Source: CAVYHJ01 sp963768165 [NCBI: uncultured bacterium] (lineage in GTDB: Bacteria > UBP4 > UBA4092). Taken from it: 64,000 nt of DNA. Location of the stretch: positions 434,001 through 498,000 of the forward strand of contig CAVYHJ010000003.1 in the NCBI GenBank assembly GCA_963768165.1. Direction: 5' to 3'. Numbering within the stretch: position 1 is the stretch's first letter; each line of letters begins with the position of its first letter. This document shows positions 1-64,000 of the stretch, in pieces. The translations under genes were made by a program, and so were the position numbers. The notes under the pieces are model-generated. The model saw only the letters and a list, made by a program, of their open reading frames with translations. It had not been told where the DNA came from and did no database searches.

Positions 1-1193
1 TTCGCGAACAAATGATGATGACTCGCGCGGGAGATAATGGCGTTTTCGTTGCTTATTGCAACCAGGTCGGAGGCCAGGATGAACTGGTCTTTGACGGACA
101 TAGCCTGCTTTGCGGCCCCCAAGGGAATCTAATCGCGTCGGGAAAATCTTTTGCAGAAGATTTCAAGGTTTGCGATATTGATTTGGATGATGTCCAGAGA
201 ACTCAATTGCACAATCCTTTGCGGAGAAAACAAAAAAAGAATATTCAGGACAAAAATTCTTCAGTTAAAAATATTGTCATTTCCAAAACCAGAAAAAGTA
301 CCGCCAAACCCGCGCTTCCGAAAATTGAAAATTTATCGTTAGACCCGGTTCAAGAAGTCTACGAAGGTTTGAAATTGGGAGTCAAAGATTATGTCTCTAA
401 AAATGGATTTGGAAAAGTCGTGATTGGATTAAGCGGGGGAATCGATTCCGCGCTGGTCGCGGTTCTTGCGGTGGACGCGCTGGGGAAAGAAAATGTTACC
501 GGCGTTTTCATGCCATCGGAATTTAATTCCCAAGACAGTTTGGAAGATGCCGAACAATTGGCCAAGAATCTGGGAATCCGATTTCTGAATATAAGTATTA
601 CCAAACCATTTTCCGAATATCTGAAAATTCTTTCGGGACCTTTTGAAAACAAACCGCGCGATGTGACAGAAGAAAATCTGCAAGCCAGGATTCGCGGGAA
701 TCTTTTAATGGCATTATCCAATAAATTCGGTTGTTTGGTTTTAACAACCGGAAATAAATCCGAAATGAGTACCGGTTACGCGACGCTCTATGGAGATATG
801 GCAGGCGGGTTTGCGGTTATCAAAGACGTGCCCAAAACATTAGTTTATGAATTGGCAAATTATATCAATCGAGAAGCAAAAACCAATCGAATACTGGAAC
901 GGGTCATCACCAAGGAGCCGACAGCGGAATTGCGTCCCAATCAAAAGGATACCGATTCTCTGCCGCCTTATGATGTTCTCGATCCTATATTAAAAGCTTA
1001 CGTAGAGGAGGATAAAAGTTATCGAGAGATCGTTGAACAAGGTTTTGATAAAGACACAGTCAGAAAAGTGATTCGACTGGTGGATACTAGCGAATATAAA
1101 CGGCGGCAGGCTCCACCGGGGATTAAAATAACGCCGAGAGCATTCGGGAAAGATCGCCGGATGCCCATTACCAATAGATATAAAGGTCTTTAA
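1..1193 (+). CDS. nadE: Glutamine-dependent NAD+ synthetase, 5' end cut by window edge
   Basis: Makes NAD+ from deamido-NAD+, ATP and glutamine-derived ammonia in the cytoplasm. The frame is already open at base 3, with codons for REQ before the first Met at 12, so the true start and most of the N-terminal nitrilase-type glutaminase domain lie left of the window. The rest of that domain (to about base 190) carries YCNQVGGQDE, typical of NadE. After a lysine-rich linker (about 200-330) comes the synthetase domain, with the PP-loop SGGIDS at 432-449 and TTGNKSE near 745. glnA starts 38 bp downstream on the same strand, so the two may be cotranscribed. The glutaminase catalytic triad cannot be checked here because it is off the edge. 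Confidence 0.95.
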   Translation, partial: REQMMMTRAGDNGVFVAYCNQVGGQDELVFDGHSLLCGPQGNLIASGKSFAEDFKVCDIDLDDVQRTQLHNPLRRKQKKNIQDKNSSVKNIVISKTRKSTAKPALPKIENLSLDPVQEVYEGLKLGVKDYVSKNGFGKVVIGLSGGIDSALVAVLAVDALGKENVTGVFMPSEFNSQDSLEDAEQLAKNLGIRFLNISITKPFSEYLKILSGPFENKPRDVTEENLQARIRGNLLMALSNKFGCLVLTTGNKSEMSTGYATLYGDMAGGFAVIKDVPKTLVYELANYINREAKTNRILERVITKEPTAELRPNQKDTDSLPPYDVLDPILKAYVEEDKSYREIVEQGFDKDTVRKVIRLVDTSEYKRRQAPPGIKITPRAFGKDRRMPITNRYKGL

Positions 1194-1231
1194 TTCTACA
1201 ATAACAATATACCCATAAGGAGGAAATATAA

Positions 1232-2647
1232 ATGACACCGAAAGAGGTCATTGAGTTAGCAAAAAAGAAAGGCATACAGTTTATTGATTTACGTTTTATT
1301 GATTTGCCCGGCGTGCAACAACATTTTTCCATGCCGGTAAAATATCTGGATGAAGAATTGTTCTCGGAAGGCGCGGGGTTTGACGGTTCATCCATCCGCG
1401 GGTTCCAGGAAATTCAAGAATCAGATATGTTACTCATGCCCGACCCGGATACCGCGATGGTAGATCCGGTTTTGGAAGTCCCAACATTAAGTTTGATTTG
1501 TAATGTAAAAGACCCCATCACCCATCAGCCGTACAGCCGTGACCCGCGTTACATTTCTCAGAAAGCGGAAGCCTATTTGAAAGAAACGGGAATTGGCGAT
1601 ACCAGTTTCTGGGGGCCGGAATTGGAATTTTATGTATTCAACGATGTGCGGTTTGACCAGAACCAACATGAAGGATATTACTTTCTCGATTCCAAGGAAG
1701 CTGCCTGGAATACGGGAAAAGACGAGAAACCCAATCTCGGCCACAAGCCGCGGTACAAAGAAGGTTATTTCCCGGTTCCACCGGTAGATTCTTTGCAGGA
1801 TTTCCGTTCCAAAATTGTGCTTAAATTAATGGAATACGGGATCGACATCGAAGTCCATCACCATGAAGTCGGTACTTCCGGTCAGGGTGAAATTGACATG
1901 AAATACGGTCCTTTGGTGAAACAAGCGGACAACGTCATGTATTATAAGTACATTTTGAAAAACATGGCGGTGAAAAATAATATGTCCATCACCTTCATGC
2001 CCAAACCAGTTTTCATGGATAACGGTTCAGGTATGCATGTCCATCAATCCATTTGGAAAAAAGGGAAAAATCAATTCTTTAGTCCCAAAGGATACGCCCA
2101 GTTATCGGAAACCGCCTTGCACTATATCGGCGGTCTTTTGAAACACGGGCCTTCGTTACTTGCGTTTCTTGCGCCGACCACCAATTCCTATCGCCGGTTG
2201 GTACCGGGTTATGAAGCGCCGATTAACCTGGTCTATAGCCAGCGCAATCGTTCTGCTTGTTGCCGTATCCCCATGTACTCCCGCTCGGAAAAAGCCAAAC
2301 GGCTGGAATTCCGTTGTCCAGACCCCAGCGCCAATCCGTATCTCGCTTTCCCCGCCATGTTGATGGCAGGATTGGACGGAGTTATCAATAAGATTGATCC
2401 GGGTCAGCCGATGGATAAGGATATTTACAGTCTTCCGCCGGAAGAAGCCAAGAACATCAAATCGGTTCCGGGTTCCCTCGAAGCGGTGCTTGATGCTCTC
2501 GAAAAAGATCACAAATATCTACTTGTCGGCGATGTCTTCACCGAAGATGTCATCAGTACGTGGATTGAATACAAACGGAAACGCGAAGTGGATGCCATTC
2601 GTCTCCGTCCGCATCCCTACGAATTCTACATGTATTACGATATTTAA
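1232..2647 (+). CDS. glnA: Glutamine synthetase, type I
   Basis: Condenses glutamate and ammonia to glutamine with ATP; the family forms cytoplasmic dodecamers. The 471 residues match the usual GSI length. Visible signatures in order are FDGSSIRGFQ, GPELEFYVF, the metal-site region HHHEVGTSGQGEID, MDNGSGMHVHQS, APTTNSYRRLVPG and EFRCPDPSANPY. Tyr399 in KDIYSLPPEE occupies the position of the adenylylated tyrosine of GSI-beta enzymes, so control by GlnE-type adenylylation is possible, although no glnE, glnB or glnK gene is in view. The start is supported by AAGGAGG about 8 bp upstream. A strong hairpin terminator follows at 2674. Confidence 0.98.
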   Translation: MTPKEVIELAKKKGIQFIDLRFIDLPGVQQHFSMPVKYLDEELFSEGAGFDGSSIRGFQEIQESDMLLMPDPDTAMVDPVLEVPTLSLICNVKDPITHQPYSRDPRYISQKAEAYLKETGIGDTSFWGPELEFYVFNDVRFDQNQHEGYYFLDSKEAAWNTGKDEKPNLGHKPRYKEGYFPVPPVDSLQDFRSKIVLKLMEYGIDIEVHHHEVGTSGQGEIDMKYGPLVKQADNVMYYKYILKNMAVKNNMSITFMPKPVFMDNGSGMHVHQSIWKKGKNQFFSPKGYAQLSETALHYIGGLLKHGPSLLAFLAPTTNSYRRLVPGYEAPINLVYSQRNRSACCRIPMYSRSEKAKRLEFRCPDPSANPYLAFPAMLMAGLDGVINKIDPGQPMDKDIYSLPPEEAKNIKSVPGSLEAVLDALEKDHKYLLVGDVFTEDVISTWIEYKRKREVDAIRLRPHPYEFYMYYDI

Positions 2648-2673
2648 TTGGTTTAGAATTTGTCTTGAATACG

Positions 2674-2713
2674 ATGCGTCCCGATGGCAAGTCGGGACGC
2701 ATTTTTTATTTTT
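2674..2713 (+). terminator. Rho-independent terminator of glnA
   Basis: An 11-bp perfect inverted repeat, ATGCGTCCCGA at 2674-2684 and TCGGGACGCAT at 2692-2702, has a 7-nt loop and is followed by a T-rich run. The same arms recur after the kelch/PKD gene at 5022, with a different loop. Confidence 0.9.
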
Positions 2714-2762
2714 CTACCCCAATAACGATAGGTCGGGTGACGCGACAGCGATAAGAAAAGTA

Positions 2763-2791
2763 TTGAATCGGAGAACCGATAGGTGTATAAT
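2763..2791 (+). promoter_or_regulatory. Sigma70-type promoter for kelch/PKD gene
   Basis: TTGAAT at 2763-2768, a 17-bp spacer and a perfect TATAAT at 2786-2791. The predicted start of transcription lies about 40 bp before the ATG at 2840, leaving room for the AAAAAGGAG ribosome site. This argues against initiation at the upstream in-frame codon at 2783, which overlaps the -10 box. Confidence 0.7.
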
Positions 2792-2839
2792 TCTGTTTCA
2801 ATGAACAGGCGAGATCAAACTCAAAAAGGAGAAAGTAAA

Positions 2840-3877
2840 ATGTTTTCCAAACGTCAAACTTGTCATTATGAGCGAAGAGAAGTAATCTTATTTTTCATCG
2901 TGACATCCATTCTTTTTCTCTCATTAACCCACCAAACGCAGGCGCAGAGTTGGAATGAACTTTTTCCGAGTCCCGATTTTACATATGGTCTCCCGACCAC
3001 GCGATTGGGCCATACTGCCGTCTACGATACGACCAATAATCGGATGATCCTATTTGGGGGATTTGATAATAGTGGCGATTATCTGAATGATGTGTGGGTA
3101 CTTAGAAATGCCAATGGACGGGGGGGAACACCCGCTTGGATGCAACTTTCTCCAACACCTGATATGACTCAAACTACCAATGGATACGGGGGATTACCCC
3201 CGACACGATATGTTCATTCAGCGGTCTATGATAATGTCAATAATCAGATGACTATATTTGGAGGTGGAGGTAATAATGGTGATTATCTGAATGATGTATG
3301 GGTACTCAGTAATGCCAATGGACGGGGGGGGCCATCCGCGTGGACACAACTCTCTCCAACACCTGATTCGACTCAATCTAGCAATGGGTACGGGGGATTA
3401 CCTTCAACACGCTATGCTCATTCAGCGGTCTATGATACGACCAATAATCTAATGATCCTATTTGGGGGATATGATAATAATGGTAATTATTTGAATGATG
3501 TGTGGATGCTCAGTAATGCCAATGGGCTGGATAGTACATCGTCCGCTTGGACACTACTTTCTCCAACACCTGATTCGACTCAATCTGACAACGGGTACGG
3601 AGGGTTACCCTTAACACGATATTCTCATTCTGCGGTCTATGATAATACCAATAGTCGGATGATTATCTTTGGGGGAGAAGATAGTAATGGTGATTATCTA
3701 AATGATGTATGGGTGCTCAGTACCGCCAATGGACGGGGGGGACTCCCTCTTGGACACTCCTCTCTCCGACCGGGAGTGCTCCGGCTTCACGCTATGCTCA
3801 TTCTGCGGTCTATGATGATAAGACCACTAATCGGATGGTCCTATTTGGGGGATTTGATAATAATGATGATTATCTGA
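2840..3877 (+). CDS. Secreted kelch/PKD protein, 5' part of a frameshifted gene
   Basis: Exported protein of unknown ligand. The start at 2840 has AAAAAGGAG upstream and gives a signal peptide ending near QAQS, almost the same junction as in the paralogue at 41033. Four kelch-type blades follow, each with an H(T/S)AVYD motif, an (I/L)FGG strand and LNDVWVLSNANG. In blade 4 the reading frame is lost after TANGRGG: from about base 3742 this frame gives unrelated sequence to the stop at 3877, while the kelch pattern continues without a gap in the next frame (3709-4992). Read together the two parts make a six-bladed propeller followed by three PKD domains. A sequencing error, a recent mutation and slippage in the G-run are all possible. 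Confidence 0.8.
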   Translation: MFSKRQTCHYERREVILFFIVTSILFLSLTHQTQAQSWNELFPSPDFTYGLPTTRLGHTAVYDTTNNRMILFGGFDNSGDYLNDVWVLRNANGRGGTPAWMQLSPTPDMTQTTNGYGGLPPTRYVHSAVYDNVNNQMTIFGGGGNNGDYLNDVWVLSNANGRGGPSAWTQLSPTPDSTQSSNGYGGLPSTRYAHSAVYDTTNNLMILFGGYDNNGNYLNDVWMLSNANGLDSTSSAWTLLSPTPDSTQSDNGYGGLPLTRYSHSAVYDNTNSRMIIFGGEDSNGDYLNDVWVLSTANGRGGLPLGHSSLRPGVLRLHAMLILRSMMIRPLIGWSYLGDLIIMMII

Positions 3878-4992
3878 ATGATGTGTGGGTGCTCAGTACT
3901 GCCAATGGACAGGGGGGAACTCCCGCTTGGTCACAAATCTATCCAACACCTGATTTGACTCAAACTACCAATGGATACGGGGGATTACCTCCAACACGCT
4001 ACGTTCATTCTGCGGTCTATGATAATACCAATAATCGGATGATTATCTTTGGTGGATTGGATAATAATGGTGATTCTCTGAATGATGTATGGGTGCTCAG
4101 TAATGCGGATAAGTTATTTGCGCCCGAAGCTGAATTTTATGGAACACCTACCAGCGGAATCGGTCCGTTGCCGGTTAGTTTTGTGGATACTTCTTTGAAT
4201 AATCCAACCAGTTGGAATTGGAATTTCGGAGACGGAATAACCACGGGTTTTACCTTGTCTTCTACGACCACTCATATCTATGGGACGGCGGCTGTCTCGA
4301 CGACCTATACCGTTCAATTGATTGTCAGTAATCAATATGGTACCAGCACTTCTACGCAGGCCAACTATATCAGTGTAACCGAGCCGGGACCGAATGCTTT
4401 ATTTTCCGGCACGCCCTTGTCGGGATACGGCCCTTTGACGGTTTATTTTTCAGATAGTTCGTATGATTTATATGGCAGTAGTACGGCTTGGGCTTGGGAT
4501 TTTGGAGATGGTTCCACCAGCAATATTCAGAATCCGATTCATGTTTATGGTACGGTATCGGCTTCGACCGCGTACACAGTAGAGTTGGTAGTAACCACGA
4601 ATTTTGGCACCAGCACTTCTACACAAGCCGACTATATCAGTGTGACCGAGCCGGAACCGAGTGCTTCATTTTCCGGCACGCCATTGTCAGGATACGGCCC
4701 TTTGACAGTTTATTTTTCGGATAGTTCGTATAATTTATATGGCGATAGTACGGCTTGGGCTTGGGATTTTGGAGATGGTTCCACCAGCGATATGCAGAAT
4801 CCGATTTATGTTTACGGTTCGGTATCGGCTTCGACCGCATACACGGTAGAGTTGATAGTAACCACCGATTTCGGCACCAGTACGGCGATTCGAATCAATT
4901 ATATCCAGGTAAATTCGCAACCGGCAGTGGAAGATTGGAAGTTGTATTCTACAGAATTGGATAATTCGCCGATTTACTTGCGCCGGGATTAA
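3709..4992 (+). CDS. Secreted kelch/PKD protein, 3' part of the same frameshifted gene
   Basis: Continues the protein that starts at 2840. The first codons (3709-3740) merely overlap the other frame; the real join is about 3735-3743. It holds the end of blade 4 and blades 5 and 6 (to about base 4110), then three PKD domains at residues 139-226, 228-315 and 317-402, each with a W-x-(F)GDG core. PKD folds usually act as extracellular spacers or protein/carbohydrate-binding modules. The C-terminus ends LYLRRD-like without a recognisable sorting signal. As a lone reading frame it has no signal peptide or ribosome site, so it is probably expressed only if the frameshift is not real or is corrected. 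Confidence 0.8.
   Translation: MGAQYRQWTGGTPSWTLLSPTGSAPASRYAHSAVYDDKTTNRMVLFGGFDNNDDYLNDVWVLSTANGQGGTPAWSQIYPTPDLTQTTNGYGGLPPTRYVHSAVYDNTNNRMIIFGGLDNNGDSLNDVWVLSNADKLFAPEAEFYGTPTSGIGPLPVSFVDTSLNNPTSWNWNFGDGITTGFTLSSTTTHIYGTAAVSTTYTVQLIVSNQYGTSTSTQANYISVTEPGPNALFSGTPLSGYGPLTVYFSDSSYDLYGSSTAWAWDFGDGSTSNIQNPIHVYGTVSASTAYTVELVVTTNFGTSTSTQADYISVTEPEPSASFSGTPLSGYGPLTVYFSDSSYNLYGDSTAWAWDFGDGSTSDMQNPIYVYGSVSASTAYTVELIVTTDFGTSTAIRINYIQVNSQPAVEDWKLYSTELDNSPIYLRRD
4381..4914 (+). repeat. Tandem duplication of an 89-codon PKD unit
   Basis: Bases 4381-4647 and 4648-4914 are two copies of a 267-bp unit. They are nearly identical along most of their length (for example the stretch encoding WAWDFGDGSTS), so the duplication is recent compared with the more distant PKD unit at 4120-4380. 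Confidence 0.85.
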
Positions 4993-5021
4993 TTCATTCC
5001 TTAGTTTGAAAATATGAAACG

Positions 5022-5059
5022 ATGCGTCCCGACTCTCAAGTCGGGACGCATTTTTTATT
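5022..5059 (+). terminator. Rho-independent terminator of kelch/PKD gene
   Basis: Arms ATGCGTCCCGA (5022-5032) and TCGGGACGCAT (5041-5051) enclose an 8-nt loop and are followed by a T-rich run. The arms are the same as those of the glnA terminator. Confidence 0.9.
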
Positions 5060-5384
5060 ATTACCCCTTTCCCATCATCTGCGAAACGGTCTTAATGACC
5101 AGGAATGACGTCAGGCTTGCTGACTCCGGTTCTCGTAATCTTCTTTTACTTTATCCAATTTTCTTTACTTTTCCAATATACAAGGAATGACGCAAGAAGT
5201 GGGTTAATTGTTCAATTTTAATGCGTCGGAAATTTGAACGTTCTTCACGGTATTCCCGATGCTTGCCTTCCTATTTCCAGTATAAGTATATATTAATCTT
5301 GAACTAGAAATGATACAATAACCCGAATCGAAATTTGCAGATATATTAAAATTTATAAAAATATTTTATAGCAAGGATATGGTT
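5060..5384. other. Intergenic spacer, no gene seen
   Basis: About 325 bp between a terminator and the lipoprotein gene. I see short AT-rich stretches and no open frame with a ribosome site. The promoter of the next gene is not clear: TACAAT at 5314-5319 has no good -35 partner. Confidence 0.5.
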
Positions 5385-6614
5385 ATGAATTTTTGTAAGA
5401 GAAATTTTAAAATTCTACTTATTCTGACCTTTTGTTTAATAGCTATACAATCTTGCACTGTCAAGGAGAAAATTCCAGAGAAAAGTACTTCGTCCGAGAT
5501 AGTTCATTTTGAATATACGGATGAAGGAAATATTATAGTTCCAGTGAAAATTAATGGACATTCACCCCAAAAGTTTCTCTTTGATACAGGTGGGAGTGCA
5601 TCCCATATAGACGAGTCCCTTGTTACAATGTTTAATCTTTATAATTATACAACTACCTATGGGGCCAATACCAAAAACCCTCAGAAGATTACTTACGCAG
5701 GTCTAGAATCTCTGGGATTCAATCATTTTTCCATTACCAGCACCTTGGTTTTTGTGTATAAATTATCCAATGTAAGATCATTACAAATGTATAACATTAA
5801 AGGAATTTTAGTGGGCGATTTCCCAAAGGAATATATCCTTAAGTTCGATTTTATTGGAAAAACTATTGAGATTTGGAGTCCGGAATCAACAAAGTTTTCC
5901 TCTTCCTTTACCCAAGCGACTACAGGGATGCAAAGGATTGATTTAATTTTTCACGACAATATACCCTACTTCAATACCAATATAAACACATTATCTCCCA
6001 TATTATTTCGAATAGATTTTGGTCTGGATCGTGGAATTTATTTGAATGAAAATTATGCCAGAAAAAATCATCTGTTTACCAAAGAAAGTAAACAAATAAA
6101 AATGGTGCATACAAGTCTTGCCGGAGTCATTGATAGAATTCAGACGCGAATAGATTCAATTCAAATAGGTGAATACAAAATTCCCGATTTGATATCTACC
6201 ATTGCGCCGGTAATGCCCAACGATCAACCCTTTGGAGTTGAAACGGGACTTATCGGGATGGCGGCTTTAAAGCGGTTTGACTTGATATTGGACTTTCCTC
6301 ATTCCGCTCTTTATTTAAAAAAGAATGCATTGTTTTCTCAAAAAGAAGAAGTTTTTATGTTGGGAACAATTTTAAATTTCTATGAGGGAGGGACTGTGGA
6401 AATCAATGAAGTATTGCCGGGCACTACGGCAATGGAATTAGGATTACAAAAAGGGGATGAAATAATATCAATTAATAATAAACCCGTTAAAGATATTGGT
6501 GGAGATGAAGTAAACGCCATTTTCATGGGATATCGACAACATCAATTTACGGTGCAGGTGAAAAGGAAAGGGAAAATACAAAATTATTCTGTTCAATTGA
6601 AACCTATCCTATAA
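5385..6614 (+). CDS. Lipoprotein with retropepsin-like aspartyl protease and PDZ domain
   Basis: Probable envelope protease or peptide-binding lipoprotein. The start at 5385 is preferred over the in-frame ATG at 5379 because AAGGA (5373-5377) then sits 7 bp upstream. The signal peptide ends in a lipobox with Cys24 (IQSC). A first aspartyl-protease-like half carries FDTGGS with Asp67 in the catalytic position; a second half has RIDFGLDRG, a weaker match in which the usual DTG/DSG is DFG. A PDZ domain covers about residues 320-409 (LPGTTAMELGLQKGDEIISIN). This layout, aspartyl domain plus C-terminal PDZ, is common in Bacteroidetes-like and candidate-phylum proteomes. A clear catalytic dyad is not proven. 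It is a single-gene unit on this strand. Confidence 0.85.
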   Translation: MNFCKRNFKILLILTFCLIAIQSCTVKEKIPEKSTSSEIVHFEYTDEGNIIVPVKINGHSPQKFLFDTGGSASHIDESLVTMFNLYNYTTTYGANTKNPQKITYAGLESLGFNHFSITSTLVFVYKLSNVRSLQMYNIKGILVGDFPKEYILKFDFIGKTIEIWSPESTKFSSSFTQATTGMQRIDLIFHDNIPYFNTNINTLSPILFRIDFGLDRGIYLNENYARKNHLFTKESKQIKMVHTSLAGVIDRIQTRIDSIQIGEYKIPDLISTIAPVMPNDQPFGVETGLIGMAALKRFDLILDFPHSALYLKKNALFSQKEEVFMLGTILNFYEGGTVEINEVLPGTTAMELGLQKGDEIISINNKPVKDIGGDEVNAIFMGYRQHQFTVQVKRKGKIQNYSVQLKPIL

Positions 6615-6721
6615 TTTTCTATGTTGGTAACTTGGGTGTTTTTTGCGTCAGCAATGATAAATTTTCCATTTCCCGACACCTTCTATGACACTTCAATAGA
6701 TTCTTCAGTTTCAGTAATGAC

Positions 6722-6755
6722 AAAAAAATAGGGGTGGGTCAGAGACCCGCCCCTA
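6722..6755 (-). terminator. Rho-independent terminator of the ParB-like gene
   Basis: On the minus strand a GC-rich hairpin (arms at 6730-6740 and 6744-6754, one G-T pair, 3-nt loop) is followed by a run of seven T (6722-6728). It lies just downstream of the ParB-like stop codon. Confidence 0.8.
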
Positions 6756-6761
6756 CATGAA

Positions 6762-7625
6762 TTATTGAAGTTGGAGAGACATCCCGGTTTTCTGTAATAA
6801 GGTATCCTGCAACTTGGCATTGAACTTGGCGATGTCTTCCATCAGTGTGGCGCATGTGGCGATTATTACTACAATGTGATCTTCAGCGAGTACGTCCAAC
6901 GAATACTCCATTCCATCCAACACCCGCATGGCTTGATTCAATCCTCCCAATTGCCAGACGACATTCTGTACGTCGTGCTCCAAATCCATTATATCCTGTG
7001 GCACATTCGGGAGTAAAACCCCTCTTTTATGTTTTTTTTCCCCCGATTTCGGTTCCGGATTATTGCGTCTGGATTGTTCCTCAATCGCCTTGCGATAATG
7101 GATTTCTCCAGACTCAAGTTTACCTTTCAAATCTTCATCTAACCCTTTTAATTGCAAGAAGGCATATATGTCGCTTGTATGTTTTTTGAATATTCTTGCG
7201 GCCTCTTCAAAAAAACTTTCTGCAGTTGCAGAAAGTTTTTCTTCCTCGCTAGGGCGACCATTCTTTATAGGTCCATGAATCTGTTCCCACAAGCGTTTTC
7301 GTTGGATGAGTAATTCGCTAATCTCCAAGGGATTAAAGTCTTTTCGTTTCATGTTCTCCTCCATCGAGAGATCGAATTGTTCCAAGGTGTCCTTGGGTTG
7401 GAGAACGGTAATGGGGACTTCCATCCAACCCAACGCCTCCGCCACTTTCATTCTTCGATACCCGGCAATCAATTCATATTGCGGATGGGCACCTATACCC
7501 AAGTCCCTGACGACAATGGGATGAATCATCCCATAGGTTTGCAGAGTTTGTTTCAACTCCTCCTGATTCCCCGGATCAATCCGGTGACTGGTCGAGACCA
7601 AAATCTCGCTAATCTTTGCTTTCAT
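6762..7625 (-). CDS. ParB/Srx-domain protein, orphan
   Basis: Residues about 4-100 form a ParB/sulfiredoxin-type N-terminal domain: IDPGNQEELKQTL, the box around IHPIVVRD, and AGYRRMKVAEALG (residues 54-66), equivalent to the GERR nucleotide-binding motif of ParB CTPases, here GYRR. The middle resembles the ParB helix-turn-helix region only loosely, and the C-terminal third is unfamiliar. There is no parA or other segregation gene beside it, so it may be a regulator or plasmid/ICE relic rather than the chromosomal Spo0J. A strong AAAGGAGG ribosome site supports the start. A perfect 28-bp palindrome sits 23 bp upstream (7649-7676), and a terminator follows the gene. Confidence 0.85.
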   Translation of the reverse strand: MKAKISEILVSTSHRIDPGNQEELKQTLQTYGMIHPIVVRDLGIGAHPQYELIAGYRRMKVAEALGWMEVPITVLQPKDTLEQFDLSMEENMKRKDFNPLEISELLIQRKRLWEQIHGPIKNGRPSEEEKLSATAESFFEEAARIFKKHTSDIYAFLQLKGLDEDLKGKLESGEIHYRKAIEEQSRRNNPEPKSGEKKHKRGVLLPNVPQDIMDLEHDVQNVVWQLGGLNQAMRVLDGMEYSLDVLAEDHIVVIIATCATLMEDIAKFNAKLQDTLLQKTGMSLQLQ

Positions 7626-7648
7626 AAACCTTTCCTCCTTTAGGATTG

Positions 7649-7676
7649 GTAGAGACGTAACATGTTACGTCTCTAC
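7649..7676. repeat. 28-bp perfect palindrome upstream of parB-like gene
   Basis: The two 14-bp arms (GTAGAGACGTAACA and its complement) meet with no loop. It could be an operator or ParB-binding site, but its form also fits a REP-like dispersed palindrome, of which this window has several. Confidence 0.8.
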
Positions 7677-7764
7677 GTTAAATGGTAAGGATTAGTTTAT
7701 GCCTCCAATTTTCAACCCACTGTTCACTCCATCATGGAAATGGTAAGCACTCAACTTGGTTCGC

Positions 7765-7805
7765 TCTTGTAAGCGGAATTGAAAATTTTAATTCCGCTTA
7801 CAAGA
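7765..7805. repeat. Inverted repeat with 16-bp perfect arms
   Basis: Arms TCTTGTAAGCGGAATT (7765-7780) and its exact complement (7790-7805) flank a 9-nt AT-rich loop. It lies between the divergent parB-like and MFS genes, upstream of the MFS promoter. It could be a regulatory dyad, a terminator-like hairpin or a mobile palindrome. Confidence 0.8.
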
Positions 7806-7861
7806 CAATTGTTAGTGGGTATTGAATAAAAAAATTTAGTTAGGGGAGAGCGAGGATTTTC

Positions 7862-7890
7862 TTTACATCCTCTGGGATTCATTCTAAAGT
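7862..7890 (+). promoter_or_regulatory. Promoter placing the MFS start codon at +1 to +4
   Basis: TTTACA at 7862-7867, a 17-bp spacer and TAAAGT at 7885-7890. Only 9 bp separate the -10 box from the ATG at 7900 and no Shine-Dalgarno sequence is present, so the mRNA may be leaderless. Confidence 0.5.
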
Positions 7891-7899
7891 ATCTACTTC

Positions 7900-9123
7900 A
7901 TGGAAAAGCAGGCACGCCGACATTTTGATTATCTCCGACTTTTTTATGCGTTGAATTTCGCGGGGGTCGGGTGTTTTTGGCCGTATATCACATTGTTCTT
8001 TAAACGGATTGGTTTTAATGGCGATAAGATTGGACTATTAACGGCCACCGGTTCGTTGGCATTGCTGATTTCCCAACCTATTTGGGGAATTGTCAGCGAT
8101 AAAACTAAATCCATCCCACGCCTGTTATCTTTTGCTGCCATTGTGGCCATGGGCGCAGTTTTGTTGTTTTTGATTTCAAATCAATTTTGGGAATTCATGG
8201 TATTAATGGCTGTTTTTAGTTTCTTTTCTTACGCGATTATTCCCCTTGCCGATACCTTAAGCATGGGTTTTGTCAATCAACACAAATTAAATTTTGGACA
8301 AATCCGGATGTGGGGTTCCCTGGGATATTGCATTGTAGTCGTGATTGTTGGACAGATTGCCACGTACCCGGGATTAGGAAGAATGTATCATTATTTTCAT
8401 CCGAATTTATCTGCGGCTATGACAAGAGAATTGAGTGGATTGCCGGTCTGTTTTCTGGCGTATGCTGTAATGATATTAGCTGCATTTTTGGTTACGTTAC
8501 GGCTACCCAAATATTCTCCCAAATCTTCTTTTAGTTTTGGAGGAGGGGTTACCGATCTTTTAAAAAACGGGAGATTTGCCGCTTTTCTTTTTTGCGTTTT
8601 TTTACTTCAGGCCACTACGTCCGCAAACACAAACTATTACGGGCTATATATTGACCATCTGCATGGACAGACCGGATTAATCGGATTGGCCATGACTATT
8701 TCCGCAACCAGTGAAATCCCCGTATTTCTTTTTGCATCGAGAATTTTTCGACGATTTAATTCACTGCATTTACTGGCGGCTGCCGGATTTGCCGGCGCAA
8801 TACGCTGGTATTTATGTACATTGATATCCAATCCGGTCACCGCGTTATGGCTTCAACCGTTTCATGCCATAAATTTCGGATGTTTTTATTTGGGTGCGGT
8901 GCATTTTGTGGATGAGGAAACTCCTCATGAATGGAAAACCACGGGGCAAACTCTTTTTTGGGCGGTAGGTTATGGACTCGCGGCTATCGCGGGTAACTAT
9001 TTGGGAGGGCTTATTTATAACGGCTGGGGTGTTATTACTCTTTTCCGCATCGGCGCGGTCATTGCAGGAGTTTCCGGATTATTATTTTATCTCATGGATA
9101 AATTTTCAAAACACCGGAAGTAA
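7900..9123 (+). CDS. MFS transporter, LacY/nucleoside-symporter-like
   Basis: Inner-membrane transporter of 407 residues with about twelve hydrophobic segments. The N-terminus (FYALNFAGVGCFWPYITLFF) and the loop GIVSDKTK after the second segment are typical of the MFS_1-like group related to sugar/proton and nucleoside/proton symporters. The substrate cannot be told from sequence. No ribosome site precedes the ATG; the -10 box is 9 bp upstream. The phosphoglycerate mutase gene follows 78 bp later with its own ribosome site. Confidence 0.85.
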   Translation: MEKQARRHFDYLRLFYALNFAGVGCFWPYITLFFKRIGFNGDKIGLLTATGSLALLISQPIWGIVSDKTKSIPRLLSFAAIVAMGAVLLFLISNQFWEFMVLMAVFSFFSYAIIPLADTLSMGFVNQHKLNFGQIRMWGSLGYCIVVVIVGQIATYPGLGRMYHYFHPNLSAAMTRELSGLPVCFLAYAVMILAAFLVTLRLPKYSPKSSFSFGGGVTDLLKNGRFAAFLFCVFLLQATTSANTNYYGLYIDHLHGQTGLIGLAMTISATSEIPVFLFASRIFRRFNSLHLLAAAGFAGAIRWYLCTLISNPVTALWLQPFHAINFGCFYLGAVHFVDEETPHEWKTTGQTLFWAVGYGLAAIAGNYLGGLIYNGWGVITLFRIGAVIAGVSGLLFYLMDKFSKHRK

Positions 9124-9201
9124 AAATTGACGCACGCTCCTAATTTCAATAAACTGTATTGATAAGTTAATCTTAATTTTCTCTCAAAGAAAGGATTCTA
9201 T

Positions 9202-10407
9202 ATGACCCAGATTGAACTATTGCAAGAAATAGTTAAAGAAACTCCGTCAAAAATTGTTTATTTAATCATGGATGGATTAGGTGGACTCCCGACTGAAAAA
9301 TCCGAATTAACCGAGCTGGAAGTTGCCAAGACTCCCAATCTAAATAAATTAGCATACAATTCGAGTCTTGGATTAAGTATTCCTGTTTTTCCAGGTATCA
9401 CGCCAGGTTCCGGGCCGGGGCATCTTGGTTTGTTCGGATATAATCCAATGGAATACTTGATTGGTCGTGGTGCGTTATCTGCCGCCGGTGTGGGATTTAA
9501 ACAGGGGAAAGAGGATTTGGCGGCGCGGATTAATTTCTGCACGGTGGATGGTAAAGGAAATGTCACGGACCGGCGCGCGGGTCGAATTCCGACAGACCTA
9601 TGTATTAAACTTTGCAAGAAATTATCGGGAATTAAAATCAAAGGCGCGGAAATTTTTGTATTGCCGGAACGGGAACATCGGGCGGTCGTTATTTTTCGCT
9701 CCAAAGGATTGTCAGATAAATTATCTGATACAGACCCGCAAAAAACCGGTGTCGCACCGAAAAAAGTAACAGCATTGGATGCTAAATCAAAAAAAGCGGC
9801 AACTCTCGTGTCTGAGTTTATTAAAAAAGCCGCACAGGTATTGAAAGATGACCATCCTGCCAATATGATTCTATTGCGCGGATTCGCCAAGAAACCCGCC
9901 TTGCCGCAATTCCCGGAAATTTATAAATTGAAACCGCTGGCGATTGCCGTGTATCCCATGTATAAAGGGTTGGCGCATTTGGCGGGGATGACCGTCTTGG
10001 ATGGATTAACCACTATCGAAGAACAAATTAAGGCATTGCAAAAGAATTGGAACGACTATACCTTCTTTTTCATTCATTACAAATATACTGACTCGACGGG
10101 TGAGGATGGCAATTTCTCAGAGAAAATCAAGAAGATAGAAATCGTGGATTCGTTTATTCCCGAAATCTTAAAATTAAATCCTGATTGCCTGATTGTGACC
10201 GGAGATCATTCCACGCCGTCGGCATTGAAAACTCATTCCTGGCATGGGGTACCTTTTATGGTTTATTCCAAATTTGCGCGCCGGGATAAAGCCACTAAAT
10301 TTTCCGAGTCGGATTGCGCCAAAGGCTCGTTGGGTGTGTTTGAAGCGAAATATACTCTTTCGCTTGCCTTGGCACATGCCGGTAAGCTGGATAAATTTGG
10401 AGCGTAG
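9202..10407 (+). CDS. apgM: 2,3-bisphosphoglycerate-independent phosphoglycerate mutase, archaeal type
   Basis: Interconverts 3- and 2-phosphoglycerate in glycolysis/gluconeogenesis. The 401 residues match the archaeal-type (ApgM) branch of the alkaline phosphatase superfamily. The N-terminal metal site is IMDGLGGLP, followed by GITPGSGPGHLGLFGYNP, which carries the phosphorylated serine region, and the C-terminal metal motif GDHSTPSALKTHSWHG. AAAGGA lies a few bases before the ATG. This type is scattered among bacteria, often deep-branching ones, so it is only weak evidence for lateral transfer. Confidence 0.95.
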   Translation: MTQIELLQEIVKETPSKIVYLIMDGLGGLPTEKSELTELEVAKTPNLNKLAYNSSLGLSIPVFPGITPGSGPGHLGLFGYNPMEYLIGRGALSAAGVGFKQGKEDLAARINFCTVDGKGNVTDRRAGRIPTDLCIKLCKKLSGIKIKGAEIFVLPEREHRAVVIFRSKGLSDKLSDTDPQKTGVAPKKVTALDAKSKKAATLVSEFIKKAAQVLKDDHPANMILLRGFAKKPALPQFPEIYKLKPLAIAVYPMYKGLAHLAGMTVLDGLTTIEEQIKALQKNWNDYTFFFIHYKYTDSTGEDGNFSEKIKKIEIVDSFIPEILKLNPDCLIVTGDHSTPSALKTHSWHGVPFMVYSKFARRDKATKFSESDCAKGSLGVFEAKYTLSLALAHAGKLDKFGA

Positions 10408-10445
10408 AACTTTAAACTCTAAACTCTAAACCCAAAACTCTAAAC
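10408..10445. repeat. Low-complexity AAACTCT repeats
   Basis: The whole spacer between apgM and the transporter is built of degenerate repeats of AAACTCT. Similar spacers occur near 12990, 13030, 19325, 22010, 28765 and 48010. Confidence 0.7.
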
Positions 10446-10455
10446 ATTTTTTAAA

Positions 10456-12126
10456 ATGGCTTGGTTGATAGATTTATTCCAGGGAACCTCAGTTGCCCAT
10501 ACGGTGCTGGTGATTAGCCTTGCTACGGCTTGCGGATTGGCATTGGGAAGTATCCGCGTTTGGGGAATCAGCCTGGGAATTGGCGGAATTCTTTTTGCGG
10601 GATTAATCTTTGGTCATTTTAAATTTGTGATCAATGAAGAAGTGCTTGGATTCATTCGAGATTTTGGTTTAATTTTATTTGTCTATTCCATCGGAATTCA
10701 AGTCGGTCCCGGATTCTTCGCTTCTCTGCGTAGGGAAGGTTTGCCCTTGAATATTATGGCGGCGTGCGTGGTCATTTTAGGCGCGTTAATGACCGTCTTG
10801 TTACATCTTTTTGCAAATATTTCCATGCCGGTTGCTGTGGGAATTTATCCCGGTGCAACCACTAATACTCCCGCGTTGGCTGCCGTAGAGCAAGCATTAA
10901 AAGATATAAAAACTTTTCCGCCGGGAATTTTAAAAACACCCGGATTAGGTTTTGCGATTGCGTATCCTTTTGGAATTTTAGGTGTCATCCTGGTAATGAT
11001 TTTAATTCGTTTGATTTTCCGCATTAACCCCCGCCAGGAAGACGCGGAATTCCGCAAATTGCAAACGAAATCTACGGCTCTTCTCTCCACCATGAATCTG
11101 GAAGTGAAAAATCCCAATCTTCATGGACTGCCTCTTGAGAAAATCCCGATGCTGGATAAATTCCAAGTGGTAATTTCAAGAATACATCACGAAGGAATTG
11201 TACATGTCGCCCAGCCGGATACCGTTTTACACTTGGGGAATACTCTTCTGGCGGTCGGTCCCAAAGAACAATTGGAGGAATTGCGTTTGATTATCGGGGA
11301 ACAAAGCAATATGGATTTGAGAGCCGTTCCCAGCAAGATTACCACTAAACGAATCTTGGTGACAAAACGGGAAGTTCTTGGAAAGACTTTGGATGAATTG
11401 GATTTTTTACAAGCGCATGATGTCACTATCACCCGTGTAAGCCGTGCCGATATTGAATTCACGCCTACGTCCAATTTTCGTCTACAATTTGGTGATACGG
11501 TATTGGCGGTAGGAGAGGAGGGGGCGATTGGCAAAGTTACCCATGAATTGGGGAATTCCTTGAAACAACTAAACCATCCTCAACTCGTTCCGGTTCTTAT
11601 TGGAATTGCCTTGGGTGTCATTGTTGGAAGTTATCCGTTTTACCTTCCCGGAGTGCCGGCACCGGTACGTTTGGGATTGGCGGGCGGCCCGCTTATTGTA
11701 GCGATATTATTGAGCCGGGTAGGGCAAGTCGGCCCTTTGAATTGGTATATGCCTATCAGCGCCAATTTTATGTTGCGGGAGTTGGGAATTTGTCTATTTC
11801 TTGTTGCGGTGGGATTAAAAGCCGGAGACCAATTTGTTTATACTCTGGTTCATGGAGGCGGGTTTTATTGGATGGGATGCGCGACATTGATTACGCTAGT
11901 TCCTATTTTTATTGTCGGAGTAGTGGCGCGCGCGGTATTTAAATTAAACTATATGTCCCTATGCGGACTTATCACCGGCAGTATGACCATTCCCCCCGCG
12001 TTGTCCTATTCCAGTTCCATTGCCGGTTCCGATTCTCCCAATATCGGCTACGCTACCGTCTATCCCCTAGTCATGCTCCTGCGCGTTCTCACCGCCCAAC
12101 TATTAGTTCTCTTTTTGTCCCATTAA
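10456..12126 (+). CDS. YidE/AspT-type transporter with two TrkA_C domains
   Basis: Putative inner-membrane transporter of the aspartate:alanine exchanger (AAE) superfamily, 556 residues, close to the length of E. coli YidE and YbjL. An N-terminal membrane half has the family signature FGLILFVYSIGIQVGPGF; about residues 205-375 hold two RCK_C/TrkA_C regulatory domains; a second membrane half repeats the pattern with ELGICLFLVAVGLKAG. The substrate is unknown; relatives exchange dicarboxylate amino acids. There is no clear Shine-Dalgarno sequence before the ATG at 10456, and an AAACTCT repeat occupies the spacer from apgM. Confidence 0.9.
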   Translation: MAWLIDLFQGTSVAHTVLVISLATACGLALGSIRVWGISLGIGGILFAGLIFGHFKFVINEEVLGFIRDFGLILFVYSIGIQVGPGFFASLRREGLPLNIMAACVVILGALMTVLLHLFANISMPVAVGIYPGATTNTPALAAVEQALKDIKTFPPGILKTPGLGFAIAYPFGILGVILVMILIRLIFRINPRQEDAEFRKLQTKSTALLSTMNLEVKNPNLHGLPLEKIPMLDKFQVVISRIHHEGIVHVAQPDTVLHLGNTLLAVGPKEQLEELRLIIGEQSNMDLRAVPSKITTKRILVTKREVLGKTLDELDFLQAHDVTITRVSRADIEFTPTSNFRLQFGDTVLAVGEEGAIGKVTHELGNSLKQLNHPQLVPVLIGIALGVIVGSYPFYLPGVPAPVRLGLAGGPLIVAILLSRVGQVGPLNWYMPISANFMLRELGICLFLVAVGLKAGDQFVYTLVHGGGFYWMGCATLITLVPIFIVGVVARAVFKLNYMSLCGLITGSMTIPPALSYSSSIAGSDSPNIGYATVYPLVMLLRVLTAQLLVLFLSH

Positions 12127-12162
12127 CAAAAGATTTTTTTAATCACCATAAGAATTAAATCC

Positions 12163-12325
12163 GCCGGGAGGGGAATATTCTAGGACAATGATGTTCCGGT
12201 TGGGTGCCGATGACTACACCATAGGAACATCCATTAAACGATGTTGAAACCAATACTGCCATGTCTTTCTTGTCGGAACTTTGCAGACGAATTTTAAGGG
12301 TATGCAAACCCCTATAATTCCCGGC
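12163..12325 (+). ncRNA. Possible structured RNA, family unknown
   Basis: A spacer segment closed by a 7-bp stem (GCCGGGA at 12163-12169 with TCCCGGC at 12319-12325). Inside it are a long hairpin with an 8-bp outer stem (GATGTTCC/GGAACATC, about 12190-12230) and an inner GGTG/CACC stem, plus a small hairpin AGGG/CCCT near 12297-12313. It ends about 70 bp before an independent promoter for the next gene, so it is not simply that gene's leader. No T-run follows and I see no match to a riboswitch or housekeeping RNA I know. Strand is assumed from the neighbouring genes. Confidence 0.3.
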
Positions 12326-12397
12326 TATTTCTTTTCAAAACCATGTCTTTAAAATATGTAATTTCTATCTTGGTTTGCCAGTATGGGAACAAAATCC

Positions 12398-12426
12398 TTG
12401 ACAATCCCGTCAAATCAACCTATGAT
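12398..12426 (+). promoter_or_regulatory. Strong sigma70-type promoter for small lipoprotein
   Basis: Consensus TTGACA at 12398-12403, a 17-bp spacer and TATGAT at 12421-12426, about 45 bp before the start codon. Confidence 0.75.
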
Positions 12427-12471
12427 GAGTTTTGTAAAAAATCCAAATTATTTTAAGAAGGAGTCGTGAGT

Positions 12472-12966
12472 ATGAAACATTTTAGGAATCCCATTTTAGT
12501 ATGTGGGTTGGTAGTTGTTTTTGTCGCTGTGATGATTGGATGCGGGACCAATACGGGAGCAAATTCGGGTACAACATCAGTGAACGGGACTTGGTCGGGA
12601 AATTATTTAACAACCTCTAGTGCAAGTGGCAATTCCAGTTATTCGGGTACTTTAGTATTAACTTTAGCTGAAACTGGCTCTGCCAGCGTAGTCGGCAACG
12701 CATCGGGTTCCATGAATGGGACGTTGAATGGAACATCCACGACCTCTTCCTTTACCGGAGTTCCTGTAAGCGGTACCGTCAGTGGATTAAATGTAAATTT
12801 AACGATTTTATTCGGTTCGGCGAATGCCAACGCCACCCTGATAGGAACGGTATCGTCTGATACAACTTCTATGAGTGGAACGTGGGTTGGCGATTTCAGC
12901 CAGACAGGATCGGATACGTGTCGAGGGACATGGCAATGCGCCTTGACTTCCACCTCAACGACGTAA
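12472..12966 (+). CDS. Small Ser/Thr/Gly-rich lipoprotein
   Basis: Hypothetical envelope lipoprotein. The ATG at 12472 is preferred to the GTG at 12466 because AAGAAGGAG (12456-12464) is then properly spaced. A signal peptide ends in the lipobox MIGC. The mature part is poor in charged residues and rich in Gly, Ser, Thr and Asn, with GTWSGNY near its start and a related GTWVGDF near its end, suggesting a small beta-sheet barrel or lipocalin-like fold. Function unknown. It is transcribed from its own promoter and is followed by low-complexity repeats that contain a weak hairpin. Confidence 0.8.
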   Translation: MKHFRNPILVCGLVVVFVAVMIGCGTNTGANSGTTSVNGTWSGNYLTTSSASGNSSYSGTLVLTLAETGSASVVGNASGSMNGTLNGTSTTSSFTGVPVSGTVSGLNVNLTILFGSANANATLIGTVSSDTTSMSGTWVGDFSQTGSDTCRGTWQCALTSTSTT

Positions 12967-13045
12967 TTTAAAACAAGTTTCGGGTTTGGAGTTTAGCGTT
13001 TAAAGTTTATTACTCCCAACCCGAGACTCTAAATTTGAAACTGTT

Positions 13046-13849
13046 TTACTGTATCCCACAAAACAATTCATAATCAATCAATTGAGTAATAGTGGGATGG
13101 TCTCCACAAACCGGACACTTGGGATTACGAGGAATTTTGATGGTACGAAAATTCATCTTTAAGGCATTATAGGTCAAAAGCTTTCCCACTAACAGGTCTC
13201 CGATACTCAATAAATATTTGAGAACTTCGGTCGCTTGAATCACTCCCAGGGTTCCGGCGACTACACCCAAGATTCCCGCTTCCTGACAACTGGGAACCGC
13301 ACCGGGAGGAGGAGGTTCAGGAAATAGGCAACGGTAACAAGGACCTTTTTTGGGGATGATGGTGGTGGCTTGCCCATCGAATTTGAATATCCCGGCATGA
13401 GAGAGTGGTTTGTTTGCCATGACACAGGCATCGTTGACTAGATAGCGAGTGGGAAAATTATCACTGCCATCTATTACAATATCGTACTCTTTAATCACAT
13501 CGAGAATATTGGCGGAGGTCAGCCGTTCTTTATATTCAATAACATTTATATCACCATTCAGATTTTGTAATTTTTCTTTAGCGGAAGTAGTTTTCGCTCT
13601 GCCGATGTCTTTGGTGGAATGGAGAATTTGCCGTTGCAAATTACTCAGTTCTACATTATCAAAATCCACCAATCCTATTGTTCCAACACCTGCTGCTGCC
13701 AGATAAAACGCGCTGGGTGAACCCAATCCACCGGTTCCAACGACCAAGACTTTCCCCGCCAATAATTTTTTTTGGCCTTTTCCGCCGACTTCATTCAAAA
13801 GAATATGCCGGCTGTAACGTTGTAATTGTTGTTCGGTAAAGTTTGCCAT
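13046..13849 (-). CDS. moeB: MoeB/ThiF-type E1-like sulfur-carrier adenylyltransferase
   Basis: Adenylates the C-terminal glycine of a ubiquitin-like sulfur carrier as the first step of thiocarboxylate formation. In 267 residues one sees the ATP-binding loop GTGGLGS (38-44), DFDNVELSNLQRQ, Asp130 in DGSDNFPTRY, the zinc pairs Cys171/Cys174 and Cys245/Cys248, and Cys188 in PSCQEAG at the position of the E1-like cysteine. There is no C-terminal rhodanese domain, so sulfur must come from another protein; TusA and cysteine synthase genes are in the same cluster. It lies 65 bp downstream of the CysO-like carrier, its probable partner. Last gene of the minus-strand cluster. Confidence 0.9.
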   Translation of the reverse strand: MANFTEQQLQRYSRHILLNEVGGKGQKKLLAGKVLVVGTGGLGSPSAFYLAAAGVGTIGLVDFDNVELSNLQRQILHSTKDIGRAKTTSAKEKLQNLNGDINVIEYKERLTSANILDVIKEYDIVIDGSDNFPTRYLVNDACVMANKPLSHAGIFKFDGQATTIIPKKGPCYRCLFPEPPPPGAVPSCQEAGILGVVAGTLGVIQATEVLKYLLSIGDLLVGKLLTYNALKMNFRTIKIPRNPKCPVCGDHPTITQLIDYELFCGIQ

Positions 13850-13877
13850 AAGATTGTTTTATCTCGTGTAAAATAAA

Positions 13878-13905
13878 GAGATTCTTCGCTGCGCTCAGAA
13901 TGACA
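13878..13905. repeat. Half copy of the dispersed inverted repeat
   Basis: This matches one arm (GATTCTTCGCTGCGCTCAG onward) of the two full inverted repeats at 18956 and 32281. It sits between the CysO-like and moeB genes. Confidence 0.75.
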
Positions 13906-13914
13906 AAATGAAGA

Positions 13915-14190
13915 TTAACCCCCCGCAATTGCAGGTATGATAGAGACTTCATCGCCATCATTTACTTTGGTTTTTTCACCTTCCAAGAATCGAATATCCT
14001 CTTCGTTGACATAGATGTTCACGAACCGGCGCAATTTGCCATTCTCATCGCAGACCCGTTCCTTGATTCCGGGATATTGCCCGTTCAAATTATTAATTAA
14101 TTCATCTACAGTTGCACCTGACGATTCCACTTCTGTTTGATTATTGGTTAATTTCTGTAACGGTGTAGGTATACGTACTTTTACCGGCAT
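13915..14190 (-). CDS. CysO/MoaD-like sulfur carrier protein
   Basis: Ubiquitin-like sulfur carrier of 91 residues ending in IIPAIAGG, ready for adenylation without processing. The internal sequence [18 protein letters not shown] closely follows mycobacterial CysO, the donor for CysM-type cysteine synthesis. It lies 16 bp downstream of the threonine synthase-like gene and upstream of moeB, so it probably receives AMP from that enzyme and carries sulfur as a thiocarboxylate to a PLP enzyme of the cluster. A MoaD role in molybdopterin is less likely because no moaE or other moa gene is nearby. Confidence 0.88.
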
Positions 14191-14206
14191 GGTAATATTC
14201 CTTTCT

Positions 14207-15439
14207 TTAATGATGTAACTTTACGTTGGCTTCGAACGATTCCAGTGATGCTTTTATTTTATCCGGTTTTCCGACACTATCCATTATCGCTTCCTGTGTC
14301 TTCAACCCGTTTCCTGTAATGCAAATTACAATTGACTCGTTTTTCGGTATTCGCCCCTGCTCAATCAACTTTTTGGTAACACTTACTGTAACGCCTCCTG
14401 CCGTTTCCGTAAAAATCCCTTCAGTTCGTGCAAGCAATTTAATCCCTTCCCGAATTTCATCATCATTGGCTTCTTCTCCCCAACCTCCGCTTTGACGGAT
14501 GGTATCTAAAGCATAATACCCGTCTGCGGGATTGCCAATGGCGATGGATTTGGCAATGGTGTTGGGTTTCACGGGACGAATTACTTCCTGTTTATTTTTG
14601 ACGGCCGTGACAATCGGCGAACATCCCTGCGCCTGTGCCACATACATTTTGGTTGTGACCTTCTCAATTAATCCAATTTTCTTGAATTCATTGAGCCCTT
14701 TCCAGATTTTGGAAATTAACGAACCTCCTGCCGCGGGGACAATGATATGTTGCGGGGTACGCCAGCCGAATTGTTCGGCAATTTCATATCCATACGTTTT
14801 CGACCCTTCGGCATAAAATGGACGGATGTTGATATTCACAAACGCCCAATTGTATTTTGCGCCGATTTCACTGCACAACTTGTTGACATCGTCATAGTTT
14901 CCTTCTACCGATACAACTTTGGGCGCGTAGACGAGAGACCCGACCACTTTCCCCAATTCCAAATCAGCGGGTATAAAAACATACGCTTTTAAATCGCCTC
15001 TCGCCGCTAATGCTGAAACAGAATTTGCTAGATTACCGGTCGAAGCGCAGGCAATGGTATCGAATCCAAATTCAATGGCTTTGCTGGCGGCCACTGCGAC
15101 TACCCGGTCTTTAAACGAGAGAGTGGGATAATTGACCGCATCATTCTTAATGTAGAGTTCTTCGACACCCAGTTCTTGGGCTAAACGGCGGGCGCGAATG
15201 AAAGGCGTGAATCCAGTATTTAATCCGACTTTGGGTTCACCGTCAATCGGTAATAATTCCCGGTAACGCCAGATATTTGAAGGGCGGGCATGAATTTTTT
15301 CTCGCGTGATTTCTTGGGCAATCCGGTCATAGGCATAATCTACTTCCAGAGAACCAAAACAAAATTCGCAGACGTAAATAGGTTCTTTAGGATATTCCCG
15401 ACCACATTCTCTACATCGTAACCCTTTGACATAGGACAT
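14207..15439 (-). CDS. thrC: Threonine synthase-like PLP enzyme with zinc ribbon
   Basis: Fold-type II PLP enzyme, 410 residues. The N-terminus is a zinc ribbon (Cys9, Cys12, Cys24, Cys27) followed by the catalytic domain with the PLP lysine in TLSFKDR (Lys110), [13 protein letters not shown] for phosphate binding, and a late ITGNGLK loop. The best family match is threonine synthase acting on O-phosphohomoserine. Its tight linkage to a CysO-like carrier (16 bp) and moeB suggests a possible alternative: a carrier-dependent enzyme that puts sulfide on an activated homoserine. That is inference only. No other threonine pathway gene is in view. Confidence 0.85.
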
Positions 15440-15543
15440 AAACTCATTTACTCCATTCTATTTGGATTTTCAACTACTCTTCCGTCCTAAGGGAAAATGA
15501 GAAAACCATTACAAGACGGGAAAGTGTATGTTGAAGTTGATGG

Positions 15544-16473
15544 CTAATTTCGTTTATCGAAAAATTGTTCCATACTAAAATATCGTTCACCGCGGTCTGG
15601 GAATACAGTTACTACAGTCTTTCCTTTACCCAACCTTTTGGCGATTTCCACAGCGGCCACCGCGGCTGCTCCGGAAGAAATACCGACCAAGAGTCCTTCT
15701 TCCCTGGCCAATTTCTTGGTCATCTGAAACGCATCGTTATCTTTGACTTTATAAACTTCATCGATAGCATTTTTATTTAATACGGCAGGAATAAATCCGG
15801 CGCCGATTCCCTGGATTTTATGCGGCCCCGGTTTCCCACCGGATAATACCGCCGAGTTTGTTGGTTCTACGGCGATAATCTTTACATGCGGCAACCGTTG
15901 TTTTAGGATTTCACCCACTCCGGTCAAGGTTCCGCCTGTGCCAACACCTACCACAAAAGCATCCAGTTTTTCGCCCACTTCGTTCAATATTTCCAAAGCG
16001 GTGGTCTTCCGATGTATCTCCGGATTCGCTTCATTATTAAACTGTTGTGGCATAAACGCACCGGGTGTTTTGGCAATAATTTCTTCCGCTCTGGAAATAG
16101 CTCCCGCCATGCCTTCAACCCCTTTGGTTAACACAATTTCTGCGCCATATGCGGCTAAAATACCACGCCGTTCCAGACTCATGGTTTCCGGCATGGTCAA
16201 AATAAGTTTATACCCCTTGACCGCGCAAACCATTGCCAACCCAATTCCTGTATTTCCACTGGTGGGTTCGACAATCACTGATCCGGATCTGATGCTACCC
16301 TTATTTTCAGCATCTTCAATCATAGCCAGAGCAATGCGGTCTTTGACTGAACCACCGGGATTTTGGGATTCCAGTTTGGCTAAAACGCGTGCGGAATTAG
16401 GACTTCCAGTAATACGTTCCAGCTGGATTAATGGCGTCCTTCCAATAAGTTCCAGGACAGATGAAATAATCAA
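15544..16473 (-). CDS. cysK: Cysteine synthase, CysK/CysM type
   Basis: PLP-dependent beta-replacement enzyme making cysteine from an activated serine and a sulfur donor. The 309 residues hold the PLP lysine in PGGSVKDR (Lys44), [12 protein letters not shown] (69-80) and [12 protein letters not shown]. The start codon is TTG at 16471-16473, overlapping the TGA stop of the ThiS-like gene; GGGAGG at its 5' side belongs to the last glycine codons of that gene. Direct coupling to a sulfur carrier and a JAMM protease resembles the mycobacterial mec-cysO-cysM set, so the enzyme may take sulfur from a protein thiocarboxylate rather than free sulfide. Confidence 0.93.
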
Positions 16474-16682
16474 TTTATGCCGCCTCCCATGTAATATAGA
16501 AATTCAACCGTATCTTCGCTCGAAAGGATTATTTTATCATATTCTTCCTTTTGCAGGATAGTTCCGTTATGTTCTACCGTCACCAATTCCGGTTTGATTT
16601 TACGTTCTTCCAATAAATTTTTAATGGTTTTTCCTTCTGATATTTCTACAGATTCACCATTTAATGTAATTTTGATAGACAT
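16470..16682 (-). CDS. ThiS-like sulfur carrier with C-terminal extension after GlyGly
   Basis: Small ubiquitin-like protein of 70 residues with the ThiS pattern ([33 protein letters not shown]). It ends MGGGIN instead of GG: two extra residues block the C-terminal glycine. Carriers of this kind (QbsE, HcyS) are known to need trimming by a JAMM protease before adenylation, and a JAMM gene lies 12 bp upstream in the same unit. The last codons also form the ribosome site for cysK, whose start overlaps the stop codon. The partner E1 is probably the moeB product. A thiazole-synthesis role is unlikely without thiG or thiF nearby. Confidence 0.88.
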
Positions 16683-16694
16683 GATAACTTCTCG

Positions 16695-17096
16695 CTATTC
16701 GATAACAATCGGATATTCTTCTATTTTACCATCGATAATTCGAAATGCGTGGGCATCGGGATTCGTTCGGTCTTTTAATGAAACGATTATGTAATATGCT
16801 TCCGGGTAATACGCCAATCCCACATCGGTGATGGATGGATATGCTGGAGACTCCGGATGAGAATGAAAGATCGCAACCATATCCACACCTTTTTTTCGCA
16901 TATCCTTGATAGCCGCGAATTGCCCTTTGGGATTCATTAAATACCGTACTTTGGGTGTATCATCAATATTATCAATGAAATACGTATCCGTTACCATCCC
17001 ATCTTTTCCCCCCAGTATTCCGCACGCTTCATTGGGCAACCCCTTATTCAAATGAGCAATCACCTTTTCCCAGTCTTTTTTCTTTATTTTTACCAT
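16695..17096 (-). CDS. JAMM/MPN+ metalloprotease, Mec/HcyD-like
   Basis: Zinc metallopeptidase of 133 residues. The full JAMM set is visible: Glu23 in PNEACGIL, and HSHPESPAYPSITD with His78, His80, Ser88 and Asp91 at the correct spacing (HxHx7Sx2D). Relatives (Mec+, QbsD, HcyD) either clip extra residues from a sulfur carrier or release cysteine from a carrier adduct. Position directly before the GGGIN-ending carrier and cysteine synthase supports both jobs. No ribosome site stands out. A perfect hairpin at 17120 separates it from the ubiA-like gene. Confidence 0.92.
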   Translation of the reverse strand: MVKIKKKDWEKVIAHLNKGLPNEACGILGGKDGMVTDTYFIDNIDDTPKVRYLMNPKGQFAAIKDMRKKGVDMVAIFHSHPESPAYPSITDVGLAYYPEAYYIIVSLKDRTNPDAHAFRIIDGKIEEYPIVIE

Positions 17097-17119
17097 TTTA
17101 GTACCTTTTCCAACTGGAC

Positions 17120-17153
17120 TTGCAATGAACGAGACTGATCTCGTTCATTGCAA
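17120..17153. repeat. Hairpin with 15-bp perfect arms between ubiA-like and JAMM genes
   Basis: Arms TTGCAATGAACGAGA (17120-17134) and its complement (17139-17153) enclose CTGA. It has no T-run, so it may be an mRNA processing or stability element, or a REP-like insertion. Its core resembles that of the palindrome at 60343. Confidence 0.85.
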
Positions 17154-17166
17154 CCCCGTTCGAAAA

Positions 17167-18102
17167 TCATACAATATAGGCTAATGCGAACCCAATCTGA
17201 GTTGCGAACATCATGCTATACATATGTGTCCAGGATATATGATTTTCGGTGGTTGCCAATTCTTCGGGTTTGCGGACCATGAGATAAATCACATACATTC
17301 CCCAGAGGGTCAATATCGTTCCAAGAATCCACAATGCCAGATGATTTCCGGTTAAGATTCCCAGATAAGCGCCTAACGGGATTAATAACCACGGGATAAT
17401 AAAGGACGGCGAAATCATCCATGCCGCCTTCTTTACTCCATAAATCACCGGCAAGGTCATACACCCGTATCTCCTGTCCCCTTCCATATCCGCGAAATCT
17501 TTGGTAGTTGTGGCACCCAATAAAAACAACCCGAATATCGCGCCGATATACCATGCCTCGGTTTTGAAAATAGTCATTCCCGCAGACCATCCAGCTATTT
17601 TCAGCAATGTCCCTCGTGGAATGGCAATCGTAATATTCGCCCATATTCCCAATCTCTTTGTCCGAAAGGGCGGAGCGGAATATATGTACGTGGACACCGC
17701 CGCGATAAACGCCAGCCAAAAACATTCGTGCCGTCCATCCGGTTGGACTTCCCACGCCAGCCATAACGAAACCAGATAGAGAATCCAGGCATAGATAGTC
17801 GCGGATTGAACGGAGATGACTCCCGTACATAAAGGTCGTTTGGGTTTGTTGATTTTATCCAAGGGCAAATCGGTAATTTGATTTAAGACATTGGATGCCG
17901 CGTTCAACATTGCCGCCATCAGAGAGCCAATGAGAATAAAATGCAAATCAGGGTACATGGAAAAGACTTCAGTAAACGCTTTTCCCACATGATGCGCCCG
18001 CGCACCCACCGCCGTTAGTCCCCCCGACACAAAACCCAACGCCGGTGCCACCAGCGTAAACGGTCTTACAAAATTCCAGTATAGTTTTAGCTTATTCGTC
18101 AT
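17167..18102 (-). CDS. UbiA-family prenyltransferase
   Basis: Integral membrane enzyme that joins a polyprenyl diphosphate to an acceptor. The 311 residues form about nine hydrophobic segments with both Asp-rich motifs: NQITDLPLDKINKPKRPL (N-x3-D-x3-D) near residue 73 and TKDFADMEGDRRYG near 200. The acceptor (quinone ring, chlorophyllide-like ring, glycerol phosphate or other) cannot be read from sequence; an extra loop around VQPDGRHECFW is unusual. It lies 19 bp downstream of the DUF92 gene and in the same unit as a polyprenol kinase-like gene, which suggests a salvage route supplying its isoprenoid diphosphate. Confidence 0.9.
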   Translation of the reverse strand: MTNKLKLYWNFVRPFTLVAPALGFVSGGLTAVGARAHHVGKAFTEVFSMYPDLHFILIGSLMAAMLNAASNVLNQITDLPLDKINKPKRPLCTGVISVQSATIYAWILYLVSLWLAWEVQPDGRHECFWLAFIAAVSTYIYSAPPFRTKRLGIWANITIAIPRGTLLKIAGWSAGMTIFKTEAWYIGAIFGLFLLGATTTKDFADMEGDRRYGCMTLPVIYGVKKAAWMISPSFIIPWLLIPLGAYLGILTGNHLALWILGTILTLWGMYVIYLMVRKPEELATTENHISWTHMYSMMFATQIGFALAYIV

Positions 18103-18121
18103 ACTTGACCAATTCTTATCT

Positions 18122-18961
18122 TTAATTTATAAAATTTACTCCTGCAAATATCCAATACAACAATGGGTAAAAAATAAAAAAGAAAAGAAAAGAAAAGATT
18201 CCTCCGAATAAAGTATTAAGAAAATTGGTAATAAATTTATTGATTTTGCCTTTTGATTCCAATAATGAGCCTAATATACTTTCAAGTAAATTTGACAAAA
18301 GAGCTCCAAGTATAACCGTTACTGAAAAATAAATTGCTATACTGCTATGTGAAATACTTATTGGATAATTGTTAATAAATAAAAAGAAACAGGTAAAATA
18401 AATCAAAGATATTAATAATGCACCTAATATTCCAGTCAAAGTACCGATATAAGAAATTGCCCCTTCTGTTCCTCGTGAGACTTCTCTTAATGGAATTATC
18501 GTGAAACATCTCTTACCATATAATTGTCCTAATTCACTCGATACAGTATCAAATGTTCCCGCTGCAAAACTTCCGACAAATGCTATGGTAGAGAAAAAGA
18601 TTAATCGTTTATCTTTAAATAACAAAATTAAGCATGCAAAAATCACCCCTGCCAAACATTTCGCCAATACATTAGAAATCCCCCTTTGCCCTTCATTCTT
18701 CTCCGCCAGACCCATTTCTTTTTTCTTTTGATACCCCCATTTGGTAGCGAGAGTGCCAATCAGAAAAAAGGAAAAGAGAATCACAAACCCCTGCCACCCC
18801 ATGAACGTATAAATCGGGATACCTACAATCAATCCACCCAGAATTCCTGATTTACTGACCGCTTTAGCGAAATAGGCAAGGACAGCAATAATCCCATTGA
18901 CAAGAAGGGCTTGAATGAAAAGGTTTATATCTAATGCAGTATTCATATGGTTTTTTGTCAT
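18122..18961 (-). CDS. DUF92 family membrane protein, VTE6-like
   Basis: Integral membrane protein of up to 279 residues with about seven hydrophobic segments. The DUF92 signature is clear: GSFAAGTFDTVSSELGQLYGK and a later SRGTEGAISYIGTLTG. The plant member VTE6 is a phytyl-phosphate kinase, so a polyprenyl-phosphate kinase role is likely but not proven. The first ATG (18961) lies inside the arm of a dispersed inverted repeat; Met6 at 18946 is an equally good start and would exclude the repeat. No Shine-Dalgarno sequence is visible for either. Next to a UbiA gene and near a VTE5-like kinase. Confidence 0.85.
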   Translation of the reverse strand: MTKNHMNTALDINLFIQALLVNGIIAVLAYFAKAVSKSGILGGLIVGIPIYTFMGWQGFVILFSFFLIGTLATKWGYQKKKEMGLAEKNEGQRGISNVLAKCLAGVIFACLILLFKDKRLIFFSTIAFVGSFAAGTFDTVSSELGQLYGKRCFTIIPLREVSRGTEGAISYIGTLTGILGALLISLIYFTCFFLFINNYPISISHSSIAIYFSVTVILGALLSNLLESILGSLLESKGKINKFITNFLNTLFGGIFSFLFFFIFYPLLYWIFAGVNFIN

Positions 18962-19044
18962 TCTGAGCGCAGCGAAGAATCCCAGTGTTCTACCTGATGC
19001 AAAACGACTTTGAGCAGAGATTCTTCGCTGCGCTCAGAATGACA
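18956..19044. repeat. Dispersed inverted repeat, copy 1
   Basis: Two 26-bp complementary arms at 18956-18981 and 19019-19044 flank a 37-bp centre containing TGTTCTACCTGAT. A homologous copy lies at 32281-32369 and a half copy at 13878. Between copies 1 and 2 two arm positions differ, and the opposite arm carries the matching changes. Confidence 0.9.
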
Positions 19045-19052
19045 GTATCTGA

Positions 19053-19301
19053 TTAACATTGTTTCTGCACAATGATTTCCCAATCCGTCTCATTGAGTTG
19101 TTGTTTCCGCAAAATTTTCTGACCGGCTTCTTCAAAAGACCGGGGAACATCCCGGATAGAAGTGACAGTATTGACCAGGATGCGTAATGTTTCACCAATT
19201 TCCATTTCTTCCAATGCTAATTTGGAACGGATATACGGATAGGGACAAAACTCATTCTTGACATCAATTTCCCGGTCAATCTTAATTTCCTGTTCAGCCA
19301 T
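19053..19301 (-). CDS. TusA/SirA-like sulfur relay protein
   Basis: Small cytoplasmic sulfurtransferase-fold protein, 82 residues. The TusA signature CPYP (Cys19) sits in the first helix, where the cysteine carries a persulfide. The body (SKLALEEMEIGETLRILVN, then a C-terminal strand) matches the family fold. AAGGA lies a few bases before the ATG. Located between ATP sulfurylase and the isoprenoid genes of the same minus-strand unit, it may pass sulfur to the carrier proteins downstream in place of a rhodanese. Confidence 0.92.
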   Translation of the reverse strand: MAEQEIKIDREIDVKNEFCPYPYIRSKLALEEMEIGETLRILVNTVTSIRDVPRSFEEAGQKILRKQQLNETDWEIIVQKQC

Positions 19302-19352
19302 ACATTATCCTTATGCGATTTTAGGTTTATATTATAACCTTAAACCTTAAAC

Positions 19353-21023
19353 TTATTTATATTGTTCATATGGCATGGGATTCCAGACCCGTTTCTTATA
19401 TTCTTCCGGTGTCACCAAACGTTCGAGATCAGCCAAAATCTGTTTGGCAATTTCCAATTCTCTCGTAGACTCTGCCTTATCCTGAAACATAAATTGGTCT
19501 GGCACATTCTCATCCGCATTCGTTGTCTTTTCTTCCAGCGCAGCGATAAGGTCTTTCTGCCGTGCAATTGCCGCTTCCAGTGCTTCTACCCGTTGACGTT
19601 CCGCCAAATCCCGCCGAATATCAAACAGGTACGCAATTTCTTTCACCACATCATCGTACACCTTGTCGGAATTCATGCGTGCATCCAATAATGCCACATC
19701 TAAATCATCCAATGTCAATTTCGCTGGATCTAATTTCTCACCGCGCGGATATCCGCCTAAGCGGTGATGGGTCAAATAAAATGGAAATAACCCCTTGACC
19801 GTATCTCCCGGAGGACGTGTCGCAACTCCCTTATCATCCGTGCCTTTCGGTTGAATCCCTTGAATAATAATCTGCGCTACTTCCGGTCGAATGACTTCTT
19901 TCGGCGGAATATATCCATACCGCAATATATCCTGAATCGCCGTTCCGCTCATGGTAATCTGATATTCTTCCCCGTGCGGACAGGTGTTTTCCGTGGCAAT
20001 TCCCGCGCAACGTGTACAATAAAACGAATCCTTGATAAATAATGGAGTAATCCCCAATTCTCCCGGTTCATAAGTGTCAAATATTTTCCATGCGTCATAT
20101 TTATCATAATATCCACCGAACCCGGCATGGTCTCGTCCCACGATAAAATGCGTGCATCCATAATTTCGCCGGATAATCGCATGCATAATAGCCTCGCGCG
20201 GTCCCGCATAGGACATAGTCACACGCAAAGGCGCCAACGCTACTTTATTTGCTGGATAATACGTTTTTAACGCAATCTCATACGCCTTGATACGATATTC
20301 ATTGCGGAAATAAGCTTTGCGAGTGGTCTCGACAATCGGATGAATGAATAACCCGTCCAGAATTTCCATTGCGCACTTCTGCAAATATTCATGCCCCCTA
20401 TGCAATGGATTTGCTGTCTGAAATCCCGCCACGGTCGTCCATTTCCGTTCTTCATAAAATAATTTCCACGTATCCACCGGGTCAAGACGATATTTCTGGA
20501 ATAATCCCCAATGCTGTTTCTCAATCAGTTCAATCGGCCCTGCTAAAATCACATCTCCCATCCGCCGATACACATAATCCACACCGGGATGTTTCCGCGC
20601 CGCCGTTCCGAATGTAAAGGTCGCTCGTTCTTCCCGACTATATCCATATTTCTCCGAGATGTGCATCAATGCCAGCGGTTTATTATCCTGCGCGTCTACC
20701 AATGCAATCGTTTCACCCGTCTTAATTTTGGAGATTATTTTCGCGTTCTCTTCTCCCGTCGGTGCCAGCGTAATTGGAATCGTCCACGGCAACCCGTTCG
20801 CCAACCGTTTGCAATGCAATACCGATTGATAATCCTTTTCTCCCATGAACCCTTCCAGTGGACTCAACGCGCCAATCGCGATCATTTCTACCATCGCCTG
20901 GATATCCTGGTCTATATAAATCTTGGGCAATTTCTCGGCATCTTTATATGCCTTATCCTTTTTGCTCGAATCTAATACTTTATTAATTAATTTCCCGCCC
21001 AGCGGAGTGTGTGCTTTGGACAT
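19353..21023 (-). CDS. sat: Sulfate adenylyltransferase (ATP sulfurylase) with C-terminal extension
   Basis: Forms adenylyl sulfate from ATP and sulfate, the first step of assimilation or dissimilation. The catalytic core runs to about residue 390 with FQTANPLHRGHEY (201-213), GRDHAGFGGYYDKYDA (296-311), a Cys336/Cys339/Cys348 zinc-type cluster and MSGTAIQDILRYGYIPP. The motif normally written QTRNP reads QTANP: the arginine that binds sulfate in the family is Ala204. About 165 residues follow the core, including a charged predicted coiled coil (about 455-525); this is not APS kinase. No aprAB, cysC or cysH gene is in the window. It may be an ordinary divergent Sat or one with altered substrate. 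Confidence 0.9.
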   Translation of the reverse strand: MSKAHTPLGGKLINKVLDSSKKDKAYKDAEKLPKIYIDQDIQAMVEMIAIGALSPLEGFMGEKDYQSVLHCKRLANGLPWTIPITLAPTGEENAKIISKIKTGETIALVDAQDNKPLALMHISEKYGYSREERATFTFGTAARKHPGVDYVYRRMGDVILAGPIELIEKQHWGLFQKYRLDPVDTWKLFYEERKWTTVAGFQTANPLHRGHEYLQKCAMEILDGLFIHPIVETTRKAYFRNEYRIKAYEIALKTYYPANKVALAPLRVTMSYAGPREAIMHAIIRRNYGCTHFIVGRDHAGFGGYYDKYDAWKIFDTYEPGELGITPLFIKDSFYCTRCAGIATENTCPHGEEYQITMSGTAIQDILRYGYIPPKEVIRPEVAQIIIQGIQPKGTDDKGVATRPPGDTVKGLFPFYLTHHRLGGYPRGEKLDPAKLTLDDLDVALLDARMNSDKVYDDVVKEIAYLFDIRRDLAERQRVEALEAAIARQKDLIAALEEKTTNADENVPDQFMFQDKAESTRELEIAKQILADLERLVTPEEYKKRVWNPMPYEQYK

Positions 21024-21111
21024 GATGTTTTCTGTCTACCTTTCGTTAAGATATGAGGAGGGTAAACCTGTAGGGTTGTCCCTTCCAGCTTATTTACAAG
21101 TTGTTATTCTT

Positions 21112-21699
21112 TTACAAATTCCAATATATCGAACAAATATACAAAATCAATCCGGCGCTTATTCCGACTGTAAAATTATCATCTATTCCCGTATCCACGG
21201 TTTCTATGATTCCGCAAAGAATCGGAGTGATCAATGTCGCACGATGTACTAAACTTATATTTAACGATGTATTTACCCAACACATCCAGAGGGTCGCGCC
21301 AATATGGCCCATGACGATAAAGGCAATCAATCCGGCATACGACTTTTGCCGATTCCAGGGCAATTTCCATTTTCCCCATCGCCGACCTATCAAATTCGAA
21401 AAACTGTCTCCGAACGCCAATACCGCCCAAGCACCCGCCGCTACTTCTTTCCTGCTCCAGGGACATGCCAATATCAACATCAATATCGTAACAGGATAGG
21501 CCACGATTCCCGTTAACGTTTTCTTGGATTTCTCTTGTTCTCGAAATAATTGGGGTGCAATGCGGGGCAAGATGGCAATATTAAATAGAACCGCCGCAAC
21601 CGCCAATCCGACTGCTTGCCATTTCACTAAATAGGGGAGTAATAAAGCAAACACTCCAACCCCTAAATGTACCCATTGCCGCTTGTCCTCGTTCGTCAT
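21112..21699 (-). CDS. Polyprenol/phytol kinase-like membrane protein (VTE5/SEC59 family)
   Basis: Integral membrane protein, 195 residues, about six hydrophobic segments. It has the phytol/dolichol/diacylglycerol kinase pattern: an early basic RQWVHLGVGVF and the CTP/substrate loop LAFGDSFSNLIGRRWGKWKLPWNRQKSYAG. It is first in the minus-strand unit, 26 bp downstream of a TTGACA/TAGGAT promoter and with AGGA before the ATG. With the DUF92 and UbiA proteins it would make a complete kinase, kinase, prenyltransferase set, as in phytol salvage. CDP-diglyceride synthase is the main alternative in this superfamily. Confidence 0.85.
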   Translation of the reverse strand: MTNEDKRQWVHLGVGVFALLLPYLVKWQAVGLAVAAVLFNIAILPRIAPQLFREQEKSKKTLTGIVAYPVTILMLILACPWSRKEVAAGAWAVLAFGDSFSNLIGRRWGKWKLPWNRQKSYAGLIAFIVMGHIGATLWMCWVNTSLNISLVHRATLITPILCGIIETVDTGIDDNFTVGISAGLILYICSIYWNL

Positions 21700-21722
21700 G
21701 TCCTGTCTTTTTTACCCCATTT

Positions 21723-21751
21723 ATCCTATCGTATCCTCATAAAAATGTCAA
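21723..21751 (-). promoter_or_regulatory. Promoter of the sulfur/isoprenoid gene cluster
   Basis: On the minus strand TTGACA (21746-21751), a 17-bp spacer and TAGGAT (21723-21728), 24 bp before the start codon of the polyprenol-kinase-like gene. No further clear promoter was noticed before the moeB end of the cluster. Confidence 0.7.
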
Positions 21752-22175
21752 GAATACATTGTGTTTACTCTATAATAACATATTCTATTGTATGGTTATT
21801 AGTATAGTATACCATGTAACCTTTCTTCTACCCATAAATACATCCAAAATCGACAAAACTGATACTGGACTCTCAGCGAACCCGAAGCGAACGAATACTG
21901 GAGAAGAAGCGAAGTTAGTACGGACGTGTTCCGAACACGTCCACACCGTGCTTTGTTAATAATGAGCAATAATCTTGATTAGGCAGGTACTCTTTCCCGT
22001 TTTTAAATCTGCAATCTAAAATCTGATATCTACTAATATTTATTATATCCCATCTCAGAAATATGTCAATCCCAAATTTCTCACAAAGCAAGTCTAACCC
22101 TCAAAATATTCTTGGTAGTGGGTTTAAGTGTAGGAAAGTTAATAAAGATAGTTTTATTGATTGTTTCAGAAATCT
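21752..22175. other. Intergenic spacer with repeat element and palindrome
   Basis: No gene seen. At 21875-21903 there is a stretch beginning AGCGAACCCGAAGCGAA, related to 60315-60343. It is followed at 21922-21942 by a near-perfect palindrome (GGACGTGTT with AACACGTCC). Near 22008 there is low-complexity AATCT repeat. The rest is AT-rich. Confidence 0.6.
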
Positions 22176-22889
22176 CTACGGATTATTTACCGGTAAAGAA
22201 ATAATAGCGGTGGTGCCCATACCGGGGGTTGAATCCAAGGTAATGGTTCCCCCCAAATCTTCGATGATCCTCCGGGTAATAGGTAATCCCAACCCTGACC
22301 CGCCTTCCCGTGTGGTATAAAAAATATCAAAAATCTTGGCAAGTTGTTCGGCAGGAATACCGCAGCCGGTATCGGTGATAGTCAATAGAATACGTTCTTT
22401 TCGCTGGCGGGTGCGGAATGTAATTGTGCCGCCCTCTGGCATAGCGGAAATTGAATTCAATACAACATTCAATAAAGCTGACTTGAATAATTTTTCATCC
22501 AATAGGATAGAGGGTAAGTCTTTTCCCAATAAAGCCGTGATTTTAATCTTATTCCGTTCCGCGGAGGGCATGATAAATTCAATAAATCCCCCCAAGAGAT
22601 GATCCAAATCTGTTGGTTTTAAATCCAGAGTGGCGGGTTTGGCAAACCGTAAAAAATCTGATAGGAGATGTTCCAACCGGTTGATTTCATTCCGCGATAC
22701 CCGTAACCGTTTGAGAATCTTCTCGTCATTGAATTTCGCGCAATCCTCTTCCAAAAGCTGGAGATTGACTGAAATAGTATTTAACGGATTCCGCAGTTCA
22801 TGGGCAAGTTTACTGACCATCCCGCCGACATATCCCAACCGTTCGGCAGCGCGGAGTTTTTGTTCAAGGTCCTTGGTTTTAGTGGTCAT
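22176..22889 (-). CDS. Soluble sensor histidine kinase
   Basis: Autophosphorylating kinase of a two-component system, 237 residues. A short N-terminal coil leads into the HisKA domain with His30 in KLAHELRNPLNTI, then HATPase_c with NVVLNSISAM (N box), DTGCGIP (G1), FDIFYTTREGG (F) and GSGLGLPITRRI (G2). It has no transmembrane segment and no input domain, so its signal must come from a partner. The gene starts 3 bp after the EutN/CcmL-like gene, which suggests translational coupling. No response regulator gene is in the window. Confidence 0.93.
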   Translation of the reverse strand: MTTKTKDLEQKLRAAERLGYVGGMVSKLAHELRNPLNTISVNLQLLEEDCAKFNDEKILKRLRVSRNEINRLEHLLSDFLRFAKPATLDLKPTDLDHLLGGFIEFIMPSAERNKIKITALLGKDLPSILLDEKLFKSALLNVVLNSISAMPEGGTITFRTRQRKERILLTITDTGCGIPAEQLAKIFDIFYTTREGGSGLGLPITRRIIEDLGGTITLDSTPGMGTTAIISLPVNNP

Positions 22890-22892
22890 GTA

Positions 22893-23174
22893 TCAACCGC
22901 GGGGCTTCGCCATTTCCACATAATCCACAATCCCGACAATCAGTTCACGGATGGGTGCGCGTTTAATCCCGAATACCTGCCGGGCTCCCCCCGGTGCGCC
23001 GCTCACGATCACCGTCTCCCCTTCTCCGGCACCTACATAATCCACCGCAATGGTGACCCGTCCCATCGGCTCCTCCTCCGGTGTAATCGGCTGTACCAAC
23101 ATCAACTTCCGGTCTTGATACGCTGGATGTTTTATCGTAGATACCACTTTCCCCAATACTTTCGCCAGATACAT
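22893..23174 (-). CDS. eutN: EutN/CcmL-type microcompartment vertex protein
   Basis: Pentameric vertex protein family of bacterial microcompartments, 93 residues. The N-terminus LAKVLGKVVSTIKHPAYQ, central VDYVGAGEGETVIVSG and GIKRAPIRELIVGIVD are diagnostic. No hexameric shell protein (BMC-H/T) or encapsulated enzyme gene is nearby; the only partner is the histidine kinase 3 bp downstream. The -10 box (GATAAT) lies 8 bp before the ATG and there is no ribosome site, so the mRNA may be leaderless. The protein could belong to a shell encoded elsewhere or have another role. Confidence 0.92.
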   Translation of the reverse strand: MYLAKVLGKVVSTIKHPAYQDRKLMLVQPITPEEEPMGRVTIAVDYVGAGEGETVIVSGAPGGARQVFGIKRAPIRELIVGIVDYVEMAKPRG

Positions 23175-23182
23175 GCTTTTAT

Positions 23183-23211
23183 ATTATCACAAGATATCCC
23201 CATTTGTTCAA
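23183..23211 (-). promoter_or_regulatory. Promoter of the eutN-histidine kinase pair
   Basis: On the minus strand TTGAAC (23206-23211), a 17-bp spacer and GATAAT (23183-23188). The start codon follows 8 bp after the -10 box. Confidence 0.55.
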
Positions 23212-23394
23212 AGACTTTATCAAGGTTCTCTTAGGAAGAACGTTTTGGAGTTTGAAAGAGAGATTTTATAGTGGGATTAAACAACAAACTGAATCAGGAA
23301 ACCATCAAAAAAATGGGAATACAATCATGGAGAACAAAACCTTTAATAAAATGAAGTAAATATCTCCCATGAAACCTGTATCTCGCCTTACTCA

Positions 23395-25476
23395 CTATTG
23401 ACACATTTGTGTTGAATTGGGCTTTTTTATTCTTTCTACCCAATCAAAAATTACATCTACTTTATCTGATAAATTTTTAGAGTTTTTACGCTTTTTTATT
23501 TCATTTTGAAGTAATGATTTACATGTATCTTCACTAATAGGTAAGGCAATTATTCTTTGTGCAAAGCAATAATAATAGTTGTCTTTAGCATTTAGAAATC
23601 CGTTTTTAACAGACTCGGTTCCTGAAAGCCACCAATTAGTGGTGCTAGAAGAAGTAATTGGATGCCACCACCAAGTGGAGCTATTAGAAGCAGTTGGACC
23701 TTCAGTTTTATCAAAATTGTCGGGTCTTACAGACAAACCCTGATCAAATGTACTACTGGAATCTATAGAATCTATAAAAAATGGCACAAATTTCTGAATA
23801 TATTCTTTTTCGCTGATTGATTTAGGTAATCCTTGAATGGTTCCATTATAAAGTATGTCTATTGAGGATGTATTAGTACCAAATTTCGTTAAACGATCTA
23901 TTTTCACATTCCGCAAATCACAGAGTTCGAGATTGGTATCTTCAAAGTTTGCACCTTGCAAGTTTGCATAAGAAAGGGTTGCTCCTTTTAAGTCAGTATG
24001 AGTTAAAATTGCGCCTTGCAAATTAGAACTACATAGGTCTACTCCTTGTAATTGAGCATAGGGCAGCTTTGCGTCTTGCAAGTTAGTACTATTTAGGTCT
24101 ACGCCTTGCAATTGAGCACAAGATAGGTATGTCCCTTGCAATTGAGCATCAGAAAGATTTGCAAAGTTCAATTGAGCCGAATCCAAGTTCACACCTTGCA
24201 ATTCAGCATTACCCAACCTTGTGCCTACTAATAGAGCAGATATGAGTTTTGCTCCTTGTAAATGAGCATAACTCAAATCTGCACCTTGCAATTGAGATCC
24301 CATAAGTTTTGCGTTTTCTAAATGAGCTCCCGTTAGGTTAACACCTTGTAATTTGGCATTTACCAAGGTTGCGCCTGTCAATTGTGCATCAGACAAGCTT
24401 GCTCCTTGAAAGTCAGTATGAACCCCGTTTACGCCTTGTAACTTGGATGATGAATCAAAGCTTGCTCCTTCTAATTCTGTATAATCAAGATGTGCACCTT
24501 CTAAATTTGCTCCACGGAGATCTGCATTATAAAGTCGTGAGTGACTAAAATCAGCGTAGCATAGGTTACGGATAGAGAGAGGAAGGCCTATTGTATGATC
24601 ACGCCACGCCTCTTCTTCTGATTTTCCTTGTTGAATGTAAAATGCAACTACTTCAGGTAATGGAGGTGTTTTTACCAACGTTTCGTCTTTCAGAATTAGA
24701 TTACGAGGAAGTATATGATATGTTATACCAAGTGTATCTAATAATTTATTAGGTACAATTAATACAAGAAAACTTGCGATAGGAAGTAACAGGCAGACCA
24801 TCCCAATTCTAGACCGTTTTACTGACCACATTAAAGGTTCAAAGAAATATTGCATTGAGATTGTTTTATCGTCAATCATTGGGCATTCTTTGATTTGTTT
24901 CCAAATCAAGAGTAATAAAAATGAATCTATTACCACCGCGACAAAATTGCAGGAAGTAATTCTAGTAATTCCTATACTGTGATAAGGTAAAAACCATATT
25001 TGAGTTAAAAGTAATAATACCGGTGGTATCACTACAATAGATACCCAAAGTAATATTTGAACCAAACGACGAATTATTGGTGACTTTTCCCTTTGAATAG
25101 TTATTGGACTAATGATAACGAATGGATACAGAAGCATCCATTCCTTATCCTTTTCCTTCTCGTTAACAGTGTCATTGAAATAATGCAGTTTTCGTGACAA
25201 GAACAAAACCTGTAACAGCATATATATATGAAATACGATAAAAGCGAATGGAATCACAACATAAAAGCCTTCAAGCGGTAATGGGGCATTCAATAGAGGT
25301 AATGGCAAACTACTTTCCCGCAACAACTGTTCGTCCGTGGTCGAAAAGACAGTGATAGCAATATAAATCATCAATAACAAAAAATTGATATAGAGATTAC
25401 TGACGTATTTTGCCGCATCATTGATGGAAGACCGTATCGTTTCCCGTTCCTGTAATTCTAAATCCTTTTCAGACAT
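23395..25476 (-). CDS. Membrane-anchored pentapeptide-repeat protein
   Basis: Protein of about 693 residues of unknown function. The N-terminal 280 residues hold about five or six hydrophobic segments split by a charged loop (NEKEKDKEW). A long run of pentapeptide repeats of the A(D/N)LxG type follows (from NLCYADFSHS to NLELCDLRNV), about 200 residues forming a right-handed quadrilateral helix; LQGV and LQGA recur. The last 160 residues are non-repetitive, with Trp-rich WWWHP and TNWWLSG. ATG at 25476 is chosen; a TTG 45 bp upstream is in frame but has no ribosome site. It is more AT-rich than its neighbours and stands alone, as transferred genes often do. Confidence 0.85.
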   Translation of the reverse strand: MSEKDLELQERETIRSSINDAAKYVSNLYINFLLLMIYIAITVFSTTDEQLLRESSLPLPLLNAPLPLEGFYVVIPFAFIVFHIYMLLQVLFLSRKLHYFNDTVNEKEKDKEWMLLYPFVIISPITIQREKSPIIRRLVQILLWVSIVVIPPVLLLLTQIWFLPYHSIGITRITSCNFVAVVIDSFLLLLIWKQIKECPMIDDKTISMQYFFEPLMWSVKRSRIGMVCLLLPIASFLVLIVPNKLLDTLGITYHILPRNLILKDETLVKTPPLPEVVAFYIQQGKSEEEAWRDHTIGLPLSIRNLCYADFSHSRLYNADLRGANLEGAHLDYTELEGASFDSSSKLQGVNGVHTDFQGASLSDAQLTGATLVNAKLQGVNLTGAHLENAKLMGSQLQGADLSYAHLQGAKLISALLVGTRLGNAELQGVNLDSAQLNFANLSDAQLQGTYLSCAQLQGVDLNSTNLQDAKLPYAQLQGVDLCSSNLQGAILTHTDLKGATLSYANLQGANFEDTNLELCDLRNVKIDRLTKFGTNTSSIDILYNGTIQGLPKSISEKEYIQKFVPFFIDSIDSSSTFDQGLSVRPDNFDKTEGPTASNSSTWWWHPITSSSTTNWWLSGTESVKNGFLNAKDNYYYCFAQRIIALPISEDTCKSLLQNEIKKRKNSKNLSDKVDVIFDWVERIKKPNSTQMCQ

Positions 25477-25748
25477 CCTTAGGTATCCGTTCTTTTTAAG
25501 AATGAAGGGAAGATAGCACAATTATTTTCATATTGTCAATGAATGTACTTCCTGCCTGCTTGACATAACCACTAGTCTTTTGCTACCATACTTGACAAGT
25601 AGTTAGTATACGTGTCTCTACCGCCTGCTCGATATGGAACGTAAAAAATCCCAGCCGAGAGTTACTTGGGTAGAGTTTTTGTTTTGCAAAAAATGCAGGT
25701 CAATGGAAAATGTTGACCTGTCTTTTATTGTCCGGGTGTGAACCGAGC
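25477..25748. other. Leader region before tRNA-Thr/tuf
   Basis: No convincing gene. It contains TTGACA at 25592-25597 without a clear -10 partner, and CCCAG...TTGGG followed by a T-rich run near 25650-25685. A perfect 8-bp hairpin (CAGGTCAA/TTGACCTG, 25696-25720) is followed by TCTTTTATT, resembling a terminator or attenuator upstream of the tRNA-tuf unit. Confidence 0.4.
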
Positions 25749-25824
25749 GCCCAGGTAGCTCAGTTGGTAGAGCACCCCCTTGGTAAGGGGGAGGTCAGCG
25801 GTTCAATCCCGCTCCTGGGCTCCA
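25749..25824 (+). tRNA. tRNA-Thr (GGT)
   Basis: Full cloverleaf: acceptor GCCCAGG pairs with CCTGGGC, D arm AGCTCAGTTGGTAGAGC, anticodon stem CCCCC/GGGGG with loop TTGGTAA (anticodon GGT), T loop GGTTCAATCCC, and an encoded CCA end. It precedes tuf by 97 bp. Confidence 0.97.
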
Positions 25825-25921
25825 GACAATTGAATAGTTGGCAGAATACATAAGAAGTAAGGTATAATAATCACCTTAATTTTTTTCTAATTACAATATA
25901 CCAGTACAGAGGGAGAAATAT

Positions 25922-27124
25922 ATGGCAAAGGCGAAATTTGAGCGAACGAAACCACACGTAAACGTGGGGACGATCGGACATATCGATCACGGGAAGACGA
26001 CCTTAACGGCGGCGATTACCAAGGTGTTGAGCACCAAAGGGTTGGCGGAAGCTAAAGGATACGATGATGTAGCCAAGGCAGATGCCAAGACGTTTCGTAG
26101 GGATGCGACCAAGATTCTGACGGTAGCCTTAGCGCACGTGGAATATAACAGCGATAAACGGCATTACGCGCACGTAGACTGTCCCGGTCATGCGGATTAT
26201 ATCAAGAACATGATAACCGGAGCGGCGCAGATGGATGGAAGTATCCTGGTGGTGAGTGCTGCGGACGGTCCGATGCCCCAGACGCGGGAACATATCTTGT
26301 TAGCGCGTCAGGTGAACGTACCGGCGATAGTGGTGTTCTTAAACAAATGTGATTTAGTAGATGACCCTGATTTATTAGACTTGGTAGAACTGGAAACGAG
26401 AGAATTGTTAAGCAAATATAATTTCCCTGGAGATAAGGTACCAGTGATCCGCGGGAGTGCGACCAAAGCCTTGGCGGACCCCAGTGGAGCAGACGCCAAA
26501 CCCATCTGGGACTTGGTAGCCGCAGTAGATAGTTTTGTACCGGACCCGGTGCGGGAGACGGATAAGCCGTTCTTGATGAGTGTGGAAGACGTGTTCAGCA
26601 TTACCGGACGTGGCACAGTGGTGACTGGTAGAGTGGAACGGGGGAAGGTAAAAGTAGGGGATGAAATCGAGATGGTAGGTTTACGGGATACCAAGAAGTC
26701 GGTAGTGACGGGAGTGGAGATGTTCCGCAAGTTGTTAGACCAGGCGCAAGCCGGAGATAACATCGGAGCGTTATTACGTGGAGTGGGGAAAGAGGAAGTG
26801 GAACGTGGGATGGTGTTAGCCAAACCCGGTTCAATTACCCCGCATACGCGGTTCAAAGGGGAAGTATACGTATTGACGAAAGAAGAAGGGGGCCGTCATA
26901 CACCGTTCTTTACCGGATATCGCCCGCAGTTTTACTTTAGAACCACAGACGTGACGGGGGTTGCCAATCTGCCGGAAGGGCGGGAGATGGTAATGCCCGG
27001 AGATAACGTAGTCATGGACATTGAGTTAATCAGTCCGATAGCGATGGAGCAAGGGTTACGCTTTGCCATTCGAGAAGGTGGACATACCGTCGGTGCGGGT
27101 GTCGTAACTGAAATTATTAAATAA
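25922..27124 (+). CDS. tuf: Translation elongation factor EF-Tu
   Basis: GTPase that delivers aminoacyl-tRNA to the ribosome. The 400 residues match the family. G motifs are GHIDHGKT (19-26), DCPGH, NKCD and a GSATK variant of the SAL motif. Domains 2 and 3 are complete, ending [15 protein letters not shown] lies upstream of the ATG. The gene starts the run tuf-rpmG-tRNA-Trp-secE-nusG-rplK-rplA, a common bacterial order. No fusA or second tuf copy is visible here. Confidence 0.99.
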
Positions 27125-27150
27125 ATTGGAACTGACAAGGAAAATAGAAA

Positions 27151-27300
27151 ATGCGAAGTATCATTACATTAGCGTGCGAAGATTGTAAACGTAGAAATTA
27201 TCACAGTAATAAGAATAAAAAGCAGCATCCAGACCGGTTAGAAATCCAGAAATTTTGCAAGTGGTGTAAGAAACGCACCTTGCATAAAGAGACTAAATAA
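27151..27300 (+). CDS. rpmG: Ribosomal protein bL33, zinc-ribbon form
   Basis: A 49-residue large-subunit protein located between tuf and tRNA-Trp, where rpmG is often found. Two CxxC pairs (Cys9/Cys12 and Cys36/Cys39) show the zinc-binding C+ form. Family features are [11 protein letters not shown], the [10 protein letters not shown] loop and [16 protein letters not shown]. The start is ATG at 27151, with AAGG about 12 bp upstream. Confidence 0.96.
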
Positions 27301-27371
27301 GTAAAGGTTAAATGGGTTATATTCCTACCAATTTAACTTATTCACATATTTAACTCATTTAACGATACAAT

Positions 27372-27448
27372 AGGCCAGTAGCTCCAATTGGTAGAGCGCC
27401 GGTCTCCAAAACCGGGTGTTGGGGGTTCGAGTCCCTCCTGGCCTGCCA
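27372..27448 (+). tRNA. tRNA-Trp (CCA)
   Basis: Acceptor AGGCCAG pairs with CTGGCCT, anticodon stem CCGGT/ACCGG with loop CTCCAAA (anticodon CCA), T arm with GGTTCGAGTCC, and an encoded CCA end. Its place between rpmG and secE is widely conserved in bacteria. Confidence 0.97.
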
Positions 27449-27489
27449 GATTCTGTTACAAAATCTCAGGATAAGGATTTTTAGAAAAA

Positions 27490-27684
27490 ATGAAATTTTT
27501 CGATAAAACAAAACAATTTATCGGTGAAGTGCAAGCGGAATTGGGTAAAGTCAATTGGCCGGACCGCAAGAGCGTTTATGGGTCTACCGGTGTGGTCATT
27601 GTAACGACCATCATTATGCTGGTTTTTCTCTGGGCGATGGATAAAGTTTGGTCGGTCATTTTACAAATGATATTTCGGTTCTAA
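27490..27684 (+). CDS. secE: Preprotein translocase subunit SecE
   Basis: Small component of the SecYEG channel, 64 residues. The amphipathic cytoplasmic helix with the conserved EVQAELGKVNWPDRKSV precedes one transmembrane segment (VVIVTTIIMLVFLWAMDKVW). AAGGAT stands upstream of the ATG. nusG follows 30 bp later. Confidence 0.97.
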   Translation: MKFFDKTKQFIGEVQAELGKVNWPDRKSVYGSTGVVIVTTIIMLVFLWAMDKVWSVILQMIFRF

Positions 27685-27714
27685 AACCAATAGCAAAGGA
27701 TACTGTAGATTATC

Positions 27715-28281
27715 ATGGCAAAACAATGGTATGTCATTCATACCTATTCAGGTCACGAAAATAAAGTAAAGTCGAACCTCGAAAAGAAAGTTCAACTGGA
27801 AGGGTTGGAAAGTTACGTTGCGCAGGTCTCGATCCCGTCGGAGGATGTGGCGGAAATCCGCGATGGAAAACGCCGTACTACCAGCCGGAAAGTGTTTCCG
27901 GGATATGTCTTGGTGGAAATGGATATTCCGGATGTCGAAAAAGGCAGCGATGAAGATTTAAAAGTTCAGGATATTTTTCAGAAAATCCGCGATTTACCCG
28001 GCGTGACCGGTTTTCTCGGTTCCGGCAATAAACCCGTTGCTCTCAAACCCGAAGAAATGGAAAATATTTTCGCCCAAAGCGGTGATCGGGGTGGTCGCCC
28101 GCGCGCCAAATTGACGTTTTCTGTGGGTGAACGTGTCAAGGTGATCGAAGGACCTTTTGCGAATTTCTCCGGTATGGTACAGGATTATAATGAAGAAAAA
28201 GGCAAGTTAACGGTCGAGATTTCTATTTTTGGACGACCGACTCCGTTAGAACTGGATGTATTTCAGGTCGAGCGGGAATAA
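27715..28281 (+). CDS. nusG: Transcription termination/antitermination factor NusG
   Basis: Binds RNA polymerase and couples transcription with translation or Rho. The NGN domain starts with AKQWYVIHTYSGHENKVK and contains KVFPGYVLVEMD. The C-terminal KOW domain contains GERVKVIEGPFANFSGMVQDYN. The length of 188 residues is usual. It lies between secE and rplK. Confidence 0.98.
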   Translation: MAKQWYVIHTYSGHENKVKSNLEKKVQLEGLESYVAQVSIPSEDVAEIRDGKRRTTSRKVFPGYVLVEMDIPDVEKGSDEDLKVQDIFQKIRDLPGVTGFLGSGNKPVALKPEEMENIFAQSGDRGGRPRAKLTFSVGERVKVIEGPFANFSGMVQDYNEEKGKLTVEISIFGRPTPLELDVFQVERE

Positions 28282-28324
28282 GTAGGGGTTTGATTCATCA
28301 AACCCTCGAAAAAGGAGTAAGAAT

Positions 28325-28756
28325 ATGGCAGCGCCTAAAAAAGTACAAGCACAAGTCAAATTGCAAATTCCGGCAGGACAGGCCAATCCCGCCCCGCCGG
28401 TGGGTCCGGCACTGGGTCAGCAGGGTATTAATATCATGGAATTTTGCAAACAATTTAACGCTAAAACCCAGGGCAAGGAAGGCATGATTATCCCGGTGAT
28501 TGTTACCGTATACGTAGACCGAAGTTTTACTTTTATTATGAAAACTCCACCGGTCTCTGCTTTGTTGAAAAAGGCAGTAGGTATCGCCAAAGCCTCCGGT
28601 GACCCCTTGAAAAATAAAATCGGCAAAGTCACCAAGGCTCAAGTCAAGGAAATCGCTCAACTTAAAAAACCGGATTTGAACTGTCATACTTTGGAAGCCG
28701 CCATGAGTATGGTCGAAGGCACAGCGCGTAGTATGGGTATCGAAGTTGTTCAATAA
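28325..28756 (+). CDS. rplK: Ribosomal protein uL11
   Basis: Large-subunit protein of the GTPase-associated centre, 143 residues. The N-terminal domain has [22 protein letters not shown], the PQ-loop region; the C-terminal RNA-binding domain ends [31 protein letters not shown] precedes the ATG. The spacer to rplA holds GAAACTA-type repeats and a small hairpin. Confidence 0.99.
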
Positions 28757-28798
28757 TTGGAAACAAGGAACTAGAAACTAGAAACTGAAACATTGGGA

Positions 28799-28818
28799 GT
28801 CTCACCAACGAGTGAGAC
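28799..28818 (+). promoter_or_regulatory. Hairpin in the rplK-rplA spacer
   Basis: Perfect 7-bp arms GTCTCAC and GTGAGAC enclose CAACGA, 21 bp before the rplA start. It could be the L1 autoregulatory site of this operon, but the L1-binding consensus was not verified. Confidence 0.35.
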
Positions 28819-28839
28819 GTTTGAACCAAGGAGGATAAA

Positions 28840-29550
28840 ATGGCAAAACGTTCAAGACGCTATCAAACGATAGCCAAGTTAGTTGATCCAACCAAAACAC
28901 ATACCGTTGAAGAAGCAGCAGGTCTGCTCAAAAAAACCGCCACCGCCAAATTCACTGAAACTGTAGAATTGGCTATTAAATTGGGGATTGATCCCAAACA
29001 AGCCGACCAACAGGTGCGTGGTACAGTCTCTTTACCCCACGGAACAGGGAAAAAAGTCCGGGTATTGGTTTTTGCGACAGGTGAAAAAATAAAAGAAGCC
29101 GAAGAAGCGGGCGCAGTCATTGCTGGCGCACAGGATTTGGTCGAAAAAGTTAATGGCGGATTCGCGGATTTCGATGTCGCCATTGCGACACCGGATATGA
29201 TGCGAGATGTCGGTAAACTCGGTAAAGTCCTCGGTCCCAAAGGGCTTATGCCCAACCCCAAAGCGGGTACCGTGTCCTTTGATATCGCCAAAGCGGTCAA
29301 AGATTTTCAAGCAGGGAAAATTGAATACCGCACCGATAAAAACGGGTTAATTACCGTTCCCGTTGGGAAAACATCCTTTGAAGAAAAAGCCATCGCGGAA
29401 AATTTACATACGGTCATCGAAGCGATTTTTCGTGCCAAACCGGCCACTGCTAAAGGGCAATATGTCAAAACCGCTTCCGTCAGCGCGACAATGGGTCCGG
29501 GAGTTAAACTGGATATCACCAAGTTACATTCTGCCGTGACAGAGAACTAA
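28840..29550 (+). CDS. rplA: Ribosomal protein uL1
   Basis: L1-stalk protein and, in many bacteria, translational repressor of its operon. 236 residues with [16 protein letters not shown], the conserved [18 protein letters not shown] and a C-terminal [18 protein letters not shown] precedes the ATG. The operon stops here: a terminator follows and the next gene is convergent, so rplJ, rplL, rpoB and rpoC must be elsewhere. Confidence 0.99.
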
Positions 29551-29563
29551 TTACTCGTATAAC

Positions 29564-30112
29564 TTAGTTGCTTTTTGACAACCGCACCGGATTATCCGGT
29601 AGCGGTTGTTTTGTTTGTGGGGTCAAAAGAAATCTGCTTTTCAAATCAGCGAGTATCAAGACATGAAGCGATTCATCTTTTTGATTATCTTTTTCCACAA
29701 AGAGACTTGATTTTTTTTCAGGGAGAGGAAATAATCCTGCATTTACAAAAGCCTTATCCATTACGCCGGTATTTTTAAATAATTCTTTAGCTGAAGAAAA
29801 CGTATCACGAGTCATTCCTGTATGATTTGTGCCATTTAATCTGCCTGTGACAAAGTATCCTTGACGGACATTTATGGAAGAATTGCTGTTTGATGAAACT
29901 CCTCTCGTTTCAATAACACCGGAAATATAATCCGAAAAATCAATATCTAAATCAAGATCAGTTGTGCTATATATGGATGACATCCCTTTCGAACCAGTGG
30001 AGCCAATCACTTCCACAGACCCGTTTGCAGTGACCGTGGGTTCCCCCAAAGCCAATGTACTAAATGTTAAAATACATCCGCAGATCGCTAAACACATTAT
30101 CCATTTATTCAT
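29564..30112 (-). CDS. Small exported hypothetical protein
   Basis: 182 residues with a Sec signal peptide (IMCLAICGCILTFSTLALG). The start lacks a strong ribosome site. The mature protein begins with a beta-rich, Ser/Thr-rich segment (VTANGSVEVIG, DLDLDIDFSDYISG), followed by a more charged C-terminal part. I recognise no domain. It converges on rplA; its final codons overlap the rplA terminator hairpin. It may be periplasmic. Confidence 0.65.
   Translation of the reverse strand: MNKWIMCLAICGCILTFSTLALGEPTVTANGSVEVIGSTGSKGMSSIYSTTDLDLDIDFSDYISGVIETRGVSSNSNSSINVRQGYFVTGRLNGTNHTGMTRDTFSSAKELFKNTGVMDKAFVNAGLFPLPEKKSSLFVEKDNQKDESLHVLILADLKSRFLLTPQTKQPLPDNPVRLSKSN
29578..29616 (+). terminator. 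Rho-independent terminator of the rplA operon
   Basis: ACAACCGC (29578-29585) pairs with GCGGTTGT (29602-29609) around an inner ACCGG/CCGGT stem, followed by TTTGTTTG. It lies inside the 3' end of the convergent hypothetical gene. Confidence 0.8.
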
Positions 30113-30329
30113 AATTTCTCTTTTTCTATTTCAATAATCTTAGTATACTCTTTTTAGACTTCGGGAGGCAAGTATTCCATAATACCAAGACTTTATCTAG
30201 GAAAAAGAGGATGGATGTTGTATAATAAAAACCAACAAATTTGCGTTTCGGTTCTCTCATTCGAACTATTGAAATCTGTAAATATATTTATTTTTACAGG
30301 TCTAATTATTTAGAAATAAGGAGCAAATT

Positions 30330-32264
30330 ATGGGACTTGGCGTTGCGAAAAAAATCATTAAGGAACATCTGCTTTCCGGTGAAATGACGGCGGGAAAAGA
30401 AATTGGGATTAAGGTGGATCAGACCCTGACGCAGGACGCGACCGGGACCATGGCCTATCTTCAATTTGAAGCGATGGGAATTCCTAAAGTAAAAACTAAA
30501 TTATCTGTTAGTTACGTTGACCATAATATGCTGCAAACCGGATTTGAAAATGCTGATGACCATCAATTTTTGCAGAGTATCGCCGCAAAATACGGGATAT
30601 ATTTTTCGCGTCCCGGAAATGGAATTTGTCACCAGGTTCATTTGGAACGGTTCGGGATTCCCGGACAGACGCTCTTAGGTTCAGACAGTCACACGCCGAC
30701 CGATGGCGGGATTGGCGCGCTGGCGATTGGAGTCGGCGGACTAGATATCGCCATAGCGATGGGCGGAGGCCCGTTTTATACCATTATGCCGAAAATTGTG
30801 AAGGTGGAACTCAAAGGAAAATTGCAACCCTGGGTGACGGCGAAAGATATTATTTTGGAAATGTTACGGAGATTGACGGTCAAAGGCGGAGTCGGACGAA
30901 TTTTCGAGTATGGTGGAGAAGGTGTCAAATCATTGACCGTGCCGGAACGCGGGACGATTACCAATATGGGCGCGGAATTGGGTGCGACAACTTCGATTTT
31001 CCCCAGCGATGAACAGACTAAAAAATATATGAAAGCACAAAAGCGTGAGAAAGATTGGATTGCGTTGGAAGCCGATAAAGACGCGGAATATGATGAACTC
31101 ATTGAGATTGATTTGAATAAGCTGGAACCGCTGATAGCCCAACCGCACAGTCCTGACAAGGTTGTGCCGGTGCGCCAAGTGGAAGGGATAAAAGTTCAGC
31201 AAGTGGCGGTCGGTAGTTGCACGAATTCTTCGATTATGGATTTAATGCGTGTGGCTTCAGTGTTGCATGGCAGACATGTCCATCCCGATGTGAGTATGGT
31301 AGTGACGCCCGGTTCAAAACAAGTCTTTGAAATGGTGGCTCGTAACGGGGCATTAGTAGATTATATTCATTCTGGTGTAAGAATATTGGAGTCTGCATGC
31401 GGTCCATGTATCGGTATGGGACAGGCACCGCCATCCAAAGGGGTTTCAATTCGGTCGTTTAACAGGAATTTTGAAGGACGTGCTGGAACGCAGGATGCCT
31501 ATGTCTATCTGACGAGTCCGGAAACCTGTGTTGCCAGCGCGGTGAATGGTGTAATCACCGACCCGCGGAAATTGGGCGAATATGTTCCGCAAAGTATTCC
31601 CGATGAATTTTTAGTAGACGATTCCTTGATTCTTCCTCCCTCAAAAACTCCAGAAAAAGTGGAGGTGATTCGGGGTCCGAATATCAAAGCACTACCCATC
31701 AATTCACCCTTGGCGGATACGATTGAAAAAGAAGTGTTAATCAAAGTGGGAGACAATATTACCACCGACCATATCATGCCGGCGGGAGCGAAAGTTTTGC
31801 CGTTACGTTCCAATATTCCTGCAATTTCTGAATTTGTGTACGTGCGAGTGGATGCTGATTTTCCGAAACGCGCCAAAGAAAAAGGTGGCGGATTTATTGT
31901 TGGCGGTGATAATTACGGACAAGGGTCGAGTCGGGAACATGCCGCGCTTGCGCCGATGTTTCTAGGCGTGAAAGGCGTCATCGTGAAATCCTTCGCGAGA
32001 ATCCACCGGGCGAATTTGGTGAATTTTGGATTGTTGCCATTAATTTTCGTGAACCCTTCGGATTATGACAAAATCTCACTGGGTGATAAATTGAAATTAG
32101 AAAATCTGCGTGAGACGATTAAAAACAGCAAGTCGGTCAAAATCAAAAATGTCACCAAGAATATTGAATTTACAGTAAAACATGATATGACGCCGAGAGA
32201 AGTTGACATTATGTTAGCAGGCGGTCTGTTGAATTTTACCAAAGAACATGCACAGAAGAACTAA
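30330..32264 (+). CDS. Aconitate hydratase
   Basis: Interconverts citrate and isocitrate with a [4Fe-4S] cluster in the TCA cycle. 644 residues is the length of the shorter bacterial aconitase group, distinct from AcnA (about 890) and AcnB (about 860). Motifs in order: GSDSHTPTDGGIGALAIGVGG, GSCTNSS with the first cluster cysteine, SACGPCIGMGQ with the other two, and the swivel-domain GGDNYGQGSSREHAALAP. AAGGAGC precedes the ATG. It heads a same-strand series with isocitrate dehydrogenase and sucCD. A homoaconitase or isopropylmalate isomerase role is unlikely because the domains are fused. Confidence 0.95.
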   Translation: MGLGVAKKIIKEHLLSGEMTAGKEIGIKVDQTLTQDATGTMAYLQFEAMGIPKVKTKLSVSYVDHNMLQTGFENADDHQFLQSIAAKYGIYFSRPGNGICHQVHLERFGIPGQTLLGSDSHTPTDGGIGALAIGVGGLDIAIAMGGGPFYTIMPKIVKVELKGKLQPWVTAKDIILEMLRRLTVKGGVGRIFEYGGEGVKSLTVPERGTITNMGAELGATTSIFPSDEQTKKYMKAQKREKDWIALEADKDAEYDELIEIDLNKLEPLIAQPHSPDKVVPVRQVEGIKVQQVAVGSCTNSSIMDLMRVASVLHGRHVHPDVSMVVTPGSKQVFEMVARNGALVDYIHSGVRILESACGPCIGMGQAPPSKGVSIRSFNRNFEGRAGTQDAYVYLTSPETCVASAVNGVITDPRKLGEYVPQSIPDEFLVDDSLILPPSKTPEKVEVIRGPNIKALPINSPLADTIEKEVLIKVGDNITTDHIMPAGAKVLPLRSNIPAISEFVYVRVDADFPKRAKEKGGGFIVGGDNYGQGSSREHAALAPMFLGVKGVIVKSFARIHRANLVNFGLLPLIFVNPSDYDKISLGDKLKLENLRETIKNSKSVKIKNVTKNIEFTVKHDMTPREVDIMLAGGLLNFTKEHAQKN

Positions 32265-32280
32265 AATAAGTCAAAAGTTC

Positions 32281-32369
32281 TGTCATTCTGAGCAAAGCGA
32301 AGAATCCCTGTGTTCTACCTGATATAAAATGGCTTTATGCAGAGATTCTTCGCTTTGCTCAGAATGACA
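32281..32369. repeat. Dispersed inverted repeat, copy 2
   Basis: Arms at 32281-32306 and 32344-32369 are exact 26-bp complements around a 37-bp centre with TGTTCTACCTGAT. It is homologous to 18956-19044. Where copy 1 has GAGCGCAGC/GCTGCGCTC this copy has GAGCAAAGC/GCTTTGCTC, so pairing is kept. Confidence 0.9.
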
Positions 32370-32423
32370 ATTATTGTTTAATGAGATATTATTCTAAAGT
32401 AAAAATTTCAGGAGGAGAAAATC

Positions 32424-33497
32424 GTGGCATACAAAATAACGTTAATTCCCGGAGACGGCACCGGACCGGAATTGGCTGATGCGACACGTCGAGTGATTGA
32501 CGCAACGGGAGTGAAAATAGATTGGGAAGTCATGGAAGCAGGCGCGGATGTGATGGAGAAATACGGGACACCGTTGCCTCAACCGGTGCTCGATAGTATC
32601 AAGAAAAATAAAGTCGCATTAAAGGGTCCTATCACCACGCCAATAGGCACGGGATTTAGGAGCGTGAATGTGGCGCTGAGGCAGGAATTACAGCTTTACG
32701 CCTGTGTACGTCCGTGTAAATCCTATGTGGGAGTGCGGTCACGGTATGAAAAAGTAGATTTGGTTATTGTCCGCGAGAATACGGAAGATTTATATGCCGG
32801 GATTGAGTATGATGTCGGCTCCGATGAACAGAAATATCTCATGGGATTGAGCAAAGGGAAAATTAAAGTGGACAGTGCCGTCAGCCTTAAACCGATTTCC
32901 GAAAGCGGGTCACGGCGCATTGCGAAATATGCCTTTGATTATGCCGTAAACAATGGCAGAAAAAAAGTATCCGCAGTCGCCAAAGCGAACATTATGAAAT
33001 TCACCGATGGACTATTTTTTAAAGTCGCGCGGGAAGTCGCCAGGGAATATCAGGGCGAAGTCGCGTTTGAAGAAATCCTGGTGGACAACATGTGCATGCA
33101 GCTGGTACAAAAACCGGAGATTTATGATGTGATGGTGATGCCGAATTTATACGGTGATATTTTATCTGATTTATGTGCCGGATTGGTTGGGGGGCTGGGA
33201 GTTGCGCCGGGAGCCAATATTGGATTGGAAGGCGCGGTATTTGAACCTACGCATGGTTCCGCACCGAAATATAAAGGAATGAACAAGGTGAACCCGACCG
33301 CCATGATTTTATCGGGGGTCTTGATGTTACATCACTTGAAAGAAAAAGATGCCGCCAAGCGGTTGGAAAAAGCAACGGCGGATGTTATTGCGGAAGGAAA
33401 AGATGTGACTTTTGATATGAAAACCGATAGGAATGATCCAACGGCCGTAGGAACCAAAGAAATGGCGGATGCCATTATCGCGAAATTGAAAAAATAA
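32424..33497 (+). CDS. Isocitrate dehydrogenase, NAD-type (IDH/IPMDH family)
   Basis: Oxidative decarboxylation of isocitrate to 2-oxoglutarate. 357 residues; start GTG at 32424 with GGAGGAG about 7 bp upstream. The N-terminal loop [13 protein letters not shown], substrate-binding [32 protein letters not shown] and the metal site [19 protein letters not shown] fit the short NAD-dependent IDH branch rather than long NADP-type Icd. The Ser-Val-Asn of SVNVALR is the isocitrate signature; isopropylmalate dehydrogenases differ here. Its place after aconitase and before sucCD supports the assignment. Cofactor choice is inferred. Confidence 0.9.
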
Positions 33498-33502
33498 AAT
33501 AT

Positions 33503-33552
33503 ACCACCCCCAGCCCCCTCCTTAATTAAGGAGGGGGATTCAAGGGGGTGGT
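33503..33552. repeat. Nested GC-rich palindrome between isocitrate dehydrogenase and sucC
   Basis: Outer arms ACCACCCCC (33503-33511) and GGGGGTGGT (33544-33552) surround a perfect 24-bp palindrome (33514-33537) centred on TTAATTAA. It occupies nearly the whole spacer. It could terminate or attenuate transcription, or be a mobile palindromic repeat. Confidence 0.85.
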
Positions 33553-33563
33553 CGAGGGAACTT

Positions 33564-34709
33564 ATGAAAATACATGAATATCAGGGAAAAATAATTTTAG
33601 GTAAATATGAAATTCCCATTCCTCTGGGTGAAGTAGCCTCTACGCCGGAGAAAGCGAAAGAAATTGCCGCGCGAATTGGGAAAAAAGTGGTTGTGAAAGC
33701 GCAGGTGCATGTCGGCGGACGGGGGAAAGCGGGCGGTGTAAAGTTGGCGAATACACCTGAGGAAGCGGAAAGTGCCGCGTCACAAATTTTGGGTATGAAT
33801 ATCAAAGGACTGACAGTTCAAAAAGTATTGGTCGAGGAAGCCGCGGAAATTGACAAGGAATATTATATCGGGATCGTGGTTGATCGGGAGTCGCAAACCA
33901 ATACCATTATGGTCAGCGCGATGGGTGGCGTGGATATTGAAGAAGTCGCGGCGAAACATCCAAGAAAGATTGCGAAAATTCCGGTGAGTCCTGCCATTGG
34001 CTTGCGCGATTACCAGATTCGGGAAGCGTGTTACAAAGCGGGATTGGATAGAAAAGTTATTGGAGAAGTCGCGAAATTCTTGAAGAAATTATATACGGCG
34101 TATGTTTCCTCGGATGCCAATTTGGCGGAAATTAATCCCTTGGTTGTGACGAAATCAGGGACAGTGATTGCGACAGACGCTAAATTTAATATTGATGACA
34201 ATGCCTTAGACCGGCATCCTGAATTCAATGACTGGAAGGAAGAATCGGAAGAAGACCCAATTGAAGCGGAAGCGCACCGGCGGGGTTTGCAATATGTACG
34301 GCTGGGCGGCGATGTCGGGATTATCGGGAATGGCGCGGGATTAGTCATGGGCACGCTCGATGAAGTCAAACGCGCGGGCGGGAATCCGGCGAACTTTTTG
34401 GACATCGGCGGAGGCGCGAAAGCGGAAGTCGTCAAGAATTCTCTTGAACTCGTGTTAAGTGATCCCCATGTGAAAGGTGTTTTATTTAATGTATTCGGTG
34501 GAATCACGCGGTGCGATGAAGTCGCCAAAGGAATTTTAAGCGTGACGCAAACCATGGAATTGAAAGTTCCGATTGTTGTCCGGTTGACGGGAACGAGGGA
34601 AGAAGAAGGACGAGCGCTGTTACAAGGTTCGAGCTTGACGCCTGCGGAAACTATGCAATCCGCGGCAAAAACTATTGTGGAGAAAATCAATGTCAATTCT
34701 ACTAAATAA
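33564..34709 (+). CDS. sucC: Succinyl-CoA synthetase beta subunit
   Basis: With SucD interconverts succinyl-CoA and succinate with nucleotide formation. 381 residues: ATP-grasp domain with [29 protein letters not shown] and [13 protein letters not shown], then the CoA-ligase domain with [22 protein letters not shown] and [11 protein letters not shown]. The sucD start lies 20 bp inside the end of this gene, so translation is coupled. No clear ribosome site beyond GAGGG precedes the ATG. Confidence 0.98.
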
Positions 34710-35565
34710 AGAAACCAGAGTAATTGTTCAAGGAATCACCGGACGGGAAGGTCAGTTTCATGCCGAACAGATGATTAAATACGGCACGAAAGTGGTCGGC
34801 GGGGTCACTCCCGGAAAAGGCGGGACGGAAATATTAGGTGTGCCGATTTTCGATACGGTGAAAGAAGCCAAAAAGAAAACCAAAGCGGACGCCTCGGTGA
34901 TTTTTGTTCCGGCAGCGTTTGCGGCGGATGCGGTATTGGAAGCAACGGACGCGGGATTAAAATTGGTGGTTTGTATCACCGAAGGGATTCCCATACAGGA
35001 TATGATTAAGGTGTGCAGTTATGTGAAACAGACCAAGACTCGCTTAATTGGCGGGAATTGTCCGGGACTGATTACCCCCGAAGAAGCGAAAATTGGAATT
35101 ACGCCGGGGAATATCGCGAAAAAAGGGCCGGTGGGAATTGTCTCGCGCAGTGGCACTTTGACCTATGAAATTGTGAATGATTTAACGAGACATGGAATTG
35201 GTCAAACCACGGTCGTCGGAATCGGCGGAGACCCGATTTTAGGTTCAACTTTTATTGATATTCTACCTCTCTTTGAAAAAGATCCGGAGACCAAAATGGT
35301 GGTCATGGTCGGAGAAATCGGCGGGTCGGATGAAGAAATGGCAGCCGAATATATCCGCAAGAAAATGAAAAAACCGGTCATTGGGTTTATCTCCGGTCGT
35401 ACCGCCCCTCCCGGCAAACGCATGGGTCACGCGGGTGCCATTATCTCCGGCGGAAAAGGAACCGCACAAGCCAAAGTGGACGCCCTCACCAAAGCCAATG
35501 TCCCCATCGCCGAAACCACTTCTGATATACCGGAAATGGTCAAAGCTATTTTGGCGAAATTGTAG
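34690..35565 (+). CDS. sucD: Succinyl-CoA synthetase alpha subunit
   Basis: CoA-binding and phosphohistidine subunit, 291 residues. The ATG at 34690 is chosen over an upstream in-frame ATG at 34675 because GGAGAA lies at the right distance and the protein then starts MSILLNKET. Signatures: [41 protein letters not shown], and the active-site histidine region [12 protein letters not shown]. Confidence 0.98.
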
Positions 35566-35594
35566 GAAATTCTCTGTGTTGAAAAGGTGATGAT

Positions 35595-36680
35595 ATGGAT
35601 GAAGTTAAATTTAAGGAAGCGCAACGAAAACGTCTAGTTGAGCTTTATGCACAGGCTAACGCAACTATTAAAAATGCAATATTAAGTAATGAAATACCTT
35701 CTAAAGAGGTAGATATTTCAATAGCCTATGAACGCAGCGCAAGGCCATTTGTCAACTACGTTACGCTTGACTTGAAACATCGAGATGAAATTATTAATAT
35801 AGTATCAACTATTAAATCCTATGCAGAAGACAGAACTCGCAAACGTCCATTAAATATTATTATGCAAGCGGAACCAGGATCGGGAAAATCACTTCTTGTT
35901 AAGTGTATCGCTCGCCATGTAAGATTTGATGTTACAGCAGTTGATTTCAATATGGCAAGCTTACAAAACATTGAAGATCTTGTCCAACCACTTGATATGG
36001 TTCGTAATCAAAAAGTTATTGATAAATTACCTATTTTATTTTTAGATGAATTTGATAGTAACCCGGATCATTATCCATTACTTTTACCTCTTCTTTGGGA
36101 TGGGGAACTTCATATTGGACATCGTGATTTGAAAATGGGTAAATTAGTTGTCATACTAGCAGGAAGTGGTAGCAAAATTGAGGAAATGATGAAAACTGCT
36201 AAAGGAATGCATCCAACAGAGACACCTCGAGATTCAAAACTAGTAGATCTTCTTTCTCGAATTAATGGAGGCGAGATTGGAATACCTCCACTGGACATGG
36301 TTAAAAATAATCGTGACAGAAGAGTTGATAAGGTTTGTATTACCATTGCTCTACTCGAACAACGTTTTCAAAAACGATTTGAGACTGTACCATGGGCTTT
36401 ACTACGCTTCGTAGCATTAGCACAATTCCGCTACGGAGTCCGTAGCATTACTCACTTAATTGATTTGTTAGAAAATCCAGGGGATGAAGAACAAAGTAAT
36501 CTAAAGCTACAACACCTTACACTCCCATTAGAATCTGTTACATCATTGAAAGAAAGTAGTTTGGCGTATCATTTAGTAGATGAAGATGGTCCCGCAGCTA
36601 TAGTAGAAAAGTGGAAAAAGGTAAAAATTACTGATATTCCCATAAGAATAAGAGAACACGAAGATGAAGTGCCATTTTAA
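35595..36680 (+). CDS. AAA-type ATPase, function unknown
   Basis: Protein of 361 residues with one P-loop ATPase core: Walker A EPGSGKSLL near residue 94, Walker B ILFLDEFDSNPDH near 148, and a sensor-1-like VVILAGSGSK near 183. The C-terminal third is helical, with no other domain I recognise; no membrane segment. It starts 29 bp after sucD with AAAGGTG before the ATG, yet base and codon use are clearly more AT-rich than sucCD, which suggests recent acquisition. Single AAA proteins of this kind are seen in regulatory and defence contexts, but there is no effector gene beside it; the neighbour is a convergent YdeI-like gene. Confidence 0.75.
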   Translation: MDEVKFKEAQRKRLVELYAQANATIKNAILSNEIPSKEVDISIAYERSARPFVNYVTLDLKHRDEIINIVSTIKSYAEDRTRKRPLNIIMQAEPGSGKSLLVKCIARHVRFDVTAVDFNMASLQNIEDLVQPLDMVRNQKVIDKLPILFLDEFDSNPDHYPLLLPLLWDGELHIGHRDLKMGKLVVILAGSGSKIEEMMKTAKGMHPTETPRDSKLVDLLSRINGGEIGIPPLDMVKNNRDRRVDKVCITIALLEQRFQKRFETVPWALLRFVALAQFRYGVRSITHLIDLLENPGDEEQSNLKLQHLTLPLESVTSLKESSLAYHLVDEDGPAAIVEKWKKVKITDIPIRIREHEDEVPF

Positions 36681-36757
36681 AATATTTTACTACTTCGTGA
36701 ATGAAGTGTTATTCTTCTTTCCCGACGCTTTACTTAAATTCTTAAACCATACCCCCT

Positions 36758-37366
36758 TCATCTTGGGAAACCTTGATCATTTAATCCCTTTCCATTGAGA
36801 ATTTGCTGCCTATATTTTTCAATCCTTGACTCCCGGGTTTTGGATTGTTTGGGTTGAGAAAAATAAAAAATGTATCCTCTTTGCCGTCCCGGCGTCAATG
36901 CATCAAAAGCAGTTTTCAAGGCAGGGTTTTCATCTAATTTCTTTTGAAATTCTTCGGGAATGGTGAAGTCTGCGGTCTTTTTAAAATTCACTTTCAAACC
37001 GGCTTTTTCCACTTCAATGGCTTCATTAATATAGGTTTTCAAGATGGGTTCCATCTTAACTATTTCCCGAACATGAGTGAACCGAATCTGGCGCCCCGCC
37101 TGCACATTCTTCGTTTGTTGGATTAGAATCCCATGGGCATCCTTTAACAAGGCACCTTTGAAAAACAAAAGCGCACAATATTCTTTAAATCCATGTATTA
37201 AAACTATGTTACTTTTCTGAAACGTGTAACAAGGACAACCCCACTTCAATTCTTCGGTCAGCGGACAGTCAAGAATGATCCTTCTCAATTTCTCAAATTC
37301 TTCCTGCCACTTTTTGGCTTTACTAAAATAAAAATCAACCTTAGGATTCATTTTACTCTTTATCAT
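36758..37366 (-). CDS. YdeI/OmpD-associated family protein with DUF1801 fold
   Basis: Conserved protein of about 197-202 residues. The N-terminal 120 residues match DUF1801 (EEFEKLRRIILDCPLTEELKWGCPCYTF, ALLFFKGALLKDA); the C-terminal part is the OmdA/YdeI tail (FKKTADFTIPEEFQKKLDENPALKTAFDALTPGRQRGYIFY and the basic KTRESRIEKY). Members are cytoplasmic with an iron-chaperone-like fold; the role in this organism is unknown. Start may be 37366 or Met6 at 37351; no strong ribosome site decides. Confidence 0.9.
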   Translation of the reverse strand: MIKSKMNPKVDFYFSKAKKWQEEFEKLRRIILDCPLTEELKWGCPCYTFQKSNIVLIHGFKEYCALLFFKGALLKDAHGILIQQTKNVQAGRQIRFTHVREIVKMEPILKTYINEAIEVEKAGLKVNFKKTADFTIPEEFQKKLDENPALKTAFDALTPGRQRGYIFYFSQPKQSKTRESRIEKYRQQILNGKGLNDQGFPR

Positions 37367-37467
37367 AGTATGTTATTTTAATTTGCTTACGATGTCTTGC
37401 TTTCCTATAATATACATTATTTTATAAGTCTCACACAAGTTAGTTTACTACCCGTTAGTTATTAAAC

Positions 37468-37497
37468 TTGACACCCCTCTTGGAGTCTTTCTATAAT
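37468..37497 (+). promoter_or_regulatory. Promoter of small membrane protein gene
   Basis: Consensus TTGACA (37468-37473), an 18-bp spacer and consensus TATAAT (37492-37497), about 55 bp before the start codon. Confidence 0.75.
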
Positions 37498-37550
37498 ACT
37501 CTAATTAAGGTTTATTTAGATAGAACCCATCACGGGAAAGGAGAGCCTAT

Positions 37551-37790
37551 ATGTTCGGAATATTCGGAGTTCTCAGAACATTACGTGCCATTAGATTTTT
37601 AATCACCGGTCCGATTATCTTGGTATTTTTGCTAATCATTAACGTCATGACCTATCAAGGATATTGGTGGTTCAAATGGGCGGCTCTGGGGATTGGTATT
37701 GCCTGGATATTCAGCCTTATCCGGGTTATTCAAACAATGGTTCTGGTCGGGGGATTGGCTGCCCTAATTGCTTACCTGAAGAAAAAATAG
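37551..37790 (+). CDS. Small two-helix membrane protein
   Basis: 79 residues, unknown function. Two long hydrophobic segments (about 17-34 and 42-74, the second possibly two helices) with a basic start (TLRAIRF) and end (YLKKK). A strong GGAAAGGAG ribosome site and a near-perfect sigma70 promoter suggest high expression. It is a single-gene unit, convergent with the cytochrome gene. Confidence 0.75.
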   Translation: MFGIFGVLRTLRAIRFLITGPIILVFLLIINVMTYQGYWWFKWAALGIGIAWIFSLIRVIQTMVLVGGLAALIAYLKKK

Positions 37791-37887
37791 TATTCCTGAT
37801 TGATAACCTGAGGTTTAACCTTTCTTTTGTACTATCCTCAATCCAGATTTTTCTACAAATTCTCAATCTCCCGTGAAGAGAAAAATT

Positions 37888-38511
37888 TTATTTTTTATCT
37901 TTGGTTTGTCCCGAATCTGTCGCCCATGAATTCACCGGTTTGAGGGTCATCAGATAGGCATAAATGGCTTTAATATCATCATCCGATAAATTCTTGTAAT
38001 CATTCGCGGGCATGGGTGGTAATATCTCCCTGTCCACCTGCCAATGTTTTCCGGTACGCCAGCTTTTGATTAAATCATCCGCTGTCATTTTTCCGATACC
38101 GGAATCAGGGTCGGGCGTAAGATTGATTGCCGCACTGACACCGAAAGGTCCGGCAAAGGATGTCATGTCCGGTCCCATCACCATAGAAATTTTCTTTTTT
38201 AATAAAGCAGGGTCCCAATCGGGGAGGGGAGCCGAATCCCAATGCCCGGTCAATTCTTTGCCGGAGATAGGATTTCCTTTGTCATCATGGGGAGTATGGC
38301 AATCGCCGCAGCCTATGACTGAAACAAGATATTTTCCGCGTTCAACGGGATTCATTTTTACCGAGGTTTGTGCTAGCGGAGCGGTCGCGGAACTTGTGAC
38401 AGGCGGCGTCACTGTGTGACTACAAGAACTCCATAGGAACACTCCGAATACAAGAAATATTCCTATTACGATAAATCCAAATTGGGTTTTATTCTGTTGT
38501 GAATTTGACAT
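37888..38511 (-). CDS. Lipid-anchored monoheme cytochrome c
   Basis: Electron carrier on the outer face of the inner membrane or in the outer membrane. 207 residues; hydrophobic leader ending in the lipobox WSSC (Cys30), a Thr/Pro/Ala-rich linker, then a class I cytochrome c domain with heme motif CGDCH (68-72) and a likely distal Met in LPPMPANDYK near the C-terminus. GGAGGTAAGG precedes the ATG. This type often accompanies oxidases or dehydrogenases, but none lies next to it. Confidence 0.9.
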   Translation of the reverse strand: MSNSQQNKTQFGFIVIGIFLVFGVFLWSSCSHTVTPPVTSSATAPLAQTSVKMNPVERGKYLVSVIGCGDCHTPHDDKGNPISGKELTGHWDSAPLPDWDPALLKKKISMVMGPDMTSFAGPFGVSAAINLTPDPDSGIGKMTADDLIKSWRTGKHWQVDREILPPMPANDYKNLSDDDIKAIYAYLMTLKPVNSWATDSGQTKDKK

Positions 38512-38619
38512 CCTTACCTCCTCGCATAGTAACGATACTTGTTAGTATATCATATTGAATTTGAATGAATTTTTCCAGCAATCAGTCTTATCCAACACAA
38601 TTCATGGAATTTATTCGGG

Positions 38620-40284
38620 CTATTCGAATCTATAGACTGTGCAGCGTTCTATGGTTGTTTTCCAATGAGAAACCCGCCATTTTTGCCCTTGGTCGTTTTC
38701 ATCGCCATTCAACCTTCGACCGGGGACCCATTTCCCATTTTTATACACCCCTTCATCCACCTGGCCTATACCCACATAAGCCGGTCCCGGGGTGAGGGGC
38801 TGGAACGCTACCCGAAACCCACTACCGGCTCCGATAAATTGATTCGGACCATCGGCCATAATGAGTCCATACCCCAATTCGGTTTTATGCCCAAAGAGTT
38901 CATCCAGCGAAATTTCCAGTTTATACCCACCCATTTCCCGGGTGACGGATGGATGGTCCTTATCCAGTAGAAATCCTGTTATCGTTCCTTTCTCTTGATT
39001 CTCCAAAATCATTGGACTGAGTTGGTTTAAGACATCATAACTTTGGGTAAAGTGAGACACTGCCGGATCATTATCATCAATCGCAAAGGGGGAGGTCCCT
39101 ATTGCGTTTCTTTCACCGATGGCATAAAACACCAGCCGGGCTCCATCATCACTCCGTCTCATTTCGGGTATAAATAATGGGTTGTTCCGTTGAGTGAACT
39201 TTTGACACCAGCCCTCAAAATCCTGCGCGTAAATATCCGGCGCTAATAAATCCAAATGCGGTGCACCCGCCAGCCAGATATCCATCACGTGCGGTAAGGG
39301 TCCCCCGCTGGGATATTCACCGGGTTTCGCGTTCGGTTCGTTTAACCAGGCATTCGCGTACATCGGCAGGTTATAGGCACTTTTCCCGGCTTCCGCCACC
39401 TTGTCGACATATCGGGCATAATGCCATGCCATAAAAATTTCATCGGTAGCCTGACCCGGCCCGAAAACTTCTTCCCAAGACCCGGAAGTCTTATATCCGT
39501 TGGCTTCCCATAATGCCCGAACCTCCGGGACTAATTGTTGTTTGTTCTTTACCAAATAATTCATTAAATCCACGGGTACAGGTTTGCTAAAATCTTCATT
39601 GGCGGCGGCTGACCGGTCTCGAGAATCTCCTAATACACCGACTTCATTCTCCACCTGCATCATGAGTACCGTATGATATTTTTCATCGAATTTCTTAATA
39701 TGTCCCATCAGGGTGGCATACGCTTTCCCATCCGCTTTCCAATTGGATTCGGATAAGGTCGATAAAACTTCTAATGGTTTTCCATCACTTTTCTTGACTC
39801 TGGGATATTTCTGATAATCCTGTTTTACCCATAATGGGATATAACTCGACATCCCATTCTTCCAACTGGCCAACCATAAGAATACCAGATGAAATCCATG
39901 ACTCCGGGCTTCTTTGATTAACCCATCCACCAAGGTAAAATCAAATTTCCCTTCTTCCGGCTCAATCAATTCCCAGGATAAGGGGGTTACGATAGTATTC
40001 AAATGCATCGCCTTTAACCGGGACCAGATGGGTTTCATATAGTCCAGATTCGAAGAACTCGAATTATGTAACTCTCCGCTTAATATCAAAAACGGTTTTC
40101 CATCCATTATCAATTGGGTTGCCTCTCCCTGCTTTTTTAAATAGGGAACTTGGGATACTTTCACTGATTTTACTTTTGATTTATGCGACATGGCGGTTAC
40201 CCTCCCGGGTTGTAATATAGATGTAATTAACATCATTCCTATCATCCCCGACAGGGGGATGAGTTTGTTGGTATTTCGATACAT
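38620..40284 (-). CDS. Secreted GH35-type beta-galactosidase with DUF5597-like C-terminus
   Basis: Glycoside hydrolase of about 555 residues. The ATG at 40284, preceded by AGAGGAAAT, gives a hydrophobic leader (LSGMIGMMLITSILQP) that fits export; codons further upstream lack a ribosome site. The TIM barrel begins LIMDGKPFLILSGELHNSSSSNLDYM, has the likely acid/base in MQVENEVG and a likely nucleophile in PLFIPEMRR. The C-terminal 150 residues form a beta-rich domain (ELFGHKTELGYGLIMA). Substrate is probably a beta-galactoside or related plant/algal glycan. A GH3 gene is 4 kb away. Confidence 0.88.
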   Translation of the reverse strand: MYRNTNKLIPLSGMIGMMLITSILQPGRVTAMSHKSKVKSVKVSQVPYLKKQGEATQLIMDGKPFLILSGELHNSSSSNLDYMKPIWSRLKAMHLNTIVTPLSWELIEPEEGKFDFTLVDGLIKEARSHGFHLVFLWLASWKNGMSSYIPLWVKQDYQKYPRVKKSDGKPLEVLSTLSESNWKADGKAYATLMGHIKKFDEKYHTVLMMQVENEVGVLGDSRDRSAAANEDFSKPVPVDLMNYLVKNKQQLVPEVRALWEANGYKTSGSWEEVFGPGQATDEIFMAWHYARYVDKVAEAGKSAYNLPMYANAWLNEPNAKPGEYPSGGPLPHVMDIWLAGAPHLDLLAPDIYAQDFEGWCQKFTQRNNPLFIPEMRRSDDGARLVFYAIGERNAIGTSPFAIDDNDPAVSHFTQSYDVLNQLSPMILENQEKGTITGFLLDKDHPSVTREMGGYKLEISLDELFGHKTELGYGLIMADGPNQFIGAGSGFRVAFQPLTPGPAYVGIGQVDEGVYKNGKWVPGRRLNGDENDQGQKWRVSHWKTTIERCTVYRFE

Positions 40285-40484
40285 TATTTCCTCTTGTGAC
40301 AACTTTATGGATATATACGAATATTCCGTAAGATACCAAAGGTCAAAGATAGAATGATAGCAAAATCCTGAAAAAAAATCCCTCCCGCGGTAATTACTCC
40401 AAAATAACCCCAAACGTACACCCTCAGTAAACCACTTTGGGAGACATTCCTGACCCGAAAGAACCGATTCGGGCACGGAGTGTA

Positions 40485-40511
40485 ACCTAGGAGGGTCTGA
40501 CCCTCCTAGGT
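40485..40511. repeat. Palindrome with 11-bp arms
   Basis: ACCTAGGAGGG (40485-40495) and CCCTCCTAGGT (40501-40511) flank TCTGA. No T-run follows. It is of the same type as other perfect palindromes in this window. Confidence 0.8.
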
Positions 40512-40853
40512 ATTACTCCCAATATCCTCTCTATAAAAACCAAAATTATAGCCTCCTCTTTTAAAACCTTCAAGAATCACTCAAAATTGACGTAGAAACA
40601 ACAAACTTAACCGAAAGAGTCTTAAATCTAGTCCCCAACCAAATCCCCACTTTTTTTCATTGGGAGATGGTACGGACTTGGTACGGTGATGGTACGGAGA
40701 CAACTCAGACCCAAATTTAAGACATTTTAAGCCCCTTAAATCGCATTTTTAGCTATGTCATAATGGCATAATACTTGGTTCTCATTTTTAAATTGAAACT
40801 TGGGACTAGGAACTATGTCTCGTTACCACTTTTAGTAAAACCGCTTTTAAAAC

Positions 40854-40882
40854 TTGACATTAAAAAAAGTTCATTCTATGCT
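40854..40882 (+). promoter_or_regulatory. Promoter of the twelve-bladed kelch gene
   Basis: Consensus TTGACA (40854-40859), a 17-bp spacer and TATGCT (40877-40882). The leader would be about 145 nt. Confidence 0.6.
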
Positions 40883-41032
40883 ATAAATGAAATTATAGGG
40901 ATCTTTAAGGAAGATGAATCCGTTTGGTTATTATTGGTCGTTTGAACCGAACTTTTCTTAACCTCTAATCACCCTCAACAATAAATCTCTTTTATCTAAC
41001 TCTAGTAAAATAAATTTCAAACAGGAGGATGT

Positions 41033-43891
41033 ATGAAGCTATTCAAATATTGGAGTGTTTTATTTACCTTTTCTATTCTATTACCAATAACCAGTACGAG
41101 AACCCAGGCACAATCTTGGATACAACTCAATCCCAATCCTGACTCAGTCTATGGTCTTCCGGCAAAACGATTCGGTCATACAGCGGTTTACGATGCTACC
41201 CATAATCTCATGACGATCTTTGCTGGTTATGGTTATGAAGGTTATAATCTAAATGATGTGTGGGTGCTCAGTAATTCCAATGGACTGGGTGGATCACCCT
41301 CTTTGACACAACTTAATCCCAATCCTGATCCGGTCCATGGTATCCCAACTCCACGAAACGGTCATACTGCCGTCTACGATACTACCAATAATCGAATGAC
41401 GATCTTTGGGGGATCTACGAGTGTATATGGTGTTGATGGCATTGTCACATGGTGTGCAAATGATGTTTGGGTGCTCAGCAACGCCAATGGCTTGGATAGT
41501 ACAACTTCCGCTTGGACGCAACTCAGTCCCAATTCTGACCCTCTATATGGTTACCCAACCCCACGATACAGTCATACTGCTGTCTACGACGCGGTCAATA
41601 ATCGGATGACTATCTTTGGGGGATCTACGAGTGTAGGTGGTGTTGGATCAAATGATGTTTGGGTGCTCAGTAATGCCAATGGGCTGGGGGGAACGCCCAC
41701 TTGGACTCAACTCGCACCTTCAGGAAATCTTCCAGCTGCGCGAAAATACCATGCCGCCGTCTACGATAATACCAATAATATTATGATAATCTTTGGAGGG
41801 AACATTGAAGTTTCCCCGTATGAATCGAATGATATATGGATACTCAGTAATGCCAATGGATTGGGAGGAACTCCCACTTGGGCACAGCTTATTCCAACCG
41901 GGAGTACACCAGATGCGCGATCAGAACATACTGCTGTCTATGATATAACCCATAATAGAATGACTATCTTTGGAGGTTATGTTTATGGAGGCCCCAATGA
42001 TTATTATTATTCGAATGATGTGTGGGTGCTCAATTATGCCAATGGATTGGGAGGAACTCCCGCTTGGACACAACTTATTCCAACCGGGAGTACACCAGAT
42101 GTGCGATCAGGTCACACTGCTGTCTATGATGCTACCCATAATTTAATGACTATCTTTGGGGGTGATGGTAGTTCTTTTAGTAATGCTAATGGTAGTAATG
42201 ATGTGTGGGTATTCAGCACCCACCCGCAACTATATGGAGTAGTATATTACAATGATATCAATAACAATGGAATCGTGGATGGTGGGAATACCTTAACCCT
42301 GCAATTCGACCAAGATATGCAAGTCAACGGAGCAGTTGCCACGGATTTTGTCTTGCCGGTAACCGGCGACTCTCTAGGCACGGGAGCCACCGTGTCCCTG
42401 AATACCGCCAATGACACCCAAGTCATTATTACACTGGGGAGTTCCCCGGTACTTAATGTTACCGGTCAGTTTAATTCTAGTGTTACTACGGCAGGTTCTC
42501 CTTCCGGGATAGGTATTTCCCCCACCATTCCTTCGGGTCACATCCAAAATTTAAAGAGTCTGGATGCCATCGGGGGAACCCTAGTGGGTATCGTGAGTTA
42601 TAACCCACAACAATCTTGGACACAACTCTTACCAATCAGTAGTATCCCGGCTCCTCGATTCAAGCCTGCTTCGGTTTACGATTCTGCCAATAATCGGATG
42701 ATTACCTTTGCAGGGGAGATTGCTAGTACTTATCTAAATGATGTCTGGGTGCTTAGTCATGCCGATGGATCAGGTGGGATTCCCGTTTGGACGCAACTCA
42801 ATCCGACTCCCGATCCTTTATATGGTTTACCAACGGGGCGGTACGCGCCTACTGCGGTCTACGATGCTACCCATAACCTTATGACCATCTTTGGAGGTAA
42901 TTATATTAATTATACTTACTTGGGTAATTTTACTAGTTTTTTTAACGATGTCTGGGTACTGAGTAATGCCAATGGACAGGATAGTACAACTCCCGCTTGG
43001 ACGCAACTCTCTCCGACCGGAACTTCCCAAGTATTATATCGATACGCGCCTACTGCAGTTTACGATACTACCAATAATATAATGATGATCTTTGGAGGAT
43101 ATAATGGCTTACAGGATTTAAATGATGTGTGGGTGCTCAGCAATGCCAATGGATTGGGAGGAACGCCTGGTTGGACACAACTCTCTCCGACTGGGGGACC
43201 TCCGGCGGGGCGAAACTCGCATACTGCCGTCTACGATAATATTAATAATCAGATGACCATCTTTGGAGGATTCACAACAGTACCCCCTTTATATGTAAGT
43301 GTAAACGATGTCTGGGTACTGAGCAATGCCAATGGACTGGGAGGAACACCTACTTGGACACAGCTTTCTCCAACACCTGATTCAACTCAGTCTAACAACG
43401 GATACATGGGAATGCCGATACCACGAGCTTCGACCCAATCTAATAACGATAACGTAGGATTGCCGATACCACGAGCCGCTCATACTGCCATTTACAATCC
43501 TGTTGATAATCAAATGATAATCTTTGCAGGCTTAAATAATACAGTGACTTACTATAATGATGTCTGGATGCTCAGTAATGCCAATGGACTGGGGGGAACA
43601 CCCGCTTGGACACAACTCAATCCTAATCCTGACCCTGTTTATGGTCTCCCAACAACGCGATCCGGTCATACTGCAGTTTACAATACCGTGTATAATCGAA
43701 TGACGATTTTTGGGGGTAGTGTTGGTATCACTGATCTGAATGATTCGTGGGTGTTTCGACCTTCTGCTGCCACCACACCGAAAATTACTACCGACGTAAA
43801 AATTCCCTGGGAACTCTTTGACCGTGATGAGTATTGGCCATCCACCCCCAACAACCCATTATTAAATGACCATGATATAGATAAGCCGTAG
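41033..43891 (+). CDS. Secreted kelch protein: two six-bladed propellers around an Ig-like domain
   Basis: Exported protein of 952 residues, paralogue of the gene at 2840. ACAGGAGG precedes the ATG; the signal peptide ends near TQAQS. I count six kelch blades (H-T-A-V-Y-D and IFGG motifs) before residue 400. A beta-rich insert (about 401-522: YGVVYYNDINNNGIVDG, LTLQFDQDMQ) resembles bacterial Ig-like or SbsA-type domains. Six more blades follow, then a short tail (KITTDVKIPWELFDRDEYWPS). Twelve blades divided six and six imply two complete propellers. Kelch propellers of this type bind glycans or protein partners outside the cell. DNA encoding NDVWVLSNANG is repeated almost exactly within and between the two paralogues. 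Confidence 0.88.
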   Translation: MKLFKYWSVLFTFSILLPITSTRTQAQSWIQLNPNPDSVYGLPAKRFGHTAVYDATHNLMTIFAGYGYEGYNLNDVWVLSNSNGLGGSPSLTQLNPNPDPVHGIPTPRNGHTAVYDTTNNRMTIFGGSTSVYGVDGIVTWCANDVWVLSNANGLDSTTSAWTQLSPNSDPLYGYPTPRYSHTAVYDAVNNRMTIFGGSTSVGGVGSNDVWVLSNANGLGGTPTWTQLAPSGNLPAARKYHAAVYDNTNNIMIIFGGNIEVSPYESNDIWILSNANGLGGTPTWAQLIPTGSTPDARSEHTAVYDITHNRMTIFGGYVYGGPNDYYYSNDVWVLNYANGLGGTPAWTQLIPTGSTPDVRSGHTAVYDATHNLMTIFGGDGSSFSNANGSNDVWVFSTHPQLYGVVYYNDINNNGIVDGGNTLTLQFDQDMQVNGAVATDFVLPVTGDSLGTGATVSLNTANDTQVIITLGSSPVLNVTGQFNSSVTTAGSPSGIGISPTIPSGHIQNLKSLDAIGGTLVGIVSYNPQQSWTQLLPISSIPAPRFKPASVYDSANNRMITFAGEIASTYLNDVWVLSHADGSGGIPVWTQLNPTPDPLYGLPTGRYAPTAVYDATHNLMTIFGGNYINYTYLGNFTSFFNDVWVLSNANGQDSTTPAWTQLSPTGTSQVLYRYAPTAVYDTTNNIMMIFGGYNGLQDLNDVWVLSNANGLGGTPGWTQLSPTGGPPAGRNSHTAVYDNINNQMTIFGGFTTVPPLYVSVNDVWVLSNANGLGGTPTWTQLSPTPDSTQSNNGYMGMPIPRASTQSNNDNVGLPIPRAAHTAIYNPVDNQMIIFAGLNNTVTYYNDVWMLSNANGLGGTPAWTQLNPNPDPVYGLPTTRSGHTAVYNTVYNRMTIFGGSVGITDLNDSWVFRPSAATTPKITTDVKIPWELFDRDEYWPSTPNNPLLNDHDIDKP

Positions 43892-44257
43892 AATTGGAAA
43901 CAAGAAAAATAGGAAAAACATATTTTGAAAAAAAAGTTGCGTGTCTGTCGGGAATGTTGAGTGTAGCGAAATCCTGAGTCTGCGAAGGAACTCTCTTTCC
44001 CGACGCCAGCATCATATTCTTCAACCCAGTTCTTGTCCTTGAAAATTCTTATCGAGGATTAGCCGAGGGTAACCAACCTTTAGGTTAAAATCTAAATTCC
44101 CCTTTCAGGGGAATGACAACTTATGGGAATAAATCCCTACACTACTTTTAGTATAACCCTTTATGGGTGTATCCTTTAAATCCTAAACTTGAACCTTGAC
44201 CTTGAGTAATCTAGGATTGAAATCAAAAGCACCCAGACGTTGGTGGAATATTTAATT
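43892..44257. other. Intergenic spacer between convergent kelch and GH3 genes
   Basis: No gene seen. It contains GTCGGGAA at 43948 with a complement TTCCCGAC near 43999 (possible long hairpin), a small hairpin ATTCCCCT/AGGGGAAT near 44096-44114, and AT-rich filler. No clear terminator T-run. Confidence 0.4.
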
Positions 44258-46363
44258 CTATTTCACGACTTTGATGATAGTGGATAACTGGATATCGGAT
44301 GAGGAACTCCCGACTTGGATTTCAATCTTATCCTGTTCCACGACAAATTTTCTCCGGGATACATCCCAATAGACCAACTGGCTGGGTTTTAAAGTCAAAA
44401 TCACGGTCTTAGATTCACCGGGTTTGATGGCGACCCGTTTAAATCCCTTCAATTCTTTTATCGGACGGGAGACTGTCGAATCGAGATGTTTGACATACAT
44501 CTGAACGACTTCTTCTCCTTTGCGGGTACCGGTATTTTTTATATCGACACTAATTTTCATCTCCCCTTGGGAACCAAGTTTTTTATGGCTGGTTTTTAAA
44601 TGACTATACTCAAACGTGGTGTAACTTAATCCATGTCCGAAATGATATAACGGGTCTCCCTGGAAATATAAATAAGTCCTCCCATCGGTGATATCATAAT
44701 TCATTAGCGGAGGTAATTGTTCCAGAGACCGAAACCAGGTCTGTGCCAATCTCCCGCCGGGATTATAATCCCCAAACAAAACATCGGCTAACGCATTACC
44801 TTCCTCCTGGCTATTATGCGCCAGATGAAGTATTGCCGGGATATGCTGCTGAGTCCAGTTAATCGCAAAGGGAAAACTCGATTTTAATACTACAACCGTA
44901 TTCGGATTCACTGCATAAACCTCTTTAATTAATTCCTCCTGCTCCAATGTAATAGATTTCCGGTCGACTCCCTCTTTTCCATCACTGGGTGAACCGGGGA
45001 TTCCAAAGGCTGTCTTCCCTGTTGGATGATTCCCCACACAGACAATCGCCACATCGGCAGATTTGGCTAAAGCCGCCGCCGCCCCATTCTGGTTATCATA
45101 GACAAATTTCACCGAACCCTGTTTCCCGACTTTGTTTTTAATCCCTTGCAACGGGGACACGGTGTAGGGCGGTGTCCCGCTGTACCAGTCCAGATAAACT
45201 TCATCACCACAAGGACCGATTACGGCTATTGATTTCACAGCCTTTTTATCCAAAGGTAATAATTGTTTGGAATTCTTTAATAATACTATTGATTTCTGAG
45301 TCACCAACCGGGCAAATGATTTGTGTTTTTCCGTCAACCAGGGTTCTCCGGTGTCTTTGATATTACTATAAGGAACCATAGACGGCGGGTCGAGTAGTCC
45401 CAACCTGATCATTACCCGGTAACTCCTTCTCAAGGCATTATCAATATCCGATTCGGTCAGGTAATATTTATTCACAGCTTCCGTCACAGCTTCCAAATAC
45501 CGGTCCAGAAATTGATTAATACCCATCTTTATCCCCCAGGCGGCTCCCTGTGCCAGGTCTGGATAATATTTATGCGCGGTGATTAATAATCTTAACGCAC
45601 CCCCATCGGTACAAATAATCCCGTCCAATCCCCATTCTTTCATAGTGACATCTTTCAATACCGGATGGACCATGCAGGGAATCCCGTTTACGGCATTATA
45701 GGCTGCCATATAGGCATTGGAATGTCCTTCCTCAACCCCCATCCGAAATGGAACCGAGTAATATTCCCGGAATAATCGTTCACTAAAATCCGAACTGGAA
45801 TGTTCCCGGGTGTCTTCATTACTATTCGCCAGAAAATGTTTCATTAAAGAGGCTGTTAACCAATATTTCTTATGATTTCCTTGCAACCCTTTCACCAAGG
45901 CAACTACCATAGTCCCATTAAAATAGGGGTCTTCTCCATAACATTCTTCGGTTCTGCCCCAGCGCGGGTCCCGGCCTAAATCGGCATTCGGGGCACGAAT
46001 GACTAAGGCACCCCGGTTATATTTTCTACTTTGATAAAGATACCTTATTTCATACCCTTCCAAAGCACCGGCTTGTTGCATGATATCCACGTCCCAGGTC
46101 TCTGCCATCCCAATCGCTTGGGGAAAAGTAGTAGTCGGTATCGGAGCTCTTCTCCCCCAATTACTCGGCCCTCCCATCGCCAATCCATGTAACCCTTCCA
46201 CATGCCGGGTCCCTTTCACTCCCAACCGGGGAACACTCGGGTCTGTCCCCAGACAATTGATTTTTTCTTCTAACGTCATTAAAGATAATAGATTATCAAT
46301 CCGTTTCTCAACGGCTAATTTCGGATCTTGAAATGCATACTGGTATCTCTTGGATTTGGGCAT
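44258..46363 (-). CDS. GH3 family beta-glycosidase
   Basis: Hydrolyses beta-linked glucosides or xylosides. 701 residues: TIM barrel with EGLHG, RDPRWGRTEECYGEDP, MKHFLANS (Lys175-His176) and the likely nucleophile Asp253 in GIICTDGGAL (SDW in many relatives). The beta-sandwich domain has KSIVLLKN, IAVIGP and GGRLAQTW, and the C-terminal fibronectin-III-like domain has GEEVVQMYVKH. No signal peptide is evident (MPKSKRYQYAF), so it may be cytoplasmic or exported by another route. Works plausibly with the GH35 enzyme on imported oligosaccharides. Confidence 0.93.
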   Translation of the reverse strand: MPKSKRYQYAFQDPKLAVEKRIDNLLSLMTLEEKINCLGTDPSVPRLGVKGTRHVEGLHGLAMGGPSNWGRRAPIPTTTFPQAIGMAETWDVDIMQQAGALEGYEIRYLYQSRKYNRGALVIRAPNADLGRDPRWGRTEECYGEDPYFNGTMVVALVKGLQGNHKKYWLTASLMKHFLANSNEDTREHSSSDFSERLFREYYSVPFRMGVEEGHSNAYMAAYNAVNGIPCMVHPVLKDVTMKEWGLDGIICTDGGALRLLITAHKYYPDLAQGAAWGIKMGINQFLDRYLEAVTEAVNKYYLTESDIDNALRRSYRVMIRLGLLDPPSMVPYSNIKDTGEPWLTEKHKSFARLVTQKSIVLLKNSKQLLPLDKKAVKSIAVIGPCGDEVYLDWYSGTPPYTVSPLQGIKNKVGKQGSVKFVYDNQNGAAAALAKSADVAIVCVGNHPTGKTAFGIPGSPSDGKEGVDRKSITLEQEELIKEVYAVNPNTVVVLKSSFPFAINWTQQHIPAILHLAHNSQEEGNALADVLFGDYNPGGRLAQTWFRSLEQLPPLMNYDITDGRTYLYFQGDPLYHFGHGLSYTTFEYSHLKTSHKKLGSQGEMKISVDIKNTGTRKGEEVVQMYVKHLDSTVSRPIKELKGFKRVAIKPGESKTVILTLKPSQLVYWDVSRRKFVVEQDKIEIQVGSSSSDIQLSTIIKVVK

Positions 46364-46649
46364 AATAAATATAATTCCTCTTTTTATATGGAATGATTTA
46401 AGGTAGATAAAAACACATTGAGTATATTTGATTGACTATCGGGAATTTTAAATCAGGCATTCTCTCTTTTTTTATTACAACCTCATAGATTATGGCAAGA
46501 ATTATTTCCCATGTCAATTTTGCAATCTTATATAAGTCAATCCTGCTTGATGATATTGCGCATAATAGAGATATACTTTAGTAAGGTTGTTTATTTTTTC
46601 CTTCTTCTCCATAGAGTTTTTCTTACTAGTTTGGTGTATAATTTTTAGG

Positions 46650-47348
46650 ATGCGCTATGCTATCTTTTCGGATATTCATGCCCATCTAGGTCGGTTGGAG
46701 GCGGTACTGGCCGCTATGAAAGAATCAGACATTGACCGGTACATTTGTTTGGGTGATATTGTCGGTTATGGGATTCACCCAAATGAATGTTTGGAACGTA
46801 TCCGGGAATTAAACTGTCCTACTCTGATGGGGAACCATGATTCCGTTGCTTCTGGATTGGAAGGTTCCGATCATTTTAATTTGAAGGCCGTGGAAGCTAT
46901 CCTCTGGACGCAAAATCAAATGAAAGAGCAAAACAAACAATTTCTTATTTCCCTTCCGTATTCTTATAAAACCAAATCGTTTCTCGCGGTTCATTCCACT
47001 CCTCTCCATCCCGAAAAATGGGGTTATGTATTGAACCGCGATGCGGCTGTGGAAGCATTCCAACATTTTAAAGAACCCATCTGTTTTATCGGTCATTCCC
47101 ACGTTCCCTTTTTCTTTGAACTGGACCCTTCAGGGAAAGGAGAAGTGCTACAGGAAAATCCTATCAAAATAAAAAAAGACCACCGCTATCTTGTGAACGT
47201 TGGTAGTGTTGGTCAACCCCGCGATAATAGTTCCAAGAGTGCGTTTGTGATTCTGGATACTAAACAGAAATCCATTACTCTCAAACGTGTAGAATATAAT
47301 GGCCCAGATGAAATGTTCGCCTCACTCTCCAAGAAACCCACATGTTGA
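46650..47348 (+). CDS. Metallophosphoesterase, YfcE/diadenosine tetraphosphatase-like
   Basis: Dimetal phosphoesterase of 232 residues. Calcineurin-like motifs are FSDIHAHLGRL (Asp8, His10), GDIVGYG, MGNHDSVA, AVHSTP and GHSHVPF. The ATG at 46650 is chosen because the domain starts there; an open frame extends 21 codons upstream but is hydrophobic and has no ribosome site. TATAAT ends 7 bp before this ATG, so the mRNA may be leaderless. Substrate unknown; relatives cleave phosphodiesters or dinucleotides. Confidence 0.88.
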   Translation: MRYAIFSDIHAHLGRLEAVLAAMKESDIDRYICLGDIVGYGIHPNECLERIRELNCPTLMGNHDSVASGLEGSDHFNLKAVEAILWTQNQMKEQNKQFLISLPYSYKTKSFLAVHSTPLHPEKWGYVLNRDAAVEAFQHFKEPICFIGHSHVPFFFELDPSGKGEVLQENPIKIKKDHRYLVNVGSVGQPRDNSSKSAFVILDTKQKSITLKRVEYNGPDEMFASLSKKPTC

Positions 47349-47477
47349 GAATAAAATCTATTTGCATTAATCGTAGTATAGATGCCTATTTTACAGGGAG
47401 AATTATCTGTAAATTTACTTATTCCAGCAAGTTCACCTATAATAGTAATCATTCATAATAAGTCGGGGAGATAATGT

Positions 47478-47993
47478 ATGGCAGTGATTTCATTTAATCA
47501 ATTACCGGATTCTGCACGGTTCTGGGTATTTCCACTGGTTCGTCCGCTCAAGGCGGATGAATCAAAAGTTTTTTTAGACAAGGTAGACCGGTTCATGGCG
47601 GAATGGGTGTCGCATCAGATGGAAGTGACCGTAGCGCGAGAGTGGAAATATAACCAGTTTTTGCTGGTTGGCGCCGACGAGTCCAATGTGGATATTTCCG
47701 GCTGTTCCAATGACAGCTTATTCCGGTCTGTAAAGACCATCCAACAGGACATGGGTCTGGAATTCGTGGATAGTTCCTTAATTTTTTACCGTGACGGTGA
47801 AAAGATTCAATGTGTCTCTCGTGACCAATTCCGGGATTATGTAAAAATGGGACTGGTCAACGAAAATACGATTGTGTTTAATAATACGATTCAGAAAATG
47901 GGTGACTATCGCCACGGATTGTGGGAAACACCGATGAAAAACTCCTGGCATGGAGAAGCGTTTCCATTGCAGAATGCAAATTTCAGATTGTAG
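47478..47993 (+). CDS. Conserved protein of unknown function, often misnamed ABC transporter ATPase
   Basis: 171 residues resembling a small protein common in Bacteroidetes-like genomes: FNQLPDSARFWVF, a QFLLVGADESNVDISGCSNDSLFRSV segment and NENTIVFNNTIQ with a late NSWHGEAF. There is no Walker motif, so the database label ABC transporter ATPase is not supported. GGGGAG precedes the ATG. The last five codons lie in an AATCT-type repeat that also fills the spacer to glgB. It may be cotranscribed with glgB, 50 bp downstream. Confidence 0.75.
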   Translation: MAVISFNQLPDSARFWVFPLVRPLKADESKVFLDKVDRFMAEWVSHQMEVTVAREWKYNQFLLVGADESNVDISGCSNDSLFRSVKTIQQDMGLEFVDSSLIFYRDGEKIQCVSRDQFRDYVKMGLVNENTIVFNNTIQKMGDYRHGLWETPMKNSWHGEAFPLQNANFRL

Positions 47994-48043
47994 ATTTATA
48001 TTTTCAATCTGAAATCTTAAATCTAAAATCTGAAACAGATATT

Positions 48044-50251
48044 ATGGTTAAGGAATCTATCAGAAAAATATTAGAATCCCGTCATCACGACCCGTTTAAT
48101 GTATTGGGGATGCATCCGGTGAAACCCAAAAATGCTCCGCCCCATATCGTAGTGCGTGCGTTCAATCCCTTTTCCAGTGCCATAACGGTTATTTCTACCC
48201 AAAATCAAGGGGGGGAATGGCCCATGACATTAATTCACGAAGAGGGATTTTTCGAAGTGGATATCATGGAACACACGGATGTCTTTTCATACCAATTAAA
48301 GATTCAGAATAAAGACGGCAGTGAAGAAACCATTTATGACCCGTATTCCTTTTTACCGATATTAACAGAATTTGACCGACATTTGTTCAATGAGGGGAAT
48401 CATCTCCGGTTATACGATAAATTCGGAGCGCATACCATCACTGTAAACGGGATTAGCGGAGTCCAATTTGCTGTCTGGGCGCCGAACGCCATGCGGGTCA
48501 GTGTGGTTGGTGATTTCAATCAATGGGACGGTCGGGTTCATTCCATGCGGGTTTTGGGCATGTCCGGCGTGTGGGAAATTTTCATTCCGGGATTACCAGA
48601 GGGAACAATCTATAAATTTGAAATCAAAGCACAGAATGGATTGGTATTTTTGAAAACCGACCCGTACGCATTTTATTTTGAGAAACGGCCCAAGAACGCG
48701 GCGATTGTGCATACCATTGAGAACTATGAGTGGCATGATGAAGGCTGGATGGAAAATAGACCCAAAACCAATTGGTTTGAACGGCCAGTTTCAGTATACG
48801 AAGTGCATCTCGGTTCCTGGCGGCGGGTGCCGGAAGAAGATAACCGGTTTTTGACCTATCGTGAATTAGCGGACCAATTGATCCCACACGCTAAAGAAAT
48901 GGGTTTCACGCATTTGGAACTTTTACCTGTGGCGGAACATCCCTTGGACGTCTCGTGGGGGTATCAAGTAACGGGCTATTTTGCGCCGACCAGCCGGTTT
49001 GGAACACCGGAAGATTTTATGTATTTTGTAGACAAGGCGCACCAACATGGTTTGGGTGTCATTCTCGATTGGGTACCGGCGCATTTTCCGAAAGATGATT
49101 GGGCGCTCTCCGGGTTTGACGGGACCTGTTTATATGAACATCAAGACCCTCGATTGGGTGAACAGCAGGACTGGGGCACCAAGATTTTTAATTTTGGGCG
49201 GAATGAAGTGCGCTCATTTTTGTTGTCTAACGCACTCTATTGGTTTGACAAGTATCATATTGATGGGTTGCGGGTGGATGCGGTGGCTTCGATGTTGTAT
49301 CTGGACTATTCCAGAAAACAAGGCGAGTGGATTCCCAATAAATACGGCGGTCGGGAAAATCTTGAAGCGATTGATTTTATTCGTAAATTCAATGAAGTGG
49401 TGCATCAGTATTATCCGGGTGCATTAACCATCGCGGAAGAATCCACGGCGTGGGGCGGGGTTTCCAAGCCAACCTATCTCGGTGGATTGGGATTTTCCAT
49501 GAAATGGAACATGGGATGGATGCACGATATTTTGGAATATTTCTCCAAGGAAGCCATATTCCGAAAATATCATCATAATAATTTAACCTTTGCGATGTTG
49601 TACGCATTTCATGAGAATTTCGTCCTTGTGTTGTCCCATGATGAAGTCGTGCATGGAAAAAAATCGCTCTTATCCAAAATGCCGGGATATGAGCCGGATA
49701 GATTTGCCAATATGCGTTCCTTGTTCGGATACATGTATGCCCAACCGGGAAAAAAGTTATTATTCATGGGTGCAGAAATCGGGCAATGGAACGAATGGAA
49801 TTCCAATACGAGTCTGGATTGGCATTTATTGGATTTCGCTCCACATAAAGGATTGCAGAAGTTCTTGGGCGATTTAAACAAGGTTTATCAAACAGAGCCG
49901 GCGTTGCATGAAGTGGATTTCGAATATACGGGTTTTGAATGGATTGATTTCCGCGATTCAGATAATTCCATTGTCTCCTTTATCCGGCGTGGGAAAAATC
50001 CGCAAGATTACATTGTCTGTGTGTTTAACTTTACCCCTGTGTTTCGGGAAAAGTACCGAGTGGGTGTGCCAGACTTGGTGTATTATAAAGAAATTCTCAA
50101 CAGCGATGCGGCAGAATTTGGGGGGCAAAACCGTGGGAACAGCGGCGGACTCATGGCAGAAGATTCCAAATGGCAGGACAAACCCTATTCCATTGAAATC
50201 ACCCTCCCTCCTCTCAGCGCTCTTTATTTCAAGCCTGTGAAACAGGTATAG
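48044..50251 (+). CDS. glgB: 1,4-alpha-glucan branching enzyme
   Basis: Introduces alpha-1,6 branches in glycogen. 735 residues from ATG 48044; an open frame runs further upstream but through low-complexity repeat. It has the usual N-terminal GlgB module beginning SRHHDPFNVLGMHP, a CBM48 domain (VQFAVWAPNAMRVSVVGDFNQWDG), and a GH13 barrel with GVILDWVPAHFPKD, the nucleophile Asp in GLRVDAVASMLY, acid/base Glu in IAEESTAW and Asp in LSHDEVVHGK. A C-terminal beta domain closes it. No other glycogen genes are in view. Confidence 0.97.
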   Translation: MVKESIRKILESRHHDPFNVLGMHPVKPKNAPPHIVVRAFNPFSSAITVISTQNQGGEWPMTLIHEEGFFEVDIMEHTDVFSYQLKIQNKDGSEETIYDPYSFLPILTEFDRHLFNEGNHLRLYDKFGAHTITVNGISGVQFAVWAPNAMRVSVVGDFNQWDGRVHSMRVLGMSGVWEIFIPGLPEGTIYKFEIKAQNGLVFLKTDPYAFYFEKRPKNAAIVHTIENYEWHDEGWMENRPKTNWFERPVSVYEVHLGSWRRVPEEDNRFLTYRELADQLIPHAKEMGFTHLELLPVAEHPLDVSWGYQVTGYFAPTSRFGTPEDFMYFVDKAHQHGLGVILDWVPAHFPKDDWALSGFDGTCLYEHQDPRLGEQQDWGTKIFNFGRNEVRSFLLSNALYWFDKYHIDGLRVDAVASMLYLDYSRKQGEWIPNKYGGRENLEAIDFIRKFNEVVHQYYPGALTIAEESTAWGGVSKPTYLGGLGFSMKWNMGWMHDILEYFSKEAIFRKYHHNNLTFAMLYAFHENFVLVLSHDEVVHGKKSLLSKMPGYEPDRFANMRSLFGYMYAQPGKKLLFMGAEIGQWNEWNSNTSLDWHLLDFAPHKGLQKFLGDLNKVYQTEPALHEVDFEYTGFEWIDFRDSDNSIVSFIRRGKNPQDYIVCVFNFTPVFREKYRVGVPDLVYYKEILNSDAAEFGGQNRGNSGGLMAEDSKWQDKPYSIEITLPPLSALYFKPVKQV

Positions 50252-50391
50252 GGATTAAAAAGTCTCCGGATAAGATTTATATAGTTCATTAAACATGAGG
50301 ATGAGAAATATATAGCTTAAAAACATACTCTCCTTTAAAAAGATACTTTTAAGCTAAATTCCAGATAACAATTGAACCAATAATATGCCAT

Positions 50392-51820
50392 TCAAAATTT
50401 AGTGATAAAGAAAACGCCATTATTAAACACTGTTGAATGTTTTTTAAACATTGCATTCAGTAATTGTTTTTGCAATTCGTTTTTAAAATCACTATTAATA
50501 CCCACAATATATTGAGCGCCCGTTTGGATTCTTTCTTCTAAAAAGGACTGATTAATCCCATCTGGAAATGCATGCCATCCTTTTCTATGTGAAAGATACA
50601 GAATGGTAGGATCATAGTTATCAAGCTATGAAAGTGCATTCTTTTCGGTTTTATTTATTGTTGAAGATATTAAGGTAAAATAAATTGAATTGAAATCTTG
50701 GATTTTCCTCTTTCATTAGAGAAAAAATCTAAAAGTGCATAAAACAAGATAGAAACCAAACATAGAAAGAAAATGATAAGTCCGAGAAAGTATCGCAGAT
50801 TTTCCAATGGTATAATAACGGTTAACTTTTCCTATAAAACCATACTGAATAAAAATCGAGATGATAAAAATCATGAACATAATTACCTTTATAGAAAATA
50901 AAATAACCAAAATAGATAGTATTCAGAAATCAAACAATTTTTCATGTGGTCATTCTGCTTTAGCAGTGACCCCCATATAAATATAAAAAATTTTGCAATC
51001 TGTAAGTGTCTATTAGCGATACGAGTGAATAAAATTCTACTCCAATATTCAAGGAAATAATAAAATCCCAATTACCCCATTTGTCTGTGCCATACTCCCA
51101 TATTCCAAATGTAAAACTTTGGTGTAGAAGAAGTTGATGTGCGTGGTAATACCAGGCAATCACAGGAATCAACACTACAAAGCTATACAACCATAAAGAC
51201 CATTGAAATAGGACTCTCGTTTTAAATTTTAGACAGGCAATATATAAGAGAGGCAATCCCAAATACAGAGTAGGTATTTTTAATAAACATGCTAATGTTA
51301 TAAAACCAGACGATAAAAGGAAATCTTGCCAACTTTCCGAATCTGCCCATTTTAAAAAAAAGTATATTCCTAAAATGGATGACATCAAGATTGCTGATTC
51401 AGGCATAAACGCTCTGCCAAAGAAGACAAGTGAAGGAAGGATAGCAAACAGAAAACATGACCACAAGGCTGTTATTTCGTCAATAATTTTCCGAACCAAT
51501 AAATATAGAAAATAATTGGTAATTATTGAAAATACAATTGAGAGAAATCTCCCGATAGATTCATAAACTCCACATAATTTATAGAGCAAAGCAACAACAA
51601 ACGGATAAATCGGGAACTCTGTTTCAACATAACCGGGTGAGTTCCCACCCCAGTCAATTTGTGGATACGAAAACTTATAACCGTTTTCATAATAATTTCT
51701 TGCAATTGCCGCTGTATCTGTTTGTCTCCACGAATGGTTGCCAATCAACGGAGACATTATATTGTAAATTCGTACGATAAAAGTTAATACCAATAAATAA
51801 AATATCGCATATTTCTTCAT
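50392..51820 (-). pseudogene. Decayed GT39/ArnT-like polyprenyl-phosphate-sugar glycosyltransferase
   Basis: The first 260 codons (51820 to about 51040) are intact: a membrane protein with NHSWRQTDTAAIARNYY and YVETEFPIYPF, typical of GT39-type enzymes with the catalytic acidic residues in the first loops. From about 51040 the family pattern jumps between frames: RILFTRIANRH, then KGNYVHDFYHLDFYSVW (the HxYYH-like loop), then GKSAILSRTYHF. It ends in a clear tail YDPTILYLSHRKGWHAFPDG...NNGVFFITKF to the stop at 50392, with an in-frame TAG just before. The total span, about 476 codons, equals a full family member. At least three frame changes and one stop make function unlikely; the open part 50960-51820 may still be read. 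AT-rich. Confidence 0.75.
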
Positions 51821-51910
51821 TAGATTATTATTTCACTCCCCTATTGCGACTAAAAGGATTATCTATATTAAGGGTTCACAATGAGTTCATCTCTCGTATC
51901 TGTTGAACGT

Positions 51911-52312
51911 TTAGTTTTTGCTCGAGATAATCTCAATCGCTTTTCCAGGTTCAATCCATCTGAAGATTTTACTGATGGAGACAGTGTAGGAGTTAAGGTG
52001 GAGATACCATTGTCCGTTTTCTTCGAGGACGTCACCTTTTTTACTTTTTTTAGATATGGGGACACAGGCATCGGCAACACAGGCGAGAATAGATTTATCA
52101 GTGACTTGCAAATGCGCCTCCGGTCCAAAGATTAGTTTCATCGTGGAGTCATTAATATAAATTTCCGTAGAATCTTTCAATAATACGGATACCGTGACCG
52201 GTTTTGCCGTATCTACCGTAACAGAAATTTGCGTCATGACTTGTCCTCCATAAACTGCCCTCAGTGCACAAAAAAATAACAGTAAAATGAAATATTTTAC
52301 CCCATTTCTCAT
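51911..52312 (-). CDS. Small exported hypothetical protein
   Basis: 133 residues from ATG 52312, which gives a clean signal peptide (GVKYFILLLFFCALRAVYG); upstream in-frame codons to 52408 would bury it. The mature part is beta-rich (ISVTVDTAKPVTVSVLLKDSTEIYIND), with a pair of cysteines in ILACVADACVPI that could form a disulfide. Family not recognised. TATAAT ends 6 bp before the ATG and no ribosome site fits, so the message may be leaderless. Divergent from the GT2 gene at 52380. Confidence 0.6.
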   Translation of the reverse strand: MRNGVKYFILLLFFCALRAVYGGQVMTQISVTVDTAKPVTVSVLLKDSTEIYINDSTMKLIFGPEAHLQVTDKSILACVADACVPISKKSKKGDVLEENGQWYLHLNSYTVSISKIFRWIEPGKAIEIISSKN

Positions 52313-52379
52313 ACCCCTATTATATATCATAACCAGTCGGTGCTTGTCATTTCTTGGGCGTATGTGATAATTATAATCA

Positions 52380-53132
52380 ATGCCGGAATCTAACAAAACG
52401 ACAGACATAATTCACCTTTCCGTGGTGATTCCTTGTTATAATGAGGTAAAACGCATAGGGAAAACATTGGAGCGAATGATTGAATATCTCAATCAACAAC
52501 CCTATGGTAATGAAATTCGCGTCATCAATGACGGGAGTGACGATGGGACAGAGAAAGTCTGTCAATCGTTCCAAGGACAGCATCCCCGTCTCTACATTAA
52601 CAATATATTCAAAAATCATGGGAAAGGATATGCCGTGCAGGTCGGGATGTTGACGGCAAAGGGAGAATATGTTTTGTTTTCCGATGCTGATTTATCTACA
52701 CCAATTGAAGAAGTTGAAAAATTGTTTCGAGCATTGGAAAAGGAAAATGCGGATATTGCCATCGGTTCACGCAGTTTGCCCGATTCGCAGGTTATACAAC
52801 ATCAACCCTGGTACCGGGAGATGATGGGTAAGACTTTTAATAAATTTGTGCAGAGATGGGCAGTTCCGGGAATTATTGATACGCAATGTGGATTCAAGTT
52901 ATTTAAACAGAGTGTGGTTAACCAGTTATTTACCCGGCAAAAACTTTGGGGGTTCGCGTTTGATGTAGAAATATTATATATTGCCAAAAAGTTGGGATAT
53001 AGAATTGTGGAAGTCCCCATACGTTGGGAAAATTCCCCAACCTCCAAGGTGAATCCGATTGTAGATTCTACCCGAATGTTAATCGAACTCAGCCGAATTC
53101 GTAAGTATCACACTGGCTTGGATAAAGATTGA
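52380..53132 (+). CDS. GT2 glycosyltransferase, dolichyl-phosphate beta-glucosyltransferase-like
   Basis: Transfers a sugar from a nucleotide sugar to a polyprenyl phosphate. 250 residues of GT-A fold: LSVVIPCYNEVKRIGKTL, INDGSDDGT, NHGKGYAVQVGM, the metal-binding DADLSTP, IGSRSL and DTQCGFKLFK. These features fit the ALG5/DPG synthase branch. No ribosome site is evident. The next gene starts within or just after its stop codon, so this enzyme and the large YfhO-type protein are probably coupled. Confidence 0.88.
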   Translation: MPESNKTTDIIHLSVVIPCYNEVKRIGKTLERMIEYLNQQPYGNEIRVINDGSDDGTEKVCQSFQGQHPRLYINNIFKNHGKGYAVQVGMLTAKGEYVLFSDADLSTPIEEVEKLFRALEKENADIAIGSRSLPDSQVIQHQPWYREMMGKTFNKFVQRWAVPGIIDTQCGFKLFKQSVVNQLFTRQKLWGFAFDVEILYIAKKLGYRIVEVPIRWENSPTSKVNPIVDSTRMLIELSRIRKYHTGLDKD

Positions 53133-53140
53133 GTATAAGC

Positions 53141-56100
53141 ATGACCTCTCTTTCTACCCATAATCGCTTGGATTCCTGTTGGGACATCCGGCCTGTTTAT
53201 AAAGAACTTCTCGTATTTTTCTTCTTCATCGCTATTGTCTGTTGGTTTTTTCCTGCCATGGTTTATCAAGGTCAAATCCCTAATGGCGGGGATGTTAACG
53301 GGTTATATTATCCGCAAATGAAATTCCTTGGTGATGAACTCCGTTCCGGCAGATTTCCACTTTGGAATCCGTTTATTTTTTCTGGTACGCCATTCTTTGC
53401 CAATCCCCACACAGGTTCAGCACATCTCTTTCACTTAATCCTTTTTGCCCTATTTCCTGCGGAACGTGCATTCGGGTTGGATATCGCGTTGCATTTTGTA
53501 TTGGCAGGCTGGTTCGTGTATCTCCTAGTCAGATGTTATGGAGTCTCCCGTCCCGCCGCCGTACTCTCTGGAATCTGTTTTATGTTTAGTCAATTTGTGG
53601 TAACGAAAATATTGATTCCACGTGGATTTTTCTCTGCGCCATTCTTCCCTTTAATGCTTTATGGAATCGAGCGGGTAATCCAAAAACGCAATTTCAGTTC
53701 CTTTTTAATTTGTTCTATCGCTGCCGCACTACTGTTGCTTTGCGGAGATCCACAAACCGTTTATATTGTCCTGCTCACTTCCCTTATTTATCTCGTCGGG
53801 AGAATATTCAGTGAATATTTTAAATATGAAATCCGTGAAAATCTAAAACTGCCTTGGAGATTTACGGGTAACATCTTATATATATTGTTTATTTTCAGCC
53901 TGATTGGATATGGGGTTATAAAAGTCCTCAATGTCGAAATGAAAGGACTCTCTATTGCAGTTGTTCTTTTGATGATTCTGATATTTTGTTATTCATTGGT
54001 GACACGAATCAAAAAAATAGGTTTTGAATGGCGAAACTTATTTTCCACAAGCGGAATATTGGTACTTGCGCTCATGGCAGGTTTGGGACTTGCCGCCGTT
54101 CAAATAGTTCCTGCTATAAAATTATTACCGACAACAGTACGGGCAGGTTTTCCAGAATCTGATTATTTCCGGATGATCATGTTTCCACAATTATGGATTG
54201 CAATTATTCATGATTTCTTTACCGGCTGGGGTATGGGAGATTTTGAAATCAGTACCTATATCGGTACGATTCCCATCTTCTTGATGATTGCGGCATTGTT
54301 TCTACCTGGACAAGAAAAGACTTTTCGCCGCTTTCAATTTATTTTTGTTATTCTATCCATCTGGTCATTATCTTTGGTTTTTGGTGAAAAGGATATCGTA
54401 AGGTTTTTTATTCATCATATTCCAATATTCTCCACGTTTTTTGTATTGCATCGGTATTTGATCGTTTATGTATTGTCGGCATCCATTCTTGCCGGATTTG
54501 CTTTTGAACGTTTCATTCAATTTAAGTCTGCTATTCCAACTCCCTCCGTTTCATTATTTGGGTTTCTTCTTTTTTGCGCCGGATTCATAGTTTTCTGGAA
54601 TATTATCGGTTTGTCAACCAGCAGTTACAGATTTCTTCCAGCGGTTATATTGATTTTTCTTTATTTGTTATCATCTCCGCGTTTGTTTCCCCATTGGTTA
54701 TTTACATTAGCAATTATTTCCGGTACTCTCTTTGAATTAACACCGCAATCCGCGAGTTATTCTACAGATATGATGTATATTTCACCCCAAAAATTATACC
54801 CACCCACCCAAGTTTCTCAATTTTTGCGGAAAGACTCAACTTTATTCCGGTATTTTAGTGTGGAAGATACAACGCACCATGCCCCAACCAATAAACCACC
54901 ACACCTATCTAATTTGTTGCTTCCCAACACGGCTGCCGTTTATCGTGATTATGATACCCAGGGTTTCGATCCCATTTTCTTGAACTCCTACCGCGAACTG
55001 ATTCAGCGGATAAATCAAAATCAACCTCAACGAAACCCTTATGATGATCCCTTGCACTATGCCATTATTAATCCTTCCGATTCTCCTTTAATATCTTTAC
55101 TCAATGTGAAATACGTAATTTCCGAAATGCCTTTGGACCTGACACATTATCATTTATTGCTCGATAGGGGAGAACAGGTCTATCTCAATGACCGATTTGT
55201 TCCGCGAGCTTTTCTCGTTCACCGGATAAAAATTAGCCGGGATGAAAATATAAACTGGCAATGGGTACAATCCCAGGATTTTAATCCGACTCAAACCGTG
55301 GTTCTAAATGAGAATTTGGGTAAATTGACCGAACAACGTTCCAATGAAATCGGCACTACAGGAAAGAAATTTTCTTCCGCACACAGTATTCGTGTTCAAA
55401 GTGAGAGTCCAACAGCGGGAAACGAGGTTCATATTTGGGTGGATAACCAGGATATTGTAGATAATCTACCGGGATATACTATTGCCGTTGTGAATCCCGA
55501 AACTGTAGAATTGGAATCCGTCAAGAATTTTCGTACGGACAGTTCACCGGAGGAGGTTATGCAAATGGTGCAATTAATTTCTTCAATTGATACCGGAAAA
55601 ATGGTAGTAGTCGCGTCGCGGGGTAACACGAATCAGTTTATGACGATGAGTATCATGTCTACGTTTCAATCTATTGGCGCAAAAGGAATAGTAACTCCAT
55701 ATAGTGAACAAAGCTGTACTCATGTGATACTCGGTATTAAAGGGTCGTTGCCGGGACAGGCGATGGAATTGGAAAATCTGCCAAAGGCAGAACTCTCGAT
55801 CCCTTACAGCATTCCTGCTGTGTACCGATATGATAGTGAAGATTCCACAATGTCCGGTGAATCAGATTCTGTCACGATTACAAAATACTTACCCAATAGG
55901 ATTCGTTGTCGAACTTCTTCCTCGATTTCGGGAATATTAGTATTAAGTGAAATATACGAAAAAGGGTGGCAGGTCTATGTTGACAATCTGCACGGTACAC
56001 TGGCGCGTGGAGATGGAATTTTACGTGCGGTCTATGTTTCAAAAGGAAATCATACGATTGACTTGGTCTATTGGCCGGAAGGGTTGACTTGGGGAATCAT

Positions 56101-56233
56101 TGTCACATCGACAACTCTGCTATTGTTGCTTTGCGCTATTGGTATTAGAATAGGTGTTCTTTTGAAAAAACGTAAAATCATTAAACAAGAACAAAAGCTA
56201 ATTGAAAAAGTTGAAAAGAAAACTAATTCTTAA
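53141..56233 (+). CDS. Giant YfhO-family membrane protein with ILEI-like domain
   Basis: Up to 1034 residues. The N-terminal 540 residues hold about a dozen hydrophobic segments with the YfhO start pattern ([41 protein letters not shown]). The extracytoplasmic part (about 560-1000) includes, at about 780-883, an ILEI/FAM3-type domain: [40 protein letters not shown] and [12 protein letters not shown] last membrane segment and a basic tail ([11 protein letters not shown]) end it. YfhO proteins are tied to glycosylation of wall or membrane polymers. TTG at 53129 overlapping the upstream stop (TTGA) is an alternative start. Confidence 0.85.
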
Positions 56234-56250
56234 TATTTAATTATTTCTAT

Positions 56251-56928
56251 ATGAAAATATCCATCATCGTCCCGGTCTTTAATGAACAAAATACGGTGGA
56301 AAAACTAATTCAAGCGGTTCGTAAGGTGCCGCTGGATAAAGAAATTATTGTAGTCAATGACGGGTCGTCTGATGACACGAGGCAGATTGTGGAAAAATTA
56401 AAACCGCTGGTAGACCATGTATTGCATCATGAAACAAACCAGGGGAAAGGGGCGGCCATCCGTACCGGCTTGCAGGCAGCGACCGGAGACTATGTTCTCA
56501 TTCAAGACGCCGATTTGGAATATGATCCGGAAGATTATGTAAAATTGCTCCGTCCTATAGAAAAAGGCTGGGGACAGGTGGTGTATGGTTCACGATTTAC
56601 AGGCGACCATCGCAACATGTTATTTCATCACTGGATGGGGAATCGGTTTTTAACACTGGTTACCAATATTCTTTACAATACGACACTCTCCGATATGGAG
56701 ACTTGTTATAAGTTAATCTCTACAGATATTATTAAATCTCTCAAACTTCGCTCCAACCGTTTTGGGTTTGAACCGGAAGTTACCGCCAAAATTCTCAAAC
56801 GCAAAATCCGTATTTACGAAGTTCCCATCTCGTATGCCGGTCGTGAATTCCACGAAGGTAAAAAAATCAGATGGACCGATGGTCTCACCGCCCTCGGTCT
56901 CCTCCTCTGGTGCCGTTTTTTCGATTAA
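56251..56928 (+). CDS. GT2 glycosyltransferase, polyprenyl-phosphate mannosyltransferase-like
   Basis: 225 residues of GT-A fold like DPM1: [40 protein letters not shown], the metal-binding [16 protein letters not shown] and DMETCYKL. It would make a polyprenyl-phosphate sugar that a GT39-type or YfhO-type membrane enzyme can use. It lies 17 bp after the YfhO gene without a ribosome site, so the three genes from 52380 form a likely operon. Confidence 0.9.
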
Positions 56929-56955
56929 AAATTAACTGCTTTTCTACCCTATTTC

Positions 56956-56985
56956 TTGACAATAGTTGTCAATATTGCATAAAAT
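56956..56985 (+). promoter_or_regulatory. Promoter with overlapping dyad for secreted propeller protein
   Basis: TTGACA (56956-56961), an 18-bp spacer and TAAAAT (56980-56985). The -35 box is one half of a perfect dyad TTGACAA-TAG-TTGTCAA (56956-56972), which could be an operator. Confidence 0.55.
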
Positions 56986-57007
56986 ATTTTGGCGAGGAGG
57001 AAATAAG

Positions 57008-60000
57008 ATGAAAAACATTTTCCGATATGTAATAGGTTTGGTTCTAGTATCTATTTTCAGTAATTCTTCGGTACATGCCTGGGAGATATTGAATGGGGTA
57101 GGAGTGTGCACGGTTCCCAATCCTACAAGTTATTTTACATATCCATTGGTAACCCCGGATGGACAAGGCGGAGTCATCGTCGCATGGTCTGACCAGCGTT
57201 CTGGAGGGGCGGGAACCAATTATGATGTCTATGCCCAACGTCTGGATACTCATGGAAATGCCTTATGGACACCCAACGGGGTCGCAATTTGTACTGCCGA
57301 TAATTTGCAATATGTAGTCGCGATGACCAGCGATGGGCAAGGCGGAGCTGTCATTTTATGGCAGGACAGCCGAAATGGGACGCATGTCTATGCTCAACGA
57401 GTTAATTCTCAAGGTTCGACATTATGGACCAACCAGGGTCTAGCGGTGTGCACTGCCGCTACCGACCAATTTCCCACCGATATGATTAGTGATGGAACCA
57501 CCATTACTATTGTCTGGCTTGATGGTCGAAATACCAATGGATATGGCGCGGATATCTATGCGCAAAAAATGGATTACAATGGGAATTTCCTATGGATGGT
57601 CAATGGAGTACCCGTTTGCGTTGAAGCCACCAATGCCTATCAAGAGTACCAGCCTCGTCTGGCGGACGATGGTCAGGGTGGAGTTATCTTTAGTTGGTAT
57701 GGGACTGCCACAGGCAATTCTGCCACGTGGGGTATTTATGCACAACTCTTGAACAGTCAAGGTTCTGCTCTCTGGTCACCCTCCTATGGCGTTCCCATGA
57801 AAGTCACCTACAACGACGGCAGTTATCCTCAGCAAATGGTTCCCGACGGAGCTGGCGGCGCATATATTGATTTTATAGACGGTCGTTTGGGAGCAGGATT
57901 AAATACGGTAATCATTCAACATGTCAATAGTGAAGGTTCAACGTTATTGGTCTTCAACGGGGTAGCCATCAGTACTGTTAATCAAGGTAATTCCAGTAAT
58001 CCAACTATGATAAGCGATGGGAATGGCGGAGCCATGATTAGCTGGCAGGAACCGCGTAACTATGCCAATAATATTTTTGTCCAGCGTATTAATAGTCAGG
58101 CATCTTCACTTTGGAACTATGGGGGCGTAAATATGTGTGCGGCCGATTGGGGTGCGACCAATCCTGTGATTTCCAGTGACAGCAATGGGGGCGCTATTGT
58201 GGTTTGGCAGGATTATCGGAATTTTAATACATCGGGGATATATACCCAACGGGTGAACGGTAATGGTTCCACCTTATGGACATATAATGGGGTGGAAATA
58301 TGCACCACGAATTATGACGATATTTATCCGTCTGTGTGTGCAGATGGATTGGGCGGAGCTTTCTTTGCATGGCAAGACCATCGGGATGACGCGAATTATT
58401 ATGTCTATGCCCAATCGATTTATTCCACAGGTTCCATTACTCTGCCTTACCCCGTCTTTTCCCAATTACCGAGTTTGAAATTATTTAATTCACAAAGTCT
58501 GGCAACTGCGTTTGATTTGTCCGATTACATCACAGTGACTCCTGCCACCACCTATTCAATAATCTCCAATTTCCAGTCATTAAGCACCCTGACCGGCAGT
58601 CTAGTGGGTGAAAATAGTTATGGCTCATCAACCGTAGGAACCAATATCTATGAAGCGGCCAATGAAAATGGATACAGCAACGCAACCAACGAAGTCAAAT
58701 ATTCCTATTATAAAATTTATAAACTTCCTCATGTGGGGCTAACCGCAGGTTCGTCATGGGATATCAATGTGGCGAAATATACGTATAATGAATTTGGTAG
58801 TGTTCTTGCGGCCGCTCTACCGGCTATTCCCGATATATTTCCGAATTATCCTCCGTCCTTTGGGAATGCCAGTGCCTTGATTGTGAGCGATACCACTTTG
58901 GTTTCGGCTGTTTGGTTGGACAGCACGAGTATTCGAATTACTTCTTCACCCACATATACGTCCGGAGGTCCGGTCAGCGTGGATGTGATTGCATCCATTT
59001 ACTCAAACCCTCCCTACGATGATATGGATAAAGAACGCATTTGGGTTTACCCCAATTTATTATCCAACAGTACCTTTAGCACTGCCAATGATACAGCAGT
59101 CTGGTCCCCGATGGAAATTCCACCGGGTAGGTCTACGATAGCCACGCAACAATGGATGCAGAGTTATACAGATTCTGCGGGAACTCAGGCCCAGGGCGTG
59201 TGGAAATTCACCTTTGCGGATGCCAATGGCGGAGTGAAATCAACCCCCAATACGGCTCATTGGATTAGCATAACCAATGGGGAATGGTATATTTACAGGA
59301 TACACTTAGTGGCGGATACTCCTAATAACACTCATCTGGCCTGCTTATATTGCTATACCAATCTTCCGGGGAGTGGAACGCAAACGGATATAGTCGGGAA
59401 CGTATTATTTGGCGTACCGACAGTGTGGACGTGGCAGGAAGCGCCCTTACTGGCGCATGGCAGTAGTACTACCGGCTATCCACAATTCCAATTCAAGGCG
59501 AATGGGGCAGGCAGTATCTATGTAGATGAGATCCAAATTATCAATGCCACTCCGGAATTAATGCAAGCGCGCAGTAACACCCATTCCCATTATCTCTATG
59601 GCCAATTTACTACGGGGAATGACACGACGGGCTGGGGACAGGAATTGTATTTTGGTGCAGTAAGCGCACCGAGCATCACGGTGAATAATGGGTTGGTCTT
59701 AAACTTTGCGGGAGCGGCACCTGGGTCCTCGGGTCAGGAAGGGATAAAATGGACCGCGAACAATGGAGTACAAGGACCGTTGCATGCGTATTCCTTCCCG
59801 GACAACGTAGGTCATCAAGTCGGTACCCAGTTGACGTTAAGTATCGTATCTGGCAATTTCAATACCTTAGGAATTGTCTTGGTAGCGGCGTATGGAACCG
59901 CGACGGCGGGGGATCAAGATATTGATAACCTAATCGCCGCGGCGGGTGTTGGAGTCTTGGTGAGTGGAAATTACTATGCCATAGGCGAGGCGCAATATCC

Positions 60001-60121
60001 TTACGCTCAGGGTCAATTTGGACTACGCAGTGATGCGGGAGGTATTTTAGAGGTCACTAACGTGGATGTGAATGTGGATAATGACGATCCGAATTTCGGA
60101 GACCCCACCCTCTTCCAGTAA
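57008..60121 (+). CDS. Large secreted protein with eight propeller-type repeats
   Basis: 1037 residues from ATG 57008 (GGAGGAAATAAG upstream), with a signal peptide ending near SSVHA. Residues about 20-470 hold eight repeats of DGxGGAxxxWQDxRN and a following YAQRVNSQGSTLWT strand, suggesting an eight-unit beta-propeller distinct from the kelch proteins. The centre (about 480-690) is beta-rich, and the C-terminal 350 residues (LLSNSTFSTANDTAVW, IYVDEIQIINATPE, LRSDAGGILEVTNVDV) resemble carbohydrate-binding jelly-roll modules. No sorting signal is evident. Function is probably surface binding. A perfect hairpin follows the stop codon. Confidence 0.82.
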   Translation: MKNIFRYVIGLVLVSIFSNSSVHAWEILNGVGVCTVPNPTSYFTYPLVTPDGQGGVIVAWSDQRSGGAGTNYDVYAQRLDTHGNALWTPNGVAICTADNLQYVVAMTSDGQGGAVILWQDSRNGTHVYAQRVNSQGSTLWTNQGLAVCTAATDQFPTDMISDGTTITIVWLDGRNTNGYGADIYAQKMDYNGNFLWMVNGVPVCVEATNAYQEYQPRLADDGQGGVIFSWYGTATGNSATWGIYAQLLNSQGSALWSPSYGVPMKVTYNDGSYPQQMVPDGAGGAYIDFIDGRLGAGLNTVIIQHVNSEGSTLLVFNGVAISTVNQGNSSNPTMISDGNGGAMISWQEPRNYANNIFVQRINSQASSLWNYGGVNMCAADWGATNPVISSDSNGGAIVVWQDYRNFNTSGIYTQRVNGNGSTLWTYNGVEICTTNYDDIYPSVCADGLGGAFFAWQDHRDDANYYVYAQSIYSTGSITLPYPVFSQLPSLKLFNSQSLATAFDLSDYITVTPATTYSIISNFQSLSTLTGSLVGENSYGSSTVGTNIYEAANENGYSNATNEVKYSYYKIYKLPHVGLTAGSSWDINVAKYTYNEFGSVLAAALPAIPDIFPNYPPSFGNASALIVSDTTLVSAVWLDSTSIRITSSPTYTSGGPVSVDVIASIYSNPPYDDMDKERIWVYPNLLSNSTFSTANDTAVWSPMEIPPGRSTIATQQWMQSYTDSAGTQAQGVWKFTFADANGGVKSTPNTAHWISITNGEWYIYRIHLVADTPNNTHLACLYCYTNLPGSGTQTDIVGNVLFGVPTVWTWQEAPLLAHGSSTTGYPQFQFKANGAGSIYVDEIQIINATPELMQARSNTHSHYLYGQFTTGNDTTGWGQELYFGAVSAPSITVNNGLVLNFAGAAPGSSGQEGIKWTANNGVQGPLHAYSFPDNVGHQVGTQLTLSIVSGNFNTLGIVLVAAYGTATAGDQDIDNLIAAAGVGVLVSGNYYAIGEAQYPYAQGQFGLRSDAGGILEVTNVDVNVDNDDPNFGDPTLFQ

Positions 60122-60128
60122 CCAGACC

Positions 60129-60161
60129 GGGATAAGACGTGAATTTTTCACGTCTTATCCC
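60129..60161 (+). terminator. Hairpin downstream of the propeller gene
   Basis: 15-bp perfect arms GGGATAAGACGTGAA (60129-60143) and its complement (60147-60161) with a 3-nt loop, starting 8 bp after the stop. The following sequence is CT-rich rather than a pure T-run, so termination efficiency is uncertain. Confidence 0.6.
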
Positions 60162-60742
60162 CCCTCTGTTCTCTCTTGGAAAATAATTGTTCCCTATAAC
60201 CATGGATTATCTCTAATAAAATCAATAATATATCCTGAAGTAAGTTCTCCCTGATTTATACCCATGGCCAACCTGCCATTCACTGAATATATCATGGAGC
60301 GTAATCGAATCGTAAGCGAACTCAAAGCGAAGTAAATACGGAGCAGGGATGAAGGAGATCGATCTCCTTCATCCCTGCCCTAGGGCTATCTAATTTAATT
60401 AACGTGGTAAACCTTGTCCTCAAAATCTCTTGTTGAGGATTGCCCTCGAATGTCCTTACCGAGGATATGTGGTGGGCTTTACAGTTTCTATCTTTTTTAA
60501 CCTTAAACCTGTTCTATATTTATTATACGTTTCTTTCTGATTTTGTCAAATATAAAAATATTTTTCTAAAAATTGTAATATAATGTCCTCGAAATGCCAC
60601 TACTGTAGTAGGAAAAGATATTTTTGGTTATGCCTAGACTCACACAGGCTTGACAAAGGTATTATAATTGTAATACATTACTCGCAGAAATAAGACTTGT
60701 AAGAAACAAGTCCCTTAGTGAGACAAGAAAAGAGGGTTAAAT
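60162..60742. other. Intergenic spacer with palindrome element and promoter
   Basis: No gene seen in about 580 bp. A stretch at 60315-60343 starting AGCGAACTCAAAGCGAA is related to 21875-21903 and runs into a perfect 36-bp palindrome (60343-60378). TTGACA at 60650 with TACATT at 60674-60679 (18-bp spacer) may be the promoter of the TPR gene, whose leader has a small hairpin GACTTGT/ACAAGTC (about 60693-60711). Confidence 0.55.
60343..60378. repeat. 36-bp perfect palindrome without loop
   Basis: Arms GCAGGGATGAAGGAGATC and its exact complement meet at 60360/60361. The centre GAAGGAGATCGATCTCCTTC resembles the hairpin at 17120-17153, which has GAACGAGA and TCTCGTTC. Confidence 0.85.
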
Positions 60743-61681
60743 ATGAAAAGAGGTTTCAAGTTATGGATAGGAATTATTTTGGGAATGGTTGTTGTTCCCG
60801 GATGGGAATACACCGTATCCGGTAATTTAACGCATGTGGGTATACAGGCGTTACAAGCAGGGAATTATGGTATAGCGACGACCGATTTTTACCAAGCGTT
60901 ATCGGCGGCCAGTAGTGGAACAAATGATTATGATTGCGCGGAATATTATCTCGCGCGGTCATATACGGAATTAGGGAACAGTTCTACGGCGCAAGTTTTT
61001 GTGACGGCGTTATTGAGTGAGAATCCCGCCGGAGGGTATCAAGACGGAGCGTGGTATTATCAAATGCGGATTGCTTTATCGCAGAATAATTTCACTTTAT
61101 TAAGTACGAGTTTTACGCAATTAACCACGTTCTATCCGCAAGCCAAACAAATGCCGTCGGCGTATTTACGATATGCCGAAGGGTTACGTCTTATCAATCA
61201 CGATTATAGGACGGCCTTGTATTATGACCAACAAATCTTGAGTGAGTATTCCACGGATTTTGTTGCTGGATTAGGTTTATTGGATATGGGGATGGTGTAT
61301 TGGAGTCGCTATACAGTGGATTACGATACTACACAGTTAGTGTTAAGCGAACAAATATTCAATCAATGTCTTTCGCGTTATGCGACGGATGCCCATGTCG
61401 TTCCGAAAGCGTACCATTGGTTAGGGTATGTGCAAGAATACGGGAACAATAATTATTTAAGTGCCATTGCTAATTATCAACATGTATTAAATCAATGGCC
61501 GACGTATAGTAATTGTTCCAATGTATTGTTTGAGTTGGCGCGCAGTTACGATTATTCACAGAACAATACCAAAGCGATAACCACGTATCAACAGTATATT
61601 ACTCAATACCCTGCCAACACGGTAATGATTCAAGTGATTCGCCAGCGGTTGGCGGTATTAGAAATGAATGCAAAGGAGTAA
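60743..61681 (+). CDS. Exported TPR-type protein
   Basis: 312 residues with an N-terminal hydrophobic leader (WIGIILGMVVVPG) and about seven helical repeats of tetratricopeptide type (ALQAGNYGIATTDFYQAL, AEYYLARSYTELGN, YHWLGYVQEYGNNNYLSAIANYQHVL, ARSYDYSQNNTKAITTYQQYI). TPR proteins of this layout act as periplasmic scaffolds. AGAGGG lies upstream of the ATG. The next gene starts 5 bp after its stop, so the pair is an operon and this protein may help assemble or export the large PKD protein. Confidence 0.82.
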   Translation: MKRGFKLWIGIILGMVVVPGWEYTVSGNLTHVGIQALQAGNYGIATTDFYQALSAASSGTNDYDCAEYYLARSYTELGNSSTAQVFVTALLSENPAGGYQDGAWYYQMRIALSQNNFTLLSTSFTQLTTFYPQAKQMPSAYLRYAEGLRLINHDYRTALYYDQQILSEYSTDFVAGLGLLDMGMVYWSRYTVDYDTTQLVLSEQIFNQCLSRYATDAHVVPKAYHWLGYVQEYGNNNYLSAIANYQHVLNQWPTYSNCSNVLFELARSYDYSQNNTKAITTYQQYITQYPANTVMIQVIRQRLAVLEMNAKE

Positions 61682-61686
61682 GAGTT

Positions 61687-64000
61687 ATGAAAACTCTTTC
61701 ACTATTTTTAATTTGTTTAGGAATAGTTTGCGGTATGGTCTATTCTCAATGTACTCCAGGGGAAGGGTGTACCGATAGCGGGAACCCGTGTATGCCGGAA
61801 TTACCTTTTGGAATCCGATGAATGGGTCATGGAAAACGTCGGGGTGTGCGCCTGGATTAGTAACTTTTTTAGCCATAGACAGTGAAGGGAATCCCGCGCC
61901 GGTGGATCAACAAGTAAGTATCTTATGTTCCACGCTGGAAAATCCTATTACCTACACGTGGTATTTCGGGGATGGCGCGACCGGAACGGGAAACCAAGTC
62001 AGTCATGCGTATACTTGGAGCCAGACCCCCACCGTTATGTTAATTTCTCAAGGTGAATTTGTCCCCGCATGTACCACGTATCTTACCGTGAATATAGATG
62101 ATAGTGTTCCTTCCATGCCCACCGGTTTAACGTCGAATTACACGAGTACCCTATGGAATCAATACACGTCCCCAGTGGTCACGTTTCAATGGAACTCATC
62201 GTTTGACCCCTGCGGGTTTGCGTGTGGGATTGCGGGGTATTATTTTGCATTAAACACGATAGCGTCCTATACTCCCGGTCCCACGGATAATTTTACGAAT
62301 GGATGGAATGGGTTATCCGCGTCCTGTATTTTAAATAATAATAGAAACAATTATTTCCATGTCGCAGCGGTCAATAATGTAGGAACCATGAGCGCCGTAG
62401 CGAGTTCCGGTCTTATGGCCATGAGCGCCGCCAATACTCCACCCGCGTCCAGTGATCCGACCGCACCTGCTATTAATGTAATACTGCCCGGTTATTATGG
62501 AATGGGATGGTTTTCCGGCCCCGCCTGTGCCATTCCAGGTTGGACAATGAGTTTTGCGGTCTGTGATTCATCCCTTCAAAATAACTCTTATGTTTATGAT
62601 AGTTGTATTCTAACAACGATGGGGAATACCTATAGCGTAACGAAATGGATGAACGGACTTTTAATGCCGAATCAATCTCTTGGTGGAAATTGGGGATTAT
62701 TTGAGTGGGTGTCTGTATCAACAACTATTGGGCCAGGGAACCAAAATGCGTTGTGTAAATATTTTTATCATGATGCCAATAATAATGAATACTGTAGTTC
62801 CATGAACACTAGTTTTCCTGTTGTCAATGCGAGTTTACCGTCTTTAACGACGATATGTTTAAGTTGTGGAAATATTTTACAAGTGCAACCGATAGTAACT
62901 CCCCCGAATGCCACGAGTGTTATTGGCTTTACCAGTAGTAACCCCACTGTGGCGAGTATTAATAATTATGATCCGGTGGGGAATATTCTAACCATTGAGG
63001 CGAATTCTCCTGGGGCGGTTGTGATTACTCCTGTGATTTCAGGTACAAATTATGAATTCAATAATGGTAGTCAAATTTTATCGGTCGTCACATCCGATGC
63101 ACAATATATAAGTGGGTTTAGTTATATAAACCCAGGAAATATTACGATGAATGGAGCGCCATTAGTGAATACAACGACTTATGTTATAAAAAATAGTTAT
63201 CCCAGTTTATATGGTTGGATGACGGTGAATAATGTTCAAGTTGGCGCAGCGAGCGATAATCTTTATATGGTGTCTGTTAGTTGCTCTACTATTACAACCA
63301 CACAAGAGATTCCGATTTCTGTGTCTATGACTGGTTCGGGGACGGTGGATTTTACCACGCCGGGATTTTATCCGATTTCAGTCACATGGTATGATAATAA
63401 TGGTTCCAGTACCACGGAAAATTTTTGGATTTGTGTGTGGTGGGTGAATTTGACATTGAATACGGGTACGATGATGAGTACCGATCAATTGGCTTTTTGG
63501 AAAGCGCAAGATCAAGTATATGGCACTTCATCTACGCCTACAATTAGAACGTTAGGCAGGGTAACAGCCGATTTTACGAATCACATATTAGGATATTTTG
63601 GGAAAGTAGAAATTGACGGACAAATCGTCCCCAGTGGAACGGGTCGAAATTTGTCAGGGTTTGTTTTTTATTCCAACACAAGTTCTCATGCGTGGTTTTA
63701 CGATAATTTAGGATTCAGTTATAGTACCAGTACCATCGGACCCGACGGACCGAATCCTGGCGCGTTTCAAACTGTTCCTATTAATGATTATATTTTCATG
63801 ATTGATGGGCCGGGGATGCAAGTAATAGATACTTTTGGTGATCCTGTTGGAACTTACAGCGCAGAGAGTGACCGTGCTAATTTTTGGACGTATGTAGGAC
63901 AAAATGGAACCCTGTGTTCGGATACATTATATTGGCACCAAGAAACGACTATTACCGGTCCTCCACCTTATCAGGGAGGTTCCCCAATGGATGTAGGGAT
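61687..64000 (+). CDS. Large secreted PKD-containing protein, frameshifted near the start and cut by window edge
   Basis: ATG 61687 (AAAGGAG upstream) encodes a signal peptide and a Cys-rich start (CTPGEGCTDSGNP) but stops at 61821. From 61779 to the end of the window another frame is open for about 740 codons and clearly continues the same protein: GITFWNPMNGSW, a PKD-like domain with YTWYFGDGATGTGNQVSHAYTW near 61960-62030, then Cys-rich and Ig-like beta segments. An in-frame TAG at 61776 closes the upstream side of that frame. One missing base between 61779 and 61821 explains both. It is cotranscribed with the TPR gene. A sequencing or assembly error is as likely as a real mutation. The C-terminus is beyond the edge. 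Confidence 0.75.

What the first reader, a model, noticed from the sequence alone, without database searches (positions are those of the whole stretch)
13046..17096. Two ubiquitin-like sulfur carriers, one E1, a JAMM protease and two PLP enzymes in one unit
Seen: minus-strand order JAMM, ThiS-like carrier, cysK, thrC-like, CysO-like carrier, moeB, tightly packed. Known: Mec/CysO/CysM in mycobacteria and HcyD/HcyS in Wolinella make cysteine or homocysteine from protein thiocarboxylates. Inference: here two parallel branches (ThiS-like to CysK, CysO-like to ThrC-like) may share one E1. A two-carrier system feeding two amino-acid enzymes would be unusual.
Basis: partly seen in the sequence, partly recalled or inferred. 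Interest (0 to 1): 0.62.

Follow-up and report, generated by a model that had tools for sequence, protein, structure and literature searches.

The report
Two-carrier cysteine and homocysteine gene cluster
The cluster looks like two parallel protein-carried sulfur lines, one to cysteine and one to homocysteine (the precursor of methionine), each pairing a small ubiquitin-like sulfur carrier with its own enzyme; many little-studied bacteria appear to depend on the second line for methionine.

Summary
Observation confirmed: JAMM, ThiS-like, cysK, thrC-like, CysO-like and moeB lie on the minus strand at 17096-13046, with tusA and ATP sulfurylase upstream. The arrangement is conserved: ThrC-like directly precedes a CysO-like carrier in 100 of 102 Nitrospirota loci (two run into a contig end) and in 24 of 27 Omnitrophota loci; 56 of the 102 also carry ThiS-CysK, 55 of them with two E1 genes. 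ThrC-like is not the ordinary threonine synthase: it has its own clade, a changed active-site cluster, and a second ThrC in nearly every genome. Across 234 genomes of two phyla it complements the known homocysteine routes (PF01053, DUF39): 230 have at least one of the three, 103 only ThrC-like. JAMM largely tracks ThrC-like and is rare in DUF39-only genomes. No MetX or MetA was found in ThrC-like Nitrospirota. Best reading: ThrC-like makes homocysteine from O-phosphohomoserine and CysO thiocarboxylate; CysK makes cysteine with ThiS-like. The enzyme kind is published: MetM/MetO of Streptomyces (Hasebe 2024, known here through a citing paper). The two-branch operon with JAMM, NIL, TusA and fusions was not seen in my paper searches. 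Nothing is shown biochemically.

The parts
16695..17096 (-). JAMM metalloprotease (Mec/HcyD type), predicted to trim carrier tails and to release the amino acid from the carrier
   Evidence: PF14464 79 bits; JAMM motif residues present by eye; closest solved relative 2kks, 100 bits
16470..16682 (-). ThiS-like sulfur carrier, C-terminal ...YYMGGGIN, probably a precursor that needs trimming
   Evidence: PF02597 42 bits, TIGR01683 67.6 bits; overlaps cysK by 4 bases; fused to CysK in relatives
15544..16473 (-). CysK-type cysteine synthase (TTG start)
   Evidence: TIGR01139 454 bits over cut-off 351; the cysM model scores 296, under its cut-off of 394
14207..15439 (-). ThrC-like PLP enzyme with four conserved N-terminal cysteines; candidate MetM-type homocysteine synthase
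   Evidence: PF00291 and TIGR00260; separate clade from canonical ThrC; changed active-site positions; genome partition
13915..14190 (-). CysO/MetO-like sulfur carrier ending ...IPAIAGG
   Evidence: PF02597 74 bits; 3dwg_C 82.7 bits; 53% identical to the carrier of the Nonomuraea pair
13046..13849 (-). E1-like adenylyltransferase (MoeB/ThiF family) without rhodanese domain
   Evidence: PF00899 290 bits; 61% mean identity to the CysK-side E1 and 58% to the CysO-side E1 of Nitrospirota
19053..19301 (-). TusA sulfurtransferase, predicted sulfur donor to the activated carriers
   Evidence: PF01206 64 bits; TusA is adjacent to or fused with sulfite reductase beside ThrC-like in some relatives
19353..21023 (-). 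ATP sulfurylase, sulfate activation
   Evidence: PF01747 272 bits, PRK04149 463 bits
17167..18102 (-). UbiA-family prenyltransferase lying between TusA and JAMM; link to the sulfur genes unknown
   Evidence: PF01040 128 bits; no homologue found in the first 80 related loci
18122..18961 (-). DUF92 membrane protein lying between TusA and JAMM; link unknown
   Evidence: PF01940 171 bits; no homologue found in the first 80 related loci

Best explanation
The cluster is a protein-thiocarboxylate sulfur assimilation unit with two outputs. Sulfur reaches TusA (in some relatives TusA is next to or fused with sulfite reductase). The E1 adenylates the C-terminal glycine of both small carriers, and TusA supplies the sulfur, giving ThiS-COSH and CysO-COSH. 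CysK joins ThiS-COSH to an activated serine, giving cysteine. The ThrC-like enzyme, a MetM-type homocysteine synthase, joins CysO-COSH to O-phosphohomoserine, giving homocysteine for methionine. JAMM trims carrier precursors (tails or fusions behind the GG) and releases the amino acid from the carrier. Shown: the genes, their order, their conservation, fusions, the active-site changes, and the complementarity of ThrC-like with other homocysteine routes. Inferred: substrates, sulfur flow, which carrier serves which enzyme, and the JAMM step.
For: (1) Complementarity. In 118 Nitrospirota genomes 81 have ThrC-like alone, 12 PF01053 alone, 3 DUF39 alone, 21 ThrC-like plus PF01053, 1 none; in 116 Omnitrophota 22, 53 and 31 alone, 7 with two routes, 3 none; Fisher p 2e-8 and 6e-16 for ThrC-like against the other two. 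(2) JAMM is in 100 of 102 (E 1e-4) and 24 of 27 (50 bits) ThrC-like genomes, in 0 of 3 and 1 of 31 DUF39-only genomes. (3) No MetA in 118 Nitrospirota, MetX only in 2 without ThrC-like, leaving O-phosphohomoserine as the likely activated homoserine. (4) Context in 102 loci: CysO next 100, NIL 100, canonical ThrC 39, proposed homoserine kinase 37, aspartate kinase 28, homoserine dehydrogenase 10, MetK and AhcY 4 (names of MetK and AhcY checked in L149); DUF39 shares the locus in L003 and L125. (5) Fusions ThiS-CysK, CysO-E1, CysO-NIL, SiR-TusA. (6) 109 of 109 ThrC-like rows differ from 40 of 40 canonical ThrC rows at the positions of Thermus T88, S155, N157, R160, N188, while the PLP lysine is kept. 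(7) The Nonomuraea homologue, 51% identical, has a SAM riboswitch directly upstream and a CysO-like gene behind it.
Against: 21 of 102 ThrC-like Nitrospirota also have PF01053, and 4 of 27 ThrC-like Omnitrophota also have DUF39. Three ThrC-like Omnitrophota show no CysO behind the enzyme: G136 and G222 with 4-5 kb of sequence to look in, G172 with 1.5 kb. G092 and G096 and G127, G146 and G172 carry ThrC-like without a JAMM match. The proposed homoserine kinase is unproven: the phosphoglycerate mutase model scores higher, and a Bacteroides member failed to rescue an E. coli thrB strain (passages of PMC7311316). A Microcystis ThrC that its authors call a MetM homologue, beside a sulfur-carrier gene, had threonine synthase and threonine deaminase activity and no clear methionine role in vivo (passages of PMC12172450). 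A ThrC 40% identical on a Natrinema plasmid has no carrier annotated within 5 kb. The changed residues could equally mean that O-phosphohomoserine is not the substrate. ThiG follows the cluster in L125 with no ThiS or ThiF of its own in between, so the ThiS-like carrier may serve thiamine. No whole genome is held for the window, so its PF01053, DUF39 and ThrC content outside 64 kb is unknown. The window has no NIL gene found and no riboswitch at the gathering score.
Confidence: 0.72

Rival explanations
1. ThrC-like is a second threonine synthase and CysO only regulates it or travels with it; homocysteine comes from an unknown enzyme.
For: It scores above the general thrC cut-off (TIGR00260) and its predicted fold is closest to threonine synthases. 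A Microcystis MetM homologue made threonine in vitro (passages of PMC12172450).
Against: A further ThrC-family match is listed for 101 of 102 Nitrospirota and 25 of 27 Omnitrophota genomes with ThrC-like; a canonical ThrC lies within 8 kb in 39 of 102 loci. Five active-site positions differ without exception. The genome partition would be a coincidence.
Confidence: 0.1
2. The carriers serve other acceptors (thiazole of thiamine, molybdopterin, tRNA, or protein modification), and both PLP enzymes use free sulfide.
For: ThiE, ThiG and a ThiH-like gene follow the cluster in L125 behind a TPP riboswitch, and L128 has a TPP riboswitch beside a frame that looks like ThiG by eye. NCBIfam matches the JAMM best to desampylase (below cut-off) and the CysO to SAMP1.
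Against: No thi or moa gene was named among the window proteins scanned. CysO follows ThrC-like in 100 of 102 loci and ThiS is fused to CysK in 14 loci.
Confidence: 0.15
3. The ThrC-like enzyme makes homocysteine, but from homoserine, aspartate semialdehyde or an acyl-homoserine rather than O-phosphohomoserine.
For: Residues that bind the substrate phosphate in Thermus threonine synthase (roles recalled) are replaced. DUF39, whose route bypasses homoserine (PMC5764234, passages), lies near the cluster in L003 and L125.
Against: MetA 0 of 118 and MetX 2 of 118, both without ThrC-like. A proposed homoserine kinase (unproven) is near in 37 of 102 loci. The related MetM is reported to use O-phosphohomoserine (second hand).
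Confidence: 0.12

Closest known systems
MetM/MetO of Streptomyces (Hasebe et al. 2024, Appl Environ Microbiol 90:e01247-24; not held, known here through passages of PMC12172450)
   Same: ThrC-related homocysteine synthase acting on O-phosphohomoserine with a sulfur-carrier gene metO. The Nonomuraea pair with a SAM riboswitch, 51% and 53% identical to the window proteins, links the two.
   Different: The window and relatives add JAMM, E1 and TusA, and mostly a NIL protein, to the neighbourhood, plus a second carrier with CysK; no SAM riboswitch reached the gathering score in the window or in the 16 related loci searched.
CysO/CysM/Mec of Mycobacterium (recalled; CysO structure 3dwg)
   Same: CysO-like carrier, JAMM protease, PLP cysteine synthase.
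   Different: Here CysO is paired with a ThrC-like enzyme, and a ThiS-like carrier is paired with a CysK-type, not CysM-type, enzyme.
HcyS/HcyD/HcyF/MetY of Wolinella (Krishnamoorthy and Begley 2011; not held, seen as reference 34 of PMC5764234, details recalled)
   Same: Thiocarboxylate-dependent homocysteine synthesis with E1 and JAMM.
   Different: There the PLP enzyme is MetY (PF01053, recalled); here it is a ThrC-type enzyme, and PF01053 is absent from 107 of 129 genomes with ThrC-like.
Operon classes of Iyer et al. 2006 (PMC1779556, passages read)
   Same: ThiS/MoaD, JAMM, E1 and cysteine synthase (class 4c); E1 without rhodanese together with SirA/TusA and ATP sulfurylase (4e); [quoted passage not shown] ThiS beside cysteine synthase in Chlorobium.
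   Different: No threonine synthase is named in that text (0 occurrences), and no pairing of two carriers with two amino-acid enzymes appears in the passages read.

Membership tests
MetM/MetO homocysteine synthase system | ThrC-family enzyme related to MetM | tested here: inconclusive
   MetM sequence not in hand; 51% identity to a Nonomuraea homologue with a SAM riboswitch directly upstream
MetM/MetO homocysteine synthase system | sulfur-carrier gene next to the enzyme gene | tested here: met
   CysO-like gene 16 bases behind ThrC-like; 100 of 102 Nitrospirota and 24 of 27 Omnitrophota loci
MetM/MetO homocysteine synthase system | SAM riboswitch upstream, as reported for S. albulus | tested here: not met
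   None in the window; a regulatory trait that the Microcystis homologue also lacks
MetM/MetO homocysteine synthase system | O-phosphohomoserine to homocysteine activity | not testable with these tools
   Indirect only: genome partition and lack of acyltransferases
CysO/CysM/Mec | CysO-type carrier ending in GG | tested here: met
CysO/CysM/Mec | CysM-type PLP enzyme paired with CysO | tested here: not met
   CysO neighbours ThrC-like; the cysteine synthase is CysK type
CysO/CysM/Mec | JAMM protease with complete metal motif | tested here: met
   motif by eye in the translation
HcyS/HcyD/MetY (Wolinella type) | PF01053 MetY in the cluster | tested here: not met
   none among the window proteins scanned (with Pfam; with NCBIfam); seven mostly antisense frames of 150 residues or more were not scanned
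Threonine synthase (canonical) | PLP lysine and S-T-G-N cofactor loop | tested here: met
   K110, S133, T134, N136
Threonine synthase (canonical) | T88, S155, R160, N188 (Thermus numbering; role in O-phosphohomoserine binding recalled) | tested here: not met
   L, N, Y and S/G in 109 of 109 ThrC-like rows against T, S, R, N in 40 of 40 canonical rows
ThiS of thiamine synthesis | ThiG/ThiF neighbourhood | tested here: not met
   no thi gene among the window proteins scanned; but ThiE, ThiG and a ThiH-like gene follow the cluster in L125

The most novel reading that the evidence does not exclude
These bacteria run a closed, protein-bound sulfur economy: sulfite reductase hands sulfur to TusA, two dedicated ubiquitin-like carriers (each with its own E1 in many Nitrospirota) deliver it only to their own enzyme for cysteine or homocysteine (and in some lineages thiazole), carriers are made as fusions or tailed precursors freed by one JAMM protease, and the NIL protein is a methionine-sensing subunit that controls the homocysteine branch. 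Free sulfide would not be an intermediate.
Probability: 0.3. Interest if true: 0.75.

Novelty: new variant of a known kind. Interest (0 to 1): 0.56.

Why it matters
Price et al. 2018 (PMC5764234, passages) wrote that at least one more homocysteine pathway remained to be found. The ThrC-like/CysO pair, apparently a relative of the published MetM/MetO, is the only one of three homocysteine routes found in 103 of 234 genomes of two phyla sampled here. The operon shows how protease, E1, carriers and sulfur source could fit together, gives a residue signature that separates the enzyme from threonine synthase (the name its best models give it), and offers two carrier-enzyme pairs in one organism for testing how sulfur carriers choose their acceptors.

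Tried and rejected
Ideas dropped. ThrC-like as the only threonine synthase was rejected because a further ThrC-family match is listed for nearly every genome. O-acetyl- or O-succinylhomoserine as substrate in Nitrospirota is unlikely after the MetX and MetA searches. A wholly unpublished enzyme type was my view until passages of PMC12172450 cited MetM/MetO. SAM riboswitches were sought in the window and 16 related loci and not found at the gathering score; two TPP riboswitches and the window's two tRNAs were the only matches. Viral contigs gave nothing for JAMM. Promoter and terminator scans found about as many sites as shuffles. Placing the window in a phylum failed: the ThrC-like tree leaves it in an unresolved fork, nearest rows by path Omnitrophota.

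Limits of the counts. The 80 first loci are the best 80 of 331 fetched by ThrC-like similarity, so adjacency counts there are conditional. The cut-offs (A1 model 570 bits for ThrC-like, PF01053 E 1e-25, JAMM 50 bits in Omnitrophota against E 1e-4 in Nitrospirota) were chosen after seeing the score lists. Below the JAMM cut-off, matches of 26-28 bits in DUF39-only genomes G185, G208 and G216 and in several PF01053 genomes were left out; weak Nitrospirota matches (G029, G111, G115) were counted as present in the 113 of 118. G019 (fragment, 246 bits) and G032 (partial, 573 bits) were counted as ThrC-like; fragments in G135 and G148 were not, and counting them changes little. Completeness of at least 90 was requested but no completeness values were shown. 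The centre genomes G001 and G003 were picked because they carry ThrC-like. Related genomes are not independent, so Fisher p values overstate certainty. Some of the 109 ThrC-like rows are the same gene fetched twice. In one search, Sat, DUF39 and SiR could not be scored in the 102 loci because no seed hit was found there, so their zeros mean little.
Full report
WHAT IS THERE. The window carries, on the minus strand, ATP sulfurylase (21023-19353), TusA (19301-19053), DUF92 (18961-18122), UbiA (18102-17167), JAMM (17096-16695), ThiS-like (16682-16470), CysK (16473-15544), ThrC-like (15439-14207), CysO-like (14190-13915) and E1 (13849-13046). Gaps inside the six-gene part are 12, -4, 104, 16 and 65 bases. 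The E1 has no rhodanese domain; Iyer et al. 2006 noted that such E1 genes in sulfur operons always come with SirA, the TusA family (PMC1779556, passages), and TusA is indeed present. The ThiS-like carrier ends MGGGIN, so its GG is not terminal; the CysO-like carrier ends exactly in GG.

CONSERVATION. One scan with ThrC-like gave 331 related stretches; the best 80, at 63-72% identity, are mainly Omnitrophota and Nitrospirota. A CysO domain follows ThrC-like in 75 of these 80; the other five (L022, L024, L058, L067, L079) end within about 500 bases of the ThrC-like gene. The six window genes recur, with varying gaps, in Omnitrophota L002 and L126 and in Nitrospirota L017, L018 and L025, and in part in L022, where the contig is cut; the position of TusA varies. 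I then fetched the surroundings of all 102 ThrC-like-positive genomes of a 118-genome Nitrospirota sample. Within 8 kb on the same strand: CysO 100 of 102 (the exceptions L154 and L179 run into a contig end), NIL domain 100, JAMM 68, CysK 61, ThiS 57, at least one E1 71, two E1 55, canonical ThrC 39, proposed homoserine kinase 37, aspartate kinase 28, TusA 14, homoserine dehydrogenase 10, MetK and AhcY 4. The commonest order, 43 loci and 4 more behind MetK-AhcY, is ThiS, CysK, E1, ThrC-like, CysO, NIL, E1, JAMM. Fifty-six of 102 hold ThiS, CysK and CysO together, and in all 56 ThiS is directly before or fused to CysK. The two E1 genes are distinct paralogues, one on each side of ThrC-like in all 55, 57% identical to each other and 75% within a class. 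In Omnitrophota 24 of 27 ThrC-like loci have CysO behind the enzyme; G136 and G222 have none in 4-5 kb and G172 none in 1.5 kb, even with a lax search.

FUSIONS. ThiS and CysK are one open frame in L001, L003, L004, L005, L123, L124, L125, L128, L131 and in L208, L223, L234, L237, L238. CysO and E1 are one frame in L001 and L003; CysO and NIL in L004, L010, L036, L057 and L152; NIL and E1 in L215; sulfite reductase and TusA in L001, L003, L099 (a stretch of L128) and L102 (a stretch of L131). In the fusions whose junction was printed in full, the GG behind the carrier domain is kept. Of 100 CysO matches, 22 ended in GG, 61 had a tail of at most 12 residues and 17 a longer tail or fusion; all 11 ThiS matches had MGGG plus a tail. 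This fits proteolytic maturation by JAMM (inference; the same is recalled for HcyS/HcyD of Wolinella).

THRC-LIKE IS NOT THE THREONINE SYNTHASE. A further ThrC-family match is listed for 101 of 102 Nitrospirota and 25 of 27 Omnitrophota genomes with ThrC-like. In a tree of 65 ThrC-like and 11 canonical ThrC rows the two are separated with support 100/100. Of 109 ThrC-like rows (some the same gene fetched twice) all have L137, N204, R206, Y209 and S or G at 238, where all 40 canonical ThrC rows have the residues of Thermus T88, S155, N157, R160 and N188; the PLP lysine and the S-T-G-N loop are kept by both (Thermus numbers from the alignment; the phosphate-binding role of these residues is recalled). 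Twelve further ThrC-like genes from Nitrospirota genomes have the same signature. AlphaFold gives a threonine-synthase fold (mean pLDDT 79; best Foldseek hit 2zsj, E 9.5e-29, but rmsd 11.7).

THE GENOME PARTITION. I asked which route to homocysteine each genome has: ThrC-like (model A1), PF01053 (MetB, MetY, MetZ and relatives) or PF01837 (DUF39, the route described in Price et al. 2018, PMC5764234, passages). In 118 Nitrospirota: ThrC-like alone 81, PF01053 alone 12, DUF39 alone 3, ThrC-like plus PF01053 21, none 1. In 116 Omnitrophota: 22, 53 and 31 alone, ThrC-like plus DUF39 4, ThrC-like plus PF01053 1, PF01053 plus DUF39 2, none 3 (counted). So 230 of 234 genomes have at least one, and ThrC-like is scarce where another route exists (Fisher p 2e-8 and 6e-16, relatedness not corrected). 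JAMM is in 100 of 102 ThrC-like Nitrospirota, within 5 kb of ThrC-like in 68, and in none of the 3 DUF39 genomes, but also in 13 of 16 without ThrC-like (10 of 16 if weak matches are left out); in Omnitrophota, at 50 bits or more, it is in 24 of 27 ThrC-like genomes and 15 of 89 others, including 1 of 31 DUF39-only and 12 of 53 PF01053-only genomes. In 9 of these 12 the JAMM match starts 1-2.5 kb from a PF01053 match, which looks like the Wolinella MetY type. B12-dependent methionine synthase (PF02965) is in 46 of 118 Nitrospirota, 38 of them with ThrC-like as the only route; other methionine synthases were not searched. MetX was found in 2 of 118 (neither with ThrC-like) and MetA in 0 of 118, so O-phosphohomoserine is the likely substrate in Nitrospirota; acyltransferases were not searched in Omnitrophota.

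PRIOR ART. Passages of PMC12172450 say that Hasebe et al. 2024 found a homocysteine synthase, MetM, in Streptomyces that converts O-phosphohomoserine to homocysteine, and mention a carrier gene metO and a SAM riboswitch upstream of metM. That paper is not held. In my data a Nonomuraea locus (L121) has a SAM riboswitch (68.7 bits) directly upstream of a ThrC-like/CysO pair that is 51% and 53% identical to the window proteins. I therefore file the ThrC-like/CysO pair as the MetM/MetO kind. The same passages report that a Microcystis homologue made threonine and showed no clear methionine role in vivo, which counts against simple transfer of function. In the rows shown by my ten paper searches I saw no title or abstract that describes the two-carrier operon, its JAMM, NIL and E1 genes, or this partition; most subscription papers are not in the library.

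MECHANISM. Shown by sequence: gene set, order, fusions, residue changes, co-occurrence. Inferred: TusA gives sulfur to adenylated carriers; CysO-COSH plus O-phosphohomoserine on ThrC-like gives homocysteine; ThiS-COSH on CysK gives cysteine; JAMM trims and releases. Sulfite reductase as the source is supported by SiR-TusA fusions or adjacency beside ThrC-like in some loci. The NIL protein (PF09383), not found in the window, may sense methionine (inference from NIL in methionine transporters, recalled). In L125 the cluster is flanked by tetrapyrrole-type genes (named from recalled sequence resemblance) and by ThiE, ThiG and a ThiH-like radical-SAM gene behind a TPP riboswitch, so the ThiS-like carrier may also serve thiamine there.

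VERDICT. Its reach, the only one of the three routes found in 103 of 234 genomes sampled, is the most consequential point.

Noticed in passing
L125 11411-14148 and L128 1338-3541: A TPP riboswitch lies beside the sulfur-carrier cluster; in L125 ThiE, ThiG and a ThiH-like gene follow with no ThiS or ThiF of their own in between, suggesting a shared carrier and E1 (the L128 genes were judged by eye).
   Followed up: partly
L003 12493-13698 and L125 18218-19423: DUF39 (HcyBio) lies in the same locus as the ThrC-like/CysO cluster, placing two homocysteine routes side by side.
   Followed up: partly
Nitrospirota genomes with PF01053 only (12, e.g. G017, G026, G035): Ten of the twelve have no MetX or MetA match, so the substrate of their PF01053 enzyme is unclear.
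   Followed up: no
Omnitrophota genomes G161, G166, G183, G200, G203, G221, G224, G227, G240: A JAMM match starts 1-2.5 kb from a 344-364-bit PF01053 match, resembling the Wolinella HcyD/MetY arrangement.
   Followed up: partly
G029 (Nitrospirota); G129 and G198 (Omnitrophota): No ThrC-like, PF01053 or DUF39 found; G029 still has B12-dependent methionine synthase.
   Followed up: no
G136 (L136), G222 (L138), G172 (L116): ThrC-like genes without a CysO gene behind them, unlike the other Omnitrophota loci.
   Followed up: partly
window 17167-18961: A UbiA-family prenyltransferase (best model chlorophyll synthase ChlG, well below cut-off) and a DUF92 membrane protein sit together between TusA and JAMM.
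   Followed up: no
window 23395-25521: A 708-residue pentapeptide-repeat protein on the minus strand, with a tRNA-Thr gene and EF-Tu beyond it on the plus strand.
   Followed up: no
window 30330-35565: Aconitase, isocitrate/isopropylmalate dehydrogenase and both succinyl-CoA ligase type subunits in one row on the plus strand.
   Followed up: no
L149, L150, L239, L240: S-adenosylmethionine synthetase and adenosylhomocysteinase genes precede the two-branch operon (names checked in L149 only).
   Followed up: partly
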